Part shown: positions 1 to 64,000 of the stretch, one piece after another
Position numbering within the stretch: position 1 is the stretch's first letter
Layout: every line of letters begins with the position of its first letter
NCBI RefSeq assembly: GCF_004570845.1
Contig: NZ_SPQZ01000006.1
Span: forward strand, 124,001 to 188,000
Reading direction: 5' to 3'
DNA: 64,000 bases
Source of the DNA: Orlajensenia leifsoniae
GTDB taxonomy: Bacteria > Actinomycetota > Actinomycetes > Actinomycetales > Microbacteriaceae
The notes under the pieces: generated by a model
The model's database searches: none
Seen by the model: the letters and a program-made list of their open reading frames with translations, nothing else
What the model was told of the DNA's origin: nothing
Made by a program: the position numbers and the translations under genes

Positions 1-3000
1 GGCCAGGTCGACGGCCTCGAGCACCGTCGCCACGACGGAGTCGGTCGTCCACCGCTTCCCGTCCGGTGACACAGCCGAGAGCAGCACCTGCGGAGCTCGC
101 GCCGAGGCCTGATTGGCATGCACGGCCAGTCCGGTGGTGGCCCGAGCCGCGCGCAGCGGATTGTCGGGAGCGGCCGGGTCGAACGCCCGAGGGTCGGGCT
201 GGTAGGGCAGCGTCTCGGCCCAGCCGTCGATGGCGAGCCCGGCGAAGGCTCCGGCCACGGCATCGTCATCGCCCACGATCTCGACGACGAGATGGCTCGC
301 GGATGCCGCGGGCCATGGCACGTCGTCGGGCAGGGGCCCGGCCAGCCAGCGGTCGGTGCCGGTGGCCGGCTTGCCCGTGGCCTCGTCGCGCTCGGTGAGT
401 TGCACGACGCGCAGCGGGATCGGGGTGCCGAGGGCGCCGCCGAGAAGCTGCGCCTCGGCCAGCCGCCCCACGCCGGCCTGCACCGTCGCGTGGTCGCGCA
501 CGAAGGCGTTGAGCTGCGCCCGAGCCGGCTGCTTCTTCAGAGCCGGCTTCGTGACGGCCTCGGCGAAGGAGTCGGCGCCGGCCGGCTTCGCCAGCAGCGG
601 AAGCAGCAGGAAACCATCGCCGAGGATGCCCTCGGCCACGGCGCGGCAGGCGTCGACGATCTCGCCCTCGGTGGCGGCGGGGTTGCGGGTGGGGTCGCGC
701 AGGGCGGCCAGAGTCGCCCTGGCCTGCTCGAGGCGAGCGGATGCCGCCTGCCAGGCGCCGACGGCCCAGGCCACGTTCGACGGGATCGCGGCATCCGGAA
801 CCAGGGGAATCCCGAAGGCAGCGAGTCCCCGCACGGCGGCGACGACGTCGGCCACGTCGTCCTCCTCGATCGCGAGGGTGTCTTCATCGACGGCGGTGAT
901 CACGGCCTGGCCCGAGGCCAGCACGTCGCCGAGCGCGTCGAGCACGGCGTCGCAGCGACCCAGCAGTTCGGCCGTGTCGAACCGGCGTTGGGGGGTGACG
1001 CCGGTTCGCACGAGGGAGTCGGGGCCGAGCGGTGTTCCGCCGGCCGCGAGGGAACGGAGGCTGCCGGCGAGCGCGGCAGCGTGCAGCAACTCGTCGGCGA
1101 GCGGGGCGTCGGCCATCGCGGGGATGGCGGCGCGCAGCTCGCGGTCGAGGGAGGCCGCGTCGTCGGTGAAGACCAGGTCGAGGGCTGCCCAGCCGGCCTC
1201 GGCGAGGGTGTGCCTGTTGCCTGCGGCATCCGTCACCGCGATCTCGGCCGGATCACCGAGACGCCTGGCCGCCCACGCCTCGAGCCGGGGTTCGGCCAGA
1301 GCCCGGGGGCGGGTGCTCGACCAGCCCGTCGCCCCGACCGGAATGACCGCGAACACCCCGTGGGTGAGGATCCGGCCGGTCTGGCGCACGTTCAGCACCC
1401 CGAGGTCGGGGTCGACGGCGGCGCCGCTGGCCATGGCGTCCATCGCGGCGGAGGCTCGCGACGGGTTGCCCGACGAGTACTGCAGAACGCTCTCGCTGAG
1501 GAGGGCGTCCGAGACGGCGTCGAGGGTGGCCGCAGCCCCACGCAGGGCGGCGAGCACGAGGTCCCACTCGGCGTTCGACACCGGATCCCAGGTCTCGATG
1601 AAGGCGTTGTCGGGCTTGCGTGAGAGGCGCGTGCGCAGCGGTGGGCTGCCACCTTCGAGTGACTCGAGGGGGAACAGCCGCAGCAGCTCGGCGCCGTCGA
1701 CGACGTCGCCACCGGCGACCCGTGCCGCAGCGACCTCCTGTGCCTCGTCGTTGCCGAGCTGGTCCGTGGCCTCCGGCGCGATCTGTCGCAGCGACAGCTG
1801 GAAGCGGGCTGCCGATGTTCCGGCGAGTCCTCGCTCGATCTGGTAACCGAGCAGGGCGCCGATGGACTGGCCGGCCTGCACGCCCTCGAGCACACGGCGG
1901 AGCTCCACGCCCCGGCGGCTCGACAGGTCGATCGCGAACGGCTGGGCGCCGGGCTTCGCGCCGATGTTGGAGCGGTGGGCACTGGCGAGCACTCCGGCGG
2001 CGACGGCGTGCGAACTGCTCGGCGCGTGGATCCAGCCGTCGGGATCGCGGCGGGTCGCCCCCAGCCTGATCTGCTCGACGTAGCCGAACGCCCCGATGGT
2101 CATGCCGACGGGGGCGGATGCCGCGAGCGTGGCCCGGCGCGACGTCGCCAGGCCTGTCGCCCAGGCATCGACGCGGTGCGACGCGAGGTCGAGCGCGTGG
2201 GCGACGGCGATGCGGCGCTCCTCGAGCGGAGACGCCGCGAGCGCGATCATGGCCGCCCGCACCTCGCCGCCCACGCCGAAGGCGTAGAGCAGCTCGGTGA
2301 TGGCGCTGCCGCCCAGCCACTTCGCCTGCGCCGTGTCGCCCAGGTCGAGGGCCACCTGCGCGAGCGAGGTGCGCGCTTCGGCGACGGGCTCGAGGGCGGA
2401 GATGCTCACGCGCTCCGCCGGCTGCCCGTCGAAGTGCTGCACGGCGGCCACCTTCTCTGCCGCGGCGAAGAAGCGCGACGGTGCCGTGTCGTCGACGGCG
2501 GCGTCGGCGGATGCCGCCGTCTTCACGATCGCGGCGATGTCGGGGTCGAGCTGCACGAAGTCGAGCAGGGGGCCCACGAACTCCTGCGGCGTCGCCCGGA
2601 AGCGCAGCCGCTGGGCGCTGTCCCACGCGATGTCGAGCAGGGCCTGCAGCACGCTGTCGACCTTCGGAGTGGTGCCGGCGAGGATCTCGGCCACGACCTC
2701 GGCGTCCCGATCCGACACCAGCGGCAGGCCGATGGTGCGGGACTCGTCGTGCGGCGCCGGGGTCTTCAGGATCTTCGCGGCATCCACCGAGAACTGCGCC
2801 AGCATGGCCGTGCGCAGCTGCGCCTCGGCGAGCAGCTGGGAGGGGTCGGCTCCCGTCGCCGCTGCGAAGGGGGCGAGCTGGGGCCCGTCGACGGCGGGCC
2901 TCGCCCGCACGCCTATGGCCACGGGGCTGGTGCCCAGCATGTCGAGCAGGTCCTGGTCGCTGAGCTGGTCGCCGGGGCGCACGTGCGGCACCACGGGTGC

Positions 3001-4368
3001 CCGACTCGCCCAGCGCGCCAGCGTGCGGCGGATCAGCGGCACGAGGTGCGCCGTGATCTCGCCCGACCTCGGGCTCCAGGCGTCGAGATCCGTCACGGGA
3101 AGCACGCCGTAGGGCTGGGCGCCGATGCGCAACGTGGGCGCGGGGCCGGCTCCGCGCACGTGATCGCGGTGCAGGCGCCGGGCCGACTCGATGCTGCTCG
3201 GGGTGACGGCCGGGATGGCGGCGTCGTCGAGGCGCTCGAGCACGCCCTCCCAGGTGGCGAACCAGAGCGCGGTGTTCGCGGCGGCCTCCGCCTGGTCCTG
3301 GGTCGAGACGGGGTCGTTCGGATCGAGGAGATGCTCGACGGATGCCGCATCGAGGCCGAGCGCCGCCGCGAGCCGCGTCGCGTCTCGCGACGGCGTGCGC
3401 GGCTCCAGCGCGGGGGCGCCGACGCTCGCGGCCGGGCGGTAGGGCGAGCGCTCGGCGTCGGCGTTGTTGGTGGCGGTTCCGGCGGCGAGGAGGGAGACGC
3501 CGTCACTGAACCGGTGGCTGGTGAGCAGCTCGACGAAGTCCGCAGCGTTGGCCTCCTCCGACACCGAGTTGCGGGTGCCGACGACGACGATGCGGTCGAT
3601 GAGGGTGGTCCCTCCGGGCAGCGGTACCTCCACACCCAGGCCGGCCTTCATCGCCGCGGTGAAGTCGATCGTCCACTCCGAGCCGACGGGAACGTTCAGG
3701 CCGGCCACCTCGCTCAGCTCGTCGTCGCCGAAGGCGATGGGCGAGAGCGGAACGTCGGGCGCGACGGGCGACCCCGTCACGGTGATGGGCGCTCCGCCGC
3801 TCGGGAACACGCGCACCACGAACTGGTCGGGCAGGCAGCGCGCCACGGTGCCATGAGCGACCTCCTCGGGAGTCTCCGGGAAGGCGGGGTCGCCCTGACC
3901 TCGTGTCGCGAGGTTCGTCGGTGTCGTCACCTCGGCCACCCAGCCGGCGCGGCGGGCGCCGACGGCCTCGGTGAGCTCGGACCAGGCTGCGGGGTCGGCT
4001 GCGTCGACCCAGACAGTGCGCCAGTAGGCCTGGCCGGCGGCCACTTCCGCATCCGTCACCGACCGCAGCAGGCTGTCGATGTGCGCCTCGTCGGGCGAGA
4101 TGCGCACCCGAAGGGTCGAGGTCCCGGGTGCGAGCTTGCTCTCGATGCGCACGGGCAGCAGCACGAGCGGCACCTCGGGGGAGGCGTCGCACGGGTCGAG
4201 TCGATCGCGGAGGCCGCCGATGATCTCGCGCAGGTCGTCGTCGAGTTTCAGGATGTCTCCGCGCAGGCCGCGGTCGGCCGGCTTGCGCAGGAGCGTGCGG
4301 CGTTTCTCGGCCAGGGTCGCGATGCTCTCGCGCACCCTGGCGAGGTCGGCGGGGGTCTCGACGGGCAT
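1..4368 (-). CDS. Giant uncharacterised protein, third gene of operon (C-terminus beyond window)
   Basis: The reading frame starts at an ATG complementary to 4366-4368 and stays open to base 1, so about 1456 residues are visible and the C-terminus is missing. It begins 3 bp after the stop of the 1162-residue gene, so the two are co-transcribed and probably translationally coupled. The N-terminus (residues 1-60) is charged and probably helical. A segment with LVLLPVRIESK, RVRISPDEAHID and AGQAYWRTVWVD follows. I recall the same pattern in large uncharacterised proteins of several bacterial phyla, where it accompanies a partner like the neighbouring gene, but I cannot name the family. I see no signal peptide, membrane segment or enzyme motif, which suggests a large soluble or structural protein. 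Function unknown. Confidence 0.85.
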   Translation of the reverse strand, partial: MPVETPADLARVRESIATLAEKRRTLLRKPADRGLRGDILKLDDDLREIIGGLRDRLDPCDASPEVPLVLLPVRIESKLAPGTSTLRVRISPDEAHIDSLLRSVTDAEVAAGQAYWRTVWVDAADPAAWSELTEAVGARRAGWVAEVTTPTNLATRGQGDPAFPETPEEVAHGTVARCLPDQFVVRVFPSGGAPITVTGSPVAPDVPLSPIAFGDDELSEVAGLNVPVGSEWTIDFTAAMKAGLGVEVPLPGGTTLIDRIVVVGTRNSVSEEANAADFVELLTSHRFSDGVSLLAAGTATNNADAERSPYRPAASVGAPALEPRTPSRDATRLAAALGLDAASVEHLLDPNDPVSTQDQAEAAANTALWFATWEGVLERLDDAAIPAVTPSSIESARRLHRDHVRGAGPAPTLRIGAQPYGVLPVTDLDAWSPRSGEITAHLVPLIRRTLARWASRAPVVPHVRPGDQLSDQDLLDMLGTSPVAIGVRARPAVDGPQLAPFAAATGADPSQLLAEAQLRTAMLAQFSVDAAKILKTPAPHDESRTIGLPLVSDRDAEVVAEILAGTTPKVDSVLQALLDIAWDSAQRLRFRATPQEFVGPLLDFVQLDPDIAAIVKTAASADAAVDDTAPSRFFAAAEKVAAVQHFDGQPAERVSISALEPVAEARTSLAQVALDLGDTAQAKWLGGSAITELLYAFGVGGEVRAAMIALAASPLEERRIAVAHALDLASHRVDAWATGLATSRRATLAASAPVGMTIGAFGYVEQIRLGATRRDPDGWIHAPSSSHAVAAGVLASAHRSNIGAKPGAQPFAIDLSSRRGVELRRVLEGVQAGQSIGALLGYQIERGLAGTSAARFQLSLRQIAPEATDQLGNDEAQEVAAARVAGGDVVDGAELLRLFPLESLEGGSPPLRTRLSRKPDNAFIETWDPVSNAEWDLVLAALRGAAATLDAVSDALLSESVLQYSSGNPSRASAAMDAMASGAAVDPDLGVLNVRQTGRILTHGVFAVIPVGATGWSSTRPRALAEPRLEAWAARRLGDPAEIAVTDAAGNRHTLAEAGWAALDLVFTDDAASLDRELRAAIPAMADAPLADELLHAAALAGSLRSLAAGGTPLGPDSLVRTGVTPQRRFDTAELLGRCDAVLDALGDVLASGQAVITAVDEDTLAIEEDDVADVVAAVRGLAAFGIPLVPDAAIPSNVAWAVGAWQAASARLEQARATLAALRDPTRNPAATEGEIVDACRAVAEGILGDGFLLLPLLAKPAGADSFAEAVTKPALKKQPARAQLNAFVRDHATVQAGVGRLAEAQLLGGALGTPIPLRVVQLTERDEATGKPATGTDRWLAGPLPDDVPWPAASASHLVVEIVGDDDAVAGAFAGLAIDGWAETLPYQPDPRAFDPAAPDNPLRAARATTGLAVHANQASARAPQVLLSAVSPDGKRWTTDSVVATVLEAVDLA

Positions 4369-4371
4369 GGT

Positions 4372-7300
4372 CTACGCCTCTCTCACGATGAGGTCGGTCG
4401 CCTGGAACGCGACCCGCACGGGGCGGTGCAGGTGGTCTTCGGCGTAGTCGGCGGAATGCGGTGCTGAGTCGGTGAGGAACTTCTGGGCTGCCGGCAGGTC
4501 GGAGTCGGCGGGGCGGGTGAAGCGCGTGGCGCTCGGATGTTCGGCGATGGTGATCCACCACTTCTCGGCGTCGAGCTCGTCGACGCTGAGATCGACGCCC
4601 ACGAGCGCGATGTCGGGGTCGAGTACCTCGGAGAACAGGATGCGGGCTGTCTTCTGAGGCGAGTCGACCTTCTCGAAGACGGGGTCGCGTACGGTGCCCT
4701 GGTTCTCGACGGCCTGGATGATGAGATCGGGGAAGCGCCGCACGAGTTCGCTCTTCACCACGATCACGGCGCAGTCCTTTCCACCGCTGCCGCCCAGGGA
4801 GACCTGGTCGGCCAGGGCCTTCTTCGGGAACAGGTGGATGGGCTTCGGGAGCTCGTCGGCGTTCGGGTTCCAGAATCGGTGGAAGTAGGTGCCGCGCTGG
4901 TCGGTCGGGTAGCCGCGCCAGAGCAGCTCGCGCCCCATCTCGTCGCTGAGGCCGACGAAGAACGCCGCCATGAACTCGCGGTTGGTCGAGAGCACCGTCA
5001 CGAAGTCGTCTGCCGGCAGCAGGCCGAGCCCCGGCACGAGCCAGTCCCGGTCGTACTCCTCGAGGGCCCGGTACATGGGCCGGTCGAAGCGCGGCGCCGC
5101 CATGATCGGCGCGATGCGCGGCTGTGCGACCCACCGCTCGGCGAGACCGGCGCTGAGGTGCAGCCGCCCCGCGAGCGAGGCGCGCACAGTGTGCCGCGGA
5201 TCGATCGCCGACGTGATGGCGGCGGATGCCACCTCCAGGGCCTCGCGATGGGGAACCGTGTCGATCGTGAGCAGGGCGCCGGGGTCGATGAGGGTGGTCA
5301 TCTCGGCGCGCAGCACATCGAAGGGCAGTTGGTCGATGCGATCGAGGGTGGGGGTGAGCTTCACCTCGGCCAGGTCGGCGAACTGCGCCAGCCCGGCGTC
5401 GAGTTCGGCCACGTCGCGGGTGTCGCCGAGCTTCTTGAGGTGCTGCACGTCGATGACCCGCAGGCCGCGGCCGCCGATGAGCACGTGGCCCTCGACGGGG
5501 ATGCGGCGAGCTCGCAGGGCGCCGCCCCCGGGCACACCGCCGCCGACGGGGATCCGGACCGCGGGTCCTGCGCCGCCCTGCGGCAGGCGACCCACAGCTC
5601 CGCCGATGGGGGAACGGCGGGTGAGCGGGATGCGCGGGTTGAGCGGCGAGACGACGGGACCGCGGATGACCGGGCCGTCGATGACCGGTCCGCGGATGAT
5701 GGGGCCGTCGATCACCGGTCCGCCGATGATCGGACCGTCGATGACCGGGCCGTCGACAACAGGCCCGTCGGGCGGCACGTCGACCACGCCGAGATCGACG
5801 AGCACCCGGTCGTTCAGCGTCACGGCCGTGCCCTTCAACTGCTCGCGCAGCGGGCTGGAGCTCGTCGCCTTCGACAGCGACAGCTCGGCGGCGAGCGGTC
5901 CGACGCGCTGGGCGCGGATCGACTCGACAGCGGGGATCGGCGAGGAGCGCAGCAGCTTCTCGGTCCACTGGGTGGCCACGGCGGCGCCGAGGTCGAAGCT
6001 CGTGTCGGCCGCCTTCCACCGGCTCGGTTCGGTGAGGTAGGTGGCGAAGCCGCCCTGGCCCTCCACCTGGGCATTCGCCTGCTTCAGCAGTCCGCCGACG
6101 GCATCGACGGGCGTGCCGATGGCGGCGCTCACCAGCTGCAGGTCGAGGTGGGACACGACGTCGGAGGTGAGCCTGCCGATGCCCTCGGGGTTCGCGTACA
6201 CCCGGGTGAAGTCGCGCAGGGTGGCCTCGGTGCCCACCACGTTGCCCGCGCGCTCCTGGGAGGCGGCATCCGTTCGCCGGATCATCGGACCGGCCGGCCG
6301 GGTGACCCGTCGGAACGCGCCGCTCGTGGCCGCGACGGGAGTGGCGCTCAGGGTGACGTCGGCGAACAGGGTGCTTCCCGCGCTGATGGAGATGCGCGTG
6401 GTGAGGGGCGATGCCACCTGCAGCAGGTGTCCGGTCTGCAGCTCGCCGAGCCTGTTGTGCAGCCTGGTGGCGAGGAGCTCGGCGAGCTGGGCCAGACGGA
6501 TGGCGCGGTTGGCCGCCTCGACCTCGCCGAGCTGCGCCCAGGCCGACTGCATGAGGCGTTCCTGGTCGCGCTGCACGACGCGGGTGCCGAGACCGCCGAC
6601 GATGCGCTTCACCGGAGCGAGGTTGAGCTCGGCGAACCAGTCCGAGCCCTCGATGACGGCGCTGCCGCGGTGCAGCTTGGCGTAGATGCGCGGCCCGATG
6701 ATGGGCAGGTCGGGAACACCGTCGGTCTGCTTCTGGGTGCCCTCGATGGTTGCCGGGAGGTCGAGCTCGGCGTGCAGCTCGTCGATCATGGCGTCGGGCC
6801 AGACCGCTGTCTCGGCCACCTTCTGCTCCGGGGTCTTCGGCTGGCTGGGGGAGAACAGGGCGCAGCGCAGCACCTGCTTGCGCCCCACCTCGTCGGCGCC
6901 GAGGGCGCGCAGCGGCTTGCCCGGCTGCGAGGTGTCGATGAATTTGCGTCCGACCTCGTAGGGTGCGGCGATTCCCTGCAGCTCGAGTGCGAGCGAGCGG
7001 AAGTCCCCGTCGGGACCGGTGCGGAACTCCCAACTGTCGTAGACGGGCAGGCGCACCGGGTCGGGAGAGGAGGTGGTCCAGGCCGGCTCGAGGGTGCCGC
7101 CGGTCAGGCCGAGTCCGCCGCGCACCCCGACGTCGGTCGTCGGAACGAGGGCGGCGATGTAGTCGGTGTCCTGCGTGAGGATGCGCGGGGAGATGACCCG
7201 CGAGAGGTTGACCGGAGCGTGTGCCGGCGAGAGCCGCGCGCTCAGGTCCTGCCCCGTGGTGGTGGCCGGCGCCTGAGCGTGCGCCCAGAGGTCGGCGTGG

Positions 7301-7860
7301 GTGAGCGCCGGCAGCTGCGCCAGCGGAACCTGGAACACCGGCAGCAGGGCGCTCGTCGCCGGCTCGCGGACGACGCTCGAGCGTTCGAGCACCACGAGGG
7401 TGAGCCACGGGCGCAGGACGGCGGCCTGCTTCGTCGCGCTGAACGCCCAGGGCAGCTCGGGGCGGTCGAACTCGATGTGCGCGAGCACGGTCTCCTCGGC
7501 CGTCTGGGCGCCCGGCGCCGGGAAACGCCGCACGATCTGCGCCGGGTCGATTCCGCGCACGTCTCCCGGGCCGTAGAGCGTCACCGAGAGACCCGCGGAT
7601 GCCGCTCCCCCGGCGCTGTCGGCCAGGGGCACCTCCACTCGCGAGGTCGAGCGGACGGTGCCGGCCGCCGGGGTGCTCGCGGCCGACGACAGGCCGCCGA
7701 CGGCCGAGGAGGCGAACTCGAGCGACTCGATCGCGACGGCGCTCTCGTCGAACTCGTCCTCCGGCTTGATCACGAGAGAGAAGGCGTCGCGCACCACGTG
7801 GGTGGCCGTGCTGGTGAGAGGCGAGACGACGCTCGCGGCGATGGCATCAAGGTCGGCCAT
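4372..7860 (-). CDS. Giant uncharacterised protein with GPVID pentapeptide repeat, second gene of operon
   Basis: This is a 1162-residue protein whose ATG lies 4 bp after the preceding gene's stop. No signal peptide or convincing membrane helix is seen. Residues 699-738 are eight perfect-length pentapeptides of the form G-P-[VI]-[IV]-[DRGS], followed by a Gly/Pro/Arg-rich linker, so the protein seems to have two large parts joined by a stiff repeat. The C-terminal part contains GRELLWRGYPTDQRGTYF, KPIHLF and a VVKSELVRRFPD-like segment. I recall similar segments in large unannotated bacterial proteins, but no function is assigned to them. It probably acts with its two operon partners. It is not an enzyme I can recognise. 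Confidence 0.88.
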   Translation of the reverse strand: MADLDAIAASVVSPLTSTATHVVRDAFSLVIKPEDEFDESAVAIESLEFASSAVGGLSSAASTPAAGTVRSTSRVEVPLADSAGGAASAGLSVTLYGPGDVRGIDPAQIVRRFPAPGAQTAEETVLAHIEFDRPELPWAFSATKQAAVLRPWLTLVVLERSSVVREPATSALLPVFQVPLAQLPALTHADLWAHAQAPATTTGQDLSARLSPAHAPVNLSRVISPRILTQDTDYIAALVPTTDVGVRGGLGLTGGTLEPAWTTSSPDPVRLPVYDSWEFRTGPDGDFRSLALELQGIAAPYEVGRKFIDTSQPGKPLRALGADEVGRKQVLRCALFSPSQPKTPEQKVAETAVWPDAMIDELHAELDLPATIEGTQKQTDGVPDLPIIGPRIYAKLHRGSAVIEGSDWFAELNLAPVKRIVGGLGTRVVQRDQERLMQSAWAQLGEVEAANRAIRLAQLAELLATRLHNRLGELQTGHLLQVASPLTTRISISAGSTLFADVTLSATPVAATSGAFRRVTRPAGPMIRRTDAASQERAGNVVGTEATLRDFTRVYANPEGIGRLTSDVVSHLDLQLVSAAIGTPVDAVGGLLKQANAQVEGQGGFATYLTEPSRWKAADTSFDLGAAVATQWTEKLLRSSPIPAVESIRAQRVGPLAAELSLSKATSSSPLREQLKGTAVTLNDRVLVDLGVVDVPPDGPVVDGPVIDGPIIGGPVIDGPIIRGPVIDGPVIRGPVVSPLNPRIPLTRRSPIGGAVGRLPQGGAGPAVRIPVGGGVPGGGALRARRIPVEGHVLIGGRGLRVIDVQHLKKLGDTRDVAELDAGLAQFADLAEVKLTPTLDRIDQLPFDVLRAEMTTLIDPGALLTIDTVPHREALEVASAAITSAIDPRHTVRASLAGRLHLSAGLAERWVAQPRIAPIMAAPRFDRPMYRALEEYDRDWLVPGLGLLPADDFVTVLSTNREFMAAFFVGLSDEMGRELLWRGYPTDQRGTYFHRFWNPNADELPKPIHLFPKKALADQVSLGGSGGKDCAVIVVKSELVRRFPDLIIQAVENQGTVRDPVFEKVDSPQKTARILFSEVLDPDIALVGVDLSVDELDAEKWWITIAEHPSATRFTRPADSDLPAAQKFLTDSAPHSADYAEDHLHRPVRVAFQATDLIVREA
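5647..5766 (-). repeat. Eight 15-bp tandem repeats encoding pentapeptide GP[VI][IV]x
   Basis: Eight consecutive 15-bp units lie in frame within the 1162-residue gene. They encode GPVVD, GPVID, GPIIG, GPVID, GPIIR, GPVID, GPVIR and GPVVS. The DNA units are near-identical, which makes copy-number change by slippage possible. Confidence 0.9.
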
Positions 7861-7864
7861 CAGG

Positions 7865-10800
7865 TCACCCCTTCACGATCAGGCGCGTCGCCGATGCGGC
7901 GCTCGCGGAGTTGACTGCCGCCGTCACGAGGGCGGCCTGCGTGGCGCTGAGTTCGCCGAGGCCGGCGACCAGGGCTGCGCCGGTGACGGCATCCGCGATG
8001 GTCGAGGTGCCCTTGTCGGAGACCGTGACGCCGGCGTTCGGCGGTTTCGGTTGGGAGTAGGGATTGCCGACCTCGGCCACGGCGCGCCCCACGTTGGTCT
8101 TCGTGGCGTAGGAGCTGGCGTAGACCCCGAACTTTCCGGCGAACTCGATGAGCGACCCCGGCTCGTCGGGGTTGCGTACGTAGGTCCGGTAGGCGACCTT
8201 CGCGGGGGTGGCCGTGCCGACCTTGGGAGTGGTGGCGGCTGCGATGCGGCATCCGCCCGTCATGTCCTCGAAGCCGGAGCGGGCGAGGAGGCCCTCACCC
8301 TCGAGCTCGAAGAACTGGCCGGGGGCGAACGCCGTCTTGAGCTCGCTCACGGCGCCGACGAGGCCGGAGTCCGGTGTCGACGTGGGGGTGCCGATGGTCA
8401 CCATGTCGGCGGCGACCGGAGCCGAGCCGATTCGGGCGATCTTGACCCCGAACGGCACCTGCGTCTGCGAGACCTCGACCCCGGCGAGCGGATGCGCGAT
8501 GCGTCCGTCGATGTCGTCGACCTCGGCGAGGGTGACGAGCTGCGCGGCGTGATCCGGCAACTGCACCTTCCACGCGTCGTCCTCGTTCATCGCCTTCGCC
8601 GCGATCTGGAGCGCGTCGACCTTCGTGAGGATCGGAGCGGGCTGCTCGCCCCACTCGACCGGACCGAGGTCTTCGTCGAAGGTGGGAAGGAACCAGACGT
8701 CGACCTTGATGTGACCTGCCAGGCGGAAGGGCTTGGTGCCCTCGAGCGAGCCGCGGAACACGATGGAGCAGAGGGTGCAGCCGAACAGCTCCACCTCGAC
8801 GCCCACCTCGATGGAGATCGTGAACGCGAAGCGCGGCGCCCAGATGAAGATCATGTCGAGGGTGAGCCAGGCCTTCGCCGAGATGACGGCGAAGTCGGCG
8901 TTCAGGCGACCGTCGACTCCGAGCATCACCGATCCTGCCGTGATGGCGAAGTAGGCCTTGATGACGAAGCTGATCGCCTTCGAGGGCGACAGGTCGATGG
9001 TGACGCGGTCCATGTCGCCGAGCTTCGGCTTGCCGCCGGTCAGCTTCTCGTACTCGGGGTGGAAGCCGCCGACCGAGAACTCGAATGCGCCGCTGCCCGA
9101 CCACTGGATGTAGAGCCCGAGGTCGCCCGAGATCTTGATGCCGGCGACGGTGGAGTCGCGCATGCTGGCGAAGAGCAGCAGGTAGTCGGGCGTGATGGCG
9201 ACGAACACGTCGGCGCGGATGTCGGTGATCGGCGCCTCCTTCGTCGGCACCCGCACCCGCAGCGAACCGAGGATGACGATCATCGGATCGGGCAGGGCCA
9301 GCACGACGCCGAGCTTCATCTCGACGAACTTCGCCTGCGAGCCCCAGCCGAGCTCGACGATCGGACCGAAGACGAATCCGCCGTCCTTCGGCGGGAACAC
9401 GTTCGCCACCTTGTCGAGCAGCTTCGGCGCCTCGGCGACGGGGTTGTCGGGGAACAGCATCTTGTCGAGGATGTGCTCCTTCATTCCCGACCGCAGGGCT
9501 TCGAGGTCGAGACCGCGGTTGATGGCGAGGATGCCGCCGATGCCGTTCAGCGTGAAGCCCATGCTGAGATCGATGGCCACGGGGAAGCGCACGCCGATGA
9601 CCAGCACGAGCGAGAACGGATCGGGCGACAGGATGACGATGGCCGACACTCCGAACTTGAGGATCTGCAGTTGCACGACCCCGCCGAACTCGATCCGCTT
9701 CACGTCCTGGCCGTCGACCTTGTAGGTGCGCTCGACGCGCTGGATGAAGCCGCCGCCCGTGACGGGGCCGGCCTTCACGCGCAGGCCGATCGCATCGGGC
9801 CAGCGCGGCGAGACCGGGATGTCGAAGATCGCCTGCTGCTCCACGTCGCCGTTCAACGCGACGATGAAGCCGGTGCCCACGATCTGCAGGCCGACGGCGT
9901 CGCCGAGCTTGGCGGCGATCGACGTCGTGAGCTCGAACCCCGTCACGTCGCGGGCCTCGTTGCGCCGCAGTCCGAATGCGACCTCGCGCAGTTCGACGCC
10001 GGGGAAGGAGAAACGCACCGGCAGCACCGCACGCTCGTTGCCACGGCCGTCGCCGAGGTAGACGCCCTGCCCGGTGTCGATCGAGATGGTGGTGAGGGTC
10101 GTGGTCTTCGGCTCCTGCGAGCCCGGCATGACCTTGGAGAGCAGTGGGTCCTTCGTGAGACCGGGCTCGAGCATGGTCTGCATCCGCAGGCCCAGGATGG
10201 CCACGTCACCGATGAACCACTTGCCGTCGCGCTCGAGCAGGCTCGTCTCCTCCTCGGCGGTGGGGTTGGCGATCTCGCGGTCGCTGAACTGCAGGAACGC
10301 CTCGAACGAGACCTTGTCGAGCGTCATGGCGCCCAGCGTCACCGGACCGAGGTTCTGCAGCTTGGCTGCGAGCAGGAACGTGCCGCCCGTGCGGTCGAGC
10401 ACGAGCACGTCGCCGAGCTTCTTGGTGAGGTTCTGCACCCCGAGCACCGTCGAGCCGAAGCTGTCGAGCAGCTTCCCGGAGCCGGCGCCCAGATCCTTGA
10501 ACGGCTGGGCCCACGGGTTCCAGAGATCCATCAGGCCGGAACGGATGGTCTCGTCGACAGTGCCGTCGGCCTTCTTGGCGAGCTCCTTGGCGACGATGTT
10601 GAACGCCTCGTCCATGGCGGCCAGGGCCATGCCCAGTCGCACGGCGACGCGGGACGCCGTGTCGACGTCGAAGTCGTCCTTGTCGATGTCGTCAGCCGAC
10701 TCCTTCACCATCTTGGCGATGAGGTCGGTCTGCTTCTTGATCGCCTTCGCGATCGGCTCGACGAGGGCGACGGCGGCTTTGATGTCGGCCTTGAGCTTCT

Positions 10801-10954
10801 CGAAGGTCGGCTTGACGTCGCCGACGATGCCGAACGTGACGATGGACTCGAGGAACGGCACCGTGTCCTTGAACGACGTGCCGCTCATCTCGCCGAGGCG
10901 GGAATTGGCGAAGGCTTCGATTCCGTTGAGGAATCCGGTTCCGATGTCGGTCAT
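7865..10954 (-). CDS. Large DUF6603-like protein, first gene of operon
   Basis: A 1029-residue protein. The frame extends about 56 codons further upstream, but that part is Arg/Pro-rich and atypical, so I chose the ATG at 10954 (MTDIGTGFLNG). The N-terminal 150 residues are helical and Lys/Ala-rich, with pieces such as FEKLKADIKAAVALVEPIAK. The body (roughly 300-800) is rich in alternating hydrophobic beta-strand pattern with many Gly residues, including GFTLNGIGGILAINRGLDL and FGPIVELGWG. This matches what I remember of DUF6603, a large beta-rich domain of unknown function. No signal peptide is present. It leads the operon with the two giant proteins downstream. Function unknown; a structural or shell/tube role is speculation. 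Confidence 0.85.
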   Translation of the reverse strand: MTDIGTGFLNGIEAFANSRLGEMSGTSFKDTVPFLESIVTFGIVGDVKPTFEKLKADIKAAVALVEPIAKAIKKQTDLIAKMVKESADDIDKDDFDVDTASRVAVRLGMALAAMDEAFNIVAKELAKKADGTVDETIRSGLMDLWNPWAQPFKDLGAGSGKLLDSFGSTVLGVQNLTKKLGDVLVLDRTGGTFLLAAKLQNLGPVTLGAMTLDKVSFEAFLQFSDREIANPTAEEETSLLERDGKWFIGDVAILGLRMQTMLEPGLTKDPLLSKVMPGSQEPKTTTLTTISIDTGQGVYLGDGRGNERAVLPVRFSFPGVELREVAFGLRRNEARDVTGFELTTSIAAKLGDAVGLQIVGTGFIVALNGDVEQQAIFDIPVSPRWPDAIGLRVKAGPVTGGGFIQRVERTYKVDGQDVKRIEFGGVVQLQILKFGVSAIVILSPDPFSLVLVIGVRFPVAIDLSMGFTLNGIGGILAINRGLDLEALRSGMKEHILDKMLFPDNPVAEAPKLLDKVANVFPPKDGGFVFGPIVELGWGSQAKFVEMKLGVVLALPDPMIVILGSLRVRVPTKEAPITDIRADVFVAITPDYLLLFASMRDSTVAGIKISGDLGLYIQWSGSGAFEFSVGGFHPEYEKLTGGKPKLGDMDRVTIDLSPSKAISFVIKAYFAITAGSVMLGVDGRLNADFAVISAKAWLTLDMIFIWAPRFAFTISIEVGVEVELFGCTLCSIVFRGSLEGTKPFRLAGHIKVDVWFLPTFDEDLGPVEWGEQPAPILTKVDALQIAAKAMNEDDAWKVQLPDHAAQLVTLAEVDDIDGRIAHPLAGVEVSQTQVPFGVKIARIGSAPVAADMVTIGTPTSTPDSGLVGAVSELKTAFAPGQFFELEGEGLLARSGFEDMTGGCRIAAATTPKVGTATPAKVAYRTYVRNPDEPGSLIEFAGKFGVYASSYATKTNVGRAVAEVGNPYSQPKPPNAGVTVSDKGTSTIADAVTGAALVAGLGELSATQAALVTAAVNSASAASATRLIVKG

Positions 10955-11126
10955 CGTGTCCCACTGTGCGGTGCGGGCGCTTCGTGGCGGCGTGCGTGCC
11001 GTGACGCCTGGCTTCCTGGTGTGCGTGCGCCCGCGACGGTGCGGGCGAATCGGCTCCGGGCGAGCGATCGGGCGGGTGGAAGCTCGACGCGCGGGCGGAG
11101 GACGCCCGAACACAGCGGGCATCGCG

Positions 11127-11155
11127 AGAATTCAGTTTGTTCGGGAGGCAGTCAA
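11127..11155 (-). promoter_or_regulatory. Candidate promoter of giant-protein operon
   Basis: On the minus strand TTGACT (11150-11155) is followed after 17 bp by AATTCT (11127-11132). The -35 matches the housekeeping consensus well and the -10 is weak. It would leave a leader of about 170 nt before the ATG at 10954. Confidence 0.35.
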
Positions 11156-11294
11156 CGACGCGAAGGGGCGGAAGCTGACGACTGATCTGCAGCCGACTAT
11201 AGACCCGGCGCGGGGCGCGCTTCTAGGGGCAGACCCCTGACCTCGGTTCGCCGAGAACCGCGTGGAGCGACCGTCCGAAGCGCGCGGGCACACC

Positions 11295-11321
11295 TGTCGA
11301 AATCGCGCAGCCGGCATCGAC
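11295..11321 (+). promoter_or_regulatory. Candidate ECF42-type promoter (TGTCGA-N17-CGAC)
   Basis: TGTCGA at 11295-11300 and CGAC at 11318-11321 are separated by 17 bp and lie about 55 bp upstream of the GTG start of the DGPF gene. As I recall, ECF42 sigma factors recognise TGTCGA in the -35 and CGA/CGT in the -10 region of their own DGPF-sigma operons. That would make this operon autoregulated. Confidence 0.6.
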
Positions 11322-11374
11322 ATACTGATGGGAACGCCATCCGGGTTCCCGAATCCCAGCGCAAGGAGTGGACC

Positions 11375-11746
11375 GTGAAGTACCTCATCCTCATCAAGAG
11401 CAACCCCGAGTGGGCCGGCGCCTTCGCCTCGTTCACGCCGGAGCAGCAGGCCGAGGGCATGGCCCTCTACGAGCAGCTGTTCGCGGACCTGCAGGAGTCG
11501 GGCGAGCTCGTCGACGCCGAGCAGCTCGCGGCCCCCGAGACCGCGCGCGTCGTGAGCGTCGGCGCCGATGGCCCCGTCGCCAGTGACGGCCCGTTCATCG
11601 AGGCCAAGGAGTGGTTCGGCGGCTACTACATCGTCGACGTCGCCTCACTCGACCGTGCCGTCGAGATCGCCGGGCGCCTGCCCGAGGCCCAGGGCGGCAT
11701 GGTGTCTGTGCATCCGGTCATGGCCAACGCCGGCATGGAGCTCTGA
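11375..11746 (+). CDS. DGPF (YCII-related) domain protein
   Basis: A 123-residue protein starting at GTG 11375, with AAGGAG at 11363-11368 giving ideal spacing. It begins MKYLILIKSN and contains the DGPF motif followed by IEAKEWFGGYYIVD, the hallmark of the YCII-related DGPF family (small ferredoxin-fold proteins). Genes of this family are the standard partner of ECF42 sigma factors, and here the sigma gene follows after 16 bp. The biochemical role of DGPF proteins is not established; some data on the sigma group link it to antibiotic and stress phenotypes. Expression is probably controlled by the downstream sigma factor through the TGTCGA-type promoter. Confidence 0.93.
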   Translation: MKYLILIKSNPEWAGAFASFTPEQQAEGMALYEQLFADLQESGELVDAEQLAAPETARVVSVGADGPVASDGPFIEAKEWFGGYYIVDVASLDRAVEIAGRLPEAQGGMVSVHPVMANAGMEL

Positions 11747-11762
11747 CCACCTCCGGCCGCTG

Positions 11763-12983
11763 ATGACCGACATCGAACGGATGCTGCGGGCCGCCGCCCC
11801 GTCGGCCCTCGCGATCCTCGTGCGTCGCACCCGCGACTTCGAGGCGAGCGAGGACGCGATGCAGGAGGCGTTGCTCGCGGCATCCGTTCAGTGGCGGACC
11901 GACCCACCCGAGAACCCGCGCGCCTGGCTCGTGACGGTCGCCCACCGCCGCTATGTCGAGCAGGTGCGCAGCGAGGTCGCCAGGCGTCGTCGCGAAGAGG
12001 GCGTGTTCGATCTGGAGCCGCCTGGCGACGCCGTGCCGTCGCGCGACGATTCCCTCACCCTGTTCCTGCTGTGCTGTCACCCGGCGCTGCCCCTGCCGGC
12101 GCAGGTCGCCCTGACGCTGCGCGCTGTCGGAGGCCTCACGACCGCCGAGATCGCCCGAGGGCTGCTCACGCCCGAGGCGACGATCGGACAACGCATCTCG
12201 CGGGCGAAGACGCGCATCCGGGCCAGCGGCTCGGAGTTCCGGATGCCCTCGGACGACGAGTTGGGTGACCGGATCGCCGCTGTCTGCGCCGTGCTCTACC
12301 TCGTATTCACCGAGGGGCATACAGCGACGGGCGGGGAGTCGCTCACGCGAGTCGACCTGTCGTCCGAGGCCATCCGGCTGGCGAGGCAGCTGCAGACCGC
12401 CACGCCGGTGACTGCACCGTGGCGAGGGGAGGTGGCGGGATTGCTCGCTCTCATGCTCCTGACGGAATGTCGACGTGCTGCGCGCATCCGCTTCGACATC
12501 GACGGCGGTCCCGGCATTCTCGTGCCGCTCGCCGACCAGGATCGCTCGCTCTGGGACCGAGCACTCATCGACGAGGGCGTCGAGCTGGTGACGGGCGTGC
12601 TCGAGTCGGCCCCGGCCGGGCCGTATCAGTTGCAGGCAGCGATCGCCGCCGTACACGACGAGGCGCCATCGACGGCCGACACCGACTGGCCGGAGATCCT
12701 CGGGCTCTACGAGCTCCTGCGCCGCATCGCGCCGGGCCCGATGGTGGAGCTCAACTGGGTGGTGGTGATGGCCATGGTGTGGGGCGCCGACGTCGGGCTG
12801 CGCGAGCTCGAGACGGTCGCGCTCGAGCCGGCGTTGGCCGGACACTTCAGGGTGCATGCCGTGAGGGCTCATCTTCTGGAGCTGTCGGGGGCGACGGATG
12901 CCGCCCGCGCCGAGTTCGCGACGGCGGCGCGGCTCGCGCTCAACGCCGCCGAGCGCCGCTACCTGGAGGGCAAGGCCGGCTGA
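11763..12983 (+). CDS. ECF42-like RNA polymerase sigma factor with C-terminal extension
   Basis: A 406-residue protein starting at ATG 11763. Residues 1-75 carry a sigma region 2 (SEDAMQEALLAA, PENPRAWLVTVAHRRYVEQ). Residues 100-160 carry region 4 with a helix-turn-helix (GLTTAEIARGLLTPEATIGQRISRAK). A long C-terminal helical extension of about 240 residues follows, with AVCAVLYLVFTEGH just after sigma 4, as in ECF42 sigma factors. These work without an anti-sigma factor, the extension being needed for activity. Co-transcribed with the DGPF gene. Expected to direct RNA polymerase to promoters like that at 11295. Which signal activates it is unknown. Confidence 0.93.
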   Translation: MTDIERMLRAAAPSALAILVRRTRDFEASEDAMQEALLAASVQWRTDPPENPRAWLVTVAHRRYVEQVRSEVARRRREEGVFDLEPPGDAVPSRDDSLTLFLLCCHPALPLPAQVALTLRAVGGLTTAEIARGLLTPEATIGQRISRAKTRIRASGSEFRMPSDDELGDRIAAVCAVLYLVFTEGHTATGGESLTRVDLSSEAIRLARQLQTATPVTAPWRGEVAGLLALMLLTECRRAARIRFDIDGGPGILVPLADQDRSLWDRALIDEGVELVTGVLESAPAGPYQLQAAIAAVHDEAPSTADTDWPEILGLYELLRRIAPGPMVELNWVVVMAMVWGADVGLRELETVALEPALAGHFRVHAVRAHLLELSGATDAARAEFATAARLALNAAERRYLEGKAG

Positions 12984-13003
12984 GCCGCCCACTCGCCCAC
13001 CCC

Positions 13004-13042
13004 TCGCTCGCTGAGGGCCGAGCGCAGCGACCGCCCGAAGCG
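13004..13042 (+). repeat. Dispersed intergenic repeat, type I
   Basis: One direct copy of a roughly 38-bp element beginning TCGCTCGCTGAGGGCCGAGC and ending CCGCCCGAAGCG. It lies between the sigma gene and hcp. Further copies are at 16830, 31187 (inverted) and 34653. Confidence 0.85.
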
Positions 13043-13151
13043 ATGAAGCGGGCCTGCACCCTTGCGCGCTGCACCGCTGCGGGCGTGGGATGGGTCTCGC
13101 GATGCGCCACCCGACGCACCTGCACCTGCACCTGCCAGAAGGAGCGTTCTC

Positions 13152-13649
13152 ATGACCAGTCCCATGTTCTTGAAGCTCGCCGGCATCACCGGCGAGAGCG
13201 TCGATGCCGAGCATCCTGACGAGATCGAGATGCTCTCGTGGAGTTGGGGCGCATCGAACCCCGGTGGCGGAGGATTCGGAGGTGGTGGCGGCGGTGTCGG
13301 GCGGGCCGGCAAGGTGACGTTCCAGGACTTCCACTTCACGCATCACGTCGATGCGGCATCCGCCGGTCTGCTACTCGCCTGTGCCACCGGCAAGCACAGC
13401 CCCGATGCCGTGTTCGCGGCGCGGCGACCGGGCGAGAGTCCGTCGCAGTACCTGGTGGTGCGCTTTCGAGATGTGATGGTGACGTCTGTCTCGGGCGCAG
13501 GTGCCGCGACGGACGACGCGTCCCTGGAGAGTGTGAGCCTCGTCTACGACGCGGTGAGCTTCGAGTACAGCAGGCAGATGCCCGACGGGTCGCTGGCTCC
13601 GGCCTCGGTGTTCCAGTGGGACGTGGCGGCCAACCACGAGGGCTTCTGA
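13152..13649 (+). CDS. Hcp-like type VI tube protein (orphan)
   Basis: A 165-residue protein starting at ATG 13152 behind AGAAGGAG with 7-nt spacing. It has the Hcp (DUF796) layout: an N-terminal strand with FLKLAGITGES, then EIEMLSWSWGASNP, a Gly-rich loop (GGGGFGGGGGGVGR, residues 37-50), then KVTFQDFHFTHHVDAASAGL and a C-terminal VSFEYSRQ strand. Hcp forms hexameric rings that stack into the inner tube of contractile injection machines. No sheath, baseplate, VgrG or ATPase gene is seen in the window. Actinobacteria have Hcp-like proteins of unknown role outside classical T6SS. It sits 2.2 kb from the start of the giant-protein operon, on the opposite strand, with the sigma pair in between. 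Confidence 0.9.
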   Translation: MTSPMFLKLAGITGESVDAEHPDEIEMLSWSWGASNPGGGGFGGGGGGVGRAGKVTFQDFHFTHHVDAASAGLLLACATGKHSPDAVFAARRPGESPSQYLVVRFRDVMVTSVSGAGAATDDASLESVSLVYDAVSFEYSRQMPDGSLAPASVFQWDVAANHEGF

Positions 13650-13688
13650 CTGGTGACAGCGGATGCGGTCGGGGCGTAGCGTGGCGCC

Positions 13689-14081
13689 ATGGCCGACTGG
13701 GACGAGGTGCGACGGCTCACGCTCGAGCTGCCCGACACGACCGAGGCCGTGAGTTGGGGCAGCGCGCACTGGCGGGTGCACGACAAGGGCTTCGTGTGGG
13801 AGAGGCCGTTGCGCAAGAAGGAACTCGTGCACCTCGGACTCGCCGAGCAGACCGAGCCCGTGCTCGGCGCGCGGGTCGAGGAGGAGGCGACCAAGCTCGC
13901 GCTGCTCGAGGAGGACCCGGCCGTGTTCTTCACCACTCCGCACTTCGTCGACTTCCCGGCGATCCTGGTGTGGCTCGATCGCATCCCGCAGCGCCGCCTC
14001 GAGGAGCTCGTGGTCGAGGCCTGGTTCGCTGTGGCGCCGCCCAAGCTGGCGAAGGGCTGGCTGGCGGCGCATCCGGACTGA
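13689..14081 (+). CDS. MmcQ/YjbR family protein
   Basis: A 130-residue protein starting at ATG 13689, 39 bp after hcp. It begins with a WDEVRRLTLELPDTTEAVSWG motif, then HWRVHDKGFVWERPLRKKE, and ends with AKGWLAAHP. This is the typical pattern and length of the MmcQ/YjbR-like family (cytosolic, double-wing fold, DNA binding proposed but unproven in most members). The function here is unknown. It is followed by a strong hairpin and ends convergently with the subtilase gene. Confidence 0.9.
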   Translation: MADWDEVRRLTLELPDTTEAVSWGSAHWRVHDKGFVWERPLRKKELVHLGLAEQTEPVLGARVEEEATKLALLEEDPAVFFTTPHFVDFPAILVWLDRIPQRRLEELVVEAWFAVAPPKLAKGWLAAHPD

Positions 14082-14085
14082 CGAA

Positions 14086-14113
14086 ACGGGGCCGACCCGA
14101 AGGTCGACCCCGT
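14086..14113. terminator. Bidirectional hairpin terminator
   Basis: A 12-bp stem with one mismatch (14086-14097 pairing with 14102-14113) and loop CGAA lies between convergent genes. No strong U tract is present, as is common in high-GC actinobacteria. Confidence 0.7.
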
Positions 14114-14146
14114 ACCCGTCACGGCTGACTCAGGAGGTCAGCGCTC

Positions 14147-15910
14147 TCAGTGCCCCACGGCGCGCAGCGCGTTGACGATGCCGGATCCGTAGAACCCGTT
14201 CTTCGCCTTCGTGCCCTCGCAGGTGTGGGTGTCGGTCACCACGGCACCGGTGGGCAGCGTCCGCGTGTAGGTGAACGCAGCCGGTACCGGGCAGGCCGTG
14301 GCGACGGCGCTCTGCTTGAGCCGCGCCTCCACCAACTGGGCCGGCAGGTACTTTCCGCCCCGGATGATGTCGGGCAGGCCGTACTTGCTCACGATGAGCG
14401 CGGCGACTCCGACGGCGTGCGGCGATGCCATCGACGTGCCCTGCAGGTACTGGTAGTACCCGCAGGTGGTGCCGGCTGCATCGCAACTCTTGACCGCCCA
14501 CGGAACGACCACGTTGCCGGCGTCATCGATCGCGCCCTCCGACGCCGCGAGAGCGGCCGGGTAGGCGGCCAGGATGCCACCCGCGTAGTCGCGCGTGCCT
14601 GCCGGGGTGTCGTAGACGTCGCCACCGGGAGCCGCGACATCGACGTAGCCGTTGCCGTAGTCGGAGTAGTACGCCTTGCGCTTCGTCTGGCCCGTGCTGC
14701 TGACCGCGACCACGCCCTTGCCCTCGGACGGCATCGAGACGCAGCTCGCGGGGTCGAGGAGGTCACGCGTGTAGGCGACCTCGCCGGGAACGTCGGCGAA
14801 GTCGGGGCTGCCGGCATCCGTCATCGCCTTGGTGTAATCGGTGGCGCCGTTGCCCGCGGCCGCGATCAGCGTCACGCCGCGCAGGCGTGCGAAGTCGAGC
14901 GCGCGCTGCATGGCCGTGATGATGGTGCGCTGCTCCTGCTGGTCGGCGGGGGAGTCCGCCGAGTTGTTCGTGCAGTTGAACAGCCACGGGTCGACGTAGT
15001 AGCTCATGTTGACGACGTCGACGCCGATCTTGCCGGCGTAGGTGAGGGCGTCGAGCGACGGCTGCAGGAAGAAGTATCCCGAGTCCTGACCGGCACGCAG
15101 GTTCACCAGCGACACGTTCGGAGCGACGCCGGCGATGCCGATGCCGTTGATGGGCGAGCCGATGGTGGAGGCGACGTGGGTTCCGTGGCCGTTCTCATCG
15201 ACGTCGGACGGGTCGGTGCACGACTGATCGGGCTCCTCCTCGCACGGCCCATCGATCGTGGCGCCGTTGGCGTCGACGGGGATGTCGACGGTGAAGTTGC
15301 GGCTGCGCTTCGCATCGAAGTTCGGTGCGATGTCGGGATGCGCTCCATCGACGCCGGTGTCGAGGATGCCCACGAGCACCTTCTTGCTGCCCTTCTCGTA
15401 CTTGTACGAGCCGTCGGGCGTCGCGCCGATCTGCTTCATGTCCCATTGCAGCGATGCCAGTGGTTCCACGGCGGCCGCACCCTTCTTGGCGGCGGCGACC
15501 TTCGGCGCCGTGGCGGTGCCGGCTGTGGCGCGCACCTCGGCCTCGGCCTCGTCGAGCTTCTTCGCGTCGCCCGAGGCTGAGCGGGCTTCAGGCACGTCGG
15601 CGACGACGCGGTTCTGCGCCGTTCCCTCGATGACTCCCTGGGCTGCGGCATCCGCCACGAAGTCGGCATCGGTCGTGCGCACCGTGGCCACGCCGACGTC
15701 GGTGTTCTCGGAGACGATGGTGCCACCGGCCGCTGTCACCGCGGCTGCGGCGTCGGCCTTCGAGGTGCCCTCGGCGAAGAGGACGACGAACTCCTGCTCG
15801 CCCGTCACCTCACCTGCCTCGGACGTGACCGCACTCGCCGGAACGGCTGCCAGAGCCGTGAGGGCGAGTGCGATGGTCGATGTCACTGCGATGGTTCTCA
15901 ATCTGCGCAT
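14147..15910 (-). CDS. Secreted S8 family serine peptidase (subtilase)
   Basis: A 587-residue protein starting at ATG 15910. A signal peptide (RRLRTIAVTSTIALALTAL, cleavage near ASA at 25-27) is followed by a propeptide-like inhibitor region (about 38-130). The catalytic domain has the triad Asp184 (ILDTGVDGAHPD), His242 (ENGHGTHVAS) and Ser493 (GTSMASPHAVG). Asn316-type oxyanion segments (AAAGNG) are also present. It is expected to be an extracellular protease matured by propeptide cleavage. No sortase motif or C-terminal anchor is seen. Cysteines in the catalytic domain suggest disulfides. Its substrate is unknown. Confidence 0.95.
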   Translation of the reverse strand: MRRLRTIAVTSTIALALTALAAVPASAVTSEAGEVTGEQEFVVLFAEGTSKADAAAAVTAAGGTIVSENTDVGVATVRTTDADFVADAAAQGVIEGTAQNRVVADVPEARSASGDAKKLDEAEAEVRATAGTATAPKVAAAKKGAAAVEPLASLQWDMKQIGATPDGSYKYEKGSKKVLVGILDTGVDGAHPDIAPNFDAKRSRNFTVDIPVDANGATIDGPCEEEPDQSCTDPSDVDENGHGTHVASTIGSPINGIGIAGVAPNVSLVNLRAGQDSGYFFLQPSLDALTYAGKIGVDVVNMSYYVDPWLFNCTNNSADSPADQQEQRTIITAMQRALDFARLRGVTLIAAAGNGATDYTKAMTDAGSPDFADVPGEVAYTRDLLDPASCVSMPSEGKGVVAVSSTGQTKRKAYYSDYGNGYVDVAAPGGDVYDTPAGTRDYAGGILAAYPAALAASEGAIDDAGNVVVPWAVKSCDAAGTTCGYYQYLQGTSMASPHAVGVAALIVSKYGLPDIIRGGKYLPAQLVEARLKQSAVATACPVPAAFTYTRTLPTGAVVTDTHTCEGTKAKNGFYGSGIVNALRAVGH

Positions 15911-16197
15911 GTCTATCCTGACGTCGTAGTAGGAGTGCGCGCCGGTGGACTCCGGCGTATGAGTCGCGATGATTCCACCGCTTCATCGCAGCCTGCAAGG
16001 GTCGGGAGCCAAGAACGTCGATGTCCCACAAACGGGTGACATGAAACCGCAGATCCTGCGATGAGAGAGCCGGGATGGTGTAGTCGCGCGCAGCATCCGC
16101 AGAGGCCTGTTCGACGGCCGTGTCGATTCCGCTGCGGCCCGTTCGACGTCATGATGAGACGGATGCTCCGCCTCACGCAGAACGACAGGGAACCCAC

Positions 16198-16764
16198 ATG
16201 CGCACGCTCATCGTCACCGAATTCATCTCCCTCGACGGAGTCATCGACTCCCCCGGCGGAGGCACCCACCCGCGGGCCGGGTGGACGTTTAAAGAGGTTC
16301 CCTTCGTCGCCGAGGCCTACGAGATCAAGGGCACCGAGCAGCTCGAGGCCGGCGCCATGCTCATGGGTCGCGTGAGCTACGAGGAGTTCGCGCCGGTGTG
16401 GCCGAGCATGGTCGAGGACTTCGCCCAGTACAACGCGATGCCCAAGTACGTCGTGTCGACGACGTTGACCGAGGAGCCGACGTGGAACAACACGTCGATC
16501 GTGCGGTCGCTCGACGACGTGGCGGACCTGAAGCAGGGCGATGGCGGACCGATCATCGTGCACGGGAGCGCGACGCTGGCGCAGGGCCTGGCCGCGGCCG
16601 GGCTCGTCGACCGCTACCACCTGCTCGTGTTCCCGGTGCTGCTGGGCGCGGGCAAGCGGCTGTTCGCCGACGACGCCGGGGCGCAGTTCGCGAAGCTCGA
16701 GCTCGTGGAACAGGCGGCCTACGAGAACGGGATCATCAAGGCCGTGTACGACGTGGTGCGGTAG
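16198..16764 (+). CDS. RibD C-terminal / dihydrofolate reductase family protein
   Basis: A 188-residue protein. I chose the ATG at 16198 (MRTLIVTEFISLDGVID), which aligns with the family start; a longer in-frame upstream extension is unlikely. It shows the RibD_C/DHFR-like features SLDGVIDSPGG, AGAMLMGRVSYEEF, IVHGSATLAQGL and FPVLLGAGKRLF. Such proteins are NADPH-dependent reductases or homologues, often of unknown substrate and not the essential folate enzyme. It stands alone, diverging from the subtilase gene, with a repeat cluster downstream. Confidence 0.93.
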   Translation: MRTLIVTEFISLDGVIDSPGGGTHPRAGWTFKEVPFVAEAYEIKGTEQLEAGAMLMGRVSYEEFAPVWPSMVEDFAQYNAMPKYVVSTTLTEEPTWNNTSIVRSLDDVADLKQGDGGPIIVHGSATLAQGLAAAGLVDRYHLLVFPVLLGAGKRLFADDAGAQFAKLELVEQAAYENGIIKAVYDVVR

Positions 16765-16778
16765 GAGCCCGCTCGGGG

Positions 16779-16868
16779 CGCTTCGACCGCCGACTGCGTC
16801 GGGGCCTCAGCGAGCGGGTCCTGAGTTCCTGCTCGCTGAGGGCCGAGCGAAGCGACCGCCCGAAGCGC
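16779..16868. repeat. Paired dispersed repeats: inverted type II followed by type I
   Basis: 16779-16816 is an inverted copy of the type II element (the form seen directly at 31136 and 41577), and 16830-16868 a direct copy of type I. Together they can fold, since CCTCAGCGAGC pairs with GCTCGCTGAGG. The pair lies between the reductase and the convergent GH42 gene and may act as a transcription terminator. Confidence 0.8.
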
Positions 16869-16870
16869 TT

Positions 16871-19030
16871 TCAGCGAGCGGTCTCCCTGATGATCCGCAC
16901 GGCCCCAACCGCCACCTCAGTGTCGGCGGTGACCGGCTCGCCCGTGGCGAGGTCGGTTCCCGCGACGCCGACGGATGCGGCCGTATCGGCGTGGTTGATC
17001 AGGACGGTGAACCGCGTGCCGTCGTCGGCGACACGGGTAACCCGCTCGAGGCCGGGGGCCGGGCGGGAGACCGAGACGCCCGCCGAGGTGAGCACGTCGG
17101 AGACGAAGCCCTCGAGGTCGGCGCCGTCGAGGCGGGTCGAGAGGTACCAGGCCGATCCGTCGCCCAGGTCGTTGACGGTGATGGCGGGCTGACCGGCGGC
17201 CGGGCCGTCGACGTAGCTCGTCACCGCTGTCGCGCCCTCGAGCACGATGGCGTCGCTCCAGACCGAGCCGGACCAGGCGGCGGAGGTCGAGGCGGCAGCA
17301 GAGGGCGAGCCGGCGGCATCCGTCGCCGCAGACAACCCGACCCGATCGCCCGACTTCAGCGGCAGGAACTCCTCGATCGACAGCCCGAGCACCTCGCGCA
17401 GCTGGCCGGGGTAGGAGCCGGCGGGCACGTCGTCGTTCGACGACACGATGCCCGAGAAGTACGAGACGGCGAGGGTTCCTCCGCCGGCGACGTAGCCGCG
17501 CAGGTTGGCAGCGCCCTCGTCGTCGAGCAGGTAGAGCGACGGCGCGAAGACCGTCGAGTAGCCCGAGAGGTCGGCGGACGGGTGCACGAAGTCGACGGTC
17601 ACGCCGAGGCTCCAGAGAGCCGTGTAGAACGCCTCGACGCGCTCGCGGTGGGCGAGGTCGACCGAGGGGCGCCACTCCAGGTCCTGCGCCCAGAACGATT
17701 CGGTGCTCCAGACGATGGCGACGGATGCCTCCACCCGCGACCCGCGCAGCTCCGACGCGGCGCCCAGCAGCCCCCCGAGCGACACGACCTCGCGCCAGGT
17801 GCGCGACGACGTACCGGCGTGGGGGAGCATCGCCGAGTGGAACTTCTCGGCTCCGAACCGGCTGGCGCGGAACTGGAAGAACAACACGGCGTCCGAGCCT
17901 CGGGCGACGTGCGACAACGAGTTGCGGGCGAGTTCACCCGAACGCTTGGCGATGTTGCGCGGCTGCCAGTTGACCGCGGACGTGGAGTGCTCCATGAGGA
18001 TCCACGGCTTGCCGCCGGCGAGGGAGCGGGTGAAGTCGGCGTCCATCGCGAGCATCACGTGGTTGTCGTCGCGCTCGGCCGTCAGGTAGTGGTCGTTCGA
18101 GACGATGTCGACCTCCCGCGCCCACGCCCAGTAGTCGACCGAAGGGCAGCTCGTCGCCATGAAGTTCGTCGTGATGGGCTGCGGTGCGTGCGCGCGGATG
18201 GCGTCGCGCTCGCCGATGTAGCAGGCGAGCAGCGCATCCGAGGAGAACCGCTTGAAGTCGAGGCGCTGAGCGGGGTTCGTGATGGAGGCCGATAGGCGTG
18301 GAGCGTCGATCTCGTCCCACTCGCCGTAGCGCTGGCCCCAGAACGACGTGCCCCAGGCGGCGTTCAGTTGCTCGAGGGATCCGTAGCGGTCCTGCAGCCA
18401 GCGCCTGAAGCCGAGCACCGAGTAGTCGTCGTAGCTCTCGCCGATGGGTGCGCCGTACTCGTTGTGCACGTGCCAGAGCACGACCGCGGGGTGCTGGCCG
18501 TAGCGCTCGGCGAGGGCCGAGGCGATGGCGACGGATGCCGCACGGTACTCGGGCGACGACGGGCTGACGAGCCCGCGCGAACCGAAGCCGAGGGTCACGC
18601 CTTCCCGCGTCACCGGGCGGGATGCCGGGTACTTCTTCCAGAACCAGGCCGGCGGCACCGTCGTGGGGGTTCCGAGGTCGACGTCGATGCCGGCGCCGGC
18701 CAGGAGGTCGAGCACCTCGTCGAGGAAGCTGAAGTCGTACTCGCCCTCGCGCGGCTCGAGAAGCGCCCACGAGAAGATGCCGACGCTGACGAGGTTCACG
18801 CCGGCCTGGCGCATCAGCTCGATGTCCTCGAGCCAGGTCTCGCGCGGCCACTGCTCGGGGTTGTAGTCGCCGCCGAAGCGCAGCCGGCTGGTTCCGGGGA
18901 TCCAGCCGGAGCGGACGGATGCCGCAGGGGAGGAGCCGACGGTGGGCTCGGCATCCGCCACCCCGTCCGACACGACGAACGCGTGCTCGGCAGGTGCCGC
19001 GAGCGGGCTTTCCGTGTGCTGGGTCGACAT
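16871..19030 (-). CDS. GH42 family beta-galactosidase
   Basis: A 719-residue protein. I chose ATG 19030 because AAAGGAG precedes it; the longer frame adds a non-conserved stretch. About 40 disordered residues precede the GH42 start (RFGGDYNPEQWP). The (beta/alpha)8 barrel contains the acid/base Glu191 (WHVHNEYG) and the nucleophile Glu347 (ILMEHSTSAVNW). The trimerisation (YLLDDEGAANLRGYV) and C-terminal beta domains follow. There is no signal peptide, so it is cytosolic. It hydrolyses terminal beta-galactosides brought in by the divergent ABC importer. The shared 200-bp region suggests joint control by the LacI protein at 22615. Confidence 0.95.
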   Translation of the reverse strand: MSTQHTESPLAAPAEHAFVVSDGVADAEPTVGSSPAASVRSGWIPGTSRLRFGGDYNPEQWPRETWLEDIELMRQAGVNLVSVGIFSWALLEPREGEYDFSFLDEVLDLLAGAGIDVDLGTPTTVPPAWFWKKYPASRPVTREGVTLGFGSRGLVSPSSPEYRAASVAIASALAERYGQHPAVVLWHVHNEYGAPIGESYDDYSVLGFRRWLQDRYGSLEQLNAAWGTSFWGQRYGEWDEIDAPRLSASITNPAQRLDFKRFSSDALLACYIGERDAIRAHAPQPITTNFMATSCPSVDYWAWAREVDIVSNDHYLTAERDDNHVMLAMDADFTRSLAGGKPWILMEHSTSAVNWQPRNIAKRSGELARNSLSHVARGSDAVLFFQFRASRFGAEKFHSAMLPHAGTSSRTWREVVSLGGLLGAASELRGSRVEASVAIVWSTESFWAQDLEWRPSVDLAHRERVEAFYTALWSLGVTVDFVHPSADLSGYSTVFAPSLYLLDDEGAANLRGYVAGGGTLAVSYFSGIVSSNDDVPAGSYPGQLREVLGLSIEEFLPLKSGDRVGLSAATDAAGSPSAAASTSAAWSGSVWSDAIVLEGATAVTSYVDGPAAGQPAITVNDLGDGSAWYLSTRLDGADLEGFVSDVLTSAGVSVSRPAPGLERVTRVADDGTRFTVLINHADTAASVGVAGTDLATGEPVTADTEVAVGAVRIIRETAR

Positions 19031-19227
19031 GGGGCGATCTCCTTTGACTGTGTGCGTTCCCAGTTCTAGCACACAAGCAAACACAAGCAAAAGCAGGCTG
19101 CAACCGTGTTGACAACCCATTCAGTCTGTGCGTTACTGGGATCGCTCACAGGCACATCGGCGTTCTTCTCAGCGAGAGCGGTGGTGCCGAAAACCTGCAC
19201 AACACAGCTTTCGACAAGGAGGACGAA
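19031..19227. promoter_or_regulatory. Divergent promoter/operator region of the galactoside locus
   Basis: It contains the inverted repeat GTGTGC-N13-GCACAC (19050-19074), two adjacent perfect 10-bp direct repeats ACACAAGCAA (19071-19090), and TGTGCGTT repeated at 19051 and 19127. On the plus strand TTGACA (19109-19114) is followed after 17 bp by GTTACT, a plausible promoter for the binding-protein gene. These are likely operators for the LacI regulator at 22615, by inference. Confidence 0.5.
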
Positions 19228-20544
19228 ATGCGAGCTCGACTTCGCATCGGCGCCATTGCAACAGCCGCCGCAGCAGCGCTCATCATGACGGGATGCACGG
19301 CGACAGCCGATTCCGGCAGCGGGAGCGGATCATCGGACGAGAAGGTGGAACTCACCTACTGGGCCTGGGCGCCCAACCTCGACAAGGTGGTCGACATCTG
19401 GAACAAGGCGAACCCGAACATCCAGGTCACCGTCGCCAAGCAGGACGGCGGCGACCCGGCCATCACCAAGCTCCTCACGGCCATCAAGGCCGGCAGCGGT
19501 GCCCCCGACCTGATCCAGGCGGAGTACCAGAAGATCCCCACGCTCGTCTCGGCGGACGCCATCGCCGACATCGCGGGCGACGGTGCGAAGGATCTCTCCT
19601 CGACGTTCCCCGACGGCGTCTGGAACTCGGTCACCCTCGGCAGTGACGCGGTCTACGCGATCCCGCAGGACACCGGGCCCATGATGTTCTTCTACCGCGA
19701 TGACATCTTCCAGCAGCTCGGCGTGAGCGTCCCCACCACGTGGGACGAGTACGCGGATGCCGCCCGCAAGATCCACACCGCAGACCCCACCAAGTTCCTC
19801 GGAACCTTCTCGGCGAACGACGCCGGCTGGTTCACGGGCCTCTCGCAGCAGGCCGGCGCCTCGTGGTGGAGCATCGACGGAGACGCCTGGGGCGTCGACA
19901 TCGACGCCGAGCCCACGCAGAAGGTCGCCGAGTACTGGGGCGGACTCGTCGAGGAGGGCGTGATCGACAACAAGCCGATGTACACCCCCGAGTGGAACGC
20001 CGGACTCAACGACGGTTCGCAGGTGGGCTGGACCGGCGCCGTCTGGGGTCCGGGTGTGCTCTCGGGCAACGCCGCAGACACCGCAGGCAAGTGGAAGGCG
20101 GCTCCGCTCCCCAACTGGGACGCCTCCAGCCCCTCGAACGGCAACTGGGGTGGATCTTCGACCGCCGTCACCACGCAGTCGAAGCACGCCGCGGCCGCCG
20201 TCGAGTTCGCCACCTGGCTGAACACCGACCCCGCGGCCGTCCAGGCCCTGGTCACGGAGACCGGCATCTACCCGGCGGCGACGGATGCAGCGGCATCCGC
20301 CCTCACCGAGGCTCCGGCGTTCTTCAGCAACCAGCCCGACTTCTACGACGTGGCCGCCGAGGCCGCTCAGTCGGTCGGCGACTTCACCTACGGACCGAAC
20401 GTCAACGTGGCATTCAGCGCCTACAACGACGAGTTCGCGAAGGCGGCGGAGTCGAAGCAGGCCAGCGCGTTCCTCGAGGCCGTCACGGCGATGCAGAAGA
20501 TCACGCTCGACGACATGAAGGCCAGCGGCTTCACCGTCAAGTAG
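19228..20544 (+). CDS. Sugar ABC transporter substrate-binding lipoprotein
   Basis: A 438-residue protein starting at ATG 19228 after AAGGAGG. A lipoprotein signal peptide has its lipobox LIMTGC with Cys23. A Ser/Gly linker and a family 1 extracellular solute-binding domain follow (VELTYWAWAPNLDKVVDIWN, IPQDTGPMMFFYRDDIF, WAAPLPNW-like segment). It is anchored outside the membrane, captures an oligosaccharide and delivers it to the two permeases encoded downstream. A strong hairpin follows the stop codon and would keep this gene expressed above the permeases. No ATPase gene is present in the locus, so a shared MsiK-type ATPase elsewhere is implied. Confidence 0.95.
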   Translation: MRARLRIGAIATAAAAALIMTGCTATADSGSGSGSSDEKVELTYWAWAPNLDKVVDIWNKANPNIQVTVAKQDGGDPAITKLLTAIKAGSGAPDLIQAEYQKIPTLVSADAIADIAGDGAKDLSSTFPDGVWNSVTLGSDAVYAIPQDTGPMMFFYRDDIFQQLGVSVPTTWDEYADAARKIHTADPTKFLGTFSANDAGWFTGLSQQAGASWWSIDGDAWGVDIDAEPTQKVAEYWGGLVEEGVIDNKPMYTPEWNAGLNDGSQVGWTGAVWGPGVLSGNAADTAGKWKAAPLPNWDASSPSNGNWGGSSTAVTTQSKHAAAAVEFATWLNTDPAAVQALVTETGIYPAATDAAASALTEAPAFFSNQPDFYDVAAEAAQSVGDFTYGPNVNVAFSAYNDEFAKAAESKQASAFLEAVTAMQKITLDDMKASGFTVK

Positions 20545-20551
20545 TGCCACA

Positions 20552-20583
20552 GGGCGGGGGCCGAGTCCATGCGGCCCCCGCCC
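20552..20583 (+). terminator. Strong hairpin between binding-protein and permease genes
   Basis: A perfect 12-bp stem, GGGCGGGGGCCG (20552-20563) pairing with CGGCCCCCGCCC (20572-20583), with an 8-nt loop. It lies 8 bp after the stop codon and 33 bp before the permease start, so it likely acts as a partial terminator or as a 3' stabiliser of the binding-protein mRNA. Confidence 0.8.
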
Positions 20584-20616
20584 ACCCTTCCCTCGCTCAT
20601 ACTCCAGGAGAACCTG

Positions 20617-21600
20617 ATGACAGCCACAGTCGAGAGGTCGGTCAAGCAACGACGGGCCTCGCAGCGACCCGCAGCGCTCAGCCCGGCCAAGCGCAAGGCG
20701 GCCCGCAAGCGGGCGGTCGTGCCCTACATGATGCTGCTGCCCGGCATCGTGCTGTTCGTCGTGTTCATGGCGGCGCCCATCGTCTACACGCTCTATCTCA
20801 GCTTCCAGAAGACCGTCGTGAAGGGTCTGGGCCTCGGCTCGGGCGCCCGCTCGCAGGTCTTCGCCGGGTTGGACAACTACATCGCGTCACTGACGGACCC
20901 CGCCTTCGCGGCATCCGTCGGCCGGGTGCTCCTGTACGGGCTCATCCTGATTCCGACCATGCTCGTCCTGGCATTGCTCTTCGCGTTGCTGCTCGACTCC
21001 CGCCGCACGCGCGCCCGCGGCTTCTCGCGGGTCTCGATCTTCCTGCCCTACGCCGTTCCGGCCGTCATCTCCTCGCTGCTCTGGGGCTTCCTCTACCTCC
21101 CCGGCGTCAGCCCGTTCTACTGGATCTTCGACCAGCTCGGCTGGGACGTCCCGTCGATGCTGTCGCCCGGTCTGGTCATGTTCGCCATCGCCAACATCGC
21201 TCTCTGGGGCGGCGTCGGCTTCAACATGATCGTGATGTACACCTCGCTGAAGGCCGTGCCGAGCGAGATCTACGAGGCGGCCACCATCGACGGCGCATCC
21301 GAGGTGCAGATCGCACTGCGCATCAAGATCCCGATCATCGCGCCGGCGCTGGTGATGACGGCGCTGTTCTCCATGATCGCCACGCTGCAGGTCTTCGCCG
21401 AGCCGATGACGCTGCGCCCGCTCACCAACAGCCTCTCGACCACGTGGTCACCGCTCATGTTCGTCTATCGCGACGCCTTCATCCGAGACGACGTGTACAC
21501 GGCGTCGGCAACGTCGATCCTCATCGCCCTGGCCACCTTCGCCATCTCGTTCTTCTTCCTCCGCGTCGTTCAGCGTCGCGCCTTCGGTCAGGAGGACTGA
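20617..21600 (+). CDS. Sugar ABC transporter permease (MalF type)
   Basis: A 327-residue protein. The ATG at 20617 (MTATVERSVKQ) follows CAGGAGAACCTG. An N-terminal cytoplasmic Lys/Arg-rich segment precedes six predicted membrane helices. The EAA loop, which contacts the ATPase, is visible as EIYEAATIDGASEVQIALRI. This is the first permease half of the CUT1 importer together with the gene at 21604, fed by the lipoprotein encoded upstream. Transcription depends on readthrough of the hairpin at 20552 or on an internal promoter that I do not see. Confidence 0.94.
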   Translation: MTATVERSVKQRRASQRPAALSPAKRKAARKRAVVPYMMLLPGIVLFVVFMAAPIVYTLYLSFQKTVVKGLGLGSGARSQVFAGLDNYIASLTDPAFAASVGRVLLYGLILIPTMLVLALLFALLLDSRRTRARGFSRVSIFLPYAVPAVISSLLWGFLYLPGVSPFYWIFDQLGWDVPSMLSPGLVMFAIANIALWGGVGFNMIVMYTSLKAVPSEIYEAATIDGASEVQIALRIKIPIIAPALVMTALFSMIATLQVFAEPMTLRPLTNSLSTTWSPLMFVYRDAFIRDDVYTASATSILIALATFAISFFFLRVVQRRAFGQED

Positions 21601-21603
21601 TCC

Positions 21604-22584
21604 ATGACTGCCACCACGAACATGCCCGCCGTGAACCCCGGCGCATCAGGCTCGGGTTCGGGCTCCGGCGCCGGCCTTCCGTCGACGACGGATGCTCCGC
21701 GCCTGCCGTCGCTGTCTCGCCGGTCGTCGTCGGCTCCGGCCGCCCGGCGCGCCAAGGCGCCGATGTCGATCGGCACCACGCTGGTGCTGCTCATCGGGGC
21801 CCTGTACTGCCTCACACCCGTTCTCTGGGTCGTCATCGCGTCGACCAAGGACGGCTCCGAGCTGTTCAGCACCTTCACCTTCCTGCCGTCGAGCCACCTG
21901 TGGGACAACATCGTGGAGCTCACGCAGTACCGCGGCGGCCTCTACTGGCGCTGGATGGTCAACACGGCGCTGTACGCCGGAGTGGGCGCCATCCTGTCGA
22001 CGTACGTGTCGATGCTCTCGGGCTACGCGCTGGCCAAGTTCACGTTCCCCGGCAAGTCGGGCGTCTTCAAGGTGCTGCTCATGGGCGTCCTCGTGCCCGG
22101 CGTGATCCTCGCGATCCCGCAGTACTTCATGCTCGCGCAGGTGGGGATGACCAACACCTACTGGGCCGTGCTGCTGCCGCAGATCATCAGCCCCTACGGC
22201 ATCTACCTGGCACGCATCTACGCGGCCGCCGCCGTGCCCACCGAGATCATCGAGTCGGGCCGCACCGAGGGTGCCAGCGAGCTGTTCATCCTGCACAGGC
22301 TCGCCATGCCGATGATGCTGCCCGGTCTCGTGACCGTGTTCCTGTTCCAGTTCGTGGCCATCTGGAACAACTTCATGCTGCCGTACATCATGCTCGGCGA
22401 CGACAAGCTGTTCCCGATCACCGTGGGGCTCTCGGGCCTGCTGAACCAGGGGTCGACCGTGCCGGCGCTGTACACATTGGTGATCACGGGCGCGCTGCTG
22501 TCGATCATCCCGCTGATCGCCCTGTTCCTCGTGCTGCAGCGCTACTGGCGGGTGGACCTCGCGGCCGGTGCGGTGAAGGCGTGA
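21604..22584 (+). CDS. Sugar ABC transporter permease (MalG type)
   Basis: A 326-residue protein starting at ATG 21604, 4 bp after the first permease stop. A Ser/Gly/Pro-rich cytoplasmic N-terminus of about 55 residues is longer than usual. Six membrane helices follow, with the EAA motif as TEIIESGRTEGASELFILHRL. It is the second permease half of the CUT1 oligosaccharide importer. The end of the gene is 30 bp before the LacI regulator gene, so the four genes probably form one operon. Confidence 0.94.
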   Translation: MTATTNMPAVNPGASGSGSGSGAGLPSTTDAPRLPSLSRRSSSAPAARRAKAPMSIGTTLVLLIGALYCLTPVLWVVIASTKDGSELFSTFTFLPSSHLWDNIVELTQYRGGLYWRWMVNTALYAGVGAILSTYVSMLSGYALAKFTFPGKSGVFKVLLMGVLVPGVILAIPQYFMLAQVGMTNTYWAVLLPQIISPYGIYLARIYAAAAVPTEIIESGRTEGASELFILHRLAMPMMLPGLVTVFLFQFVAIWNNFMLPYIMLGDDKLFPITVGLSGLLNQGSTVPALYTLVITGALLSIIPLIALFLVLQRYWRVDLAAGAVKA

Positions 22585-22614
22585 CGAGCGCCCTTCCGCC
22601 CCTAGGCTGACACC

Positions 22615-23631
22615 GTGGCAGAGAGCACCCCGCGCAAGCGCCCGACGATCGAGGATGTCGCGCGCGAGTCCGGCGTCTCGCGCGGCACGGTGTCGCGCGT
22701 GCTGAACGGTGGCCATTGGGTGAGTCCGGATGCCGCAGCCGCCGTCGAGAAGGCGATCAAGAAGACCGGCTTCCGAGCCAACCCGCACGCCCGCAACCTG
22801 GCGACGGCCCGCGCGAACTCCATAGCGTTCCTGCTCACCGAGTCGCACGAGCGACTGTTCGAGGACCCGAACTTCTCCGCCCTCATGCGCGGGGCCGCCC
22901 AGGCGCTCGCCGAGCGCGACCTCCCGCTCGTGCTGCTGATGGCCGGGTCGGATGACGAGCAGCGCCGCGCCACCGAGTTCATCACCGCCGGTCACGTCGA
23001 CGGAGCCCTGCTCGTGTCATCGCACCGCGGACGCGAGAGCTTCCTCGGGGAGCTCGTGGCCGCCGAGATCCCGGTGATCGCCTGCGGCATCCCGCTCGGC
23101 TACGAACGTCGCATCGGCTACGTCTCGGCCGACGATCTCGAGGGAGCGCGCGACATGGTGCTCTACCTGCGCGGCCTCGGACGCAGGCGCGTCGCCCACA
23201 TCGCCGGCCCGCTCGACACCTCCGGGGGAACCGGGCGCCTCGAGGGGTATCGCCTCGAGATGGGCGACGACTTCGACGAGTCCCTCGTCGAGGAGGGCGA
23301 CTACTCGCGTACGAGCGGGGAGCGGGCCATGCGCGCACTGCTGGAGCGGCATCCGGATGTCGACGCCGTCTTCGCCGCCAACGACCTCATGGCCGCGGGC
23401 GCGCTCGACGTGCTGCACGCCGCCGGACGCTCGGTGCCCACCGACGTCGCCGTCGCGGGCTTCGACGACGCCCCCATCGCCACCCGCACCTCGCCCGAGC
23501 TCACCACGATGCGCCAGCCCTTCGATCGCATCGCGCGCGAGATGGTGCGGATGCTGCTCGAGGTCATCGACGGGCAGCCGGCCGCACGGCTCACGATGCC
23601 CACGGAGCTGGTGGTGCGCGGGTCGGCTTGA
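22615..23631 (+). CDS. LacI family transcriptional regulator
   Basis: A 338-residue protein starting at GTG 22615. The N-terminal LacI helix-turn-helix reads TIEDVARESGVSRGTVSRVL and is followed by the hinge helix near residues 50-62. The C-terminal half is a periplasmic-binding-protein-like sensor (DAVFAANDLMAAGALDVL, VAVAGFDDAPIA, TTMRQP). As the last gene of the importer operon it most likely represses the importer and the divergent GH42 gene, releasing DNA on binding a galactoside. Candidate operators lie in 19031-19227. The true inducer is not deducible from sequence. Confidence 0.95.
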   Translation: MAESTPRKRPTIEDVARESGVSRGTVSRVLNGGHWVSPDAAAAVEKAIKKTGFRANPHARNLATARANSIAFLLTESHERLFEDPNFSALMRGAAQALAERDLPLVLLMAGSDDEQRRATEFITAGHVDGALLVSSHRGRESFLGELVAAEIPVIACGIPLGYERRIGYVSADDLEGARDMVLYLRGLGRRRVAHIAGPLDTSGGTGRLEGYRLEMGDDFDESLVEEGDYSRTSGERAMRALLERHPDVDAVFAANDLMAAGALDVLHAAGRSVPTDVAVAGFDDAPIATRTSPELTTMRQPFDRIAREMVRMLLEVIDGQPAARLTMPTELVVRGSA

Positions 23632-23661
23632 TCCGCCCGTCCGGCCGCGCGTTCCTCCCTC

Positions 23662-23797
23662 CGCTGATCGAGTAGTGTCGCCCGCCGTCTCGCCTCGCTG
23701 ATCGAGTAGTGCCCGACGAAGTCGGACACGTATCGAGATCACCCCGACGTGGTCTCGATACGCCTGCTCGCTGCGCTCGCGGGCTACTCGACCAACG
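23662..23797. repeat. Composite palindromic intergenic repeat (TCGAGTAG / TATCGAGA type)
   Basis: CGCTGATCGAGTAGTG occurs at 23662 and again at 23696. CGTATCGAGA (23729) faces TCTCGATACG (about 23753-23762), and GCTACTCGACCAACGG (23782-23797) is the opposite-strand form of the ends. Repeats of this kind (TATCGAGACC...CTACTCGACC) are scattered through Microbacteriaceae genomes. They resemble REP-type or terminator elements. Confidence 0.75.
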
Positions 23798-23879
23798 GAC
23801 AGCAACGTCGTGTCGAAGTTGGGGGTAGACGCAGCGACGCTCGCGCTTGTACCGTGATCGAAAGGCTCCATCGAGGGGG

Positions 23880-24932
23880 GTGGTCAGCATCGACGCAGAA
23901 GTTCGATCCAGCCTGTACCCCGTTCGGCGGTTCATTCTCGGCGGGCTGCTCGCCTCGACCGCCCTCGGAATCGCCGGCTTCTTCTTCGGCTCGGCGTCGG
24001 CATCCGCCGAGGAGGCCTCGCAGCCGCCTCGCTCGCCGTCCGCGGTGTCGTCCCTCGTCTCGACTCTCGGCTCGACCGTCGGAGGGGTCGTGACGGATGC
24101 CGTCGACGTCGTCGACGCCACGGTCGATGCCGTCGTCCCCACCGTGACAAGCGTGGTCCCTGAGCCCGTCGCCCCGGTGGTCGACGCCGTGACCGACCCC
24201 GTGTCCGACGTGGTTCAGGCCGTGGCCGATGCGGACCCCGTATCGAACGTGGTGACGCCGGTGACCGACGTTGTCGACGATGTCGTCGGGGGTGTTCCGA
24301 TCGCCTCAGACCTGCTCGGCGACTCGCCGACCGGCGACCTGCTGAACCCGGCCGTCGACGCCGTCGACGGCACCCTCGACGTTCCCGCGCAGGCCCTCGA
24401 CGACCTCGGCGGCACCCCCGGCGTTCCCGGCCTGCCGCCCGTGATCCCGCCGCTGATCCCGCCAGTCGAGGGCGCCGACGCGGACGGAGACGACCCTGTC
24501 GGCACCCCTGGCACCGATGGATCCAGCGTTTCAGGCCACTCGCCCGAGCAGCTCGGTCCGCGCGCGCCGCTCGCCGCCGACGCTCCCGCGCTCGCCCCGT
24601 TCGCCGGCCTCGAACTCTCGGGATCGCCCGCCGACTCGGCCGGTTCTGCCGCGCTGTCGTCCGCGGCATCCGTCGCCGGATCCGCCTCGGCGCCCGACCC
24701 CTCGGCTCCGTTCGCGCCCCGCGACGGCTCGCCGGCTCCAGCACTTCCCGCGGGCCCGACCACGGCCGGCGGATCATCGGGCGCGTCCGGCGGCGGTGGC
24801 CACGGCGGCGTCGCAGCCGAGGCATCCGCTCGCACGGTCGTCCCCGACCCGACGACAGCACTCTTCGACCGCCCGACCGACGACCGCATCCCGGCGTCGC
24901 CCGTCGCCGCGCACGACACCACCCCTGGCTGA
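23880..24932 (+). CDS. Secreted Val/Ala/Pro-rich protein of unknown function
   Basis: Start uncertain. GTG 23880 gives 350 residues with a signal peptide (VRRFILGGLLASTALGIAGF, cleavage near ASA); a TTG at 23847 would add 11 residues. After cleavage the protein has a segment of alternating Val/Asp/Thr/Pro words (TDPVSDVVQAV, TPVTDVVDDVV) and then a disordered Pro/Ala/Ser/Gly-rich half with GASGGGGHGG. There is no sortase motif or membrane anchor. It sits 83 bp upstream of the chaplin-like gene, in the same direction and with the same secreted low-complexity style, so the two may be expressed together as cell-surface or extracellular material. No enzyme motif is seen. Confidence 0.75.
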   Translation: MVSIDAEVRSSLYPVRRFILGGLLASTALGIAGFFFGSASASAEEASQPPRSPSAVSSLVSTLGSTVGGVVTDAVDVVDATVDAVVPTVTSVVPEPVAPVVDAVTDPVSDVVQAVADADPVSNVVTPVTDVVDDVVGGVPIASDLLGDSPTGDLLNPAVDAVDGTLDVPAQALDDLGGTPGVPGLPPVIPPLIPPVEGADADGDDPVGTPGTDGSSVSGHSPEQLGPRAPLAADAPALAPFAGLELSGSPADSAGSAALSSAASVAGSASAPDPSAPFAPRDGSPAPALPAGPTTAGGSSGASGGGGHGGVAAEASARTVVPDPTTALFDRPTDDRIPASPVAAHDTTPG

Positions 24933-25015
24933 GTGGGATCCGTCTGCCCGTGAGGCAGAACGCGATCCGAAGCCTCCCGCATGGGAGCACCAACACTCGA
25001 CCAAGGAGTTTCATC

Positions 25016-26485
25016 ATGAACAAGTACGTCTCCAGAGGGCTCTGGCTCGCCCTCTTCGTCGGCGGTCTATCGGTGGGCGGGGCCTGTGCAGCGAACGCTG
25101 CAGAGACCGACGGCACCGACGCCATCGCCTCGGGCACCCAGAGCGGGTTGTCCATCTCAGTGCCGGTCACTCTCGTCGGTGACGCCATCAGCGTTCTCGG
25201 CGATGCCGTGACGGATGCCGCGGCTCCTGCTCCGGCTCCGGCTGAGGCTCCCGCACCGGCCGCTCCGGAAGCATCGCCGGAGGCCGTGCCGCCAGCGCTG
25301 TCGACGTCGGGTTCCGATGGAGTGGCATCCGGAACCCAGGCCCCTATCTCGATCGAGGTGCCGGTGACCATCACCGACACGGCGGTCAGCGTGCTCGGCG
25401 ACGCCGAGAGCTCGCACGAGGCCGAGGCCCCGGCTGCGACTGAGCCGGCTGCCCCGGCTCCGGCGTCTGGCGGGGACCTCTCCACCTCGGGAGAGGACGG
25501 CGTCGCATCCGGAACGCAGGCGCCCATCGCGGTGAGCGTGCCGATCACGATCGGCGGCAACGCCATCAGCGTGCTGGGCGACTCGCAGACCGCCGGAACC
25601 GATGACGCGGCCCCTGCCGCGCCGTCGGCGCCCGCCGGTCCTGCCGCTCCTGCCGCTGGATCGATCACCGACGGCAGCGGCAGCATCCTCGGCGGCACCC
25701 AGCTGCCGATCGACGTGGCGATCCCGGTGACGATCGACGGCAACGCGATCAGCGTCGTGGGCGATGCGGCCAGCGCGACGGGCTCCCCGTCAGGAGAAGC
25801 ATCCGGTGAGGCACCCTCGGGCTCCGCTCCGGCTGCTCCGAGCGTCACCTCGGGCGACGACGGCGTGCTCTCGGGCACGCAGCTGCCGATCGACGTCGCG
25901 GTTCCGGTGACCGTCACTGACACGGCCGTGGCGGTCGTGGGCGACACCACCAGCGCGGGTTCGACGGGTACGACGGATGCCGCTCCCGTGGGTCCGGCTG
26001 CTCCGAGCGTCACCTCGGGCGACGACGGCGTGCTCTCGGGCACGCAGCTGCCGATCGGGGTGTCGATTCCGGTGATGATCAGCGGCGACGCCGTGAGCGT
26101 CATCGGTGATGCCGAGACCGGCGGATCGGATGGGAGCGATCCGGTGACGCCGGTCGACCCGACCGACCCGACCGACCCGACCGAACCCGTCACGCCGACT
26201 GATCCCACGGACCCGGTGACACCGACGGATCCGACCGACCCGGTGACGCCGACCGATCCGACCGACCCGGTGACGCCGGTGGACCCCCAGGGCCCGCAGG
26301 ACACGACCGACTCGGCCACGACGGCCGGAACGTCGGCCGCAACGCCCATCGCGGCGGCGGCGGACGCCGGCGCCCTCGCGTCCACGGGAACCGACGTCGG
26401 ATCGGCCCCGCTGTTCGCGCTGATGCTGCTCGCTGCGGGGGTGCTGCTCATCGTGACGCGTCGGGTGATGATGACGCGGCGGTGA
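25016..26485 (+). CDS. Cell-wall-anchored protein with six chaplin-like repeats
   Basis: A 489-residue protein starting at ATG 25016, with AAGGAG spaced 7 nt. Signal peptide with cleavage near residues 26-29 (AANAAE). Six repeats, at about 35-63, 101-129, 161-189, 222-250, 282-310 and 337-365, share the pattern GV.SGTQ.PI.V.VPVTI....ISV.GD. This matches the chaplin domain of Streptomyces (GV.SGN..Q.PV..PV.VCGN...VIG) but has no cysteine pair. Ala/Pro linkers separate the repeats. A DPTDPVTP repeat stalk (375-424), then LASTG (454-458), a hydrophobic helix and TRRVMMTRR form a sortase signal, as in long chaplins. Probably amyloid-forming or surface-modifying. The chaplin assignment is by pattern only. 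Confidence 0.85.
   Translation: MNKYVSRGLWLALFVGGLSVGGACAANAAETDGTDAIASGTQSGLSISVPVTLVGDAISVLGDAVTDAAAPAPAPAEAPAPAAPEASPEAVPPALSTSGSDGVASGTQAPISIEVPVTITDTAVSVLGDAESSHEAEAPAATEPAAPAPASGGDLSTSGEDGVASGTQAPIAVSVPITIGGNAISVLGDSQTAGTDDAAPAAPSAPAGPAAPAAGSITDGSGSILGGTQLPIDVAIPVTIDGNAISVVGDAASATGSPSGEASGEAPSGSAPAAPSVTSGDDGVLSGTQLPIDVAVPVTVTDTAVAVVGDTTSAGSTGTTDAAPVGPAAPSVTSGDDGVLSGTQLPIGVSIPVMISGDAVSVIGDAETGGSDGSDPVTPVDPTDPTDPTEPVTPTDPTDPVTPTDPTDPVTPTDPTDPVTPVDPQGPQDTTDSATTAGTSAATPIAAAADAGALASTGTDVGSAPLFALMLLAAGVLLIVTRRVMMTRR
26138..26287 (+). repeat. DPTDPVTP repeat stalk in the chaplin-like gene
   Basis: Residues 375-424 of the chaplin-like protein repeat DPTDP and DPVTP words, with nearly identical DNA units built on GACCCGGTGACGCCGAC. 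This is a Pro-rich wall-spanning stalk just before the sorting signal. Copy number could vary. Confidence 0.85.
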
Positions 26486-26657
26486 TGCTGCCGTCGTGAC
26501 CGCCGCCACCATCGGCGGCTGGCAGAATCCGGCATGGGGTGGAGTTCGGGTCTCCACCCCATGCCGGCCTGCCCGCGCTCGCTCGGCTCTTGTCCGATCC
26601 GGCACCCGGGTCTAGCGTGAGGAAGACCGCACTGTAACCATTTCGGGGGACAAGCTC

Positions 26658-28568
26658 ATGGTCACCATCTCCACGCACACTTCTTCGCAGCGTCGGCGCC
26701 CGATGCTGCGACGGCTGGCGCTCGCCACCGTCGGCGTTCTGGCGTTCGGCGCTCTCGCGACGGTCGCTCCGGCGACGGCTCAGCCGCAGAACGCAACGGT
26801 CTCGGCGGCATCCGTCGCCGGGAACGGAGGAGGCCACGGCGGCCATCCGGGCTCGAAGCCGACCACCTCGACCTCCACGGGGTACGGCGGCGCGGTGTCG
26901 TCGGTCGACGCATCCGCGAGTCGGGTGGGCATCGAGGTTCTGAAGCGCGGCGGCAATGCCGCGGATGCCGCAGTCGCCACGGCGGCAGCCCTCGGCGTGA
27001 CCGAGCCGTACAGCGCGGGGATCGGCGGCGGCGGATACTTCGTCTACTTCGACGCGAAGTCGGGCGAGGTCAGCACCATCGACGGCCGCGAGACGGCACC
27101 GGCGGGCATCACCCCCGACGCGTTCATCGATCCGGCGACCGGAGCGCCGTACCCGTTCACGCCGCAGCTCGTCTCCTCGGGCGTCTCGGTGGGAGTGCCC
27201 GGAACCCTCGCCACCTGGGATGCCGCCCTCGACGAGTTCGGCACGAAGCGACTCTCGACGATGCTCGCGCCGGCCATCCTGTTGGCCGCGAAGGGCTTCC
27301 CGGTCGACGACACCTTCCGCAACCAGACCCTCGACAACAAGGCGCGCTTCGCCGCGTTCCCCGACACCGCCAAGCTGTTCCTTCCGGGAGGCGACGCGCC
27401 GAAGGTCGGCACGACGTTCCGCAACCCCGCGCTCGCCAAGACCCTCGCGCTCATCGCCCTGCGCGGACCGAATGCGCTGTACAAGGGACGCCTCGCCGCG
27501 GAGATCGCCGATGTGGTGCAGAACCCGCGGATCGACCCGGCCTCCACCCTCCCCGCGCCGGCCGGCACCATGACCACGGCAGACCTCGCGGCCTACGAGG
27601 TCGTGCAGCAGGCCGCGACCCAGGTCGACTACCGCGGCCTCGACGTCTACGGCATGGCGCCGTCGTCGTCGGGCGGCATCGCCGTGGGCGAGGCGCTCAA
27701 CATCCTCGAGAACCACGATCTCTCGTCGACGGATGCCGCAGCCGCCCTGCACCTCTACCTCGAGGCATCGGCCCGGGCCTTCGCGGATCGCGGCGCGTAC
27801 CTGGGCGACCCGGCCTTCGTCGACGTCCCGACCGAGACGCTGCTCAGCCAGGAGTTCGCGGACGCCCGCGACTGCACCATCGACCCGTCGGCTGCCTCGA
27901 CCCGACCGGTGGCCGCCGGAGCGCTCGACGCCGTAGGATGCGCGTCAGTCGCCTTCGAGGAGGCCGCCGACACCGAGAACGTCTCGACGACGCACCTCTC
28001 CGTGGTCGACAAATGGGGCAACGCCGTGGCCTACACGCTCACTATCGAGCAGACCGGCGGTTCGGCGATGGTGGTTCCGGGGCGCGGATTCCTGCTCAAC
28101 AACGAGCTGACCGACTTCAGCACGGTCTACAACGCCACCGACCCGAACCGCATCGAACCGAACAAGCGCCCTCGGTCGTCGATGTCGCCCACGATCGTGC
28201 TCGACGACGGCACGGTGAAGTTCGTCGTCGGATCGCCCGGCGGCGCGACCATCATCACCACCGTGCTGCAGATCCTGATGAACCGCATCGACCTGGGCAT
28301 GACGCTGCCCGAGGCCGTCGCGGCGCCGAGGGCGTCGCAGCGGAACGGTCCCACGACGTCGGCCGAGCCCGAGTTCATCACGGCCTACGGTTCGGCGCTG
28401 GCGCCCTACGGCCAGGTGCTGGTGCCCTCCGGCGACCAGTTCACCTCGGCCGCGCAGATCGGCGCGGCGGCGGCGATCGAGGTCGGGCGGAAGGGCCTGC
28501 TCACGGCGGCCGCGGAACCCGTGCGTCGCGGCGGTGGCACCGGCTTGGTGGTGCGCCCGGCCCGGTAG
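26658..28568 (+). CDS. ggt: Gamma-glutamyltransferase
   Basis: A 636-residue protein starting at ATG 26658, just after GGGGGA. Signal peptide (RRLALATVGVLAFGALATVA) with cleavage near ATA-QP, then a Gly/His-rich linker. The conserved GGT features are GGNAADAAVATAAALGVTEPYSAG, IGGGGYFVYFD and IDGRETAP. The autocatalytic cleavage site and catalytic nucleophile is Thr444 in STTHLSVVDKWGNAV, followed by GFLLNNELTDF and RPRSSMSPTIV. The exported proenzyme self-cleaves into two subunits and transfers or hydrolyses gamma-glutamyl groups of glutathione-like or mycothiol-related compounds. The actinobacterial substrate is uncertain. Single-gene unit. Confidence 0.95.
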   Translation: MVTISTHTSSQRRRPMLRRLALATVGVLAFGALATVAPATAQPQNATVSAASVAGNGGGHGGHPGSKPTTSTSTGYGGAVSSVDASASRVGIEVLKRGGNAADAAVATAAALGVTEPYSAGIGGGGYFVYFDAKSGEVSTIDGRETAPAGITPDAFIDPATGAPYPFTPQLVSSGVSVGVPGTLATWDAALDEFGTKRLSTMLAPAILLAAKGFPVDDTFRNQTLDNKARFAAFPDTAKLFLPGGDAPKVGTTFRNPALAKTLALIALRGPNALYKGRLAAEIADVVQNPRIDPASTLPAPAGTMTTADLAAYEVVQQAATQVDYRGLDVYGMAPSSSGGIAVGEALNILENHDLSSTDAAAALHLYLEASARAFADRGAYLGDPAFVDVPTETLLSQEFADARDCTIDPSAASTRPVAAGALDAVGCASVAFEEAADTENVSTTHLSVVDKWGNAVAYTLTIEQTGGSAMVVPGRGFLLNNELTDFSTVYNATDPNRIEPNKRPRSSMSPTIVLDDGTVKFVVGSPGGATIITTVLQILMNRIDLGMTLPEAVAAPRASQRNGPTTSAEPEFITAYGSALAPYGQVLVPSGDQFTSAAQIGAAAAIEVGRKGLLTAAAEPVRRGGGTGLVVRPAR

Positions 28569-28602
28569 CCGTCGGCGCACTCGGCGGGGTCTAGGTGCCC
28601 GG

Positions 28603-28658
28603 GCGGAGGCTCCTACCTCCGCCAGGACATCTACGCTCCGCCAGGCCGGAGCCTGGCG
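28603..28658 (+). terminator. Two hairpins downstream of ggt
   Basis: GCGGAGG (28603-28609) pairs with CCTCCGC (28616-28622). CGCCAGGC (28639-28646) pairs with GCCTGGCG (28651-28658) around loop CGGA. This is a tandem hairpin without a U tract, a likely terminator for ggt. Confidence 0.6.
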
Positions 28659-28841
28659 CGAGCGGACTGTCCCGTGCAGCGAGGGTAATGTTGTGCGTTC
28701 GCGGTCGCGCACTCAGCGGCCGCATCCGTTCTTCCACCCCGCCGTCGCTGCCGACGGAGGTGGACTCCCGCGCGACGGTGCGCTCACCACAGCCCCCTCG
28801 TTTCCCGTGCTCTCCGGAGCACCCAGCCGGAGTCCGACCTC

Positions 28842-30341
28842 ATGCCTGCTGCCCAGCGCCCCGCCCTCATCCGCACGCCGGTCACGGTCCTGACCGCGCT
28901 GCGATCTCCGCGCCAGCTGTCGCGCGAGGCGCTCGCCGGTATGGTCACCACCCTCGCCCTCGTGCCCGAGGTCATCTCGTTCTCGATCGTCGCCGGGGTC
29001 GACCCGATGGTGAGCCTGGTCGCGTCCATCGTGCTGGCGCTGACGATGTCGATCCTCGGCGGTCGCCCGGGCGTCATCACGGCCGCCGCCGGATCCGTCG
29101 CCCTGGTCATCGCGCCGCTGGTGCACGAGCGCGGCGTCGAATACGTGCTCCCCACCGTGATCCTCGCCGGCCTCATTCAGATCGCCTTCGGCCTCGCCGG
29201 CCTCGCCCGGCTCATGCGCTTCATCCCGCGCTCGGTCATGATCGGCTTCGTCAACGCCCTCGGCATCCTCATCTTCGTGGCGCAGGTTCCCCACGTGATC
29301 AACGTGCCCTGGCTCGCCTACGTGCTCTTCGCCGTGACGCTCGCGATCATCTTCATCGTGCCGCGCTTCACGAAGGCGGTGCCGTCGCCGCTCATCGCGA
29401 TCGTGGTCGTCACCGCCATCGTGATCATCGCGACCATCACCGTTCCGAACGTCGCCGACGAGGGGCCGCTCACCGGGCAACTCCCCGGCATCACCCCGTT
29501 CCTGGTGCCGTTGAACCTCGCGACGCTGCAGATCATCCTGCCGACGGCCTTGAGCGTCGCCTTCGTCGGCCTGATGGAGACCCTCCTCACGGCGAAGCTC
29601 GTCGACGAGATGACCGACACCCCGTCGCACAAGGGCCGCGAATCGTGGGCGCTCGGCGTCTCGAACATCCTCGCGGGCTTCTACGGCGGCATCGCCGGCT
29701 GCGCGATGATCGGCCAGACCGTGCTCAACGTCAAGACCGGCGGAGCCCGCACGCGCATCTCCACCGTCGTCGCCGGCGTCTTCCTGCTCTTCCTGGTCAC
29801 GGCGCTGAGCCCGATCATGGGCCAGATCCCGATGGTCGCCCTCGCCGCCGTCATGATGGTGGTCGCCGTCACCACAGTCGACTGGCACAGCCTCAAGCCG
29901 TCCACTCTGCGACGGATGCCGATCCCCGAGACACTCGTCATGGTGGTCACCGTGGTGGTCGTCGTCGCGACGAACAACCTCGCCCTCGGCGTGATCGTCG
30001 GCGTGATCCTGGCGATGGTGCTCTTCGCCCGCCGGGTCGCCCACGTCATCGCCGTCGAGCGCACGCTCGGCGACGACGGCGAGAGCGTGCACTACGAGGT
30101 GCTCGGCCCGCTGTTCTTCGGCAGCAGCAACGACCTCGTCGACAGGTTCAGCTACGCCGACGATCCGGCATCCGTCACCATCGATCTCAGCCGGGCGCAG
30201 ATCTGGGACGCCTCCACAGTCGCCGCCCTCGACTCCATCGAGACGAAGTACGGTGCCCACGGGGCCGCCGTCACGATCGAGGGACTTGACGCGCGCAGCA
30301 CCGGATTCCACAGCCGCCTGACGGGACGATTCGGGGTCTGA
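28842..30341 (+). CDS. SulP family anion transporter with STAS domain
   Basis: A 499-residue protein with about 11-12 predicted membrane helices from residue 33 on (EALAGMVTTLALVPEVISFS is the SulP opening motif). FVGLMETLLTAK and GFYGGIAGCAMIGQTVLNVKTGG are conserved SulP segments. A C-terminal STAS domain (about 405-490) carries VTIDLSRAQIWDASTVAALD. SulP proteins carry sulfate, bicarbonate or other anions, and the substrate cannot be read from the sequence. The gene is isolated, preceded by a 270-bp region with the ggt terminator. Confidence 0.95.
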   Translation: MPAAQRPALIRTPVTVLTALRSPRQLSREALAGMVTTLALVPEVISFSIVAGVDPMVSLVASIVLALTMSILGGRPGVITAAAGSVALVIAPLVHERGVEYVLPTVILAGLIQIAFGLAGLARLMRFIPRSVMIGFVNALGILIFVAQVPHVINVPWLAYVLFAVTLAIIFIVPRFTKAVPSPLIAIVVVTAIVIIATITVPNVADEGPLTGQLPGITPFLVPLNLATLQIILPTALSVAFVGLMETLLTAKLVDEMTDTPSHKGRESWALGVSNILAGFYGGIAGCAMIGQTVLNVKTGGARTRISTVVAGVFLLFLVTALSPIMGQIPMVALAAVMMVVAVTTVDWHSLKPSTLRRMPIPETLVMVVTVVVVVATNNLALGVIVGVILAMVLFARRVAHVIAVERTLGDDGESVHYEVLGPLFFGSSNDLVDRFSYADDPASVTIDLSRAQIWDASTVAALDSIETKYGAHGAAVTIEGLDARSTGFHSRLTGRFGV

Positions 30342-30421
30342 CGGATGCCGCCGGCCCGCATCCGTTCTGCTCTGAGCGGATAGGGGGTGACGCGGCGACG
30401 CTCGCGAACTAGCCTCGCGCT

Positions 30422-31102
30422 ATGGGTACCGTCATCCCGATCCGCCGACTGGACACGTTCACGATCCCGACGCAGCGCGAGCCGCACCGTCAGGTGCCGA
30501 GCCACGTGCCGAGCCAGGCGCCGAGCCCGGGCCCGCAGCGCGAGCCGCTCTGGCGCGATCTGGTCGGCGCCTTCCTCCGCGAAACGCGCGCCGAGCAGCA
30601 CCGCATCCTCGCCGATGTGGCCTCGGCCGCCGGCGTGAGCACGCAGTACCTCTCCGAGATCGAGCGCGGGCGCAAGGAGCCGTCGAGCGAGATCCTCGGC
30701 GCCGTCGCCGAGGCGCTCGGGCTCACGCTCCACGACATCGCGGCGGGCGTCGGCGCCATGATCGAACGCCGAGACGGCGAACGGATGCGGCGACTCAGCG
30801 CGCTGCGTCGCTCGCGCCCCTCGTCGGCAACCGCGCCCGTGCGCGGCGAGACCGATGTGCCTCCCGTGCCCGATGAGCCGAGCGCTCCCGGTGTGCCCGA
30901 GGCCCCTGAGCCGCCGTTCATCCCGTCGGAGCCGAACGGGCCGGGCGACCCGGGAGCTCCGGACGGTCCGAGCGAGCCGGACTACCCGCTGACCCCGACC
31001 GAGCCCGGCATCCCGATCGCCCCGGAGCCCGGCTTCCCGGGCGCACCCGAGGAGCCCATCGCGCCGTTCGGTGCCGCGCCCGTGTACGTGATGGCGGCCT
31101 GA
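30422..31102 (+). CDS. XRE-type regulator resembling PopR/ClgR, ending in Ala-Ala
   Basis: A 226-residue protein starting at ATG 30422. A disordered N-terminus precedes an XRE helix-turn-helix at about 43-105 (LVGAFLRETRAEQHRILADV, GVSTQYLSEIERGRKEPSSE), which matches ClgR/PopR regulators. The C-terminal 90 residues are a Pro/Glu/Gly-rich tail ending VYVMAA. In Streptomyces, PopR and ClgR activate clpP operons and are themselves degraded by ClpP, and the two terminal alanines of PopR are needed for this. The gene is convergent with two clpP genes, fitting a feedback loop. The long Pro-rich tail is unusual. I could not find a clear ClgR-type palindrome upstream of clpP. Confidence 0.85.
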   Translation: MGTVIPIRRLDTFTIPTQREPHRQVPSHVPSQAPSPGPQREPLWRDLVGAFLRETRAEQHRILADVASAAGVSTQYLSEIERGRKEPSSEILGAVAEALGLTLHDIAAGVGAMIERRDGERMRRLSALRRSRPSSATAPVRGETDVPPVPDEPSAPGVPEAPEPPFIPSEPNGPGDPGAPDGPSEPDYPLTPTEPGIPIAPEPGFPGAPEEPIAPFGAAPVYVMAA

Positions 31103-31135
31103 GACGCTGCGGCAGCCGCACCCACCCGCCCCACC

Positions 31136-31224
31136 CGCTCGCTGAGGCCCGGACGAAGTCCGCGGTCGAAGCGCACCACACCACAACGCTTCGGGCGGTC
31201 GCTACGCTCGGCCCTCAGCGAGCG
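31136..31224. repeat. Paired dispersed repeats: type II followed by inverted type I
   Basis: 31136-31173 is a direct type II element (starts CGCTCGCTGAGGCCCGGACG) and 31187-31224 an inverted type I element. They share complementary ends and so form a long stem-loop between the convergent regulator and clpP genes. The arrangement is the mirror of that at 16779-16868. Confidence 0.85.
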
Positions 31225-31229
31225 GGGGC

Positions 31230-31865
31230 TCAGCGGAGCGCCAGGGCCGGCGCCCCCGCCCGCTGCGTCGCCACGACCGCATCCGCCAGCCCGTACTCCA
31301 CGGCAGCGGCCGCAGGCAGGATGAGGTCGCGGTCGGTGTCGCGTCGGAGCGACGCCAGGTCGCGCCCGGTGTCCGCCGCCAGCACCTCCTCGAGCTCGGC
31401 CCGCACTCGCAGCACCTCGTCGGCGTGGATGATCAGGTCGGGGATCGAGCCCTGACCCTGCGTCGACGGCTGGTGCAGGATGACGCGCCCGTGCCGGAGG
31501 ATCGCGCGGTTGCCCGGAGCCCCACCCGCGAGCAGCACCGCTGCCGGCCCCGCCGCCTGGCCGACACAGGTCGTCGCCACCAGCGGACGGATGTGCTGCA
31601 TCGTGTCGTACACGGCGAGCATCGCCGACGGAGAGCCGCCGGGGGAGTTGATGTAGAGGCTCACCGGCGCATCCGTGCTCTCGGATTCGAGGTGCAGCAG
31701 CTGCGCGATGAGCACGTTGGCCACTCCGTCGTCGATCTCGGTGCCGAGGTAGACGATGCGCTCCGAGAGCAGGCGGCTGTAGACGTCGAGCGAGCGTTCG
31801 ACGTTGCCGCGCCGCTCGACGACCGAGGGGATCGTATAGGTGCTCATGCGGGCCGCGGCGCTCAT
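31230..31865 (-). CDS. ClpP-like subunit lacking the catalytic serine
   Basis: A 211-residue protein. Its ATG (31865) overlaps the TGA of the upstream clpP in an ATGA, so the two are translationally coupled. It has the full ClpP fold pattern (RIVYLGTEIDD, LYINSPGGSPSAMLAVYDTM, VILHQPS, RDTDRDLIL). Where ClpP has GQAASMGA the sequence is GQAAGPAA, so the nucleophile is Gly106 (codon GGG). His131 and Asp176 are kept. Lone substitution of the nucleophile recalls ClpR-type subunits of cyanobacteria and plastids. It probably forms a mixed tetradecamer with the active partner. The start at 31847 is an alternative. Confidence 0.9.
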   Translation of the reverse strand: MSAAARMSTYTIPSVVERRGNVERSLDVYSRLLSERIVYLGTEIDDGVANVLIAQLLHLESESTDAPVSLYINSPGGSPSAMLAVYDTMQHIRPLVATTCVGQAAGPAAVLLAGGAPGNRAILRHGRVILHQPSTQGQGSIPDLIIHADEVLRVRAELEEVLAADTGRDLASLRRDTDRDLILPAAAAVEYGLADAVVATQRAGAPALALR

Positions 31866-32476
31866 GCGCGCGGTCCGATCGGCAGCGTCCCGAAGGTCCG
31901 CGGATAGATGTCGGGCATGCTCGACACCACCCGGTCGAGGAAGCCGTACTCGCGCGCCTGCTCCGCCGTGTACCAGCGGTCGCGCAGCGAGTCGACCGTG
32001 AGCGTCTCCACGGTCTGGCCGGTGGCGTCGGCCATGATGCCGAGCACCAGGTCGCGGGTGTAGCGCAGGTCGTCGGCCTGCAGTTCGACGTCGACCGCGG
32101 TTCCCCCGATGCCCGCCGAGCCCTGGTGCATCAGGATGCGCGCGTGGGGCAGCGCGTACCTCTTGCCGGGTGTGCCCGAAGTGAGCAGGAACTGCCCGGC
32201 GCTCGCCGCCATGCCGATCGCGAGGGTCGACACGTCGTTCGGGATCGCCTGCATCACGTCGCGGATGGCCAGCATGGCCGACACCGAGCCGCCGGGGGAG
32301 TTGATCCAGAAGCCGATGTCGGCGTGGGCATCTTCGGCGCTCAGCATCAGCAGTTGGCTGCACAGCCTGTTGCCCAGGTTCTGGTCGAGCTCGCTGCCGA
32401 GCATCACGACGCGGTTCTGGAACAACCGGGTGACGAGTTCATGGTCGATGGGCTGGATGGCGGTGTCTGTGCTCAT
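31862..32476 (-). CDS. clpP: ATP-dependent Clp protease proteolytic subunit
   Basis: A 204-residue protein starting at ATG 32476 (a GTG at 32485 would add three residues). The complete catalytic triad is Ser92 (GMAASAGQFLL), His117 (RILMHQGS) and Asp166 (RDRWYT). The hydrophobic pocket and handle region look normal. ClpP forms a barrel peptidase that degrades proteins unfolded by ClpX, ClpC or similar ATPases. As first gene of a two-gene operon with an inactive paralogue, next to a PopR-like regulator, it resembles the accessory clpP3-clpP4 type operon of Streptomyces rather than the main clpP1-clpP2-clpX locus, for there is no clpX here. Confidence 0.94.
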   Translation of the reverse strand: MSTDTAIQPIDHELVTRLFQNRVVMLGSELDQNLGNRLCSQLLMLSAEDAHADIGFWINSPGGSVSAMLAIRDVMQAIPNDVSTLAIGMAASAGQFLLTSGTPGKRYALPHARILMHQGSAGIGGTAVDVELQADDLRYTRDLVLGIMADATGQTVETLTVDSLRDRWYTAEQAREYGFLDRVVSSMPDIYPRTFGTLPIGPRA

Positions 32477-32528
32477 GCCGTCCACTCTCCGGGGAACGGA
32501 TGCCGCGGCTCCACCCTTTCCGCGCAGG

Positions 32529-32603
32529 GCGGTTCTGCCCTCAGCGGTTCTGCTCTCAGTGGTCCTGATTCGAGTGGTCGCGCTCTCATCGGCTCCGCGC
32601 TCG
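32529..32603. repeat. Five imperfect 15-bp tandem repeats upstream of clpP
   Basis: Consecutive 15-mers begin GCGGTTCTGCCCTCA, GCGGTTCTGCTCTCA, GTGGTCCTGATTCGA, GTGGTCGCGCTCTCA and TCGGCTCCGCGCTCG. They lie 53-127 bp upstream of the clpP start, where a promoter would be expected. This may be an activator-binding array or a simple tandem repeat. Confidence 0.7.
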
Positions 32604-32679
32604 AGAGCACTCCATCGAGCCGCGCTCAGCCGGGCGAGTGACCCTTGTTCTGGGGGAGCGTCGATGCGAGCATGAGCAT

Positions 32680-34662
32680 ATGCGCCACCGCTCGGCTCGT
32701 CCCATCGCCCTGGTCCTCGCGGGTGCGCTCACCGCTGGTGCCGCCATCGTCGGCGGACTCGTCGGAGTTGTGGCACCCGCCGCCGCCGACGTCGGTCCGG
32801 TCAATCCGGTCCGGGTTCCGATCACCCCGACGCCGCCACCGCTTCCGGACCCGCCGTTCCCAGCGCATCCGGCGAACAGCGGCTTCCTGGTGTTCATCGA
32901 GGGGGACGTCTACCTCAACGCCGACGAGTCCGAGGGCACCCTCGCCCTCGGCGGCGACCTCTCCTTCGGGACCACCTACAACGTCGAGGCCGGAGGCGTC
33001 ACGCCGACCCCCACCTTCACAGCGCCCGGTGACACCGTCCAGACATCGCTCTATGTGGGCGGTGGCATGGACTTCGACCAGTCGGGCGGCAATATCCTCC
33101 GGGTGCTGAACGGCGGTTACGCCAAGGTGGCCGACACGACGACGTACCTCGCGCACGACACCGATCAGAACGGTGCGGCGATCGACTGGCGCATCACGGA
33201 GCCGGGTGCTGCCGCCGAGTCCACTCCGCGCATCGAGGGCACGTCGCGGCAGACCCCCGCTTCGGTCGGCACCCCCGTGCCATCGAACCTGATCGACATC
33301 CCGACAGCCTTCGCGACCTATCGGGGCCTGTCGACGGATCTCGGCACGTGCCCGAACACCGTCGTGCTCACCGATGACCAGGGCGCTCCGCTGGCCTCGC
33401 CGTTCGCCACAGGAGCGCGCGGTCACCTCAGCCTGGTGCCGGGCCAGACCAACGTGCTCAACATCACAGCCGACGACCTGTCGGCGCTCGGCGAACTGGC
33501 CTTCGATGACGAGCCCTCTGAGACGACACCGTTGCTCGTCAACGTGACCGGATCCGCGTTCAACGGTCGGATGCCGAACTCCCCCGGCTCGTCATCGGCG
33601 CAGGCTCCGTTCATCCTCTACAACTTCCCCACGGCGACGACGGTCACTGTGACCGGCGGGGACTCGCTCGAGGGAACGATCTACGCGCCGCGTGCCGACG
33701 TGCGGTGGCAGGTGACGCAGAACATCGAGGGCAACATCATCGGCGCCACGTTCACCCACGGCCCGGGTGGCCCGATGGGCACCACGCCGCGCGAGGTGCA
33801 CGACTTCCCGTTCAACGCCGAACTCAGCTGCTCGACTCCGGCGACGCAGGCCGAGCTCACCCTCGTGAAGGTCGTCGAGGGCGGCGACGCGGATGCGGGC
33901 GACTGGGAACTGTCGGCCGCGGGTCCCACTCCGATCACGGGTGCGTCGGGGGAGGAGGCGGTGACGGATGCCGCCGTCGATCCCGGCGACTACACGCTGA
34001 GCGAGTCCGGTGGTCCCGGCGACTACATCGCTGGCGACTGGATCTGTGACGGGGCCGAGGTGGTCGACGGCGTGGTCTCGATCGAGGCCGGTGACGACGT
34101 GACGTGCACGATCGTGAACACCTTCGACCCCGTCGATCCGAAGTTGACGCTCATCAAGATCGTGTCGGGCGGCACGGCGTCGCCGACGGACTGGGTGCTC
34201 TCGGCGGCGGGTCCGACACCGATCACGGGAGCGACGGGTTCGACGGCCGTGACCTCGGCGGAGGTGCTCCCGGGTGACTACGTGCTCAGCGAGTCGGATG
34301 GACCCGACGGCTACGAGGCCCGCGGCTGGGTCTGCACCGGCGCCACGGTGGTGGGAGACACCGTGACCGTGGACTGGGGCGACGACGTCTCCTGCTCGAT
34401 CATCAACTCGGCCGACGGCGGCACGGGTGGTGGCGGAGACGGTGGAGGTGGAGACGGCGGCGGCGGTGATGGCGGTGGCACCGGTGGCGGCGGCACCGGC
34501 GGAGACGGAACCGACACCACGTCAGGCGGCGGAACGAGCACGCTGCCGTCGACCGGAGTGGACCCGCGAGGCGCGGTCGGGGTCGCGCTGGTGTTCGCCC
34601 TCCTGGGCGTCACGCTCCTTGGAGCCAACCGCATCCGTCGCAGTTCAACCACGGCTCGCTGA
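32680..34662 (+). CDS. LPXTG-anchored surface protein with choice-of-anchor A domain and two SpaA-like repeats
   Basis: A 660-residue protein. I chose ATG 32680 since it gives a standard signal peptide (RHRSARPIALVLAGALTAG, cleavage near AAA-DV). Residues 66-365 look like the choice-of-anchor A (collagen-binding-domain-like) fold, with FLVFIEGDVYLNADESEGTLALGGDL and GTIYAPRADVRW. Two repeats at about 391-483 and 488-578 (ELTLVKVVEGG..., KLTLIKIVSGG...) are SpaA/prealbumin-type stalk domains with paired cysteines. A Gly-rich linker (GDGGGGDGGGG), LPSTG (622-626), a hydrophobic helix and a basic tail complete a sortase substrate. Likely an adhesin or pilin-like protein. No sortase gene is nearby. 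Confidence 0.9.
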   Translation: MRHRSARPIALVLAGALTAGAAIVGGLVGVVAPAAADVGPVNPVRVPITPTPPPLPDPPFPAHPANSGFLVFIEGDVYLNADESEGTLALGGDLSFGTTYNVEAGGVTPTPTFTAPGDTVQTSLYVGGGMDFDQSGGNILRVLNGGYAKVADTTTYLAHDTDQNGAAIDWRITEPGAAAESTPRIEGTSRQTPASVGTPVPSNLIDIPTAFATYRGLSTDLGTCPNTVVLTDDQGAPLASPFATGARGHLSLVPGQTNVLNITADDLSALGELAFDDEPSETTPLLVNVTGSAFNGRMPNSPGSSSAQAPFILYNFPTATTVTVTGGDSLEGTIYAPRADVRWQVTQNIEGNIIGATFTHGPGGPMGTTPREVHDFPFNAELSCSTPATQAELTLVKVVEGGDADAGDWELSAAGPTPITGASGEEAVTDAAVDPGDYTLSESGGPGDYIAGDWICDGAEVVDGVVSIEAGDDVTCTIVNTFDPVDPKLTLIKIVSGGTASPTDWVLSAAGPTPITGATGSTAVTSAEVLPGDYVLSESDGPDGYEARGWVCTGATVVGDTVTVDWGDDVSCSIINSADGGTGGGGDGGGGDGGGGDGGGTGGGGTGGDGTDTTSGGGTSTLPSTGVDPRGAVGVALVFALLGVTLLGANRIRRSSTTAR

Positions 34663-34690
34663 GGGCAGAGCGAAGCGACCGCCCGAAGCG
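34653..34690 (+). repeat. Dispersed repeat type I overlapping a stop codon
   Basis: A type I copy (GGCTCGCTGAGGGCAGAGCG...) begins inside the last codons of the surface-protein gene. Its GCTCGCTGA supplies the final Ala-Arg and the TGA stop. Confidence 0.85.
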
Positions 34691-34719
34691 CTCGGATCAG
34701 CGATCGAGAATGATCGGCC

Positions 34720-34911
34720 CTAGCGCCGCCGGCGGTGGAACAGCACCGCGAGGCCGATGTTGAAGACGCCGCACGCGATGATCACCCAGGCGAGCAGGGC
34801 GTTGTCATCCGTCGTCACCAGATTCAGCACGCCGACGACGAGCATGATCAGCCCCACGATCACGAACAGCGTCGTGTAGGTGCGTACGGAGCGGTCCTGA
34901 TCATCAGCCAT
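34720..34911 (-). CDS. Small membrane protein with two helices
   Basis: A 63-residue protein starting at ATG 34911. It has a short polar N-terminus (ADDQDRSVRTY), two hydrophobic helices (LFVIVGLIMLVVGVLNLV and WVIIACGVFNIGLAVLF) joined by TTDDNA, and a basic tail HRRRR, so it sits in the cytoplasmic membrane with both ends inside. It lies downstream of nothing obvious and is convergent with the surface-protein gene. I do not recognise a named family. The composition and clean topology make it a likely real gene. Confidence 0.75.
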   Translation of the reverse strand: MADDQDRSVRTYTTLFVIVGLIMLVVGVLNLVTTDDNALLAWVIIACGVFNIGLAVLFHRRRR

Positions 34912-34944
34912 GTGGCTGAGCGTAGTGGCGGAGGGAGGCGTTCG

Positions 34945-35667
34945 TCACGCACCTGCACCCTGCACCTGCGCGAGCCGCTCGTCGATCCGCTCGTCGGCGA
35001 TCCGCCCGTCGACGATGCGCACCACGGCGTGCATCCGCGGCAGGTGCACGAGATCGTGCGTGACGAGGAGGGTCGACGTGCTGCGTTCGGTCGACAGCCT
35101 CAGGATCAGCTCGATGATCTCGGCGCCGCGCTCCTGGTCGAGGGCACTCGTCGGCTCGTCGACCAGCAGCACGCTCGGGTCGTTCATGAGCGCTCGGGCG
35201 ATGTTGACGCGCTGGCGCTGCCCGCCCGAGAGCTGATGCGGACGCTTGTCGCGCTGGTCGGCCAGTCCGACGGAGTCGAGCAGAGCGTCTGCGTGGGCGG
35301 CGGCATCCGTTCGCCTGCTCCGCGAGTGCCGGGCGCCGAGCTCGTTCATCACTCGCAGTTGCTCCCGCGCCGTGAGCGACGGCACCAGGTTGGACTGCTG
35401 GAAGACGATGCCGATGGAGTCGCGGCGCAACCGGCTGGCGTCGCCCGCCGCGAGTCCGGTGGTCTCGACGCCGTCGACGATGACACGGCCGGAGTCGGGC
35501 CTGATGAGAGTTGCGGCGACGGCCAGCAGGCTGGACTTGCCGCTGCCGCTCGGCCCGGTGATGCCGGTGACGGTTCCCGGATGCGCGGTGAGCGAGGCGC
35601 GGTCGACTGCGGTGACGCGGCGGTCGCCGTCGGGGAAAGTGAGGGTGACGTCGTCGAGGGTGATCAT
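34945..35667 (-). CDS. ABC exporter ATPase (MacB/LolD type)
   Basis: A 240-residue protein. Its ATG (35667) overlaps the permease TGA in an ATGA. Walker A is GPSGSGKSS, the signature HQLSGGQRQRVNIARAL, Walker B LLVDEPTSALD, and the H-loop LVTHD. Q-loop FQQSNLVPSLTA. Family features place it in the MacB/LolD/FtsE group that powers FtsX-like permeases. It acts at the cytoplasmic face with the upstream permease and may export or extract a lipid, peptide or drug, or work as a mechanotransmitter. The divergent two-component system at 36898 may control it. Confidence 0.94.
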   Translation of the reverse strand: MITLDDVTLTFPDGDRRVTAVDRASLTAHPGTVTGITGPSGSGKSSLLAVAATLIRPDSGRVIVDGVETTGLAAGDASRLRRDSIGIVFQQSNLVPSLTAREQLRVMNELGARHSRSRRTDAAAHADALLDSVGLADQRDKRPHQLSGGQRQRVNIARALMNDPSVLLVDEPTSALDQERGAEIIELILRLSTERSTSTLLVTHDLVHLPRMHAVVRIVDGRIADERIDERLAQVQGAGA

Positions 35668-36734
35668 CGGTTGCTCCCGAGTGCTGTGAGGGGGTCGGCT
35701 GAGGTGACGGAGCGGAGTGCGAAGGCGGCGCCCGCGAGCCCGAGCACGATCATGATCGCTCCGGGCAGAAGGGTGGTGAGAGGGCTGAGCAGGAAGGGCA
35801 GCGCCGTTCCAGCCAGGGCGCCGAGCCCGGCCACGACGGCGAGGCCGACTCCGATGCCGAGCACGAGAACGATGAGCGCCTGGCCGAGGGAGTCCTTGAT
35901 CAGCGATGCCGTGCTCGCGCCCAGCGCCTTGAGCACGGCGATGTCGCCGGTGCGCTGGATGGTCCACACGGTGAAGAAGGCGCCGATCACCAGTCCCGAG
36001 ATGCCGAACAGCATCGCGACCATGAGCAGCAGCGAGCCGATCTCGGAGCGGAACGCGCCGATCGCGGTGAGCGAGCCGAGGAGGCTCTCGGACTGGGTCG
36101 CCGCAGTCTGGTCGACGGCTGCCCAGTCGGGGTCGCCGTCGACGGCCAGCGCTGTGGCGAAGGCCTCGGGGTTTCCGGTGGCGGCCGAGTACGACCGCCA
36201 ATCGTCGATGGTCATCTGCACGACAGGCGTGTGGCTGTACCACCAGTCGCCCTCGATGGTCTCGACGGTGTACTCGGTTCCGGCGATCGTGACGTCGTCG
36301 CCTGTCGTCACGCCGAGCTCGTCGGCGGCCGTCGTGGAGAGGCCGAGGCGGCCGTCGGCGGTGGGCGACGTGGCGTCGTAGCCGGGCTCGACGCCGAAGA
36401 GGGCGATGGCGGCGCGGATGTCGCCGGCCTCGGCGCGCGTCTGGCTGATGCCGAGGGGCTGGGCCGAGTCGACGCCGTCGGCTGATGCCCAGGCCGACGC
36501 CATCTGCTCGGTGATCGCCGAGTCGGAGAAGCTCGCCGAACCGGAACCGTCGGTGGGCTCCGAAAAGACGAGCCTGTCGGCGGGGAGGGCGAGCACCCCC
36601 GAGATGTTCTGGATGGCGAGGCCGCCGGTGAGTCCGCTGAGGAACCCGACCAGCACGGTGATGAGGGCGACGACCGAGCCGATGAGCACGAATCGGCCCT
36701 TCGCGAAGCGCAGGTCGCGTAAAGCGACGAACAT
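35664..36734 (-). CDS. FtsX-like ABC permease
   Basis: A 356-residue protein. I chose ATG 36734 because GGAG lies 6 nt upstream; the longer frame begins in a different context. There is one N-terminal membrane helix (RFVLIGSVVALITVLVGFLS), a large extracytoplasmic domain of about 200 residues, and three C-terminal helices with the FtsX core (LLLMVAMLFGISGLVIGAFF, RTGDIAVLKALGASTASLI). It pairs with the ATPase encoded immediately downstream. Substrate unknown. Confidence 0.93.
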   Translation of the reverse strand: MFVALRDLRFAKGRFVLIGSVVALITVLVGFLSGLTGGLAIQNISGVLALPADRLVFSEPTDGSGSASFSDSAITEQMASAWASADGVDSAQPLGISQTRAEAGDIRAAIALFGVEPGYDATSPTADGRLGLSTTAADELGVTTGDDVTIAGTEYTVETIEGDWWYSHTPVVQMTIDDWRSYSAATGNPEAFATALAVDGDPDWAAVDQTAATQSESLLGSLTAIGAFRSEIGSLLLMVAMLFGISGLVIGAFFTVWTIQRTGDIAVLKALGASTASLIKDSLGQALIVLVLGIGVGLAVVAGLGALAGTALPFLLSPLTTLLPGAIMIVLGLAGAAFALRSVTSADPLTALGSNR

Positions 36735-36897
36735 GGTGACTCCATTTCCGTCACCGCATCCGGTGACCATTCGACTCTCTCCTTCCGGCGAGCCCGGGTC
36801 ATCGGCCGCGAGCATGCTCATCGCCGCCCGAACTGTGGCTCGCGGAGTCGTCCTTTCGAACGATGACCGGCCTGCACGCCGCGCGTAGAGTCGGCAC

Positions 36898-38103
36898 ATG
36901 GCCCACAACCCGCTGACCCCGGTGTTCGCGGGTCTGCGTGCGGGACTGCACGTGCTGTTCGTCGCCCTCGTCGTGCTGGTGATCGCGCGCGCCGTGCTCG
37001 TGCCGACCGACTCGAGTGGCGCCGTGATCGCGCTGTCGGTCGTGCTGCTCGTGACCTACGTCTTCGGCGCCGTACTGGCCGGCGGCATCCGTTCCCGGGG
37101 ACGGATGCCGCGACTCCTGTGGCTCGCGCTCCTCAGCGCCGAGTGGATCGTGCTGCTCTGGCTCACGCCCGATGCCGCCTACATCGTGTTCCCGCTGTTC
37201 TTCCTCTACCTGCACCTGCTCGGCCGCTGGCTCGGCTCCGTCGCGATCGTGCTCTCGACACTGGTCGCGATCGTCGCGCTCGGGGTGCACGGCGGCTGGA
37301 GCGTCGGCGGCGTCGTGGGTCCGCTGGTCGGAGCCGGTGTCGCCCTGCTCATCGGGCTCGGCTACCAGGCGCTCGCCCGGGAGGCCCAGCAGCGCGAGGC
37401 GCTGATGGCCGAGCTCATCGCCACCCGCGACCAGCTCGCCATGACCGAACACGAGTCGGGCGTGCTGGCGGAGCGGGCACGGCTCGCGCGGGAGATCCAC
37501 GACACCGTCGCACAGGGGCTCTCGAGCATCCAGATGCTGCTGCACGCTGCCGAGCAGGCCGATCCCGACCGTCCCGGCGTCGAGCACATCAGGCTGGCGC
37601 GCGAGACGGCGGCGGCGAATCTCGCCGACACGCGCCGTTTCATCCGCGAACTGAGCCCGCCGGAACTCGACGACCAAGGGCTCGGCGGCGCCCTCCGCCG
37701 TCTCGCCGCGACCCAGTGGCAGCCGCTCGAGGTCACCGTGCGGGTCTCCGACGCGGTGACCCTGCCCATGCACCTGCAGACCGCCCTGCTGCGCATTGCA
37801 CAGGGAGCCATCGCGAACGTCATCCAGCACGCCGACGCGCGCACGGCCACGATCGAACTCACCGTCGATGGCGGCGTGCTGCGCTTCACGATCGTCGACG
37901 ACGGCTCGGGCTTCGACATCTCTCAGACGGATGCCGACTCCGGCGCGACGTCCGACTCCTTCGGGCTGCGCGCCACCCGCGAGAGGGTGCAGCAACTCGG
38001 TGGCACGCTCGAGATCGACTCGGCGCTTGGACGCGGCACCACTCTCGCGATCGAGCTCGCCCTCACTGGCGTCGAGGCGGGCGCGGAGGCGGGAGCGTCA
38101 TGA
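36898..38103 (+). CDS. Sensor histidine kinase (HisKA_3, NarX/DesK type)
   Basis: A 401-residue protein starting at ATG 36898. Five to six membrane helices fill residues 10-155, with little extracellular loop, so the sensor is probably intramembrane. A coiled coil then leads to the HisKA_3 dimerisation box with phospho-acceptor His201 (LAREIHDTVAQGLSSIQ). The HATPase domain has RIAQGAIANVIQHADA (N box), DDGSGFD (G1) and GLRATRERVQQLGG (G2). It autophosphorylates and passes phosphate to the regulator whose gene overlaps by 4 bp. Divergent from an ABC exporter, a common arrangement in which the pair controls the exporter. Confidence 0.95.
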   Translation: MAHNPLTPVFAGLRAGLHVLFVALVVLVIARAVLVPTDSSGAVIALSVVLLVTYVFGAVLAGGIRSRGRMPRLLWLALLSAEWIVLLWLTPDAAYIVFPLFFLYLHLLGRWLGSVAIVLSTLVAIVALGVHGGWSVGGVVGPLVGAGVALLIGLGYQALAREAQQREALMAELIATRDQLAMTEHESGVLAERARLAREIHDTVAQGLSSIQMLLHAAEQADPDRPGVEHIRLARETAAANLADTRRFIRELSPPELDDQGLGGALRRLAATQWQPLEVTVRVSDAVTLPMHLQTALLRIAQGAIANVIQHADARTATIELTVDGGVLRFTIVDDGSGFDISQTDADSGATSDSFGLRATRERVQQLGGTLEIDSALGRGTTLAIELALTGVEAGAEAGAS

Positions 38104-38726
38104 TCCGCCTCGTGATCGCCGACGACCATCCCATCGTGCGGGCGGGCCTCCGCGCCCTGTTCGACCTCGAACCCGACCTCGAGGTGGTCGCCGAGGCCGA
38201 GACGCCCGAGGAGGCGGTGCGCGCTGCCGAACGTGAGAACCCCGACGTGGTGCTCATGGACCTGCAGTTCGGCGCCCGCTCGACCAGCACCGGCGCCGAC
38301 GCGACCCGGAGCATCCGTGCCCTCGATGCCCCGCCCTACGTGCTCGTGCTGACGAACTACGACTCGGATGCCGACATCCTGGGTGCCGTCGAGGCCGGAG
38401 CCAGCGGGTACCTGCTGAAGGACGCCCCGCCCGCAGAGCTGACGGCTGCCGTGCGGGCCGCGGCCGCGGGCGAGAGCGCCCTGGCGCCGGTGATCGCGTC
38501 GCGTCTGCTCGACCGCATGCGCGCACCGCAGGTAAGTCTCAGCTCGCGCGAGATCGAGGTGCTCGAACTCGTCGCCGCCGGACTCTCGAACACCGACGTC
38601 GCCGGGCGGCTGTTCGTCAGCGAGACCACGGTGAAGTCGCATCTGGCCCACATCTTCTCCAAGCTCGACGTCGCCTCCCGCACGGCGGCGGTGTCGGAGG
38701 CGCGCCGTCGGGGGATCCTGCGCTGA
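38100..38726 (+). CDS. NarL/LuxR family response regulator
   Basis: A 208-residue protein. Its ATG at 38100 overlaps the kinase TGA in an ATGA, so it is translationally coupled. The receiver domain has the acidic pair Asp8-Asp9 (VIADDHPIVRAGL), the phospho-acceptor Asp54 (VVLMDLQFG) and a GYLLKDAPP lysine. A linker leads to the LuxR/GerE helix-turn-helix (SSREIEVLELVAAGLSNTDVAGRLFVSETTVKSHLAHIFSKL). It is phosphorylated by the upstream kinase and then binds DNA. The divergent exporter operon and the kinase operon itself are the most likely targets. Confidence 0.96.
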   Translation: MIRLVIADDHPIVRAGLRALFDLEPDLEVVAEAETPEEAVRAAERENPDVVLMDLQFGARSTSTGADATRSIRALDAPPYVLVLTNYDSDADILGAVEAGASGYLLKDAPPAELTAAVRAAAAGESALAPVIASRLLDRMRAPQVSLSSREIEVLELVAAGLSNTDVAGRLFVSETTVKSHLAHIFSKLDVASRTAAVSEARRRGILR

Positions 38727-38744
38727 GGCGACGGCGGGCGGCAG

Positions 38745-39818
38745 TCAGGGCCGCAGCGCGTAGAACCTGAACGCCGCGAACCCCTCGACCGGCAGCACGT
38801 CGACCGAGGCGAACCAGGCTCGCGCCGCATACGACTCCAGCGTCGAGCGCCGCATCACAGTTCCCGTTGCCTCCGAGGGTGTGTGCGAGCGTCCGTCGGG
38901 GAGGCAGACGAGCAGGCTGAAGCCGTACATCAGCTGCTCGGTCTCATTTCCGGGCGCGGAGAACTCGTCGGCGACGGCCTCGTCGACGACGATCATCACG
39001 CCGCCGGGAGCGAGCGCCGCCCGCGCCGCTGCCAGCACCGGAACGGGCTGCGGCATGTCGTGCACGCACTCGAAGGCGAACACGACGTCGAAGGTTCCGG
39101 CGAGGTCCGACCCGTTCGCGAGGTGGAAGTCGATGCGATCGTCGACGCCGGCGTTCGCGGCGTTCCGACGGGCGAGGGTGACGGATGCCTCATCCACGTC
39201 GAACCCCTCGATGGAGGCATCCGGGAACCCGAGAGCGAGGGCGATCGAGGCGTGACCGCCGCCGAAGCCGATCTCGGCGATGCGGGCGCCCGGCCGCTCG
39301 AGCGAGGCCTTCAGCTCGGGGACCGAACGCAGGGCGTCGGCCAGTCGGCTCTCGAACCACGGGCGGTTCATGTCGGCCTGAGCCTCGCGCATGTCCTCTC
39401 CGTAGGCGGCCCACCCCACACCGCCGCCCGAGCGGTAGGCGTCGAGAAGGTCGGGCATGCGCAGCGCGGCGGCCGTGAGGCTGCGCGCGAACGGCGCCAA
39501 GTAGCTGAGGCTGTGCTCGTCGGTGAGCACCTCGGCCGCGGCCGGCGGCAGGCGAAACGTTCGGGTGGCGGCGTCACGCGACGCGGCATCCGTCGCCTCG
39601 AGCAGCCCGAATACGGCCTGCTGCTCCAGCCACTCGCGCGCGTATCTCTCGTCGGTCGAGGTCGCGTCGGCGAGCTGAGCCGACGTGCGCGGAACCCCAT
39701 CCGCCAGCGCCCGGTACCAGCCCAGCCGATCACCGATGTGGATCGACAGCATCTGGGTCATCCCGAGCCCCGCAGTCAACAGGCGCTCGCCGAGGGCGTC
39801 GACATCGTCGTCAGTCAT
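38745..39818 (-). CDS. SAM-dependent methyltransferase with N-terminal winged helix
   Basis: A 357-residue protein starting at ATG 39818 (MTDDDVDALG); the longer frame is less likely. Residues 15-110 look like the dimerising winged-helix part of plant-O-methyltransferase-like enzymes (GLGMTQMLSIHIGDRLGWY, DERYAREWLEQQAVFGLLE). The Rossmann domain has motif I as IAEIGFGGGHASIALA, acidic SAM contact GFDVDEASV, and APGGVMIVVDEA. The pattern resembles class I methyltransferases with an Rv2258c-like N-terminus. Acceptor unknown. It is convergent with the response regulator with an 18-bp gap. Confidence 0.92.
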   Translation of the reverse strand: MTDDDVDALGERLLTAGLGMTQMLSIHIGDRLGWYRALADGVPRTSAQLADATSTDERYAREWLEQQAVFGLLEATDAASRDAATRTFRLPPAAAEVLTDEHSLSYLAPFARSLTAAALRMPDLLDAYRSGGGVGWAAYGEDMREAQADMNRPWFESRLADALRSVPELKASLERPGARIAEIGFGGGHASIALALGFPDASIEGFDVDEASVTLARRNAANAGVDDRIDFHLANGSDLAGTFDVVFAFECVHDMPQPVPVLAAARAALAPGGVMIVVDEAVADEFSAPGNETEQLMYGFSLLVCLPDGRSHTPSEATGTVMRRSTLESYAARAWFASVDVLPVEGFAAFRFYALRP

Positions 39819-39973
39819 GGGGCCGAGCGTAGACCCGGCGTACGGATGCCGCATCCGCAGCGTCCCCAAGCATCCCGCCCACACCCACCGCCACCCGGCC
39901 GAAACCGACGAGTCGTTCGAGCGCGCCGCGCAAGCCCCAACGACCGAGCCCCCGACCCTGCCAAGCTGGTCGC

Positions 39974-41554
39974 ATGCTCGCGCTCGAGGTGATCGTCGCG
40001 ATCGGACTCGCCATCATGGTCGGCGGCCTGATCGCCGCGCGGCTGCGCGTCACGACGCCAGTGCTGCTCATCCCGCTCGGCGTGCTCCTCGGCTTCATCC
40101 CCGACTTCCGCGAGGTCGAGCTCCCGCCCGAGGCCGTGCTCCTGCTGTTCCTCCCTGTGCTGCTGTTCTGGGAGAGCCTCACCACGTCGACGCGCGAGAT
40201 CCGCCGCTTCATCCGCGTGATCCTGCTGAACGGCACCCTCCTCGTGTTCATCACGGCGTTCGGCGTGGCCATGGTGGGCACCTGGTTCGGGCTCCCGTGG
40301 GTCGTCGCTCTGGTGCTCGGTGCCGTTCTGGCGCCGACGGATGCCACGGCCGTGAGCGAGCTCGCGGGCTCCCTGCCCCGCCGCCAGCGCACCGTGCTCC
40401 GCGCCGAGAGCCTCATCAACGACGGCACCGCGCTGGTCGTCTACGCGCTCGCCGTCTCCGTCGCCGTGAGCGGACAGGAGATCACCCCGCTCGAGATCAC
40501 GTGGACGCTGATCGTCTCCTACGTCGGCGGCATCGCCATCGGCGTGGCGATGGGCTACCTCGGGTCGCTCGCCTTCCGCATCCGGATGCCGCTGCCCAGC
40601 AACGTCGGCCTCATCATCACCCCCTTCGCGGCCTTCCTGATCGCCGAGGTCGTCGGCTCGTCGGGAGTGCTCGCGGTCGTGGTGTGCGGACTCGTGATGG
40701 CCCGCATCGCCCCGCGCGTGGCCGGACCGGAGGCGCGCGACCAGGCGCAGTCGTTCTGGACGGTGTCGACCTACCTGCTCAACGCGGCGCTGTTCGTGCT
40801 CATCGGGCTCGAGCTGCATGTCGTCATCCGCGAGCTGCCGCCGTCGCAGCTGGGGCTCGGCGTGGTGTTCGGCATCGTCGTGTGGATCGCGCTCATCGTC
40901 ATCCGCGCGGCGTTCGTGATGCTCACGACGGTGATCATCCGCACGGTCGACCGTCGGCCGTACCAGCGCACCCTGCGCTCGTCGCGGCGCGGCCTCGTGA
41001 TGTCGTCGCTCGCCGGATTCCGCGGCGCCGTCTCGCTGGCCGCCGTGCTGGCCGTGCCCACGCTCATCGCCTCGGGAGACCCCTTCCCCCATCGCGACCT
41101 CGTGGTGTTCGTCACGACGATCGTGATCGTGCTCACCCTGGGCGTGCAGGGTCCGCTGCTTCCACTGGTCATCAAGTGGGCGCGGCTGCCCGCCGACGAC
41201 GGCATCGACGAGGAACGGAACTTCGCCGAACTCGCGGCATCCCGGGCCGCGGTCGAGGCCATCCCCGGCCTGGCGGACGAGCTCGGCATCGAGGACAGCG
41301 TGCGCGACAAGGTGCTCGCCGAGACCGAGCACCACATCGAGGTGCTCGAGGCCGTCGCCTCCGATGAGCCCGACGAGGAGGCCACCCGGCAGAAGGAGCA
41401 GTACAACCGCCTGCGCCTCGCCGCCCTCGAGCTCAAGCGCGAGACCATCGTGAACCTGCGCGACGAGCAGCGCATCGACGACATCGTGCTGCGCCGCATC
41501 CAGTCCCAGCTCGACCTCGAGGAGCTTCGCCTGACGGGTCGCACGGAGGAGTAG
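39974..41554 (+). CDS. Na+/H+ antiporter (CPA1 family)
   Basis: A 526-residue protein starting at ATG 39974. It has about 12 membrane helices. Conserved CPA1 marks are APTDATAVSELAG (ion-binding region), RAESLINDGTALVVYALA and FRGAVSLAAVLAVP. A hydrophilic C-terminal tail of about 120 residues (from 400 on) is helical and charged and probably regulatory. It exchanges cytoplasmic Na+ or K+ for protons, in pH and salt balance. It stands as a single gene, with a type II repeat after its stop codon. Confidence 0.95.
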   Translation: MLALEVIVAIGLAIMVGGLIAARLRVTTPVLLIPLGVLLGFIPDFREVELPPEAVLLLFLPVLLFWESLTTSTREIRRFIRVILLNGTLLVFITAFGVAMVGTWFGLPWVVALVLGAVLAPTDATAVSELAGSLPRRQRTVLRAESLINDGTALVVYALAVSVAVSGQEITPLEITWTLIVSYVGGIAIGVAMGYLGSLAFRIRMPLPSNVGLIITPFAAFLIAEVVGSSGVLAVVVCGLVMARIAPRVAGPEARDQAQSFWTVSTYLLNAALFVLIGLELHVVIRELPPSQLGLGVVFGIVVWIALIVIRAAFVMLTTVIIRTVDRRPYQRTLRSSRRGLVMSSLAGFRGAVSLAAVLAVPTLIASGDPFPHRDLVVFVTTIVIVLTLGVQGPLLPLVIKWARLPADDGIDEERNFAELAASRAAVEAIPGLADELGIEDSVRDKVLAETEHHIEVLEAVASDEPDEEATRQKEQYNRLRLAALELKRETIVNLRDEQRIDDIVLRRIQSQLDLEELRLTGRTEE

Positions 41555-41576
41555 CAGCATCCTCCCTCCCTAGCCC

Positions 41577-41614
41577 CGCTCGCTGAGGCCCGGACGAAGT
41601 CCGCGGCCGAAGCG
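41577..41614 (+). repeat. Dispersed repeat type II (single copy)
   Basis: A direct single copy of the element CGCTCGCTGAGGCCCGGACG..., identical to 31136-31173 except for one base (GGCCG for GGTCG). It lies between the antiporter and a VOC gene in the same direction. Confidence 0.85.
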
Positions 41615-41676
41615 CATCGCATTCCCCGCCGCCCGCCGGGGTTGACCTCCGCCCGCCTGGGAGAGATGCTGTCGGC

Positions 41677-42039
41677 ATGGTCCAGTCGGCATTCGCGATC
41701 CTCGAAGTCCCCGACCTCAGCGCCGCTCTCGCCTTCTATCGCGACATCGTCGGCGGCGAGTTGCGCTACGCCTTCCCCGATGAGACCGAGCCCGTCTACG
41801 TCTCCCTGCAGCTCGGCTCGAGCGCACTCGGCCTCGGCCTGACTGAGCACCCCGACCCGGTGGGCGGCATGCTGCTCTGGATCTACGTCGACGACGTCGA
41901 TTCGGCGACGGATGCCGTGCGCTCGGCCGGCTTCCCCGTCGACGAGGAACCCGCCGACCAGCCGTGGGGCGAGCGCGTCTCCCTGGTGCGCGATCCGTTC
42001 GGTACCCGCGTCAGGTTCGGTGCGCCGCTTGAGCCCTGA
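41677..42039 (+). CDS. VOC (glyoxalase/bleomycin-resistance fold) protein
   Basis: A 120-residue protein starting at ATG 41677. It is a single VOC domain with AILEVPDLSAALAFYRDIVG at the N-terminus, LLWIYVDDVDSATDAVRSAG in the middle and WGERVSLVRDPFGTRVRFG at the end. Typical metal-binding positions are only partly recognisable. VOC proteins cover lyases, dioxygenases and drug-binding proteins, so the substrate cannot be told. It is convergent with the epoxide hydrolase gene. Confidence 0.92.
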   Translation: MVQSAFAILEVPDLSAALAFYRDIVGGELRYAFPDETEPVYVSLQLGSSALGLGLTEHPDPVGGMLLWIYVDDVDSATDAVRSAGFPVDEEPADQPWGERVSLVRDPFGTRVRFGAPLEP

Positions 42040-42054
42040 TGCGCTTCGGGCGCC

Positions 42055-43194
42055 TCAGCTGCCGGCATCCGTCAGCGACGCAGCGAACTCCCGCATGCGC
42101 CGCGCCAACTCCTCGGGGATCTCAGCTGCAGTGAAGTGCCCACCCTCCTCAAGTCGGTCGAAGGTGCGGATCCCGGTGTAGTGCCGCCGCGCCAACGACT
42201 CGGGGTAGCCGCCCTCGTGCTTCTGGATCGCGATGGCGGCCGGCACCGACGTCGGCGGGATCGAGTCCGGCCTGTCGGCACCCTCGTAATACGGGCGGAA
42301 CGACGTGCCGATGCTCTGGGTAACCCAGTAGATCATCGCCTCGGTGAGAATGCGGTCGCGCGAGATGCGCCGCTCGACAGCGCTCGGGTCACCGGGCGGG
42401 GTGTCGCTCCACTCGACGAGCTTCTCGGCGAGCCAGGCCAGAAGGCCGGCGGGGGAGTCGTTCAATGCCGCGGCGAGGGTGTCGGGCCGGGTGTTCTGCA
42501 CGTGACCGTAGGCGCCGTCGGGCCCACCCTTGGCCGACAGCTCGTCGAAGAAGGCCTTCTCCCCGGGGTCGGTCAGCGCGTCACGCTCGTCATAGCTCGG
42601 GAAGTGCGCGCTCGTCGCCAGGATCCCGATCACCTGCTCGGGATGCTGCGCCGCGAGAAGGTCGCTGATGTTGGCCGTCACGTCCTCGCCGTACGTGATG
42701 TACCGCTCGTAGCCGAGCACCTCGGTCATCAGAGCATGCATCGTGTCGGCCAGCCGCGTCTCCGAGATCGGACCGTCGGCGTAGGGCGAGGAGAACGCGA
42801 AGCCGGGCAGGCTCGCGACGACGACGGTGAAGTCGGGCAGCTGATCGGCGAAGTCGAGTTGCAGAGCGAAGGTGTGCGGCCAGCCGTGCATGATCAGGAG
42901 CGTCGGTGCCTCGGCGGCGCCGGCTGCGGCATCCGTCGCCCGTCGATGCACGAAGTGCACCGCGGTGTCGTCGATCTGCGCGATGAACTGCGGATGGGAG
43001 TTGAGCCAGGCCTCACGCGCACGCCAGTCCCAGTCGAGCCACGTGTCGATGAGCTCGCGCAGATACGCCGAGCTCATGCCCGACGCCGGTTTGCGCGGCG
43101 AGTCGGGGAGCAGGCGGGTGCGCCTCAGGCGATCGCGAAGATCGTCGAGAACGTCGTCGGGAACATGGAGCTCGAATGCCTGTGGAGCGCTCAT
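42055..43194 (-). CDS. Epoxide hydrolase (EHN domain, alpha/beta hydrolase)
   Basis: A 379-residue protein starting at ATG 43194. An N-terminal EHN domain (FELHVPDDVLDDLRDRLRRTRL, WLDWDWRAREAWLNSHPQF) precedes the alpha/beta hydrolase fold. Active-site marks are the oxyanion HGWPHTF, the nucleophile region YGEDVTANIS in place of the usual GGDWG, tyrosines in SFRPYYEGAD, and catalytic His in EEGGHFTAAE. It opens epoxides to diols in the cytosol. The altered nucleophile elbow means activity should be tested. No cofactor. The gene is divergent from the dehydratase-VOC gene. Confidence 0.93.
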   Translation of the reverse strand: MSAPQAFELHVPDDVLDDLRDRLRRTRLLPDSPRKPASGMSSAYLRELIDTWLDWDWRAREAWLNSHPQFIAQIDDTAVHFVHRRATDAAAGAAEAPTLLIMHGWPHTFALQLDFADQLPDFTVVVASLPGFAFSSPYADGPISETRLADTMHALMTEVLGYERYITYGEDVTANISDLLAAQHPEQVIGILATSAHFPSYDERDALTDPGEKAFFDELSAKGGPDGAYGHVQNTRPDTLAAALNDSPAGLLAWLAEKLVEWSDTPPGDPSAVERRISRDRILTEAMIYWVTQSIGTSFRPYYEGADRPDSIPPTSVPAAIAIQKHEGGYPESLARRHYTGIRTFDRLEEGGHFTAAEIPEELARRMREFAASLTDAGS

Positions 43195-43262
43195 TCACGC
43201 AAGCTACTCCGCCCCACCGACACGCTCTTGCCGCTGTCGGCGGCTACAGGGAGCATGGGCTC

Positions 43263-43982
43263 ATGGCCGCCGAGAAGATCACCCCGCAGCAGTTCTCCGA
43301 AGCCGATGGCGTCGACGACTGGCGGGTGCTCTACTGGGGCGCGCACGCATTCTTCCGCGCCGAATCCGCCGAGCCGTACGCGCAGGGCGCCGCCTTCGTC
43401 GCGGACATCGCTGAGCTCGTGGCCGACGACCGGCACGACCCCGACGTCGACCTGAGGCGAGAAGGTGTGGCGGTGAAGCTCGTCACTCGCGGCATCCGGG
43501 ATCTCAGCACGCGTGATCTCGAGCTGGCGAGGGCGATCTCCGCGGCCGCCGCGCAGCGGGGACTGGTGGCCGACCCGAGCAGGATCCAGGTCCTGCAGGT
43601 GGCCATCGCCTCGGTTCCGGATGCCGCGGTGCTGCCGTTCTGGCAGGCGGCGCTCGGTTACGTGAGGCCGAACGAGACGCATCTCGTCGACCCGCTGCGG
43701 CGAAACTCGTCGTTCTTCCTGCAGGACGAGATGCCGGCCGATCGCCCTCGCCGCGGGCGGATGCATATCGACGTGGCCGTGCCGCACGACCAGGTGCGCG
43801 CCCGCATCGACGCGATCGTCGCCGCCGGTGGACGCATCGCCGACGACAGCGAGGCACCCGAGTGGTGGACCCTCGCCGACGCCGAGAACCACGGCGTCGA
43901 CATCACCACCTGGTGGGGTCGCGACTCGGTACGCCTGGAGGAGCAACGCGAGGAAGGCGGCACCCAGCAGCGCGACGGCTGA
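43263..43982 (+). CDS. Pterin dehydratase-like domain fused to VOC domain
   Basis: A 239-residue protein starting at ATG 43263. Residues 1-105 match pterin-4a-carbinolamine dehydratase (ITPQQFSEADGVDDWRVL, DIAELVADDRHDPDVDL, VKLVTRGIRDLSTRDLELARAI), where the typical HHP motif is replaced by RHDPDV. Residues 110-225 are a VOC domain (VLPFWQAALGYV, GRMHIDVAVPHDQVRARIDA, NHGVDITTWWG). The fusion is known in actinobacterial annotations but not characterised as far as I recall. The altered catalytic histidines suggest a different or lost dehydratase activity. Confidence 0.9.
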   Translation: MAAEKITPQQFSEADGVDDWRVLYWGAHAFFRAESAEPYAQGAAFVADIAELVADDRHDPDVDLRREGVAVKLVTRGIRDLSTRDLELARAISAAAAQRGLVADPSRIQVLQVAIASVPDAAVLPFWQAALGYVRPNETHLVDPLRRNSSFFLQDEMPADRPRRGRMHIDVAVPHDQVRARIDAIVAAGGRIADDSEAPEWWTLADAENHGVDITTWWGRDSVRLEEQREEGGTQQRDG

Positions 43983-43988
43983 TCCCGC

Positions 43989-44555
43989 CTACTCGGCCGC
44001 CGCCCGGATATCGGCGACCAGCTCGGGAAGCCCATCCGTGAAGACGTGCCCGCCGTGGTCTAGTCGACGCACCTCGGCGCCGGCCAGCTCGCGGGCGTAG
44101 AGGTCGAGGTGGTCGGCCGGCACCACGTCGTCGTCGCTGCTCTGATAGAGGAAGATCGGCAGCCCGGCCGGCAGTCTGCTGCCGAAGCCGTCGGGCAGCA
44201 CGAACTCCTCGAGCTCGCTGCCCCAGTAGGGCGTGGCCACGAGGAAGAGCGCGCTGAGGGAGGCATCCGTCGCCCCCTCCGCGAGAACCTTCAGCAGCAC
44301 CGACGCCCCGAGTGAATGGCCGACGACCAGCAGCGGACCCGTGGCACCGTCCAGCAGTCGCACGACCTCGGCCTTCCACGCGGCGTAGTGCGGATCGTCG
44401 GGCTCGGGCATGATCGGGAAGTCGACGGCGAAGGTCGATCCGAGTTCCGTGCGCAGTGCCTCGACGAGGTTCGAACTGCCCTCGCCGGCATCCTGCGGCC
44501 CGGCACTGTGGATGAAGAGCACGCGGGCGGGGGTCTTGTGGGGTTCGCCGCTCAT
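43989..44555 (-). CDS. Alpha/beta hydrolase (RBBP9/YdeN type)
   Basis: A 188-residue protein starting at ATG 44555. N-terminal RVLFIHSAGPQD, nucleophile elbow VVGHSLGASVLL (Ser in GHSLG), then acid SSDDDVVPADHLDLYA and final DHGGHVFTDG give a complete Ser-Asp-His triad. The short length matches the serine hydrolase family RBBP9/YdeN. Substrate unknown. It ends 6 bp from the convergent dehydratase-VOC gene. Confidence 0.92.
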   Translation of the reverse strand: MSGEPHKTPARVLFIHSAGPQDAGEGSSNLVEALRTELGSTFAVDFPIMPEPDDPHYAAWKAEVVRLLDGATGPLLVVGHSLGASVLLKVLAEGATDASLSALFLVATPYWGSELEEFVLPDGFGSRLPAGLPIFLYQSSDDDVVPADHLDLYARELAGAEVRRLDHGGHVFTDGLPELVADIRAAAE

Positions 44556-44713
44556 GTGAGGGCTCCTTCCTCCGGCTGACGGTGGCGCTCAGCTGGTGAT
44601 GGGGGCACTGTACTGCGCATCGGGTGGTGCCTTCCACCCCTCCCCATGGCAGTGCGATGGGTCTACCGTCGAAGAACGCGACGATGCGACGACGATGATG
44701 CGGAGCTTCCATC

Positions 44714-45193
44714 ATGCCCACGACTGCCATGACCTGCATCCTGTTCGAGGGACCTCTCGACGAGGCCGCCGAGTTCTACACCTCGCTGGTGCCCGACTCG
44801 GAGATCCTCAACATCGACCCCTGGCCGGAGGGATCCGACCACGCCGGGGAGCCGCTCGTGGTCGACTTCACCGTGGCGGGTGCCCGCTACCAACTGATCG
44901 CGGGCGGCCCGGATGTCGCGCTGACCCAGCTGGTCTCGATCAAGCTCGAGGTCGACGACCAGGCCGAGGTCGATCGCCTGTGGGACGCCCTCGTCGCCGA
45001 CGGCGGCGAGCCCAGTCGGTGCGGCTGGCTTACCGACAAGTACGGTCTCTCCTGGCAGCTGGTTCCCCGCGGTTTCACCGAGTTGATGGCGACGACGGAT
45101 GCCGACCTCAAAGAGCGGTTGTTCAAGGCGATGCTCACCATGAACAAGCTCGAGATGCCGGTCTTCGAGGCGATCGCCGCGGGCGAGGCCTGA
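44714..45193 (+). CDS. PhnB-like VOC protein
   Basis: A 159-residue protein starting at ATG 44714. It starts TTAMTCILFEGPLDEAAEFYTSLVPDS and has AEVDRLWDALVADGGEPSRCGWLTDKYGLSWQLVP, which is the pattern of PhnB/3-demethylubiquinone-9-methyltransferase-like VOC proteins. The domain has no methyltransferase fold. The family function is unclear. It lies 38 bp upstream of the KTSC gene in the same direction. Confidence 0.92.
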   Translation: MPTTAMTCILFEGPLDEAAEFYTSLVPDSEILNIDPWPEGSDHAGEPLVVDFTVAGARYQLIAGGPDVALTQLVSIKLEVDDQAEVDRLWDALVADGGEPSRCGWLTDKYGLSWQLVPRGFTELMATTDADLKERLFKAMLTMNKLEMPVFEAIAAGEA

Positions 45194-45231
45194 TACGCCC
45201 GAGGCCTTGAGTTGACGGAGGCGCCCGAGAC

Positions 45232-45444
45232 ATGAAGCTCCACCGAGTCGACTCGAGCGGCATCCGCGCGCTCGGATACGATCCCGATCGTGAGCTGCTC
45301 TGCGTGCAGTACGACACTGGGTCGGTCTACGAGTACTCCGGCGTGCCGGAGGATCTCTACCGCCGCATGATCGCCGCGCAGCCGCACCCGTGGTCGCACT
45401 ACGGCGAAGAGGTCAAGTCGTACCCCAGCCGGAGGGTGCGCTGA
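45232..45444 (+). CDS. KTSC domain protein
   Basis: A 70-residue protein starting at ATG 45232. Single KTSC domain: SSGIRALGYDPDRELLCVQYDTGSVYEYSGVPEDLYRRMI, ending SRR. This small beta-hairpin-rich domain is common in bacteria and phages and has been linked to nucleic acid processing in some contexts, without a firm function. Length is normal for stand-alone KTSC. The last gene of the pair is followed by a strong hairpin. Confidence 0.9.
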   Translation: MKLHRVDSSGIRALGYDPDRELLCVQYDTGSVYEYSGVPEDLYRRMIAAQPHPWSHYGEEVKSYPSRRVR

Positions 45445-45462
45445 GCTTTCGCAGCTCGGCAT

Positions 45463-45492
45463 CGTCGCCGAAGGGTCAGTGTTTCGGCGACG
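45463..45492. terminator. Bidirectional hairpin terminator
   Basis: A perfect 10-bp stem CGTCGCCGAA / TTCGGCGACG (45463-45472, 45483-45492) lies between the KTSC gene and the convergent HNH gene. A second palindrome, TGGCCTCGAGGCCA, is at 45511-45524. Confidence 0.75.
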
Positions 45493-45533
45493 CCTTCGGT
45501 ATGAGGCTGATGGCCTCGAGGCCATGAGGGCCT

Positions 45534-46925
45534 TCACGCGGCGGCCGATCTCGGCAGGCTGAACCTGGCTTTGCCGCCGAGTCGGGGTACTTGGTCGGGG
45601 TCGACGTGGGGTGGTGGGATGAACCACACTTCGGTCGGGGTGGCGTGGATGTTCCAGCCGTCGCGGTGGATCATGTGGTGGCAGAAGCTGCAGAGCAGTA
45701 CCCCGTTGGTGATGTCGGTTGGGCCGTGATGTCGTTTCCACCAGCGGATGTGGTGGGCGTGGGTGTAGTTGATGTTCTGTCCGCAGCTGGCGCATCCGCC
45801 GTCCCGTTCGTGCAGGGCGAGGCGTTGCGTCTTGGTGAACAGGCGTGCTGTGCGGCCGACGTCGAGGGGCACGCTGTCGGTGCCGAGGACCATCGGGATG
45901 AGGTCGGCGGATGCGGCCAGGCGTCGGATGGTTCCGGCTGAGACGGGTTGGTCGATGCCGTCGATGCTGCCCGACCCGAGCCCGGTACGGAGGGCGTCCA
46001 GGTCGATGCGGGTCACGGTGGTGACGGCGGCGAGTGGGGCGATCGTCTGGGTGCAGCCGAGCACGTGACGCATGATCTCGACCAGCGCGTCAGCCTGACG
46101 CTGCGGAATGCTGCGGTCATCGGTGATGACCGGTTCATCGTCAGCACGGGCACTTTTGGCGCGCAGCCCGTCGGAGACGAGTGCCTCGATGGCCGTCGTC
46201 ACGAGTGACGCCGATTCCGGGTCGAGGCGAGCAGTCAGCTCGGTCATCCCGTGGCGGTTCTCCCGGATAGTCAACGACCGCCCCAACCAGCGCTCCTCAT
46301 CACGCAGATCCGCACCATCGGGATCGAGCCGCGCCTCGGCCTGCTTGATGACCCGCAAAAGCAGGCTCAACGGCAGCTCGGCTGCACGCTCGGCGAGGAT
46401 CTTCTCGATGCCCTCGACCACGGCGGCATCCGCTCGGGGTGCCACCCGGTCGAGCATTCCGGTGATCGCTCCTGCCGCGTCGACGCTGATGAGGCCGGCG
46501 TCCAGTGCGGCGGCGACGTGGGGATGCCGTGCCGGGCGAGCCTGGCCGCTGAAGTCCTGACGGGATGCCGTCGCTGCCCCCACCGCGAGTAACCGCGCCG
46601 CCTCGCCCGTGCTGCCCCCGGTCGACGATGCGAGCAGCCGGGTCGGGGTGGAGAACCCGTTCTTCTTCGCCAACCCCTCGGTACCGAACTCGGGACCCGA
46701 GCGTCGGCCGACCTCTCCCGCTGCCCGCACCAGAAGAGCATCAGTGGTGCGACGGAGTCGGGTGAGAGCATCCGTCACCGACACCAGACCGGAACCGCTC
46801 ATCAGCTCGAAGGATCCCTGCGCATCAGACGGCAGCACGCCGAACGCGGGCAGAGCGCCCGCCCATACGGCGGCCAGCGCTGCAACATCCTGCTGCAACG
46901 AAGCCAACGGTGTCGGGGTTTCCAT
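45534..46925 (-). CDS. DUF222 and HNH endonuclease domain protein (13E12 family)
   Basis: A 463-residue protein starting at ATG 46925. The first ~300 residues are the DUF222 helical region (RLRRTTDALLVRAAGEVGRR, RDEERWLGRSLTIREN). The C-terminal HNH nuclease domain has two zinc-type pairs (CASCG and CSFCHH) and HAHHIRWWKRHHGPTDITN. This multi-copy family is a hallmark of actinobacterial genomes, often seen near mobile elements and once called 13E12 repeats. Whether it acts as a homing-type or defence nuclease is unknown. The AT-rich 220-bp upstream gap (46926-47151) probably holds its promoter. Confidence 0.95.
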   Translation of the reverse strand: METPTPLASLQQDVAALAAVWAGALPAFGVLPSDAQGSFELMSGSGLVSVTDALTRLRRTTDALLVRAAGEVGRRSGPEFGTEGLAKKNGFSTPTRLLASSTGGSTGEAARLLAVGAATASRQDFSGQARPARHPHVAAALDAGLISVDAAGAITGMLDRVAPRADAAVVEGIEKILAERAAELPLSLLLRVIKQAEARLDPDGADLRDEERWLGRSLTIRENRHGMTELTARLDPESASLVTTAIEALVSDGLRAKSARADDEPVITDDRSIPQRQADALVEIMRHVLGCTQTIAPLAAVTTVTRIDLDALRTGLGSGSIDGIDQPVSAGTIRRLAASADLIPMVLGTDSVPLDVGRTARLFTKTQRLALHERDGGCASCGQNINYTHAHHIRWWKRHHGPTDITNGVLLCSFCHHMIHRDGWNIHATPTEVWFIPPPHVDPDQVPRLGGKARFSLPRSAAA

Positions 46926-47151
46926 ACCTTGATACTCGCAGCACCCACCGACACTGCCGGCGCGTTTTTCACCGTTTGATCAGGTTTTTCGAAAGAATTT
47001 TCTGTGGAATCAAGTGCTGCGAACGAGGGCTGTGGAGGAGTGCCGGAATCCCCTCAGCCCCTCAGCCCCTCAGCCGGCAGCCGCCCCGCGCACCCGCCCC
47101 GGCCCGTTGCAGAGTTTGAGCGAACGCCACGGCGACCCGGTGGCATCGCGC

Positions 47152-47391
47152 TCAGATCAGGCGCGCCGGCGAACCGCACGCGGCAACCGCCTCGTCGGCA
47201 GTCAGCAGCGTAAGCCCCTCGATACGGGCCCGGGCCAGCAGCATCCGATCGTGTGGATCCTTGTGCAGCGAAGGGAGCTCAGCGGCCACGATCGCGTGGG
47301 TGCCCCCGATGACGAGCTCCCCGTATCCGATATCGAGGAGGGCGCGCCGCAGAATGCGCGCAGTGGCGGTGAAGTGCACCGGGCCGCCCAT
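47152..47391 (-). pseudogene. VapC-type PIN toxin remnant (C-terminal half)
   Basis: The 79 residues from 47391 (MGGPVHFTATARILRR) onward match the C-terminal half of VapC-like PIN toxins: ALLDIGYGELVIGG, AIVAAELPSLHKDPHDRMLLARA and EGLTLLTADEAV. The DPHDRML stretch carries the third conserved acidic residue and its following Asp. The N-terminal half, with the first catalytic Asp of the usual LLLDTHVLLW, is absent, and no antitoxin gene is adjacent. The upstream end runs into the start of the membrane-protein gene. Likely an inactive fragment. Confidence 0.7.
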
Positions 47392-47440
47392 GCGTCGTCG
47401 GTAAGGTCGGAGGCATGGGGGCGTGGGAGGCATGGGGGAG

Positions 47441-47983
47441 ATGAAGAAGAAGCGAACGCGGGCGCCCGCCGTCAAACGCACGGGCAGCTATCGCTTCACC
47501 CCGCGGTTCATCTCGGTGACCACCCGCGTGCTGATGGGGGTGCTGCTGGGAATGGTCGCGCTCGGCTTCATCCTGGGGTTCATCAGCGACGGCGTCGCGG
47601 GCGAGGCGGGCGAAACCCTCGGGACCATCGCGCTCGGCCTCATCCTGGGCGGCTTCCTCCTGCCTCTGCTGGTCGCCGCCGTCCTCGGCGGCGAGGCCAT
47701 CATGGCCGGCGGTGGCATCATCGGCTTCCTGCTGATCGTCGGTCTGGTCATGACTGCCGCCGGATCCACCGAGATCGGCCGTGACTTCGTCGGCGACGAG
47801 TGGATGCCGGGGCTGTTCTCGGGCGGCATCATCCTGTCGGTCCTCGCCGTCGCGGGCTTCTGGGTCATCGGCTGGATCATGAAGGTGCCGATGTGGATCC
47901 TCGGATCCCGCCGGACCTATCAGAGAACGGATGCCGCAGAGTCGACAGACGTCGATCCGGCACGTTCTGTGCGGCGTCGCTGA
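47441..47983 (+). CDS. Four-helix membrane protein of unknown function
   Basis: A 180-residue protein if the ATG at 47441 is used; ATG 47432 and GTG 47423 are in-frame alternatives. A basic N-terminus (KKKRTRAPAVKR) is followed by four hydrophobic helices (VLMGVLLGMVALGFILGFI, GLILGGFLLPLLVAAVL, GIIGFLLIVGLVMTAAG, GIILSVLAVAGFWVIGWIM) and a polar tail. No motif of a transporter or enzyme family is recognised. It diverges from the vapC remnant. Confidence 0.8.
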   Translation: MKKKRTRAPAVKRTGSYRFTPRFISVTTRVLMGVLLGMVALGFILGFISDGVAGEAGETLGTIALGLILGGFLLPLLVAAVLGGEAIMAGGGIIGFLLIVGLVMTAAGSTEIGRDFVGDEWMPGLFSGGIILSVLAVAGFWVIGWIMKVPMWILGSRRTYQRTDAAESTDVDPARSVRRR

Positions 47984-48078
47984 CGCTGAAGCCGCTGTCG
48001 GTCCCGCTGTCGCTGTCGCGGGACGTGCGCGGTCGCGGTGTCGTTCACTCTGAGGCACCGGATGCAACGCCTGCGTCC

Positions 48079-48831
48079 TCACACCCTCGCGACCGCCCAC
48101 CGGAACGAGTTGTGGAGCATGTAGCCGCCCTGCCCGTCGCGGAACGGGGCGGCGGCCGCCACGATCACCGCATGCAGCGAGGCCATCACGTCGGCGTCCT
48201 CCCCGAGCAGGATGCCGCGCACGAGAGTGACCTCGTCGGGCGCGAACCACGGCACGTCCACCACGCCGGAGTCCACGACCTCGAGCCCAGCAGCCGCGAG
48301 CGCCGTTTCGATGCCGCCGGTCGGCCGCAACGGGCCGTCGGGGTACGGCTCGTCGTCGCGGGCCTCGGCGATCGCGGCCTCGACAACGTCTATGTCGTTG
48401 AGGGCGGCCTCCGCCCAGTTGGACACGGCCACGAAACCGCCCGGCCGCACCACCCGGGCGAGTTCTCGAACTGCATCCGTCGTGTCATCGGCGAACTGGA
48501 GCGCGTTCACCGCCGTCGCCACATCGAAGGCTGCATCCGAGAAGGGAAGGTCTTCGATGTCGGCGAGCACGACGTCGGCGCCATCGCCGGCCCCCCGAGC
48601 GAGCGCGACCATGGCGGGGGCGGGATCGGCACCGACGGCATCCGCGCCGTGCTCGGCGAGCAGGCTGAGGAACTCACCGCTTCCGCAGCCCGCGTCGAGC
48701 ACGCGCGTTCCGGCCCCGATCGCCGCCGCCTCGACGAGGGCCCGTCGCGCCGGATCGGCGAACGATCCCCACAGCTCCGCCCAGCCCTGGGCGACCTGCG
48801 ACCACCCATCCGCGTCTGCGCCATCCACCAT
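48079..48831 (-). CDS. Class I SAM-dependent methyltransferase
   Basis: A 250-residue protein starting at ATG 48831 (MVDGADADGWSQ). Motif I is RVLDAGCGSGEFLSLLA, then the acidic residue in GADPAPAMVA, LADIEDLPFSDAAFDVATAVNALQF (motif II/III region) and RVVRPGGFVAVSNWAE. It belongs to the Methyltransf_11/25 group near ubiquinone/menaquinone-biosynthesis-like enzymes. The acceptor is unknown. The longer upstream frame lacks conserved features. Confidence 0.92.
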   Translation of the reverse strand: MVDGADADGWSQVAQGWAELWGSFADPARRALVEAAAIGAGTRVLDAGCGSGEFLSLLAEHGADAVGADPAPAMVALARGAGDGADVVLADIEDLPFSDAAFDVATAVNALQFADDTTDAVRELARVVRPGGFVAVSNWAEAALNDIDVVEAAIAEARDDEPYPDGPLRPTGGIETALAAAGLEVVDSGVVDVPWFAPDEVTLVRGILLGEDADVMASLHAVIVAAAAPFRDGQGGYMLHNSFRWAVARV

Positions 48832-48972
48832 GCGGCCACAGTATCTCGAAGAGAGCCCGCAGAACTCCCTGGCCTGAAACGGATGCCGCGGCCCGCGCGA
48901 CGCGGAGCGCGGCACTCTCGGTGGCCGCCCGTGGTGGAGGAGTGCGCTCCCCCTGTGTGAGGTGCCCTATAG

Positions 48973-48984
48973 GACAACGCTGTC
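48973..48984. promoter_or_regulatory. Candidate LacI-type operator 1
   Basis: GACAACGCTGTC within ATAGGACAACGCTGTCAG. It has the central CG-containing inverted repeat typical of LacI-family sites in actinobacteria, and its flank TAGGACAACG is repeated at operator 2. Confidence 0.5.
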
Positions 48985-49073
48985 AGAAATGCAACCCGAA
49001 TGCCGCCCGAACTGTGTGGTATGGGCGTACAGATGCGCGAAACACCTAGCGCGGATGTACCCCATTTCAATAG

Positions 49074-49086
49074 GACAACGTTGACA
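49074..49086. promoter_or_regulatory. Candidate LacI-type operator 2 overlapping a -35 box
   Basis: GACAACGTTGAC (49074-49085) inside AATAGGACAACGTTGACA, 101 bp from operator 1. TTGACA (49081-49086) could serve as the -35 box of the GH92 promoter, so a bound repressor would block it. No clear -10 is seen. No LacI gene is adjacent. Confidence 0.5.
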
Positions 49087-49209
49087 CACTCGTCATTCCA
49101 TAGTTGGGTAGGAGAACGGATGCCACGCGCATCCGTTTCTCCTGCTGTTCAGTGTCGACAGACCCGTGCGGCGGAGCGTCCAGCCGTCACCACGCGTCAA
49201 GGAGGACCG

Positions 49210-52200
49210 TTGTCCCTCGCCCCCGTCCCTCATCGCCCACGAGAGCGAGCACGCGGAAAGCGGCTCGGAAGGCGGCTCGGAAGGCGGAGCGCAGCATCCG
49301 TCACCGCATCCGTCACCGCCGTCCTCGTCGCGGCCGCATCGTTCGCGTTACCCGTGTCGGCTACCAGCGCCACCGCCGCACCGGCCGATGACTATTCGAG
49401 CCTTGTGAATCCCTTCGTGGGAACCGAGAGCGAGGGGAACGCCTACCCGGGCGCGACCCGCCCGTTCGGCATGGTGCAACTGAGCCCCGACAACACGAAC
49501 AGCTACCAGTCCACGTCGTACTCGGCCGACCTCGGGAGCGTGTGGGGCTTCAGCCACCGGCACATCAACAGCGCGGGCTGCCCGGCTGCCGGCGAGGTGC
49601 TCGTGACCCCCGGCATCGCCGAGGTTCCGCGCACTACGCGCAGCCTCATTCCGATCGAGGAGGGCACCGAATCGGCCGAGGCCGGGTACTACGCCGTCAC
49701 CCTCGATGACGGCGTCACCGCTGAGCTCACCGCGACGGAGCGCACCGGCGTGCACCGCTACACGTTCCCGGCCTCGCAGACGTCCGCGGTCTCGTTCAAC
49801 GTCGGTCAGACCCTGCGCGATGCCGGGGCCAGCTCGGTCACCTGGGTCGACGACCACACCCTCGAGGGCTGGGTCGACAACAGCGGATTCTGCGGCGGCA
49901 GCGAAGAGTCGCGCTACTTCTTCAGCGCGCAGTTCGACCGCCCGACGTCGAGCTCCGGCATCTGGTCGGCCGACGGCGCCCACCAGCCAGGTGTGGCGTC
50001 GAACGAGGTGGCCGGCGGCGACAACGGCGCCGTCGCCGTGTTCGACACGACGGATGACGCCGACGTCGAGATCTCGGTCGGAGTCTCCTTCGTCGACGTG
50101 GACGGCGCTCGAGCCAACCGCGTCAGCGAGGTCGGCGAGAACGCTACCCCGTTCGACGAGGTGCGGGCCGCCACGAAGTCAGCCTGGAACGACCAACTCG
50201 GATCGATCGCCATTACGGCATCCGAGCAGACGAAGCGGGTCTTCTACACGCAGCTCTACAAGTCGCTGCTCTCGCCGACGATCGGCAGCGACGTCGACGG
50301 CCGCTACCGCGGCATGGACCTGGCGGTGCACGTCGCCGACGGATGGACCTACCATCAGACCTTCTCCCTCTGGGACACCTACCGCACCCAGGCCACGCTC
50401 CACGGCCTGATCGAGCGTGATCGTGCGAGCGACATCGTGCGCTCGATGTACCAGCACCGCATCGAGGGCGGATGGCTGCCCCGCTGGTCTCTCGGACCGG
50501 TCGAGACGAACATCATGGCCGGGGATCCGGCATCCGCCTGGGTGGCCGAGAACTTCGCCCTCGGCACCGTGCCCGACGACATCTCCGACGAGCTGTGGGA
50601 CGTGCTGGTCGAGAACGCGACGACGGCTCCGCCCGAGGGTGTCGCATCCGTCGGCCGCCAGAGTGCGGACTTCTGGATCAAGAACCGTCACATCCCGTAC
50701 TACTCCGAGAACGAGCCCGGCCTCGGCCAGCAGTTCGAGGAGTACCGTCACGGCGGCTCGTCCTCGCTGGAGTTCTCCATCTCGGATGCCGCCATCGGTG
50801 CTGCCGCCCAGCGCATGGGCAAGACAGAGGAGGCGGCGCCGTTCCTCGAGCGCGGCCGCAACTGGCAGCGACTCTGGAACCCAGATGTCGCCCTCTCCGG
50901 CGGCTTCACCGGAATCGTCAACGCCGTCACCCCCGAGGGTGAGTTCGTGACCACCGGCGAGAACGCGTCGGTGCAGGAGTCGGGCTTCCACGAGGGCACG
51001 GCCTGGCAGTACCAGTGGATGGCCAACCAGGACTTCGCCGGACTGCAGGACGTGATGGGCGGCACCGACCAGATGCTGAGCCGACTCGACTTCTACTTCG
51101 GCATGGACGAACTGAAGAGCAACCCAGGCGTCTCGCCCACGCACTGGGCCCCGGGCGGCAGCACCTACTACACGTCGATCGGCTACAACCCCGGCAACGA
51201 GCCCACCATCATGAACCCGTGGCTCTACAGCTCGGTCGGCCAGCCGGCGAAGGTGAACGACGTGCTCGCCGCGAACCTCAACCGCTTCGGCACCACCCCG
51301 GGCGGCGGAGTCGGCAACGACGACCTCGGTACGCTCGCGTCCTGGTACGTCATGGCGAGCCTCGGCTTCGCTCCCGTCGTGCCCGGCTCCGGCATGTTCG
51401 CGATGAACGCCCCGCGCGTCGAGCAGGCCACCATCACGCTGGACGACGGCAACACGATCGACATCACCGCGCCCGGTGCGAGCGACAGCCAGCCGCGCTA
51501 CATCGAGTCGGTGTCGGTCGACGGCGTCGACACCCCGCGCACCTGGTTCGACCTCGACGACATCAAGGCGGGCGGGTCGCTCGACTTCACTCTCGCCTCA
51601 TCTTCGGATGGCCTGGCCTGGGGCACGGAGAAGGCGAACCGGCTGCCGAGCGTCGCGGCTCCCCAGCGGGTGACTCCGCAGATCACCCCGGCGACGGGCG
51701 GCGAGCTCACCGCCGGCACGGCGAAGGTGCTCGACGTCGCCACGGTGGCGTTCGGCGACACCGCGGCATCCGAGGTGCCGATCACGGCGACAGCGTCGTT
51801 CGGAGGCGACTTGCACGGGCTGCAGGTGCGCGAACAGGACGGCGCCTGGGTGCTCTCGCTCGAGGCGAAGAGCGACTCCGTCGGAACGCAGACCGCGGCC
51901 ATCACGGTCACCTCCGCTGCTGACGTTCCGCGCTTCGCCCCGACTCCGTTCGAGCCCGCGACCGCGGAGGCGTCAATCGCCGTGGTCGCGGGGTCGACGC
52001 CGCCGGTGACGGATCCGGAGCCGCCGACGGAGCCCTCGGGTGACGGCGACGGTAATGGTGGCGACGGCGCGGGCAACGGCGGCGACGGCAGCGATACCGC
52101 TGCCGGTCCGAACGGTGACCTCGCGAGCACGGGATTCGAGATCGTCCCCGGGCTCCTGGCGGCACTCGCGGCGCTGCTCGCGGGCGCGCTGCTGATGGTG

Positions 52201-52248
52201 GTTCGTCGCCGTCAGGTGCGCGCTGGCACGCGTCGTACCGAATCGTGA
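49210..52248 (+). CDS. GH92 family alpha-mannosidase, wall-anchored (LASTG)
   Basis: A 1012-residue protein. I chose TTG 49210 because AAGGAGG lies directly upstream; the frame itself runs further. Signal peptide (RRSAASVTASVTAVLVAAASFALPVSA). GH92 core: VNPFVGTESEGNAYPGATRPFGMVQLSPDN, GFSHRHINSAGCP, SLWDTYRTQATLHGL, WLPRWS and WQYQWMANQD. The gene is typical of Ca2+-dependent exo-alpha-mannosidases, including the acidic cluster GNDDLGTLASWYVMASLGF. Two beta domains and a Pro/Gly-rich linker lead to LASTG (971-975), a hydrophobic helix and a basic tail, so a sortase should anchor it to the wall. It trims mannosides outside the cell. Confidence 0.94.
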   Translation: MSLAPVPHRPRERARGKRLGRRLGRRSAASVTASVTAVLVAAASFALPVSATSATAAPADDYSSLVNPFVGTESEGNAYPGATRPFGMVQLSPDNTNSYQSTSYSADLGSVWGFSHRHINSAGCPAAGEVLVTPGIAEVPRTTRSLIPIEEGTESAEAGYYAVTLDDGVTAELTATERTGVHRYTFPASQTSAVSFNVGQTLRDAGASSVTWVDDHTLEGWVDNSGFCGGSEESRYFFSAQFDRPTSSSGIWSADGAHQPGVASNEVAGGDNGAVAVFDTTDDADVEISVGVSFVDVDGARANRVSEVGENATPFDEVRAATKSAWNDQLGSIAITASEQTKRVFYTQLYKSLLSPTIGSDVDGRYRGMDLAVHVADGWTYHQTFSLWDTYRTQATLHGLIERDRASDIVRSMYQHRIEGGWLPRWSLGPVETNIMAGDPASAWVAENFALGTVPDDISDELWDVLVENATTAPPEGVASVGRQSADFWIKNRHIPYYSENEPGLGQQFEEYRHGGSSSLEFSISDAAIGAAAQRMGKTEEAAPFLERGRNWQRLWNPDVALSGGFTGIVNAVTPEGEFVTTGENASVQESGFHEGTAWQYQWMANQDFAGLQDVMGGTDQMLSRLDFYFGMDELKSNPGVSPTHWAPGGSTYYTSIGYNPGNEPTIMNPWLYSSVGQPAKVNDVLAANLNRFGTTPGGGVGNDDLGTLASWYVMASLGFAPVVPGSGMFAMNAPRVEQATITLDDGNTIDITAPGASDSQPRYIESVSVDGVDTPRTWFDLDDIKAGGSLDFTLASSSDGLAWGTEKANRLPSVAAPQRVTPQITPATGGELTAGTAKVLDVATVAFGDTAASEVPITATASFGGDLHGLQVREQDGAWVLSLEAKSDSVGTQTAAITVTSAADVPRFAPTPFEPATAEASIAVVAGSTPPVTDPEPPTEPSGDGDGNGGDGAGNGGDGSDTAAGPNGDLASTGFEIVPGLLAALAALLAGALLMVVRRRQVRAGTRRTES

Positions 52249-52273
52249 ATCTGACGAGCTACTAGAACGGATG

Positions 52274-52304
52274 CCGCGGCCCGCGCGAACTGCTCGGGCC
52301 GCGG
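52274..52304 (+). terminator. Hairpin terminator downstream of GH92 gene
   Basis: A perfect 10-bp stem CCGCGGCCCG / CGGGCCGCGG (52274-52283, 52295-52304) with an 11-nt loop, 26 bp after the stop. Confidence 0.7.
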
Positions 52305-52394
52305 TGTTGCGCTGGCGCGGCGCCGGCGCCGCGAGCGTGCGCACGGGTCAGATTGACGGCATCCGTCACCCCGACCGACCAAAGTGTGGGCGCG

Positions 52395-52772
52395 CTACCC
52401 GACGTACGCCGTCATCCGGATCGACACCAGCACCCCCGGAATCACCGCGCCGAGCTTCGCGGCGTACCGCGTGGGCGGCTCGATCGGGAACCAGCGCGCG
52501 TACTCCTCGTTCATCCCCGCGAAGTCGTCGGGGTCGGCGAGCAGCACGCCCACCTCCACGACGTCGTCAAGGGTCGCGTTCGCGGCCTTCAGCACCTCTT
52601 CGCAATTGGTCAGCGCCTGCCTGACCTGCTCGCCGATCGTGGGCCCGGCGAGCTTCCCGGTCGCGACGTCGATTCCGGCCGTGCCAGAGACGTAGACGAA
52701 CGGGCCGGCCTTGACGCCCTGACTGAACATCGGCGAGCTCGGGGCTTGGGTGGTGGCGAGAACCTGGCGCAT
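52395..52772 (-). CDS. RidA family enamine/imine deaminase-like protein
   Basis: A 125-residue protein starting at ATG 52772. It has the RidA features SSPMFSQGVKAGPFVYVSGTAG, GEQVRQALTNCEEVLKAANATLDDVV and YAAKLGAVIPGVLVSIRMTAY. The conserved Arg of the active site is present in the IPGVLVSIRMTA stretch, though the surrounding residues differ from canonical RidA (typically P..AR.. AV.LP..A.VEI). The family hydrolyses reactive enamines formed by pyridoxal enzymes. This member is probably of a diverged subgroup. Confidence 0.9.
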   Translation of the reverse strand: MRQVLATTQAPSSPMFSQGVKAGPFVYVSGTAGIDVATGKLAGPTIGEQVRQALTNCEEVLKAANATLDDVVEVGVLLADPDDFAGMNEEYARWFPIEPPTRYAAKLGAVIPGVLVSIRMTAYVG

Positions 52773-52971
52773 AGCCACGAGGATGGCCCTCTTCGACCGA
52801 CGTGTCCAGAGTGGGCGCTTCACTGCGCAGTCGATGCCGAGCTGGCGAGTTCGACAACGGATGCCGCCCTCGAACCACGACACAGCTCCGGATGCAACCC
52901 CGCGACGAGACCAAAGGGCCGCGCGCAGACTGGAGCTGTCGCCATGTCGGCGACAGATGAAGGAGGGCACC

Positions 52972-53250
52972 ATGGCGGATCAGGGTGGACTCGGCGACGA
53001 GACCAAGGACTATTCAGACGCGGACAAGAGCGCATCGCCGAACGCGGCGGGATTCGCCATGCCGGGTGCTGCCAGTGAGGCTGTCGGCGTCGCGGGCGAC
53101 GACGGGGGCGACGGTGCGGGCGAATACACGGCTGATGAGTCGACCGCCGACGTCGACAACCGGAGGGCCGGAACGGATGACTCGACCGACGCGGCCGATG
53201 ACCAGATCGGCGCCGCAGACAGCGCGGTGAACGGATCGGTCGGGCTGTAG
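52972..53250 (+). CDS. Small acidic hypothetical protein
   Basis: A 92-residue protein starting at ATG 52972 behind GAAGGAGGG. It is strongly acidic and disordered, rich in Asp, Ala, Gly, Ser and Thr (DDGGDGAGEYTADESTADVD, DDSTDAADDQIGAADSA). I see no domain, signal peptide or membrane helix. The good ribosome-binding site and host-like codon use support a real gene. It lies 83 bp upstream of the ChaB gene in the same direction. I do not recognise it. Confidence 0.7.
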   Translation: MADQGGLGDETKDYSDADKSASPNAAGFAMPGAASEAVGVAGDDGGDGAGEYTADESTADVDNRRAGTDDSTDAADDQIGAADSAVNGSVGL

Positions 53251-53332
53251 AACGAGGAGGGTGGCCGGTGGCCGGCGGACCGCATCCGTCGTCACCGGCG
53301 TACCGTGAGAACGAGGAACGCGAGGAGGAACG

Positions 53333-53734
53333 ATGCCCGCACGCGAGGAGTTGCCGTCGACGATCGCCCGGTCGCCGAAGCACGCGCAGGAGATCTGGCT
53401 CGAGACCCACGATGCCGCGGTGAAGAGTTACGGCGAGGGCGAGCGTGCGCATCGCACGGCGTTCGCGGCGCTCAAGCACCAGTACGAGAAGGTCGGGGAT
53501 CACTGGGAGGCGAAGGCCGAGTGGGGTCCGAGTGACGAGGGCGCGGCTCAGCCCGGCCCATCCGGCGACACCGCGGGCGGGGTGGATGCGAACGCCTCGA
53601 AGCGCCACCTCTACGACATCGCGAAGCGCCTTGACGTGCCTGGCCGCTCCACCATGACGAAGGACGAGCTGGTCGAGGAGATCCAGCGAGCCAACGACCG
53701 CGAGACCCGCCGGAGTCGTGAGCGCGAGGGCTGA
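53333..53734 (+). CDS. ChaB-like protein with C-terminal Rho-N domain
   Basis: A 133-residue protein starting at ATG 53333. The ChaB domain fills residues 4-63 (ELPSTIARSPKHAQEIWLETHDAAVKSYGEGERAHRTAF, AALKHQYEKVGDHWEAK). A linker leads to a Rho-termination-factor-N/SAP-like helical unit (SKRHLYDIAKRLDVPGRSTMTKDELVEEIQRA). ChaB was named as a cation transport regulator in E. coli, but this role is not well supported, and the Rho-N part points to nucleic acid binding. This two-domain form is common in actinobacteria. Confidence 0.92.
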   Translation: MPAREELPSTIARSPKHAQEIWLETHDAAVKSYGEGERAHRTAFAALKHQYEKVGDHWEAKAEWGPSDEGAAQPGPSGDTAGGVDANASKRHLYDIAKRLDVPGRSTMTKDELVEEIQRANDRETRRSREREG

Positions 53735-53871
53735 GGGGGCGGCTTCGAGCGAGCACCCCCTCACCCGAATAGAGCACCCGCATCGGCGCCCAGGCTGGGC
53801 GGCGTCGCCCCAGTTCTGGGAGAAGATTGGCCGCGCCAAGACCCCGTAAGGTGTCGAGCTGAGGGGGACGC

Positions 53872-54579
53872 ATGTCGACACCGGGCGAGAAGCTCAAGGC
53901 ACGCTTCGCGCGCCGGTTCGATGCCACGTCGATCGACGGCGACCTGCTCGTTCACGTCGCCGAACAACTGAGCTTCATCGACACCTCCTGCGCTGCCTAC
54001 GACCTGGGAAATCGGGCCGAGGCCAAGCGACTGGCCACGACGGTGCGTGTACTCGCGCACGATTCCGAGGTGGCGACGAGCCTGCTGTCTCGCATGTCGA
54101 TGCGCGATGAAATGCCGTGGGCTGACGGCTCGATTCCCGGTCAGATCGCCCCGATCAGGGAGCGGCAGTCAGCGGGGCATCGACAGGCGGCATCCGTTCT
54201 CACGATCGCGCACGCCTCGCTCGGACTCAACGAGGACATGAAGCTCATCGGCTGGGCGCCGGCGTTCGAGGAGTTTCCTGTCGGTCAGCACCATGTGCCG
54301 TTCAAGTACTGGTGGGAGTCGTCTCGCATGTGGGACGTTCACGGCACGGAGGTGTCTAGGCGACTCATCGTGCATTGGCTCGCGAACAAGGATGGGGGTG
54401 CCCACGTCGACGTGCTCCCCGCCGAGTACGAGGCGATCGCTCGCCTGGGCAGCATGGGCCTGCCGTGGAGTGACGCCGCAGGCGGATTGAAGCGAGAGCA
54501 CTCGCCGATCCGCGCTGCGATGCGGCAGATCGCTGAGGAGGTGCGGGTGTCGGTGAGGGAAGCTCTTGCACTGACCTGA
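53872..54579 (+). CDS. Conserved hypothetical protein of unknown function
   Basis: A 235-residue protein starting at ATG 53872. The N-terminal 70 residues (LSFIDTSCAAYDLGNRAEAKRLATTVRVLAHDSEVATSLL) look like a family of unknown proteins in which a His-Asp pair is conserved; I cannot name it. The rest has VPFKYWWESSRMWDVHGTEVSRRLIVHWLANKDGGAHVD and no recognisable enzyme motif. No signal peptide or membrane helix. The gene begins a stretch with lower GC and may be part of an acquired region. Its terminus is convergent with the broken gene at 54607. Confidence 0.8.
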   Translation: MSTPGEKLKARFARRFDATSIDGDLLVHVAEQLSFIDTSCAAYDLGNRAEAKRLATTVRVLAHDSEVATSLLSRMSMRDEMPWADGSIPGQIAPIRERQSAGHRQAASVLTIAHASLGLNEDMKLIGWAPAFEEFPVGQHHVPFKYWWESSRMWDVHGTEVSRRLIVHWLANKDGGAHVDVLPAEYEAIARLGSMGLPWSDAAGGLKREHSPIRAAMRQIAEEVRVSVREALALT

Positions 54580-54606
54580 GCGCGTCGATTCCCATTGCCT
54601 TTGGCG

Positions 54607-55234
54607 TCAGGGCTGGAAGGCGAACCTGACGACAATTGCCGGATCGATCCCACCGATGATGCTGCCGTAGAAGAACTTTGCTTGATCCCTCAAGGTGTCG
54701 GAGTTCTTGTCGACGTATTCGCGCTCCGTGTCGTCGTTGAGAATCCGACTGGCCATCTCGAGTTTGTCGATCTCGGGTGTCATCCAACTCAGAACACCGT
54801 TGCTCTCAGTCGCCAACTCGAATCGCTCGTTCTCATGACCGATGAACACGAACTCAGGGACCGTGATCAGAAACTCATCGTCGCCGGTCTGTTCGATCGT
54901 CACATCCTGACCGTCGATGCCCAACTTCGCATCAAATGAGTACTCGACGTATGAGACTCTCTCTGTCCCCGGGACCGGGATGTCCCACCAAGCGAAGCTC
55001 GTCTTGTCTTCCCTCGATTCGAGACCATGGATACCGAGGCTCAGAAGTACGATCTGCTGCTGACGCGTGATCGATTCGATCACCTGAGTATTGCGTGTCT
55101 CGGACGATGTGCTGAACGGATCCGCGAGGAAGGGGTTCAGCGGCCCGATGGCCAACGCTGCTCCGCCCGCCGAGCAAGCCAACTACTAGCAGCGGCGCCG
55201 CCAACCACAGCCCTACTTTTGTGGGCGTCCTCAT
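54607..55234 (-). pseudogene. DUF4230-like membrane or lipoprotein gene with a +1 frameshift near its start
   Basis: Two overlapping minus-strand frames join into one likely protein. The ATG at 55234 gives a signal-like MRTPTKVGLWLAAPLLVV, which runs into non-conserved sequence. A second frame, open only from TTG 55182 (preceded by a TAG), gives 191 residues: SITRQQQIVLLSLGIHGLES, SYVEYSFDAKLGIDG, FLITVPEFVFIG and SIIGGIDPAIVVRFAFQ, resembling DUF4230. Skipping one base near 55183-55190 would join the signal to the body and create LVLAC, a lipobox-like site. Either a recent frameshift or a sequencing error. If the TTG were the true start, the protein would have no export signal. Confidence 0.6.
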
Positions 55235-55274
55235 CTGGATCGGCCGATGGTCGCTCGCGCCGGACCCACGGATT

Positions 55275-56444
55275 TCAGGTTCTCGCCAATCGTTGCTCGG
55301 TCATCTTCTTGATGACACTGATGAGAGTGGGACTGTAATCGCTCCAAGCGCTACTGACCTGGGTCGGATCGATCTTGCCCAAATGGATCTGTTCACACAG
55401 CCGCAGCCAAGCTTCTCCGGTGGCCGCGGTGAGAGCAAAAGCCACGGCCGCGTTCACGACGTTGCCGGCGCCAGGAATCAGCTTGATGAAGCTGCGCGCC
55501 AGTGCCTTTCCGGCAATCTGGGCTCCCAACTGAGCTAGGACAGACGTCGAGAGCATTGTCTTGAGTTCGAGGTCGTAGATCGCGGCGATTCGCCCCATCA
55601 TCGTCATCTGAATCGGCGCCAGAGCCGCCGCATCTGCGAGGGGGATCGGGACTGCAGCGGTGGTGGCGGCTGCAGTCGCTGCAGCAGCAATGACCGGTCG
55701 CGCCAAGTCGCGCTTCCAAGGAAGATTGAGTCGCTGAGCGATGCGAAACGCGTCCTTCTCGTCTTCTGGAGAAAGAGCAAGAGTTTCCGCCACGAGCTCA
55801 CCGAGTCCGTGACCCTGACCCTTTCCATGTTTTCCGTGCGCCGAGGTGAGAATCACGCGCTGGACGGGTATATCGATGGGGCTACCGTTCGCGTCTATGG
55901 GGTCCAGGAGCCAATCGCGGAACTCCTCTACGCCCTTCGTCGCTTTGTGGGTTCCAGTGATCGGATTCTTGGTCCATGCGACTTTGGTGAGAACGAGGAT
56001 GACGGGAAGTCCTGATGCATGGAGTTCACGAATCATCTCGATGTCGGGCTTCGTGAGCCGGTCTGCATTTGAGGTGACGCAGTACCAGACGACGGCGATC
56101 TGCTGCTCAGTAGGCCCATTCGAGATGGTCCTCAGGTGTGCTCGGAGGGTGTCAGCCGGAGACTTGCTTGAACCGATCTCGAATCCTTCGAAGTCCCAGA
56201 TCCCAAGAGACTCATCGTGGTAGTAGTTGACGCCTTCCGTGACAGGAAGGCCCTTTCCAACCTTGGCTCGGTCCCTTCCGAAGACCGCGTTGACGAGCGA
56301 GGATTTCCCCACGCCAGTTCCTCCGACGATCGCAAGGTTGAATCGGCCGTACCGACTTTTGGCCTTCTCGTTCGCCTGGATGAAAGGCTGATCATCGATG
56401 TCGGCGCGGCTGTCATCGGCGCGCTCGGCGGGCTCTGCTTCCAT
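55275..56444 (-). CDS. Era/dynamin-like GTPase with C-terminal DUF697-like domain
   Basis: A 389-residue protein starting at ATG 56444. The P-loop is GGTGVGKSS (41-49). G3 is WDFEGFE (variant of DxxG) and G4 LVLTKVAW (TKxx, with Val replacing the usual Asp). The hydrophobic C-terminal third (PVIAAAATAAATTAAVPIPLADAAALAPIQMTMM..., ALARSFIKLIPGAGNVVNAAVAFALTAATG) matches DUF697, a membrane-associated region of YcjF-like proteins. Membrane-associated GTPases of this form are often near toxin, defence or stress genes. The AT-richer sequence than the rest of the window suggests acquisition. Confidence 0.88.
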   Translation of the reverse strand: MEAEPAERADDSRADIDDQPFIQANEKAKSRYGRFNLAIVGGTGVGKSSLVNAVFGRDRAKVGKGLPVTEGVNYYHDESLGIWDFEGFEIGSSKSPADTLRAHLRTISNGPTEQQIAVVWYCVTSNADRLTKPDIEMIRELHASGLPVILVLTKVAWTKNPITGTHKATKGVEEFRDWLLDPIDANGSPIDIPVQRVILTSAHGKHGKGQGHGLGELVAETLALSPEDEKDAFRIAQRLNLPWKRDLARPVIAAAATAAATTAAVPIPLADAAALAPIQMTMMGRIAAIYDLELKTMLSTSVLAQLGAQIAGKALARSFIKLIPGAGNVVNAAVAFALTAATGEAWLRLCEQIHLGKIDPTQVSSAWSDYSPTLISVIKKMTEQRLART

Positions 56445-56661
56445 GCTGCGGTTGAATTCCTCTGGCCGGATTAGAGCAGGGCGGACGACGTGCTCGCGGA
56501 CAAGCTATCTCAAGGGGCCGCGTCCATGGTGCGACTGTACGATCCAACACGCCGAACACGAGCTCACCATGGGACAGCGTCCCTCTCGCTCGGAACAGAC
56601 GCCACGTGCCCGTACCGGATATCCTCCGGGATAGATATGGAACCCAAGGGAGGGGGAAACG

Positions 56662-57534
56662 GTGGCGCCTAGCCCGCCCCATGGAGGTAACGGTCTCGAC
56701 TATCTCGGCTCCGACGCGGTCTGGACGCCGTGGGATCCTAAGCCTGCAGTCCCCGGCGTGGCGGGCGTTTCCTCGCCAGAATCGTCGGTGGCCACACTTG
56801 CGGAATTCAATTCCGGGCTGCTGATTTGGCTATCCGAAACCATCGCGCCCACGATCGGCTCCGGTTCCAACTCTCAACAGATGAGAGTCTTGATAGGGCG
56901 GACGGTGTGTTGGCTCCGCCCCGACACGACTCGTGGTGGCGTCACTGCCTACTTGGCAGGCCTCATCGCCGGGGAAACGACGTACTCCGTGGTTCCGAGT
57001 TCGAAGGGGGTGGTTCATCGGATCGCGATCGGCGACACGAATATACGCATCCCTGGTTTCTACCTCTACACCCTCGAATCTTTTGACATCCCGACGACCA
57101 TCGACCCCGATGCATCTGCCTTTGACCTCTGGTCCGTCTGCCGGCTGATCCTTGAGGCGGTCGCCCTCTTGCACTCTCGTGGCCATCAGCGGCTACGCAT
57201 CCTTCCGAACATCTCCGGATCCGGGATGCAATGGCGCGCGACGATCGGGAGCGTTGACGCCCTCCGGGATTGGCCGGGAACCTTTGATCCCGGCTCATGC
57301 TTCGTCTACACGACCGGCGATGGGTTCACCGTCGCTGGACTTCCTGTAGATGCTCAGACGGACGCTGAATCCATGGCCGACCGAATCCTCGATGCGTGTC
57401 GGGATCCAGGGCTCGGCCAGGACTGGGAATACGCAGGTTGGTACGTCGAGATGCTCGGCACCGTGCGTCGAAATCAGACTCTGCCGAACTTCGAAGACCC
57501 CGGCTGGCCGTTCATGCCCGGCGATGAGACGTAG
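56662..57534 (+). CDS. Hypothetical protein divergent from the GTPase gene
   Basis: A 290-residue protein starting at GTG 56662 behind a GGGAGGGGGAAAC purine run. No signal peptide, membrane segment or known catalytic motif is visible. It contains VLIGRTVCWLRPDTTRGGVTAYL, FDLWSVCRLILEAVALLHSRG and an acidic C-terminus LPNFEDPGWPFMPGDET. It shares a divergent 217-bp promoter region with the GTPase gene. GC is lower than in the left part of the window. I do not recognise the family; an island protein working with the GTPase is possible. Confidence 0.75.
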   Translation: MAPSPPHGGNGLDYLGSDAVWTPWDPKPAVPGVAGVSSPESSVATLAEFNSGLLIWLSETIAPTIGSGSNSQQMRVLIGRTVCWLRPDTTRGGVTAYLAGLIAGETTYSVVPSSKGVVHRIAIGDTNIRIPGFYLYTLESFDIPTTIDPDASAFDLWSVCRLILEAVALLHSRGHQRLRILPNISGSGMQWRATIGSVDALRDWPGTFDPGSCFVYTTGDGFTVAGLPVDAQTDAESMADRILDACRDPGLGQDWEYAGWYVEMLGTVRRNQTLPNFEDPGWPFMPGDET

Positions 57535-57653
57535 GGCGATTCCAAAGAGCGTCGCTAACCGAGGCTTGATGTCTTCCATCAGTCGAGAATGCGCAACGCT
57601 GCTCGGGAGGAGAGGTCGCGATCCAGCGCATCCCCTCCTCCCTCGACCTCATG

Positions 57654-58766
57654 TCAGCCGACCGTCAGCGCCCACCCGCCGTCAGCCTGCACGCTGATGA
57701 CCGACGGGCCGGCGCTCAGTGGCACGGTGCCTGAGTAGGCGCCGATCTCGTTCACCAGCAGGCCGAACCTGAAGGCGTTATTCGTCTCCTCCATGACCAC
57801 GAAGTTGGCCATGCCGTCGTGCGTGGCGGTGAGTTTGCCCGCGCCTCCGTCGTAGAGGAAGACGGCGTCGCCGGCTCCGGATGCTGTAAGCGCCGGTGCC
57901 GCAGAGACGGGCGACACGGTGATCGACCAGTTGCCGTCGGCCGTGATCTGGAGCGTGGTTCCCTCGCCGAGAGCGTTGAAGCCGTAGGCGCGGGTTCCGG
58001 AGTAGGCGCCGATGGTGTTCACCAGCAGCTCGCCGGTGGGCTGGTTCGACGTGTCGAGTACCGAGATGGCGAAGTTCGACGACCCGTCATGCGTCGCCGT
58101 CACGATCCCCGCGGAGGCTCCGGCGGGGAGGGTGATGAGATTGTCGCCCGCTCCGGTGTGCGGTTCCGGCGCGAACGTGCCGAACGAGTCGTCAGCCCAG
58201 GTGGCGGGTGTCTCCACCTCAGGAGCCGGTGCGGGCTCGGCGGCCGGTGCGTCGTCGGCGGCATCCGGAGCCTCCGACGTCGAGTCGTCCGCAGCCTCTT
58301 CGGCCGCCGGCGCACTGATCGGCGCTGCTGTCCGCGATGCCGAGGCGTTGGTCACGCTCGACACGATGATCGAGAAGGCCACCACGACGCCGGTGATGAT
58401 CCACGCGATCTTCTTGTGGGCGTCGTAGCCGGCGAGGCGGCGACCCTGCCGGTCGCGCTGGGCTCCGGCGAGCACGAGGATCAGGTCGACCAGCACCCAG
58501 ATGCCGAGGCCGCCGAGCGTGAAGAGCTTGGCGAGACCGGTGCCCACCTTGCCCAGGTAGAAGCGGTCGACGCCCCAGAATCCGAGGAACCAGGCGAAGA
58601 GGCAGGTGAGCACGAACGACTTGTCGGAAGCGCCAGCGTCCGCGGGTGCGGCTGTCGGCAGCGGCGCATACGCAGGCGGCGCCGGCTGCTGGCCGTTCGG
58701 CTGCAGCGCGGGCTGAGCGGATGCGGTGGTCTCGGCGGCCGGATCGGCCGGGGGCAGGTTCGACAT
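57654..58766 (-). CDS. TM2 domain membrane protein with two tandem extracytoplasmic beta repeats
   Basis: A 370-residue protein starting at ATG 58766 (MSNLPPADPAAE); the longer frame is less likely. A Pro/Ala/Gln-rich cytoplasmic tail precedes a TM2 domain (KSFVLTCLFAWFLGFWGVDRFYLGKVGTGLAKLFTLGGLGIWVLVDLILVLAG), a third helix (IAWIITGVVVAFSIIVSSV) and an acidic Ala/Glu/Pro linker. Two related repeats of about 80 residues follow (IVTATHDGSSNFAISVLD, LLVNTIGAYSG; LTATHDGMANFVVMEE, LLVNEIGAYSG), each with an ATHDG...LVN.IGAYSGT core. GC is host-like. TM2 proteins are of unclear role; the repeats may bind something outside the cell. Confidence 0.9.
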   Translation of the reverse strand: MSNLPPADPAAETTASAQPALQPNGQQPAPPAYAPLPTAAPADAGASDKSFVLTCLFAWFLGFWGVDRFYLGKVGTGLAKLFTLGGLGIWVLVDLILVLAGAQRDRQGRRLAGYDAHKKIAWIITGVVVAFSIIVSSVTNASASRTAAPISAPAAEEAADDSTSEAPDAADDAPAAEPAPAPEVETPATWADDSFGTFAPEPHTGAGDNLITLPAGASAGIVTATHDGSSNFAISVLDTSNQPTGELLVNTIGAYSGTRAYGFNALGEGTTLQITADGNWSITVSPVSAAPALTASGAGDAVFLYDGGAGKLTATHDGMANFVVMEETNNAFRFGLLVNEIGAYSGTVPLSAGPSVISVQADGGWALTVG

Positions 58767-59315
58767 GGGTGTTTTCCTCACTGCGAAGAGCTCCGCCGCC
58801 CTGTCCACGAGGACATCAGGGCGCGACGGAGCGACATTGACGATCACCCGCCGGCATCGCATTCCACGTATGGAATGCGACGCCGGCTCGGGAGTGGGTG
58901 CCGACGGCCCGAATGGGCAGTAGAGCAGGATGACAGGGCCCACCGACACTCAACTTCTGCGGGCCTTTAGTCATCGGGGAAGTCGGGTGTCGATGACCTC
59001 GTCGGGAGGCGACAGTTCGGCCGTTGGCGGCGGTCTTCGGCGTCGGGCCGCACTCATGTATCCCGGCGCTCGTTGTCTAAACCTTCACCATGGTTCGAGG
59101 CCGAGTTGCGGATACGAATTTACCGCTGTCGCGGCGCTACCTCGAGATTTCGGCGAATTCTCGCAAGGAGCGTTGCGGGAGTCGCCAAAACCACCAGCAC
59201 AATCGCCGGCAAATGTCCCGCCGTGTTCGCAAGCCCACCCGAGCACCCCGTTTTGGGTCTGGATGGCGCCTTTGCGCCGCCCGGCCAACTGGCTAGGGTG
59301 TGAAACAAGGGCACG
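58767..59315. other. 549-bp divergent region at the left edge of the helicase island
   Basis: It separates the TM2 gene (minus) from the helicase gene (plus). Near its left side a perfect 10-bp inverted repeat (58857-58866 and 58871-58880, TCGCATTCCA around CGTA) lies upstream of the TM2 gene and may be an operator or leader hairpin. A 149-codon frame on the plus strand (58930-59379) overlaps the helicase start, has no conserved pattern, and I do not accept it. Confidence 0.55.
58857..58880. promoter_or_regulatory. Perfect 10-bp inverted repeat upstream of TM2 gene
   Basis: TCGCATTCCA (58857-58866) and TGGAATGCGA (58871-58880) separated by CGTA. This could be a dimeric repressor site or an mRNA 5' hairpin about 91 bp from the TM2 start codon. 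Confidence 0.5.
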
Positions 59316-62300
59316 ATGGAGTGGGGGACAAGGGGTATTTCAGTGGGTGCATTCCGGCTCGGCGTCGGAGACCATGTGACTTTCGCGGGTGCTCCAGGCA
59401 TTGGCATAATCGCCGGGCTCGCCGACGATTTGGCAACGGTGGAGTTTTTCGAATCAGTCGCCGAACCGTCCGTTGGCGTCGTTGAGGTGGCGACAATGCA
59501 GTTGTCGCCGGTCTACCTCGGGCGCCAGACCCGTGTGTTCTTGAAGGACACCGGGGGGCAGTGGCACGCTGGGCGGATTACGGCTGATGGCGTCGGGGCC
59601 GACGGGCGCCCGACGTACTACGTGAGACTGCCTAATTCGAATGGCGACATCGAAGTGCCGGGCCGTATCGTGCGGGTGCGGTGGGACAAGAGGCCAAAGC
59701 ATCCCGTCGACATCCTCATCGCTGGCGGCAACGAATCTCCGCGATACCGCGATTCGCGCCTACCAGTTAGGGCGATGCTTCTGGCTGATCGGGCCTCTAG
59801 CGCCTCCGCAACGGGAATAGCCTCGTCGGGAGTGCAGATGCACTCGCACCAGGTTGCGGCTGCTTTCCGAATTATTCGCGATCCGGTCCAGCGATACCTG
59901 CTAGCCGATGAGGTGGGCATGGGCAAGACGATTGAAGCTGGGTTCGTCATTCGCCAAACGCTCATCGATGACCCGAGCCGGAAAGTCGGTGTTGTCTGTC
60001 CGGATGCGCTCGTTGAGCAGTGGCGCTCAGAACTGAGGGACAAGTTCTTCATTGGCGACTTCGGGCAAAGGGTAAAGGTCGTCGGCCATAGCGACACTCG
60101 GTCGTGGGCCGAATTCGGCAGCGTCGACCTCCTCGTCGTCGACGAAGCCCACCTACTCGCGACGGTGGAGAGCGCGGATGAGCCGACCTATCGCATGCTC
60201 GCCGCCGCTGCTCATTCTGCGCCAAGGCTCCTGCTCTTGTCGGCCACTCCATTCACCCGGGCTAGTAGTACGCATCTAGCAATGTTGCATCTCCTCGATC
60301 GCGACTTGTTCTCTTGGGAGCGGCGCGCGGAATTTGAACTACTGCTTGACGCACGACGCGAACTCGCATTGGCGGTTTATGCGCTGGATGAGGATCCCGA
60401 TCCCGAGAACCCAGATTTGCTTGAGTACCAATTCGGTCGTCTGACGTCACAACTTCCTGCCGACGATCTATTGAGCAATTTGGCCGCGGCCACAATGAGG
60501 ACATTTCCGTCGATCGGTGCGGCCGATCAGACGGAGTTGAGTCGGAGGGTCGCGATGGTACGCGCCCACGTTTCCGAGACGTACCGTCTCCACCATCGCG
60601 TCATCCGCAACCGGCGTCACAGCATCGGTCACGAAAGACTCGATGACGACGGAATCATGGCGCCGTTCTCGGTGACGGGCCGCAGTAGGCCCCGAGTGGA
60701 GGCGCTCGATTCGCGGGAATTGGACCTCGCTGCAGACGTGGTGGAACGGTGGGTTTCTGGCTGCAGCATCGAGATTCTTGATCATGATCTCCCACCCGCA
60801 CCGTATGGCCGGCTTGCAGGACTTCTCATGTCCCGCGTCGGCGGGACGGCAGAGGATCTCGCTGACATCTTGCGGTCCCGCACAGAAGGTGGGCCAACGC
60901 TGGCGCTTGCGCCCGAGGAACGCGAAATCGTCGAAGCCGCTCCGCTCCTCCCCTTCGAACTTGCATTGAGTGACGAACTCGGTAAACGAGAACTCGATGC
61001 GCTCCCACAACTCGCTGAGCGTATTGCCGGGAGCACGAGACACAAAGGAAGGACTGTTGTGTTCTGCGGCCGCGGGTCGCTGGCCTCAGCGCTCTTGAAC
61101 GGCCTTCAAGATTCGATGAGCGGCCGCCGATCGGCATTCGGGCACCTCACCTCACAGACTGATGCTGAACGGGAGGAGTCTGTCGCCAAATGGCGCGCGA
61201 ATGGCGGCGTGCTCGTGGTCGACGAGTCCGGAGATGTGGGGCGAAACCTTCAGGATGCGACCCTCGTGATTCACCTCCGCCTTCCAGCGAATCCGAATCA
61301 ACTCGAGCAACGCATCGGTCGCGTGGACAGATACGGAAGAGCACTCACGGCGCGAAGCATCATTCTGAGCGACACTAATTCATACAGTTTGTTCGCCACC
61401 TGGGCTCGTCTCCTCGCTAGTGGCTTCGGCTCATTTGATCGATCCGTCTCCGCCGAACATGAGGCGATTGACCGCCTGTCCGTCGCGGCGTGGAGAACGT
61501 TAGTGCAGGACGGTGTGGAGGCCTTCGCGGCGCTCGGAGAGGACATACGCGAGGCAATTGCCGATGAGACGAGGCGGATCAATGAACTAGACGCCCTGGA
61601 GTCGAGTTGGGATTCGGTGAGTCAGGAGGCCGCACTCGCTGAACGAATCTCGCGGTACGACGACAGGCATACGGCCATCGACCAGCGATTCAGAGCGTTG
61701 ATCGCTGGTGATGACGGATTCCGATTTGAAGAGCGCCCATGGGATGGGAGCATCAGGTTCGCAGCCGACGTTCGGGCAGAACCTCTGCTAAGCCCTCAAC
61801 TTGTAGGGCTCCTCAACGTCGCCGAGAAGTCGCGGATCGGCAACTTCGATCGCTGGTCGGTGAAGCCCGCGAGGCGACTCTTCCGGCGGGGGAACCCATT
61901 CATCGATGGTGTCGAACGGGTTCTCGAACTCGACGATCGCGGCCAGGCGAGCGCGATGTGGAGACTCGATCCGCTATGGGCTGAGGACACTCTTGTCTAC
62001 TTCGGGTTCGACTTCCTTGTGGAGGCAGATACCTCGCGGATTGTGGAACTGCTGGGAGGAAGCCATACCCAATTTCCGACAGCTCTCAGGCGCTGCGACT
62101 GGGCGTTGCCGCCATTCGAACAACGTGTGTGGATAGCGAGTAGCACCATGCGTTCCGTCAATGATGAACGAACGCTGGAGTTCCTTAACGCGCCGTTCAA
62201 CCCAAGGGCTGATACCAACCTCAATCGCAGTCGTATCTCATCACTCCACGAAGTACTCGGGTGGGGGAACCTCGCCACCACTGCTACGAACGCCCTCGAC

Positions 62301-62573
62301 GCTGCGAAGGATGCCCTTTTGGCTACGACCTCACTGAGGGAGGTGACCTCGCATGCGGCAGCACAGGTTGCCAATGAGACTGACGTCATGCTTGCGCGTA
62401 GTCGCGCGCGAGCGGCAGCGGCAGGCATGGTGGCCGATCCTGACTCGTTCGCCTTCGACGTCGACCTAGGCCGGGCCGTTCAACGGGGAATAGAGTCTCC
62501 AAGCGTGCGCGAACTCGCAGTCACATGCCTAGTTCGCTCAGCAATTGACTGGCAGGCTAATGCGAAATTCTGA
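59316..62573 (+). CDS. dpdE: SNF2/RapA-type helicase resembling DpdE
   Basis: A 1085-residue protein starting at ATG 59316; GTG 59343 is an alternative start. An N-terminal tandem of small beta domains (to about 130) leads to the SF2 core: motif I LLADEVGMGKTIEAG (196-209), VVCPDALVEQW, DEAH (276-279) and LLSATPFTRA. The second core half has TVVFCGRGSLA, VLVVDESGDVGRNLQDATLVIH (a D..E.G.N.Q motif V) and motif VI EQRIGRVDRYGR near 662-673. Length, motif style and the following gene match DpdE, the SNF2 protein of the Dpd 7-deazapurine DNA modification system. DpdE is needed for restriction of unmodified DNA. GC is clearly below the left half of the window. DISARM-type SNF2 helicases are the main alternative. 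Confidence 0.8.
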   Translation: MEWGTRGISVGAFRLGVGDHVTFAGAPGIGIIAGLADDLATVEFFESVAEPSVGVVEVATMQLSPVYLGRQTRVFLKDTGGQWHAGRITADGVGADGRPTYYVRLPNSNGDIEVPGRIVRVRWDKRPKHPVDILIAGGNESPRYRDSRLPVRAMLLADRASSASATGIASSGVQMHSHQVAAAFRIIRDPVQRYLLADEVGMGKTIEAGFVIRQTLIDDPSRKVGVVCPDALVEQWRSELRDKFFIGDFGQRVKVVGHSDTRSWAEFGSVDLLVVDEAHLLATVESADEPTYRMLAAAAHSAPRLLLLSATPFTRASSTHLAMLHLLDRDLFSWERRAEFELLLDARRELALAVYALDEDPDPENPDLLEYQFGRLTSQLPADDLLSNLAAATMRTFPSIGAADQTELSRRVAMVRAHVSETYRLHHRVIRNRRHSIGHERLDDDGIMAPFSVTGRSRPRVEALDSRELDLAADVVERWVSGCSIEILDHDLPPAPYGRLAGLLMSRVGGTAEDLADILRSRTEGGPTLALAPEEREIVEAAPLLPFELALSDELGKRELDALPQLAERIAGSTRHKGRTVVFCGRGSLASALLNGLQDSMSGRRSAFGHLTSQTDAEREESVAKWRANGGVLVVDESGDVGRNLQDATLVIHLRLPANPNQLEQRIGRVDRYGRALTARSIILSDTNSYSLFATWARLLASGFGSFDRSVSAEHEAIDRLSVAAWRTLVQDGVEAFAALGEDIREAIADETRRINELDALESSWDSVSQEAALAERISRYDDRHTAIDQRFRALIAGDDGFRFEERPWDGSIRFAADVRAEPLLSPQLVGLLNVAEKSRIGNFDRWSVKPARRLFRRGNPFIDGVERVLELDDRGQASAMWRLDPLWAEDTLVYFGFDFLVEADTSRIVELLGGSHTQFPTALRRCDWALPPFEQRVWIASSTMRSVNDERTLEFLNAPFNPRADTNLNRSRISSLHEVLGWGNLATTATNALDAAKDALLATTSLREVTSHAAAQVANETDVMLARSRARAAAAGMVADPDSFAFDVDLGRAVQRGIESPSVRELAVTCLVRSAIDWQANAKF

Positions 62574-64000
62574 TGTGGCCGAAGCCCAGGATGCGATCAG
62601 CGGGTGGCCCGTGATAGGGCATACGGGGACCCCGGTCGGCGACGCCTGTCGACGCCTGCTGGACGCGCTCGGCACCTTTCAGACGCTCGGTGTGTCAACT
62701 GGCTGGCGTGATGTAGGCGGACTCGTCAGGCAGGTGCTTCTCACCGACCAAGGCGTGTACGGCGGCGCGCCTCAACTCACAGTCCCGAGTGTGCACCCGT
62801 GGCCATCCATAGAGCAGTGGCGGGCTCTGAAATGCCGGGCGATTTCCGTCGGACAAGAGAAGTTGCGCATTACAGCCGATCAGTGGTTGCCGTCCATCGA
62901 TGAGTCGGAGGAAGCGAAGTCAAAGGCCGCCGAGCAGATGGCTGCTGTCTATCGGGGCGAACTGACCCACGAGCCGTCTACACGTCGGGCCGACCCGTTT
63001 TGGCAAGCCACTCACGGCTACGACGCGTATAGAGGGGCCGCTCAGCAACAGGCGGCACGAGCCGCCGTCACCAATGACGGACAGCCGCTCCTCATCTCCC
63101 TCCCGACGGGCCGCGGTAAGACAGCCGTCGCTTGGTCGAGGGCTCTCTTGGCGACGGTGGGTGTGACGGTTGTGATTGTCCCAACGGTTGTGCTCGCGTT
63201 AGACATGGAACGCAGGACTCGGATTCAAGCGAAGGAGAGCAGACTGCCCCTTAGCCCCGTCGATCGATATGCATACATCGGCAGTCTCGACCCGGAAACG
63301 AAACGAGTCATCCGCAGCGCGGTCAGGGCGGGCACGCAACGGATTATCTATGCAAGTCCAGAGGCCTTCGTATCGGGACTAAGCCAGGCGATTATGGATG
63401 CTGCACAATCCGGGCTTTTGCAACAGATCGTGGTGGATGAGGCGCACCTTGTCGATCAGTGGGGCAACGACTTCCGGCCTGAGTTCCAGATGATTCCCGC
63501 CCTCGCCCGTGAGGCATATGAGAGGGCTCCTGCCGTCAAGAAGCCCTCGGTGCTTCTGATGAGTGCGACGATCGCGCAGCGCCAAGTTGAACTGCTCACG
63601 AAACTCTTCGGACATGATGATGTCTCGGTCGAGTTGCTCTGGGGTTCTGCGCTACGCGCGGAACCGGCCTACTTCGTGCACGCATTTGTTGACGAGCAGG
63701 AGCGTGTGAACGCTGTAGTCGACGCCGTGTCGATGCTTCCGAGGCCGATGATCCTCTACACAACGACCGTTGCCGATGCGAATGAATGGGTCAAGCGTCT
63801 TTCCGACCTTGGACTGCAGCGTGTCGGCATCGTCACGGGGAAGTCCAGCGATCTCGACCGACAGACTGCAGTCGAGAAGTGGCGCGGACTCCTCACCGAC
63901 GGTCGCGACAGCAGGACTCAATTCGACATCATGGTTGGGACCTCCGCGTTTGGCCTTGGCATTGACGTTCCCGACGTCCGCACCATCGTTCACGCGTGTC
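62560..64000 (+). CDS. dpdF: RecQ/DEAD-type helicase resembling DpdF (C-terminus beyond window)
   Basis: It starts at ATG 62560, overlapping the preceding stop by 14 bp (GTG 62575 is an alternative), and stays open to base 64000 (480 residues seen). Walker A is LPTGRGKTAVAW, then VVIVPTVVLALDME, DEAH in VVDEAHLVDQWG, LLMSATIAQRQ, YTTTVADANEW and ending TSAFGLGIDVPDVRTIVHAC. These last segments, with the DEAHLVDQWG stretch, agree with what I recall of DpdF, the RecQ-like helicase encoded directly after dpdE. dpdG, dpdH and the modification genes dpdA-dpdC would be expected to the right of the window. Confidence 0.8.
   Translation, partial: MRNSDVAEAQDAISGWPVIGHTGTPVGDACRRLLDALGTFQTLGVSTGWRDVGGLVRQVLLTDQGVYGGAPQLTVPSVHPWPSIEQWRALKCRAISVGQEKLRITADQWLPSIDESEEAKSKAAEQMAAVYRGELTHEPSTRRADPFWQATHGYDAYRGAAQQQAARAAVTNDGQPLLISLPTGRGKTAVAWSRALLATVGVTVVIVPTVVLALDMERRTRIQAKESRLPLSPVDRYAYIGSLDPETKRVIRSAVRAGTQRIIYASPEAFVSGLSQAIMDAAQSGLLQQIVVDEAHLVDQWGNDFRPEFQMIPALAREAYERAPAVKKPSVLLMSATIAQRQVELLTKLFGHDDVSVELLWGSALRAEPAYFVHAFVDEQERVNAVVDAVSMLPRPMILYTTTVADANEWVKRLSDLGLQRVGIVTGKSSDLDRQTAVEKWRGLLTDGRDSRTQFDIMVGTSAFGLGIDVPDVRTIVHAC

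Follow-up and report, generated by a model that had tools for sequence, protein, structure and literature searches.

Chaplins have been studied as tools for the aerial growth of filamentous actinomycetes, and the long chaplins of Streptomyces carry an LAXTG signal. Arthrobacter chlorophenolicus belongs to the Micrococcales. In this non-sporulating rod-coccus a chaplin-like protein was noted (Chandra and Chater 2013, PMC4255298); in the available text of that review the protein is named, and no architecture, partner or RNA is described for it. The definition of a chaplin includes three GN motifs spaced 12-13 residues apart, according to the available text of PMC13251363, which also describes the hydrophobic proteins CwpA and CwpB of Actinoplanes missouriensis as surface proteins outside Streptomyces that are anchored by a class E sortase and concludes that they have no chaplin domains. 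Precedents for translational coupling through RNA unfolding, as given in the available text of PMC12548453, are rpmI-rplT (+52 nt), phage f1 VII-IX and MS2 coat-lysis.

The locus described here was found in a 64,000-nt stretch of the Orlajensenia leifsoniae genome (the window), and consists of two genes on the forward strand separated by a structured RNA element, which probably ties production of a wall protein to that of a secreted partner. Like ChpA-C of Streptomyces coelicolor, the wall protein is secreted, contains a PF03777 domain and is predicted to be sortase-anchored. Unlike them, the Streptomyces side being taken from description, it has six repeats where they have two, lacks the Cys pair, has incomplete GN motifs, is the sole PF03777 protein found in its genome, and is preceded by the partner gene and the RNA element. 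It shares a probable dependence on a class E sortase with CwpA and CwpB, which differ in lacking chaplin domains, and its chaplin-like character with the protein of the non-sporulating Arthrobacter. As in rpmI-rplT and MS2 coat-lysis, where a structure hides the downstream ribosome site until upstream translation (available text of PMC12548453), we infer coupling of the two genes; unlike in those systems, the gap of 78-134 nt folds as a conserved three-way junction with the stop codon in its stem, and this recurs in five families of one order. No description of the operon, the partner or the RNA element was found in the literature searched, in which most subscription journals lay outside the scope, and the available text of a surfactant review (PMC4929970), of PMC8852316 and of PMC5043138 gives no account of the operon or the RNA; the partner protein and the conserved RNA element are apparently undescribed so far.

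A chaplin-repeat wall protein and its relatives

The ORF at 25016..26485 (+, ATG start) encodes a 489-aa protein with a signal peptide, six repeats, a Pro/Thr/Asp stalk, an LASTG sorting signal (residues 454-458, 26375..26389, +), a hydrophobic segment and an RR tail. The repeats start at residues 32, 98, 158, 219, 279 and 334 and together cover residues 32-365 (25109..26110, +); a rough regular-expression count overcounts them (seven for this protein), and six is used throughout. The sole Cys is residue 24, inside the signal peptide, leaving the mature part Cys-free. The layout of six Cys-free repeats, Pro stalk and LASTG proposed in the first-pass annotation is thus borne out. The Pfam profile PF03777 (ChpA-C) matches the protein in five stretches with an E-value of 3.6e-15 and 56 bits against a cut-off of 21, well beyond chance, and this confirms the chaplin-like character that the annotation had also claimed; a profile search without a hit, named there as the outcome that would count against it, did not occur.

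A search of the whole genome with PF03777 (E up to 0.001) gave two matches, both inside this ORF, and no short chaplin beside it, in a search that a divergent short form could escape. The chaplin Cys pair is absent from all mature repeats, an absence that the available text of PMC13251363 also gives for the C-terminal domain of ChpB. The three GN motifs are not complete either: two of the six repeats have GN at their last turn, as GGN or DGN, and the others have GD or TD. Because the Cys pair and the short chaplins are missing and the GN motifs are incomplete, we name the product a chaplin-repeat protein and not a chaplin: it is a chaplin relative by profile that fails the defining chaplin features. 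Shortly 3' of the gene, at 26529-26567, lies a perfect 16-bp hairpin in a region with a z of -4.3 against shuffles and no clear U-run, which is likely the transcript end.

The architecture had been put forward as new; that it is unique is not supported. Within the order sample of 396 genomes PF03777 matched 36, spread over 13 of 109 genera; loci for 30 of these genomes came with the search, two (G097, G315) were seen later and four (G085, G135, G309, G381) were counted by the match alone. The same plan was read in 28 of the 30 genomes with loci, with a conserved signal peptide, several mostly Cys-free repeats and, where the locus was long enough, stalk and wall signal; the other two genomes (G220, G203) have a PF03777 match and no chaplin-like ORF, and both still number among the 36. 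Scanning named genomes with the protein yielded 79 distinct loci among the best 80 of 274 matching stretches, mainly from Microbacterium and Agromyces and also from Agreia, Labedella, Schumannella and Janibacter. In the 73 complete named relatives the C-terminal signal is LAxTG in 67 and LPxTG in one, and five have none in the ORF as read; the mature part is Cys-free in 71, the two that differ (L096, L121) being read out of frame near the end. The six-repeat wall protein is therefore not a lone case, and its plan recurs in Microbacteriaceae and sister families. The expectation of a host outside Streptomyces is supported, the family being the one of Microbacterium and Agromyces.

In genome G041 (locus L050, identical to L030), the ORF at 9171-11588 has Cys-free repeats first and Cys-containing ones later within one protein, and this mixed-repeat protein is a possible intermediate that links the family with the Streptomyces type. 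Microbacterium-like copies also occur in records titled Fulvimarina (a MAG; L059) and Planococcus (L133), which are probably mislabelled or contaminated assemblies.

The upstream partner gene and a conserved structured RNA

The gene directly upstream (23880..24932, +) encodes a secreted Val/Thr/Pro/Ala-rich protein of 350 aa from the chosen GTG, with a signal peptide and the ending ...TTPG; the mechanical ORF starts earlier, at TTG 23847. Neither Pfam nor NCBIfam holds a model that matches the window partner at E up to 1, and comparison of 38 partner members with family profiles gave scattered single-member matches only, with no coherent family. In the AlphaFold model (mean pLDDT 59), residues 54-176 are predicted as Val-rich helices, and the C-terminal half is of low confidence.

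The pairing of the two genes is conserved; the first-pass annotation mentions neither the partner gene nor the RNA. In 20 neighbourhoods, 17 matched the window wall protein by BLAST, and the same-strand upstream neighbour was of the partner type in all 17. The start of the wall protein was recognisable in 98 of 100 loci (not in L055 and L133), and a partner-type ORF lies directly upstream in 96 of these 98 at a distance of 78-134 nt; the two loci without it (L059, L069) start near a contig end. A partner profile matched 50 of the 396 genomes of the order sample. Within the family sample (n=34), all 22 PF03777 genomes were also partner-positive and nine genomes had neither, while three (G083, G153, G249) had the partner without PF03777 at the thresholds used. 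In all three the RNA is present as well, followed by a gene whose signal peptide is of the same kind. Among 396 genomes of the phylum 21 matched the partner profile, 17 of them from beyond the order, where scores were weaker (best E 2.2e-12).

Comparison of the window genes between 11.5 and 40 kb showed that the run around the operon is kept only in a genome of the same genus (G299). Elsewhere only scattered matches occur, among them permeases of sugar transporters and LacI regulators (22-41% identity) and, in L041, two genes. The nearby LacI-type regulator, gamma-glutamyltransferase and SulP transporter were therefore left out of the system. Farther along the window, at 54001-64000, G+C falls from about 0.69 to 0.60-0.65, suggesting a possible island with genes for a helicase with SNF2/DEAD/ResIII matches (59316-62573), a GTPase with DUF697 (55275-56444) and a TM2 protein (57654-58949).

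The RNA element (24915..25018, +) spans about 104 nt and is predicted to fold as a three-way junction; it begins with the last partner codons, takes in the partner's stop codon (24930-24932) and runs through to the ATG that starts the wall protein gene. The 5' strand of the closing stem P1 (24915..24935, +) is formed by the partner coding end with its stop codon, and the 3' strand (24994..25012, +) contains AAGGAG (25003..25008, +), the presumed Shine-Dalgarno of the wall protein gene, with four of its six bases paired in the window fold; the junction encloses the bulged hairpin P2 (24936..24968, +) and the hairpin P3 (24972..24988, +), both of which appear in the fold of the window element and in the family covariation. 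In many loci CCTGACTGA is complementary to TCAGTCAGG, and TCAGTCAGG overlaps the Shine-Dalgarno of the wall protein gene. Since some loci are duplicates (L045 and L056, for example, are one genome in two records), 90 distinct elements were used. The z of the minimum free energy against shuffles is below -2 in all 90 (mean -5.1; window -3.4), the P1-side pairs between the partner end and the Shine-Dalgarno side number at least six in all 90 (mean 12.7, against 3.6 in shuffles), and at least four of the six Shine-Dalgarno bases are paired in 89%. As controls, 312 windows after the stops of other mechanical ORFs of at least 200 codons in the same loci gave a mean z of -0.66 with 16% below -2, and P1-like pairing of six or more was also seen in 39% of them. 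The partner protein ends in Pro-Asp in 88 of the 90 distinct elements, and the penultimate partner codon is CCT in 64 and CCC in 26, never CCG or CCA; Pro codons elsewhere in the partner genes are CCG 1338, CCC 1297, CCT 235 and CCA 98 times. Rfam 15 has no match above the gathering score at the element, either in the window (22000-28000) or in six related loci.

Three successive models were built for the element. Plain MAFFT alignment of ten diverse elements was misaligned for RNAalifold, and the first model, R1, was seeded with nine Agromyces sequences. Its search, which picked up the element in distant loci too, gave 71 matches, 61 in the expected place and strand, eight antisense there and two elsewhere. 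R2 recovered 87 of 92 sources in place (L059 in part), missing L049, L051, L122, L123 and L130, and also gave matches elsewhere (L050:11602-11693, L052:2359-2434, L081:5531-5569) and many antisense ones at the element's own place. The window element scored E 3.8e-4 with R1, 36.6 bits and E 1.6e-7 with R2, and E 6.3e-8 with R3, for which it was the sole match in the genome. In a 25-sequence alignment double changes occur at 23 of 32 pairs, and RNAalifold, folding these 25 rows by itself, arrives at nearly the same junction, with 28 pairs, 22 of them double-changed. In a 56-sequence alignment 24 of the 32 pairs are double-changed and 89.3% of cells are paired, a result reached by none of 500 shuffles, the slid controls on the same sequences having 27.5-45.9% of cells paired; the covariation score is 0.396, compared to 0.134 for shuffles and at most 0.070 for slid controls. 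The E-values of the RNA models are rough owing to short calibration, CM alignments favour the model that made them, and the sequences are relatives of one another; for the first two reasons alignment-free fold checks and a plain alignment of close sequences were added. The latter (MAFFT, 12 close sequences) gave four double-changed pairs, all in P2, with P1 placed only in part. Taken together, the element is a conserved structured RNA that covaries beyond shuffled and slid controls.

The element is specific for the partner/wall-protein gene pair. In an R3 scan of 299 family genomes, which used the RNA alone, 41 genomes matched with one copy each, and all 41 matches sit between a partner-type ORF and a gene starting with the signal peptide of the wall-protein family, as judged from the first 75 residues of the downstream genes (L175 is frameshifted near the downstream start). 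In the family sample (n=34) the RNA was found in 21 genomes, all partner-positive; R3 with its strict filters missed four of the 25 partner-positive genomes (G238, G249, G280, G336), three of which have weaker local matches. The order sample holds 49 copies in 47 of 396 genomes from five families, 45 genomes with one copy and two with two. Outside the family, four families contribute 28 copies from 26 genomes. All 28 have an upstream ORF ending in Pro-Asp, Pro-Ala or Pro-Gly, a count partly helped by choice, since for 18 of them the script favoured frames with such ends; in these 18 loci a wall signal is visible in ten of the downstream ORFs. The downstream ORF starts with a family-type signal peptide in 24 of the 28 copies (two are cut by contig ends), and in four (L189, L201, L203, L208) the RNA and the partner end are kept next to a short or broken downstream gene. 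In three loci (L181, L183 and L188, of genomes G027, G044 and G186) the partner and the RNA are the same and the wall protein has V/D-rich repeats of the VVDDVLEDGG type instead of chaplin-type ones; L181 came from the partner search and matches R3.

What such an element does may be read in several ways. It may be an element of mRNA processing or stability that sets unequal amounts of the two proteins, with the hiding of the Shine-Dalgarno secondary; a structure this stable (-41 kcal/mol in the window, down to about -75 in others) lying exactly between two cistrons, in a single copy per positive genome (all those of the 299 family genomes, and 45 of 47 in the order sample), speaks for this, but its P1 strands lie at the stop codon and the Shine-Dalgarno with at least six stem pairs in 90 of 90 elements, a placement not needed for processing, and we regard this role as unlikely. 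The three-way junction, the hidden Shine-Dalgarno and the presence in five families would also suit a leader of the riboswitch type, which opens the Shine-Dalgarno on sensing a ligand or protein. Beyond the coding end and the start-codon region, however, a single unpaired column is conserved at 80% or more (88, A, 46 of 56), only one type of target is seen and no relation in Rfam was found; because unpaired positions are hardly conserved, a sensing leader was dropped as first choice and appears improbable.

Proposed translational coupling of partner and wall protein

The reading that we prefer, at a probability of roughly 0.55, is that of a two-gene cell-surface operon in which RNA-unfolding coupling matches the output of the wall protein to that of its partner. 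The two genes would be co-transcribed, the first giving a secreted Val-rich protein with predicted helices and the second a stalked protein, also secreted, which carries six chaplin-type beta repeats and would be linked to the wall by the class E sortase. In the mRNA between the cistrons, P1 would pair the last codons and stop of the partner with the Shine-Dalgarno region of the second gene, whose ribosome site would stay largely hidden as long as the partner is untranslated. A ribosome at the partner stop would occupy the 5' strand of P1 and free this site, so that synthesis of the wall protein would accompany that of the partner and scale with it.

This was simulated by folding the segment from 45 nt of partner plus stop through 33 nt of the wall protein gene, and refolding it after removal of everything up to 9 nt past the stop, to mimic the cover of a terminating ribosome. 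Over the 90 elements, which are related, so that their independence is overstated, the predicted unpaired probability of the Shine-Dalgarno rose from 0.180 in the free state to 0.446 with the 5' strand occupied, and it went up in 81 of 90; with shuffled heads the same simulation gave 0.375 free and 0.405 occupied. An RNA thermometer would likewise draw on the hiding of the Shine-Dalgarno by the element, but the predicted opening over the same 90 elements is 0.177 at 30 C against 0.183 at 45 C, and for this lack of a temperature effect it was rejected as highly improbable. The simulated opening, the absence of a temperature effect and the few conserved unpaired positions together favour coupling over a ligand switch or a thermometer.

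Several points count against coupling. The window's own Shine-Dalgarno stays shut in the simulation (0.371 free, 0.363 occupied), and a gap of 78-134 nt is long for coupled genes; according to the available text of PMC12548453, coupling is most efficient at short distances, and structure just after the stop went with weaker coupling in one screen. Also weighing against it are the four partner-positive family genomes missed by R3, the four of 28 copies outside the family next to a short or broken downstream gene, the 39% of control windows with six or more such pairs, the bias of CM alignments, the relatedness of the sequences and the low confidence of the AlphaFold models.

More tentatively, and at somewhat less than even odds, the element may be a new RNA family, a junction of one gene's stop with the next gene's Shine-Dalgarno, usually present once per genome in several families of one order, that would fix the ratio of helical to wall protein in an undescribed two-part coat, with the RNA and the helical partner as the core and the repeats as the exchangeable part.

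Putative surface role and meaning for the family

The first-pass annotation had proposed a genome search for a sortase, and a class E enzyme was indeed found (NF033747, 240 bits, cut-off 160) among four sortases, the other three being closest to class F, where they score 164, 162 and 106 bits and the cut-off is 166. Together with the LASTG signal, this makes it likely that the wall protein is anchored to the wall by the class E sortase. AlphaFold predicted four to five short strands in every repeat at low confidence (mean pLDDT 58, pTM 0.44). Foldseek with this low-confidence model gave no match at E up to 0.001; the best VIA-align match of the same model was 4dn7 with a Z of 6.8, in the range that the tool calls common, and an rmsd of 14.2 over 184 residues, and matches in a PDB sequence search with the wall protein profile were confined to the stalk and the C-terminal part. 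Elsewhere in the window, the gene at 32638-34662 likely encodes a second surface protein, with a putative ice-binding-like adhesive domain (PF20597) and a prealbumin-like domain SpaA_2.

It is doubtful, as judged from sequence features, whether the wall protein would act as a chaplin, assembling into amyloid fibres and rendering the cell surface hydrophobic. The PF03777 match, the short strands predicted in each repeat, and the LASTG signal with a class E sortase are consistent with such a role, but there is no second PF03777 protein in the genome and no Cys pair, and the gene at the same place in sister families encodes V/D-rich repeats (L181, L183, L188), so that not every form of the operon needs a chaplin fibre. 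The preferred reading, a coupled two-gene operon, would have the partner and the wall protein serve jointly in a surface coat, for adhesion or surface hydrophobicity.

The coupling reading predicts poor wall protein output without translation of the partner, in genera including Microbacterium, Agromyces and Janibacter. A conserved C-terminus, here SPD, can at least partly reflect RNA structure and not protein function. From the variants in sister families it can be seen which parts the operon retains (the RNA and the partner) and which it exchanges (the repeats). Attachment might have preceded other chaplin roles, as raised in the available text of the 2013 review (PMC4255298). The widespread multi-repeat form in Microbacterium-like bacteria suggests a role at the wall surface that is older, or wider, than that in aerial growth.
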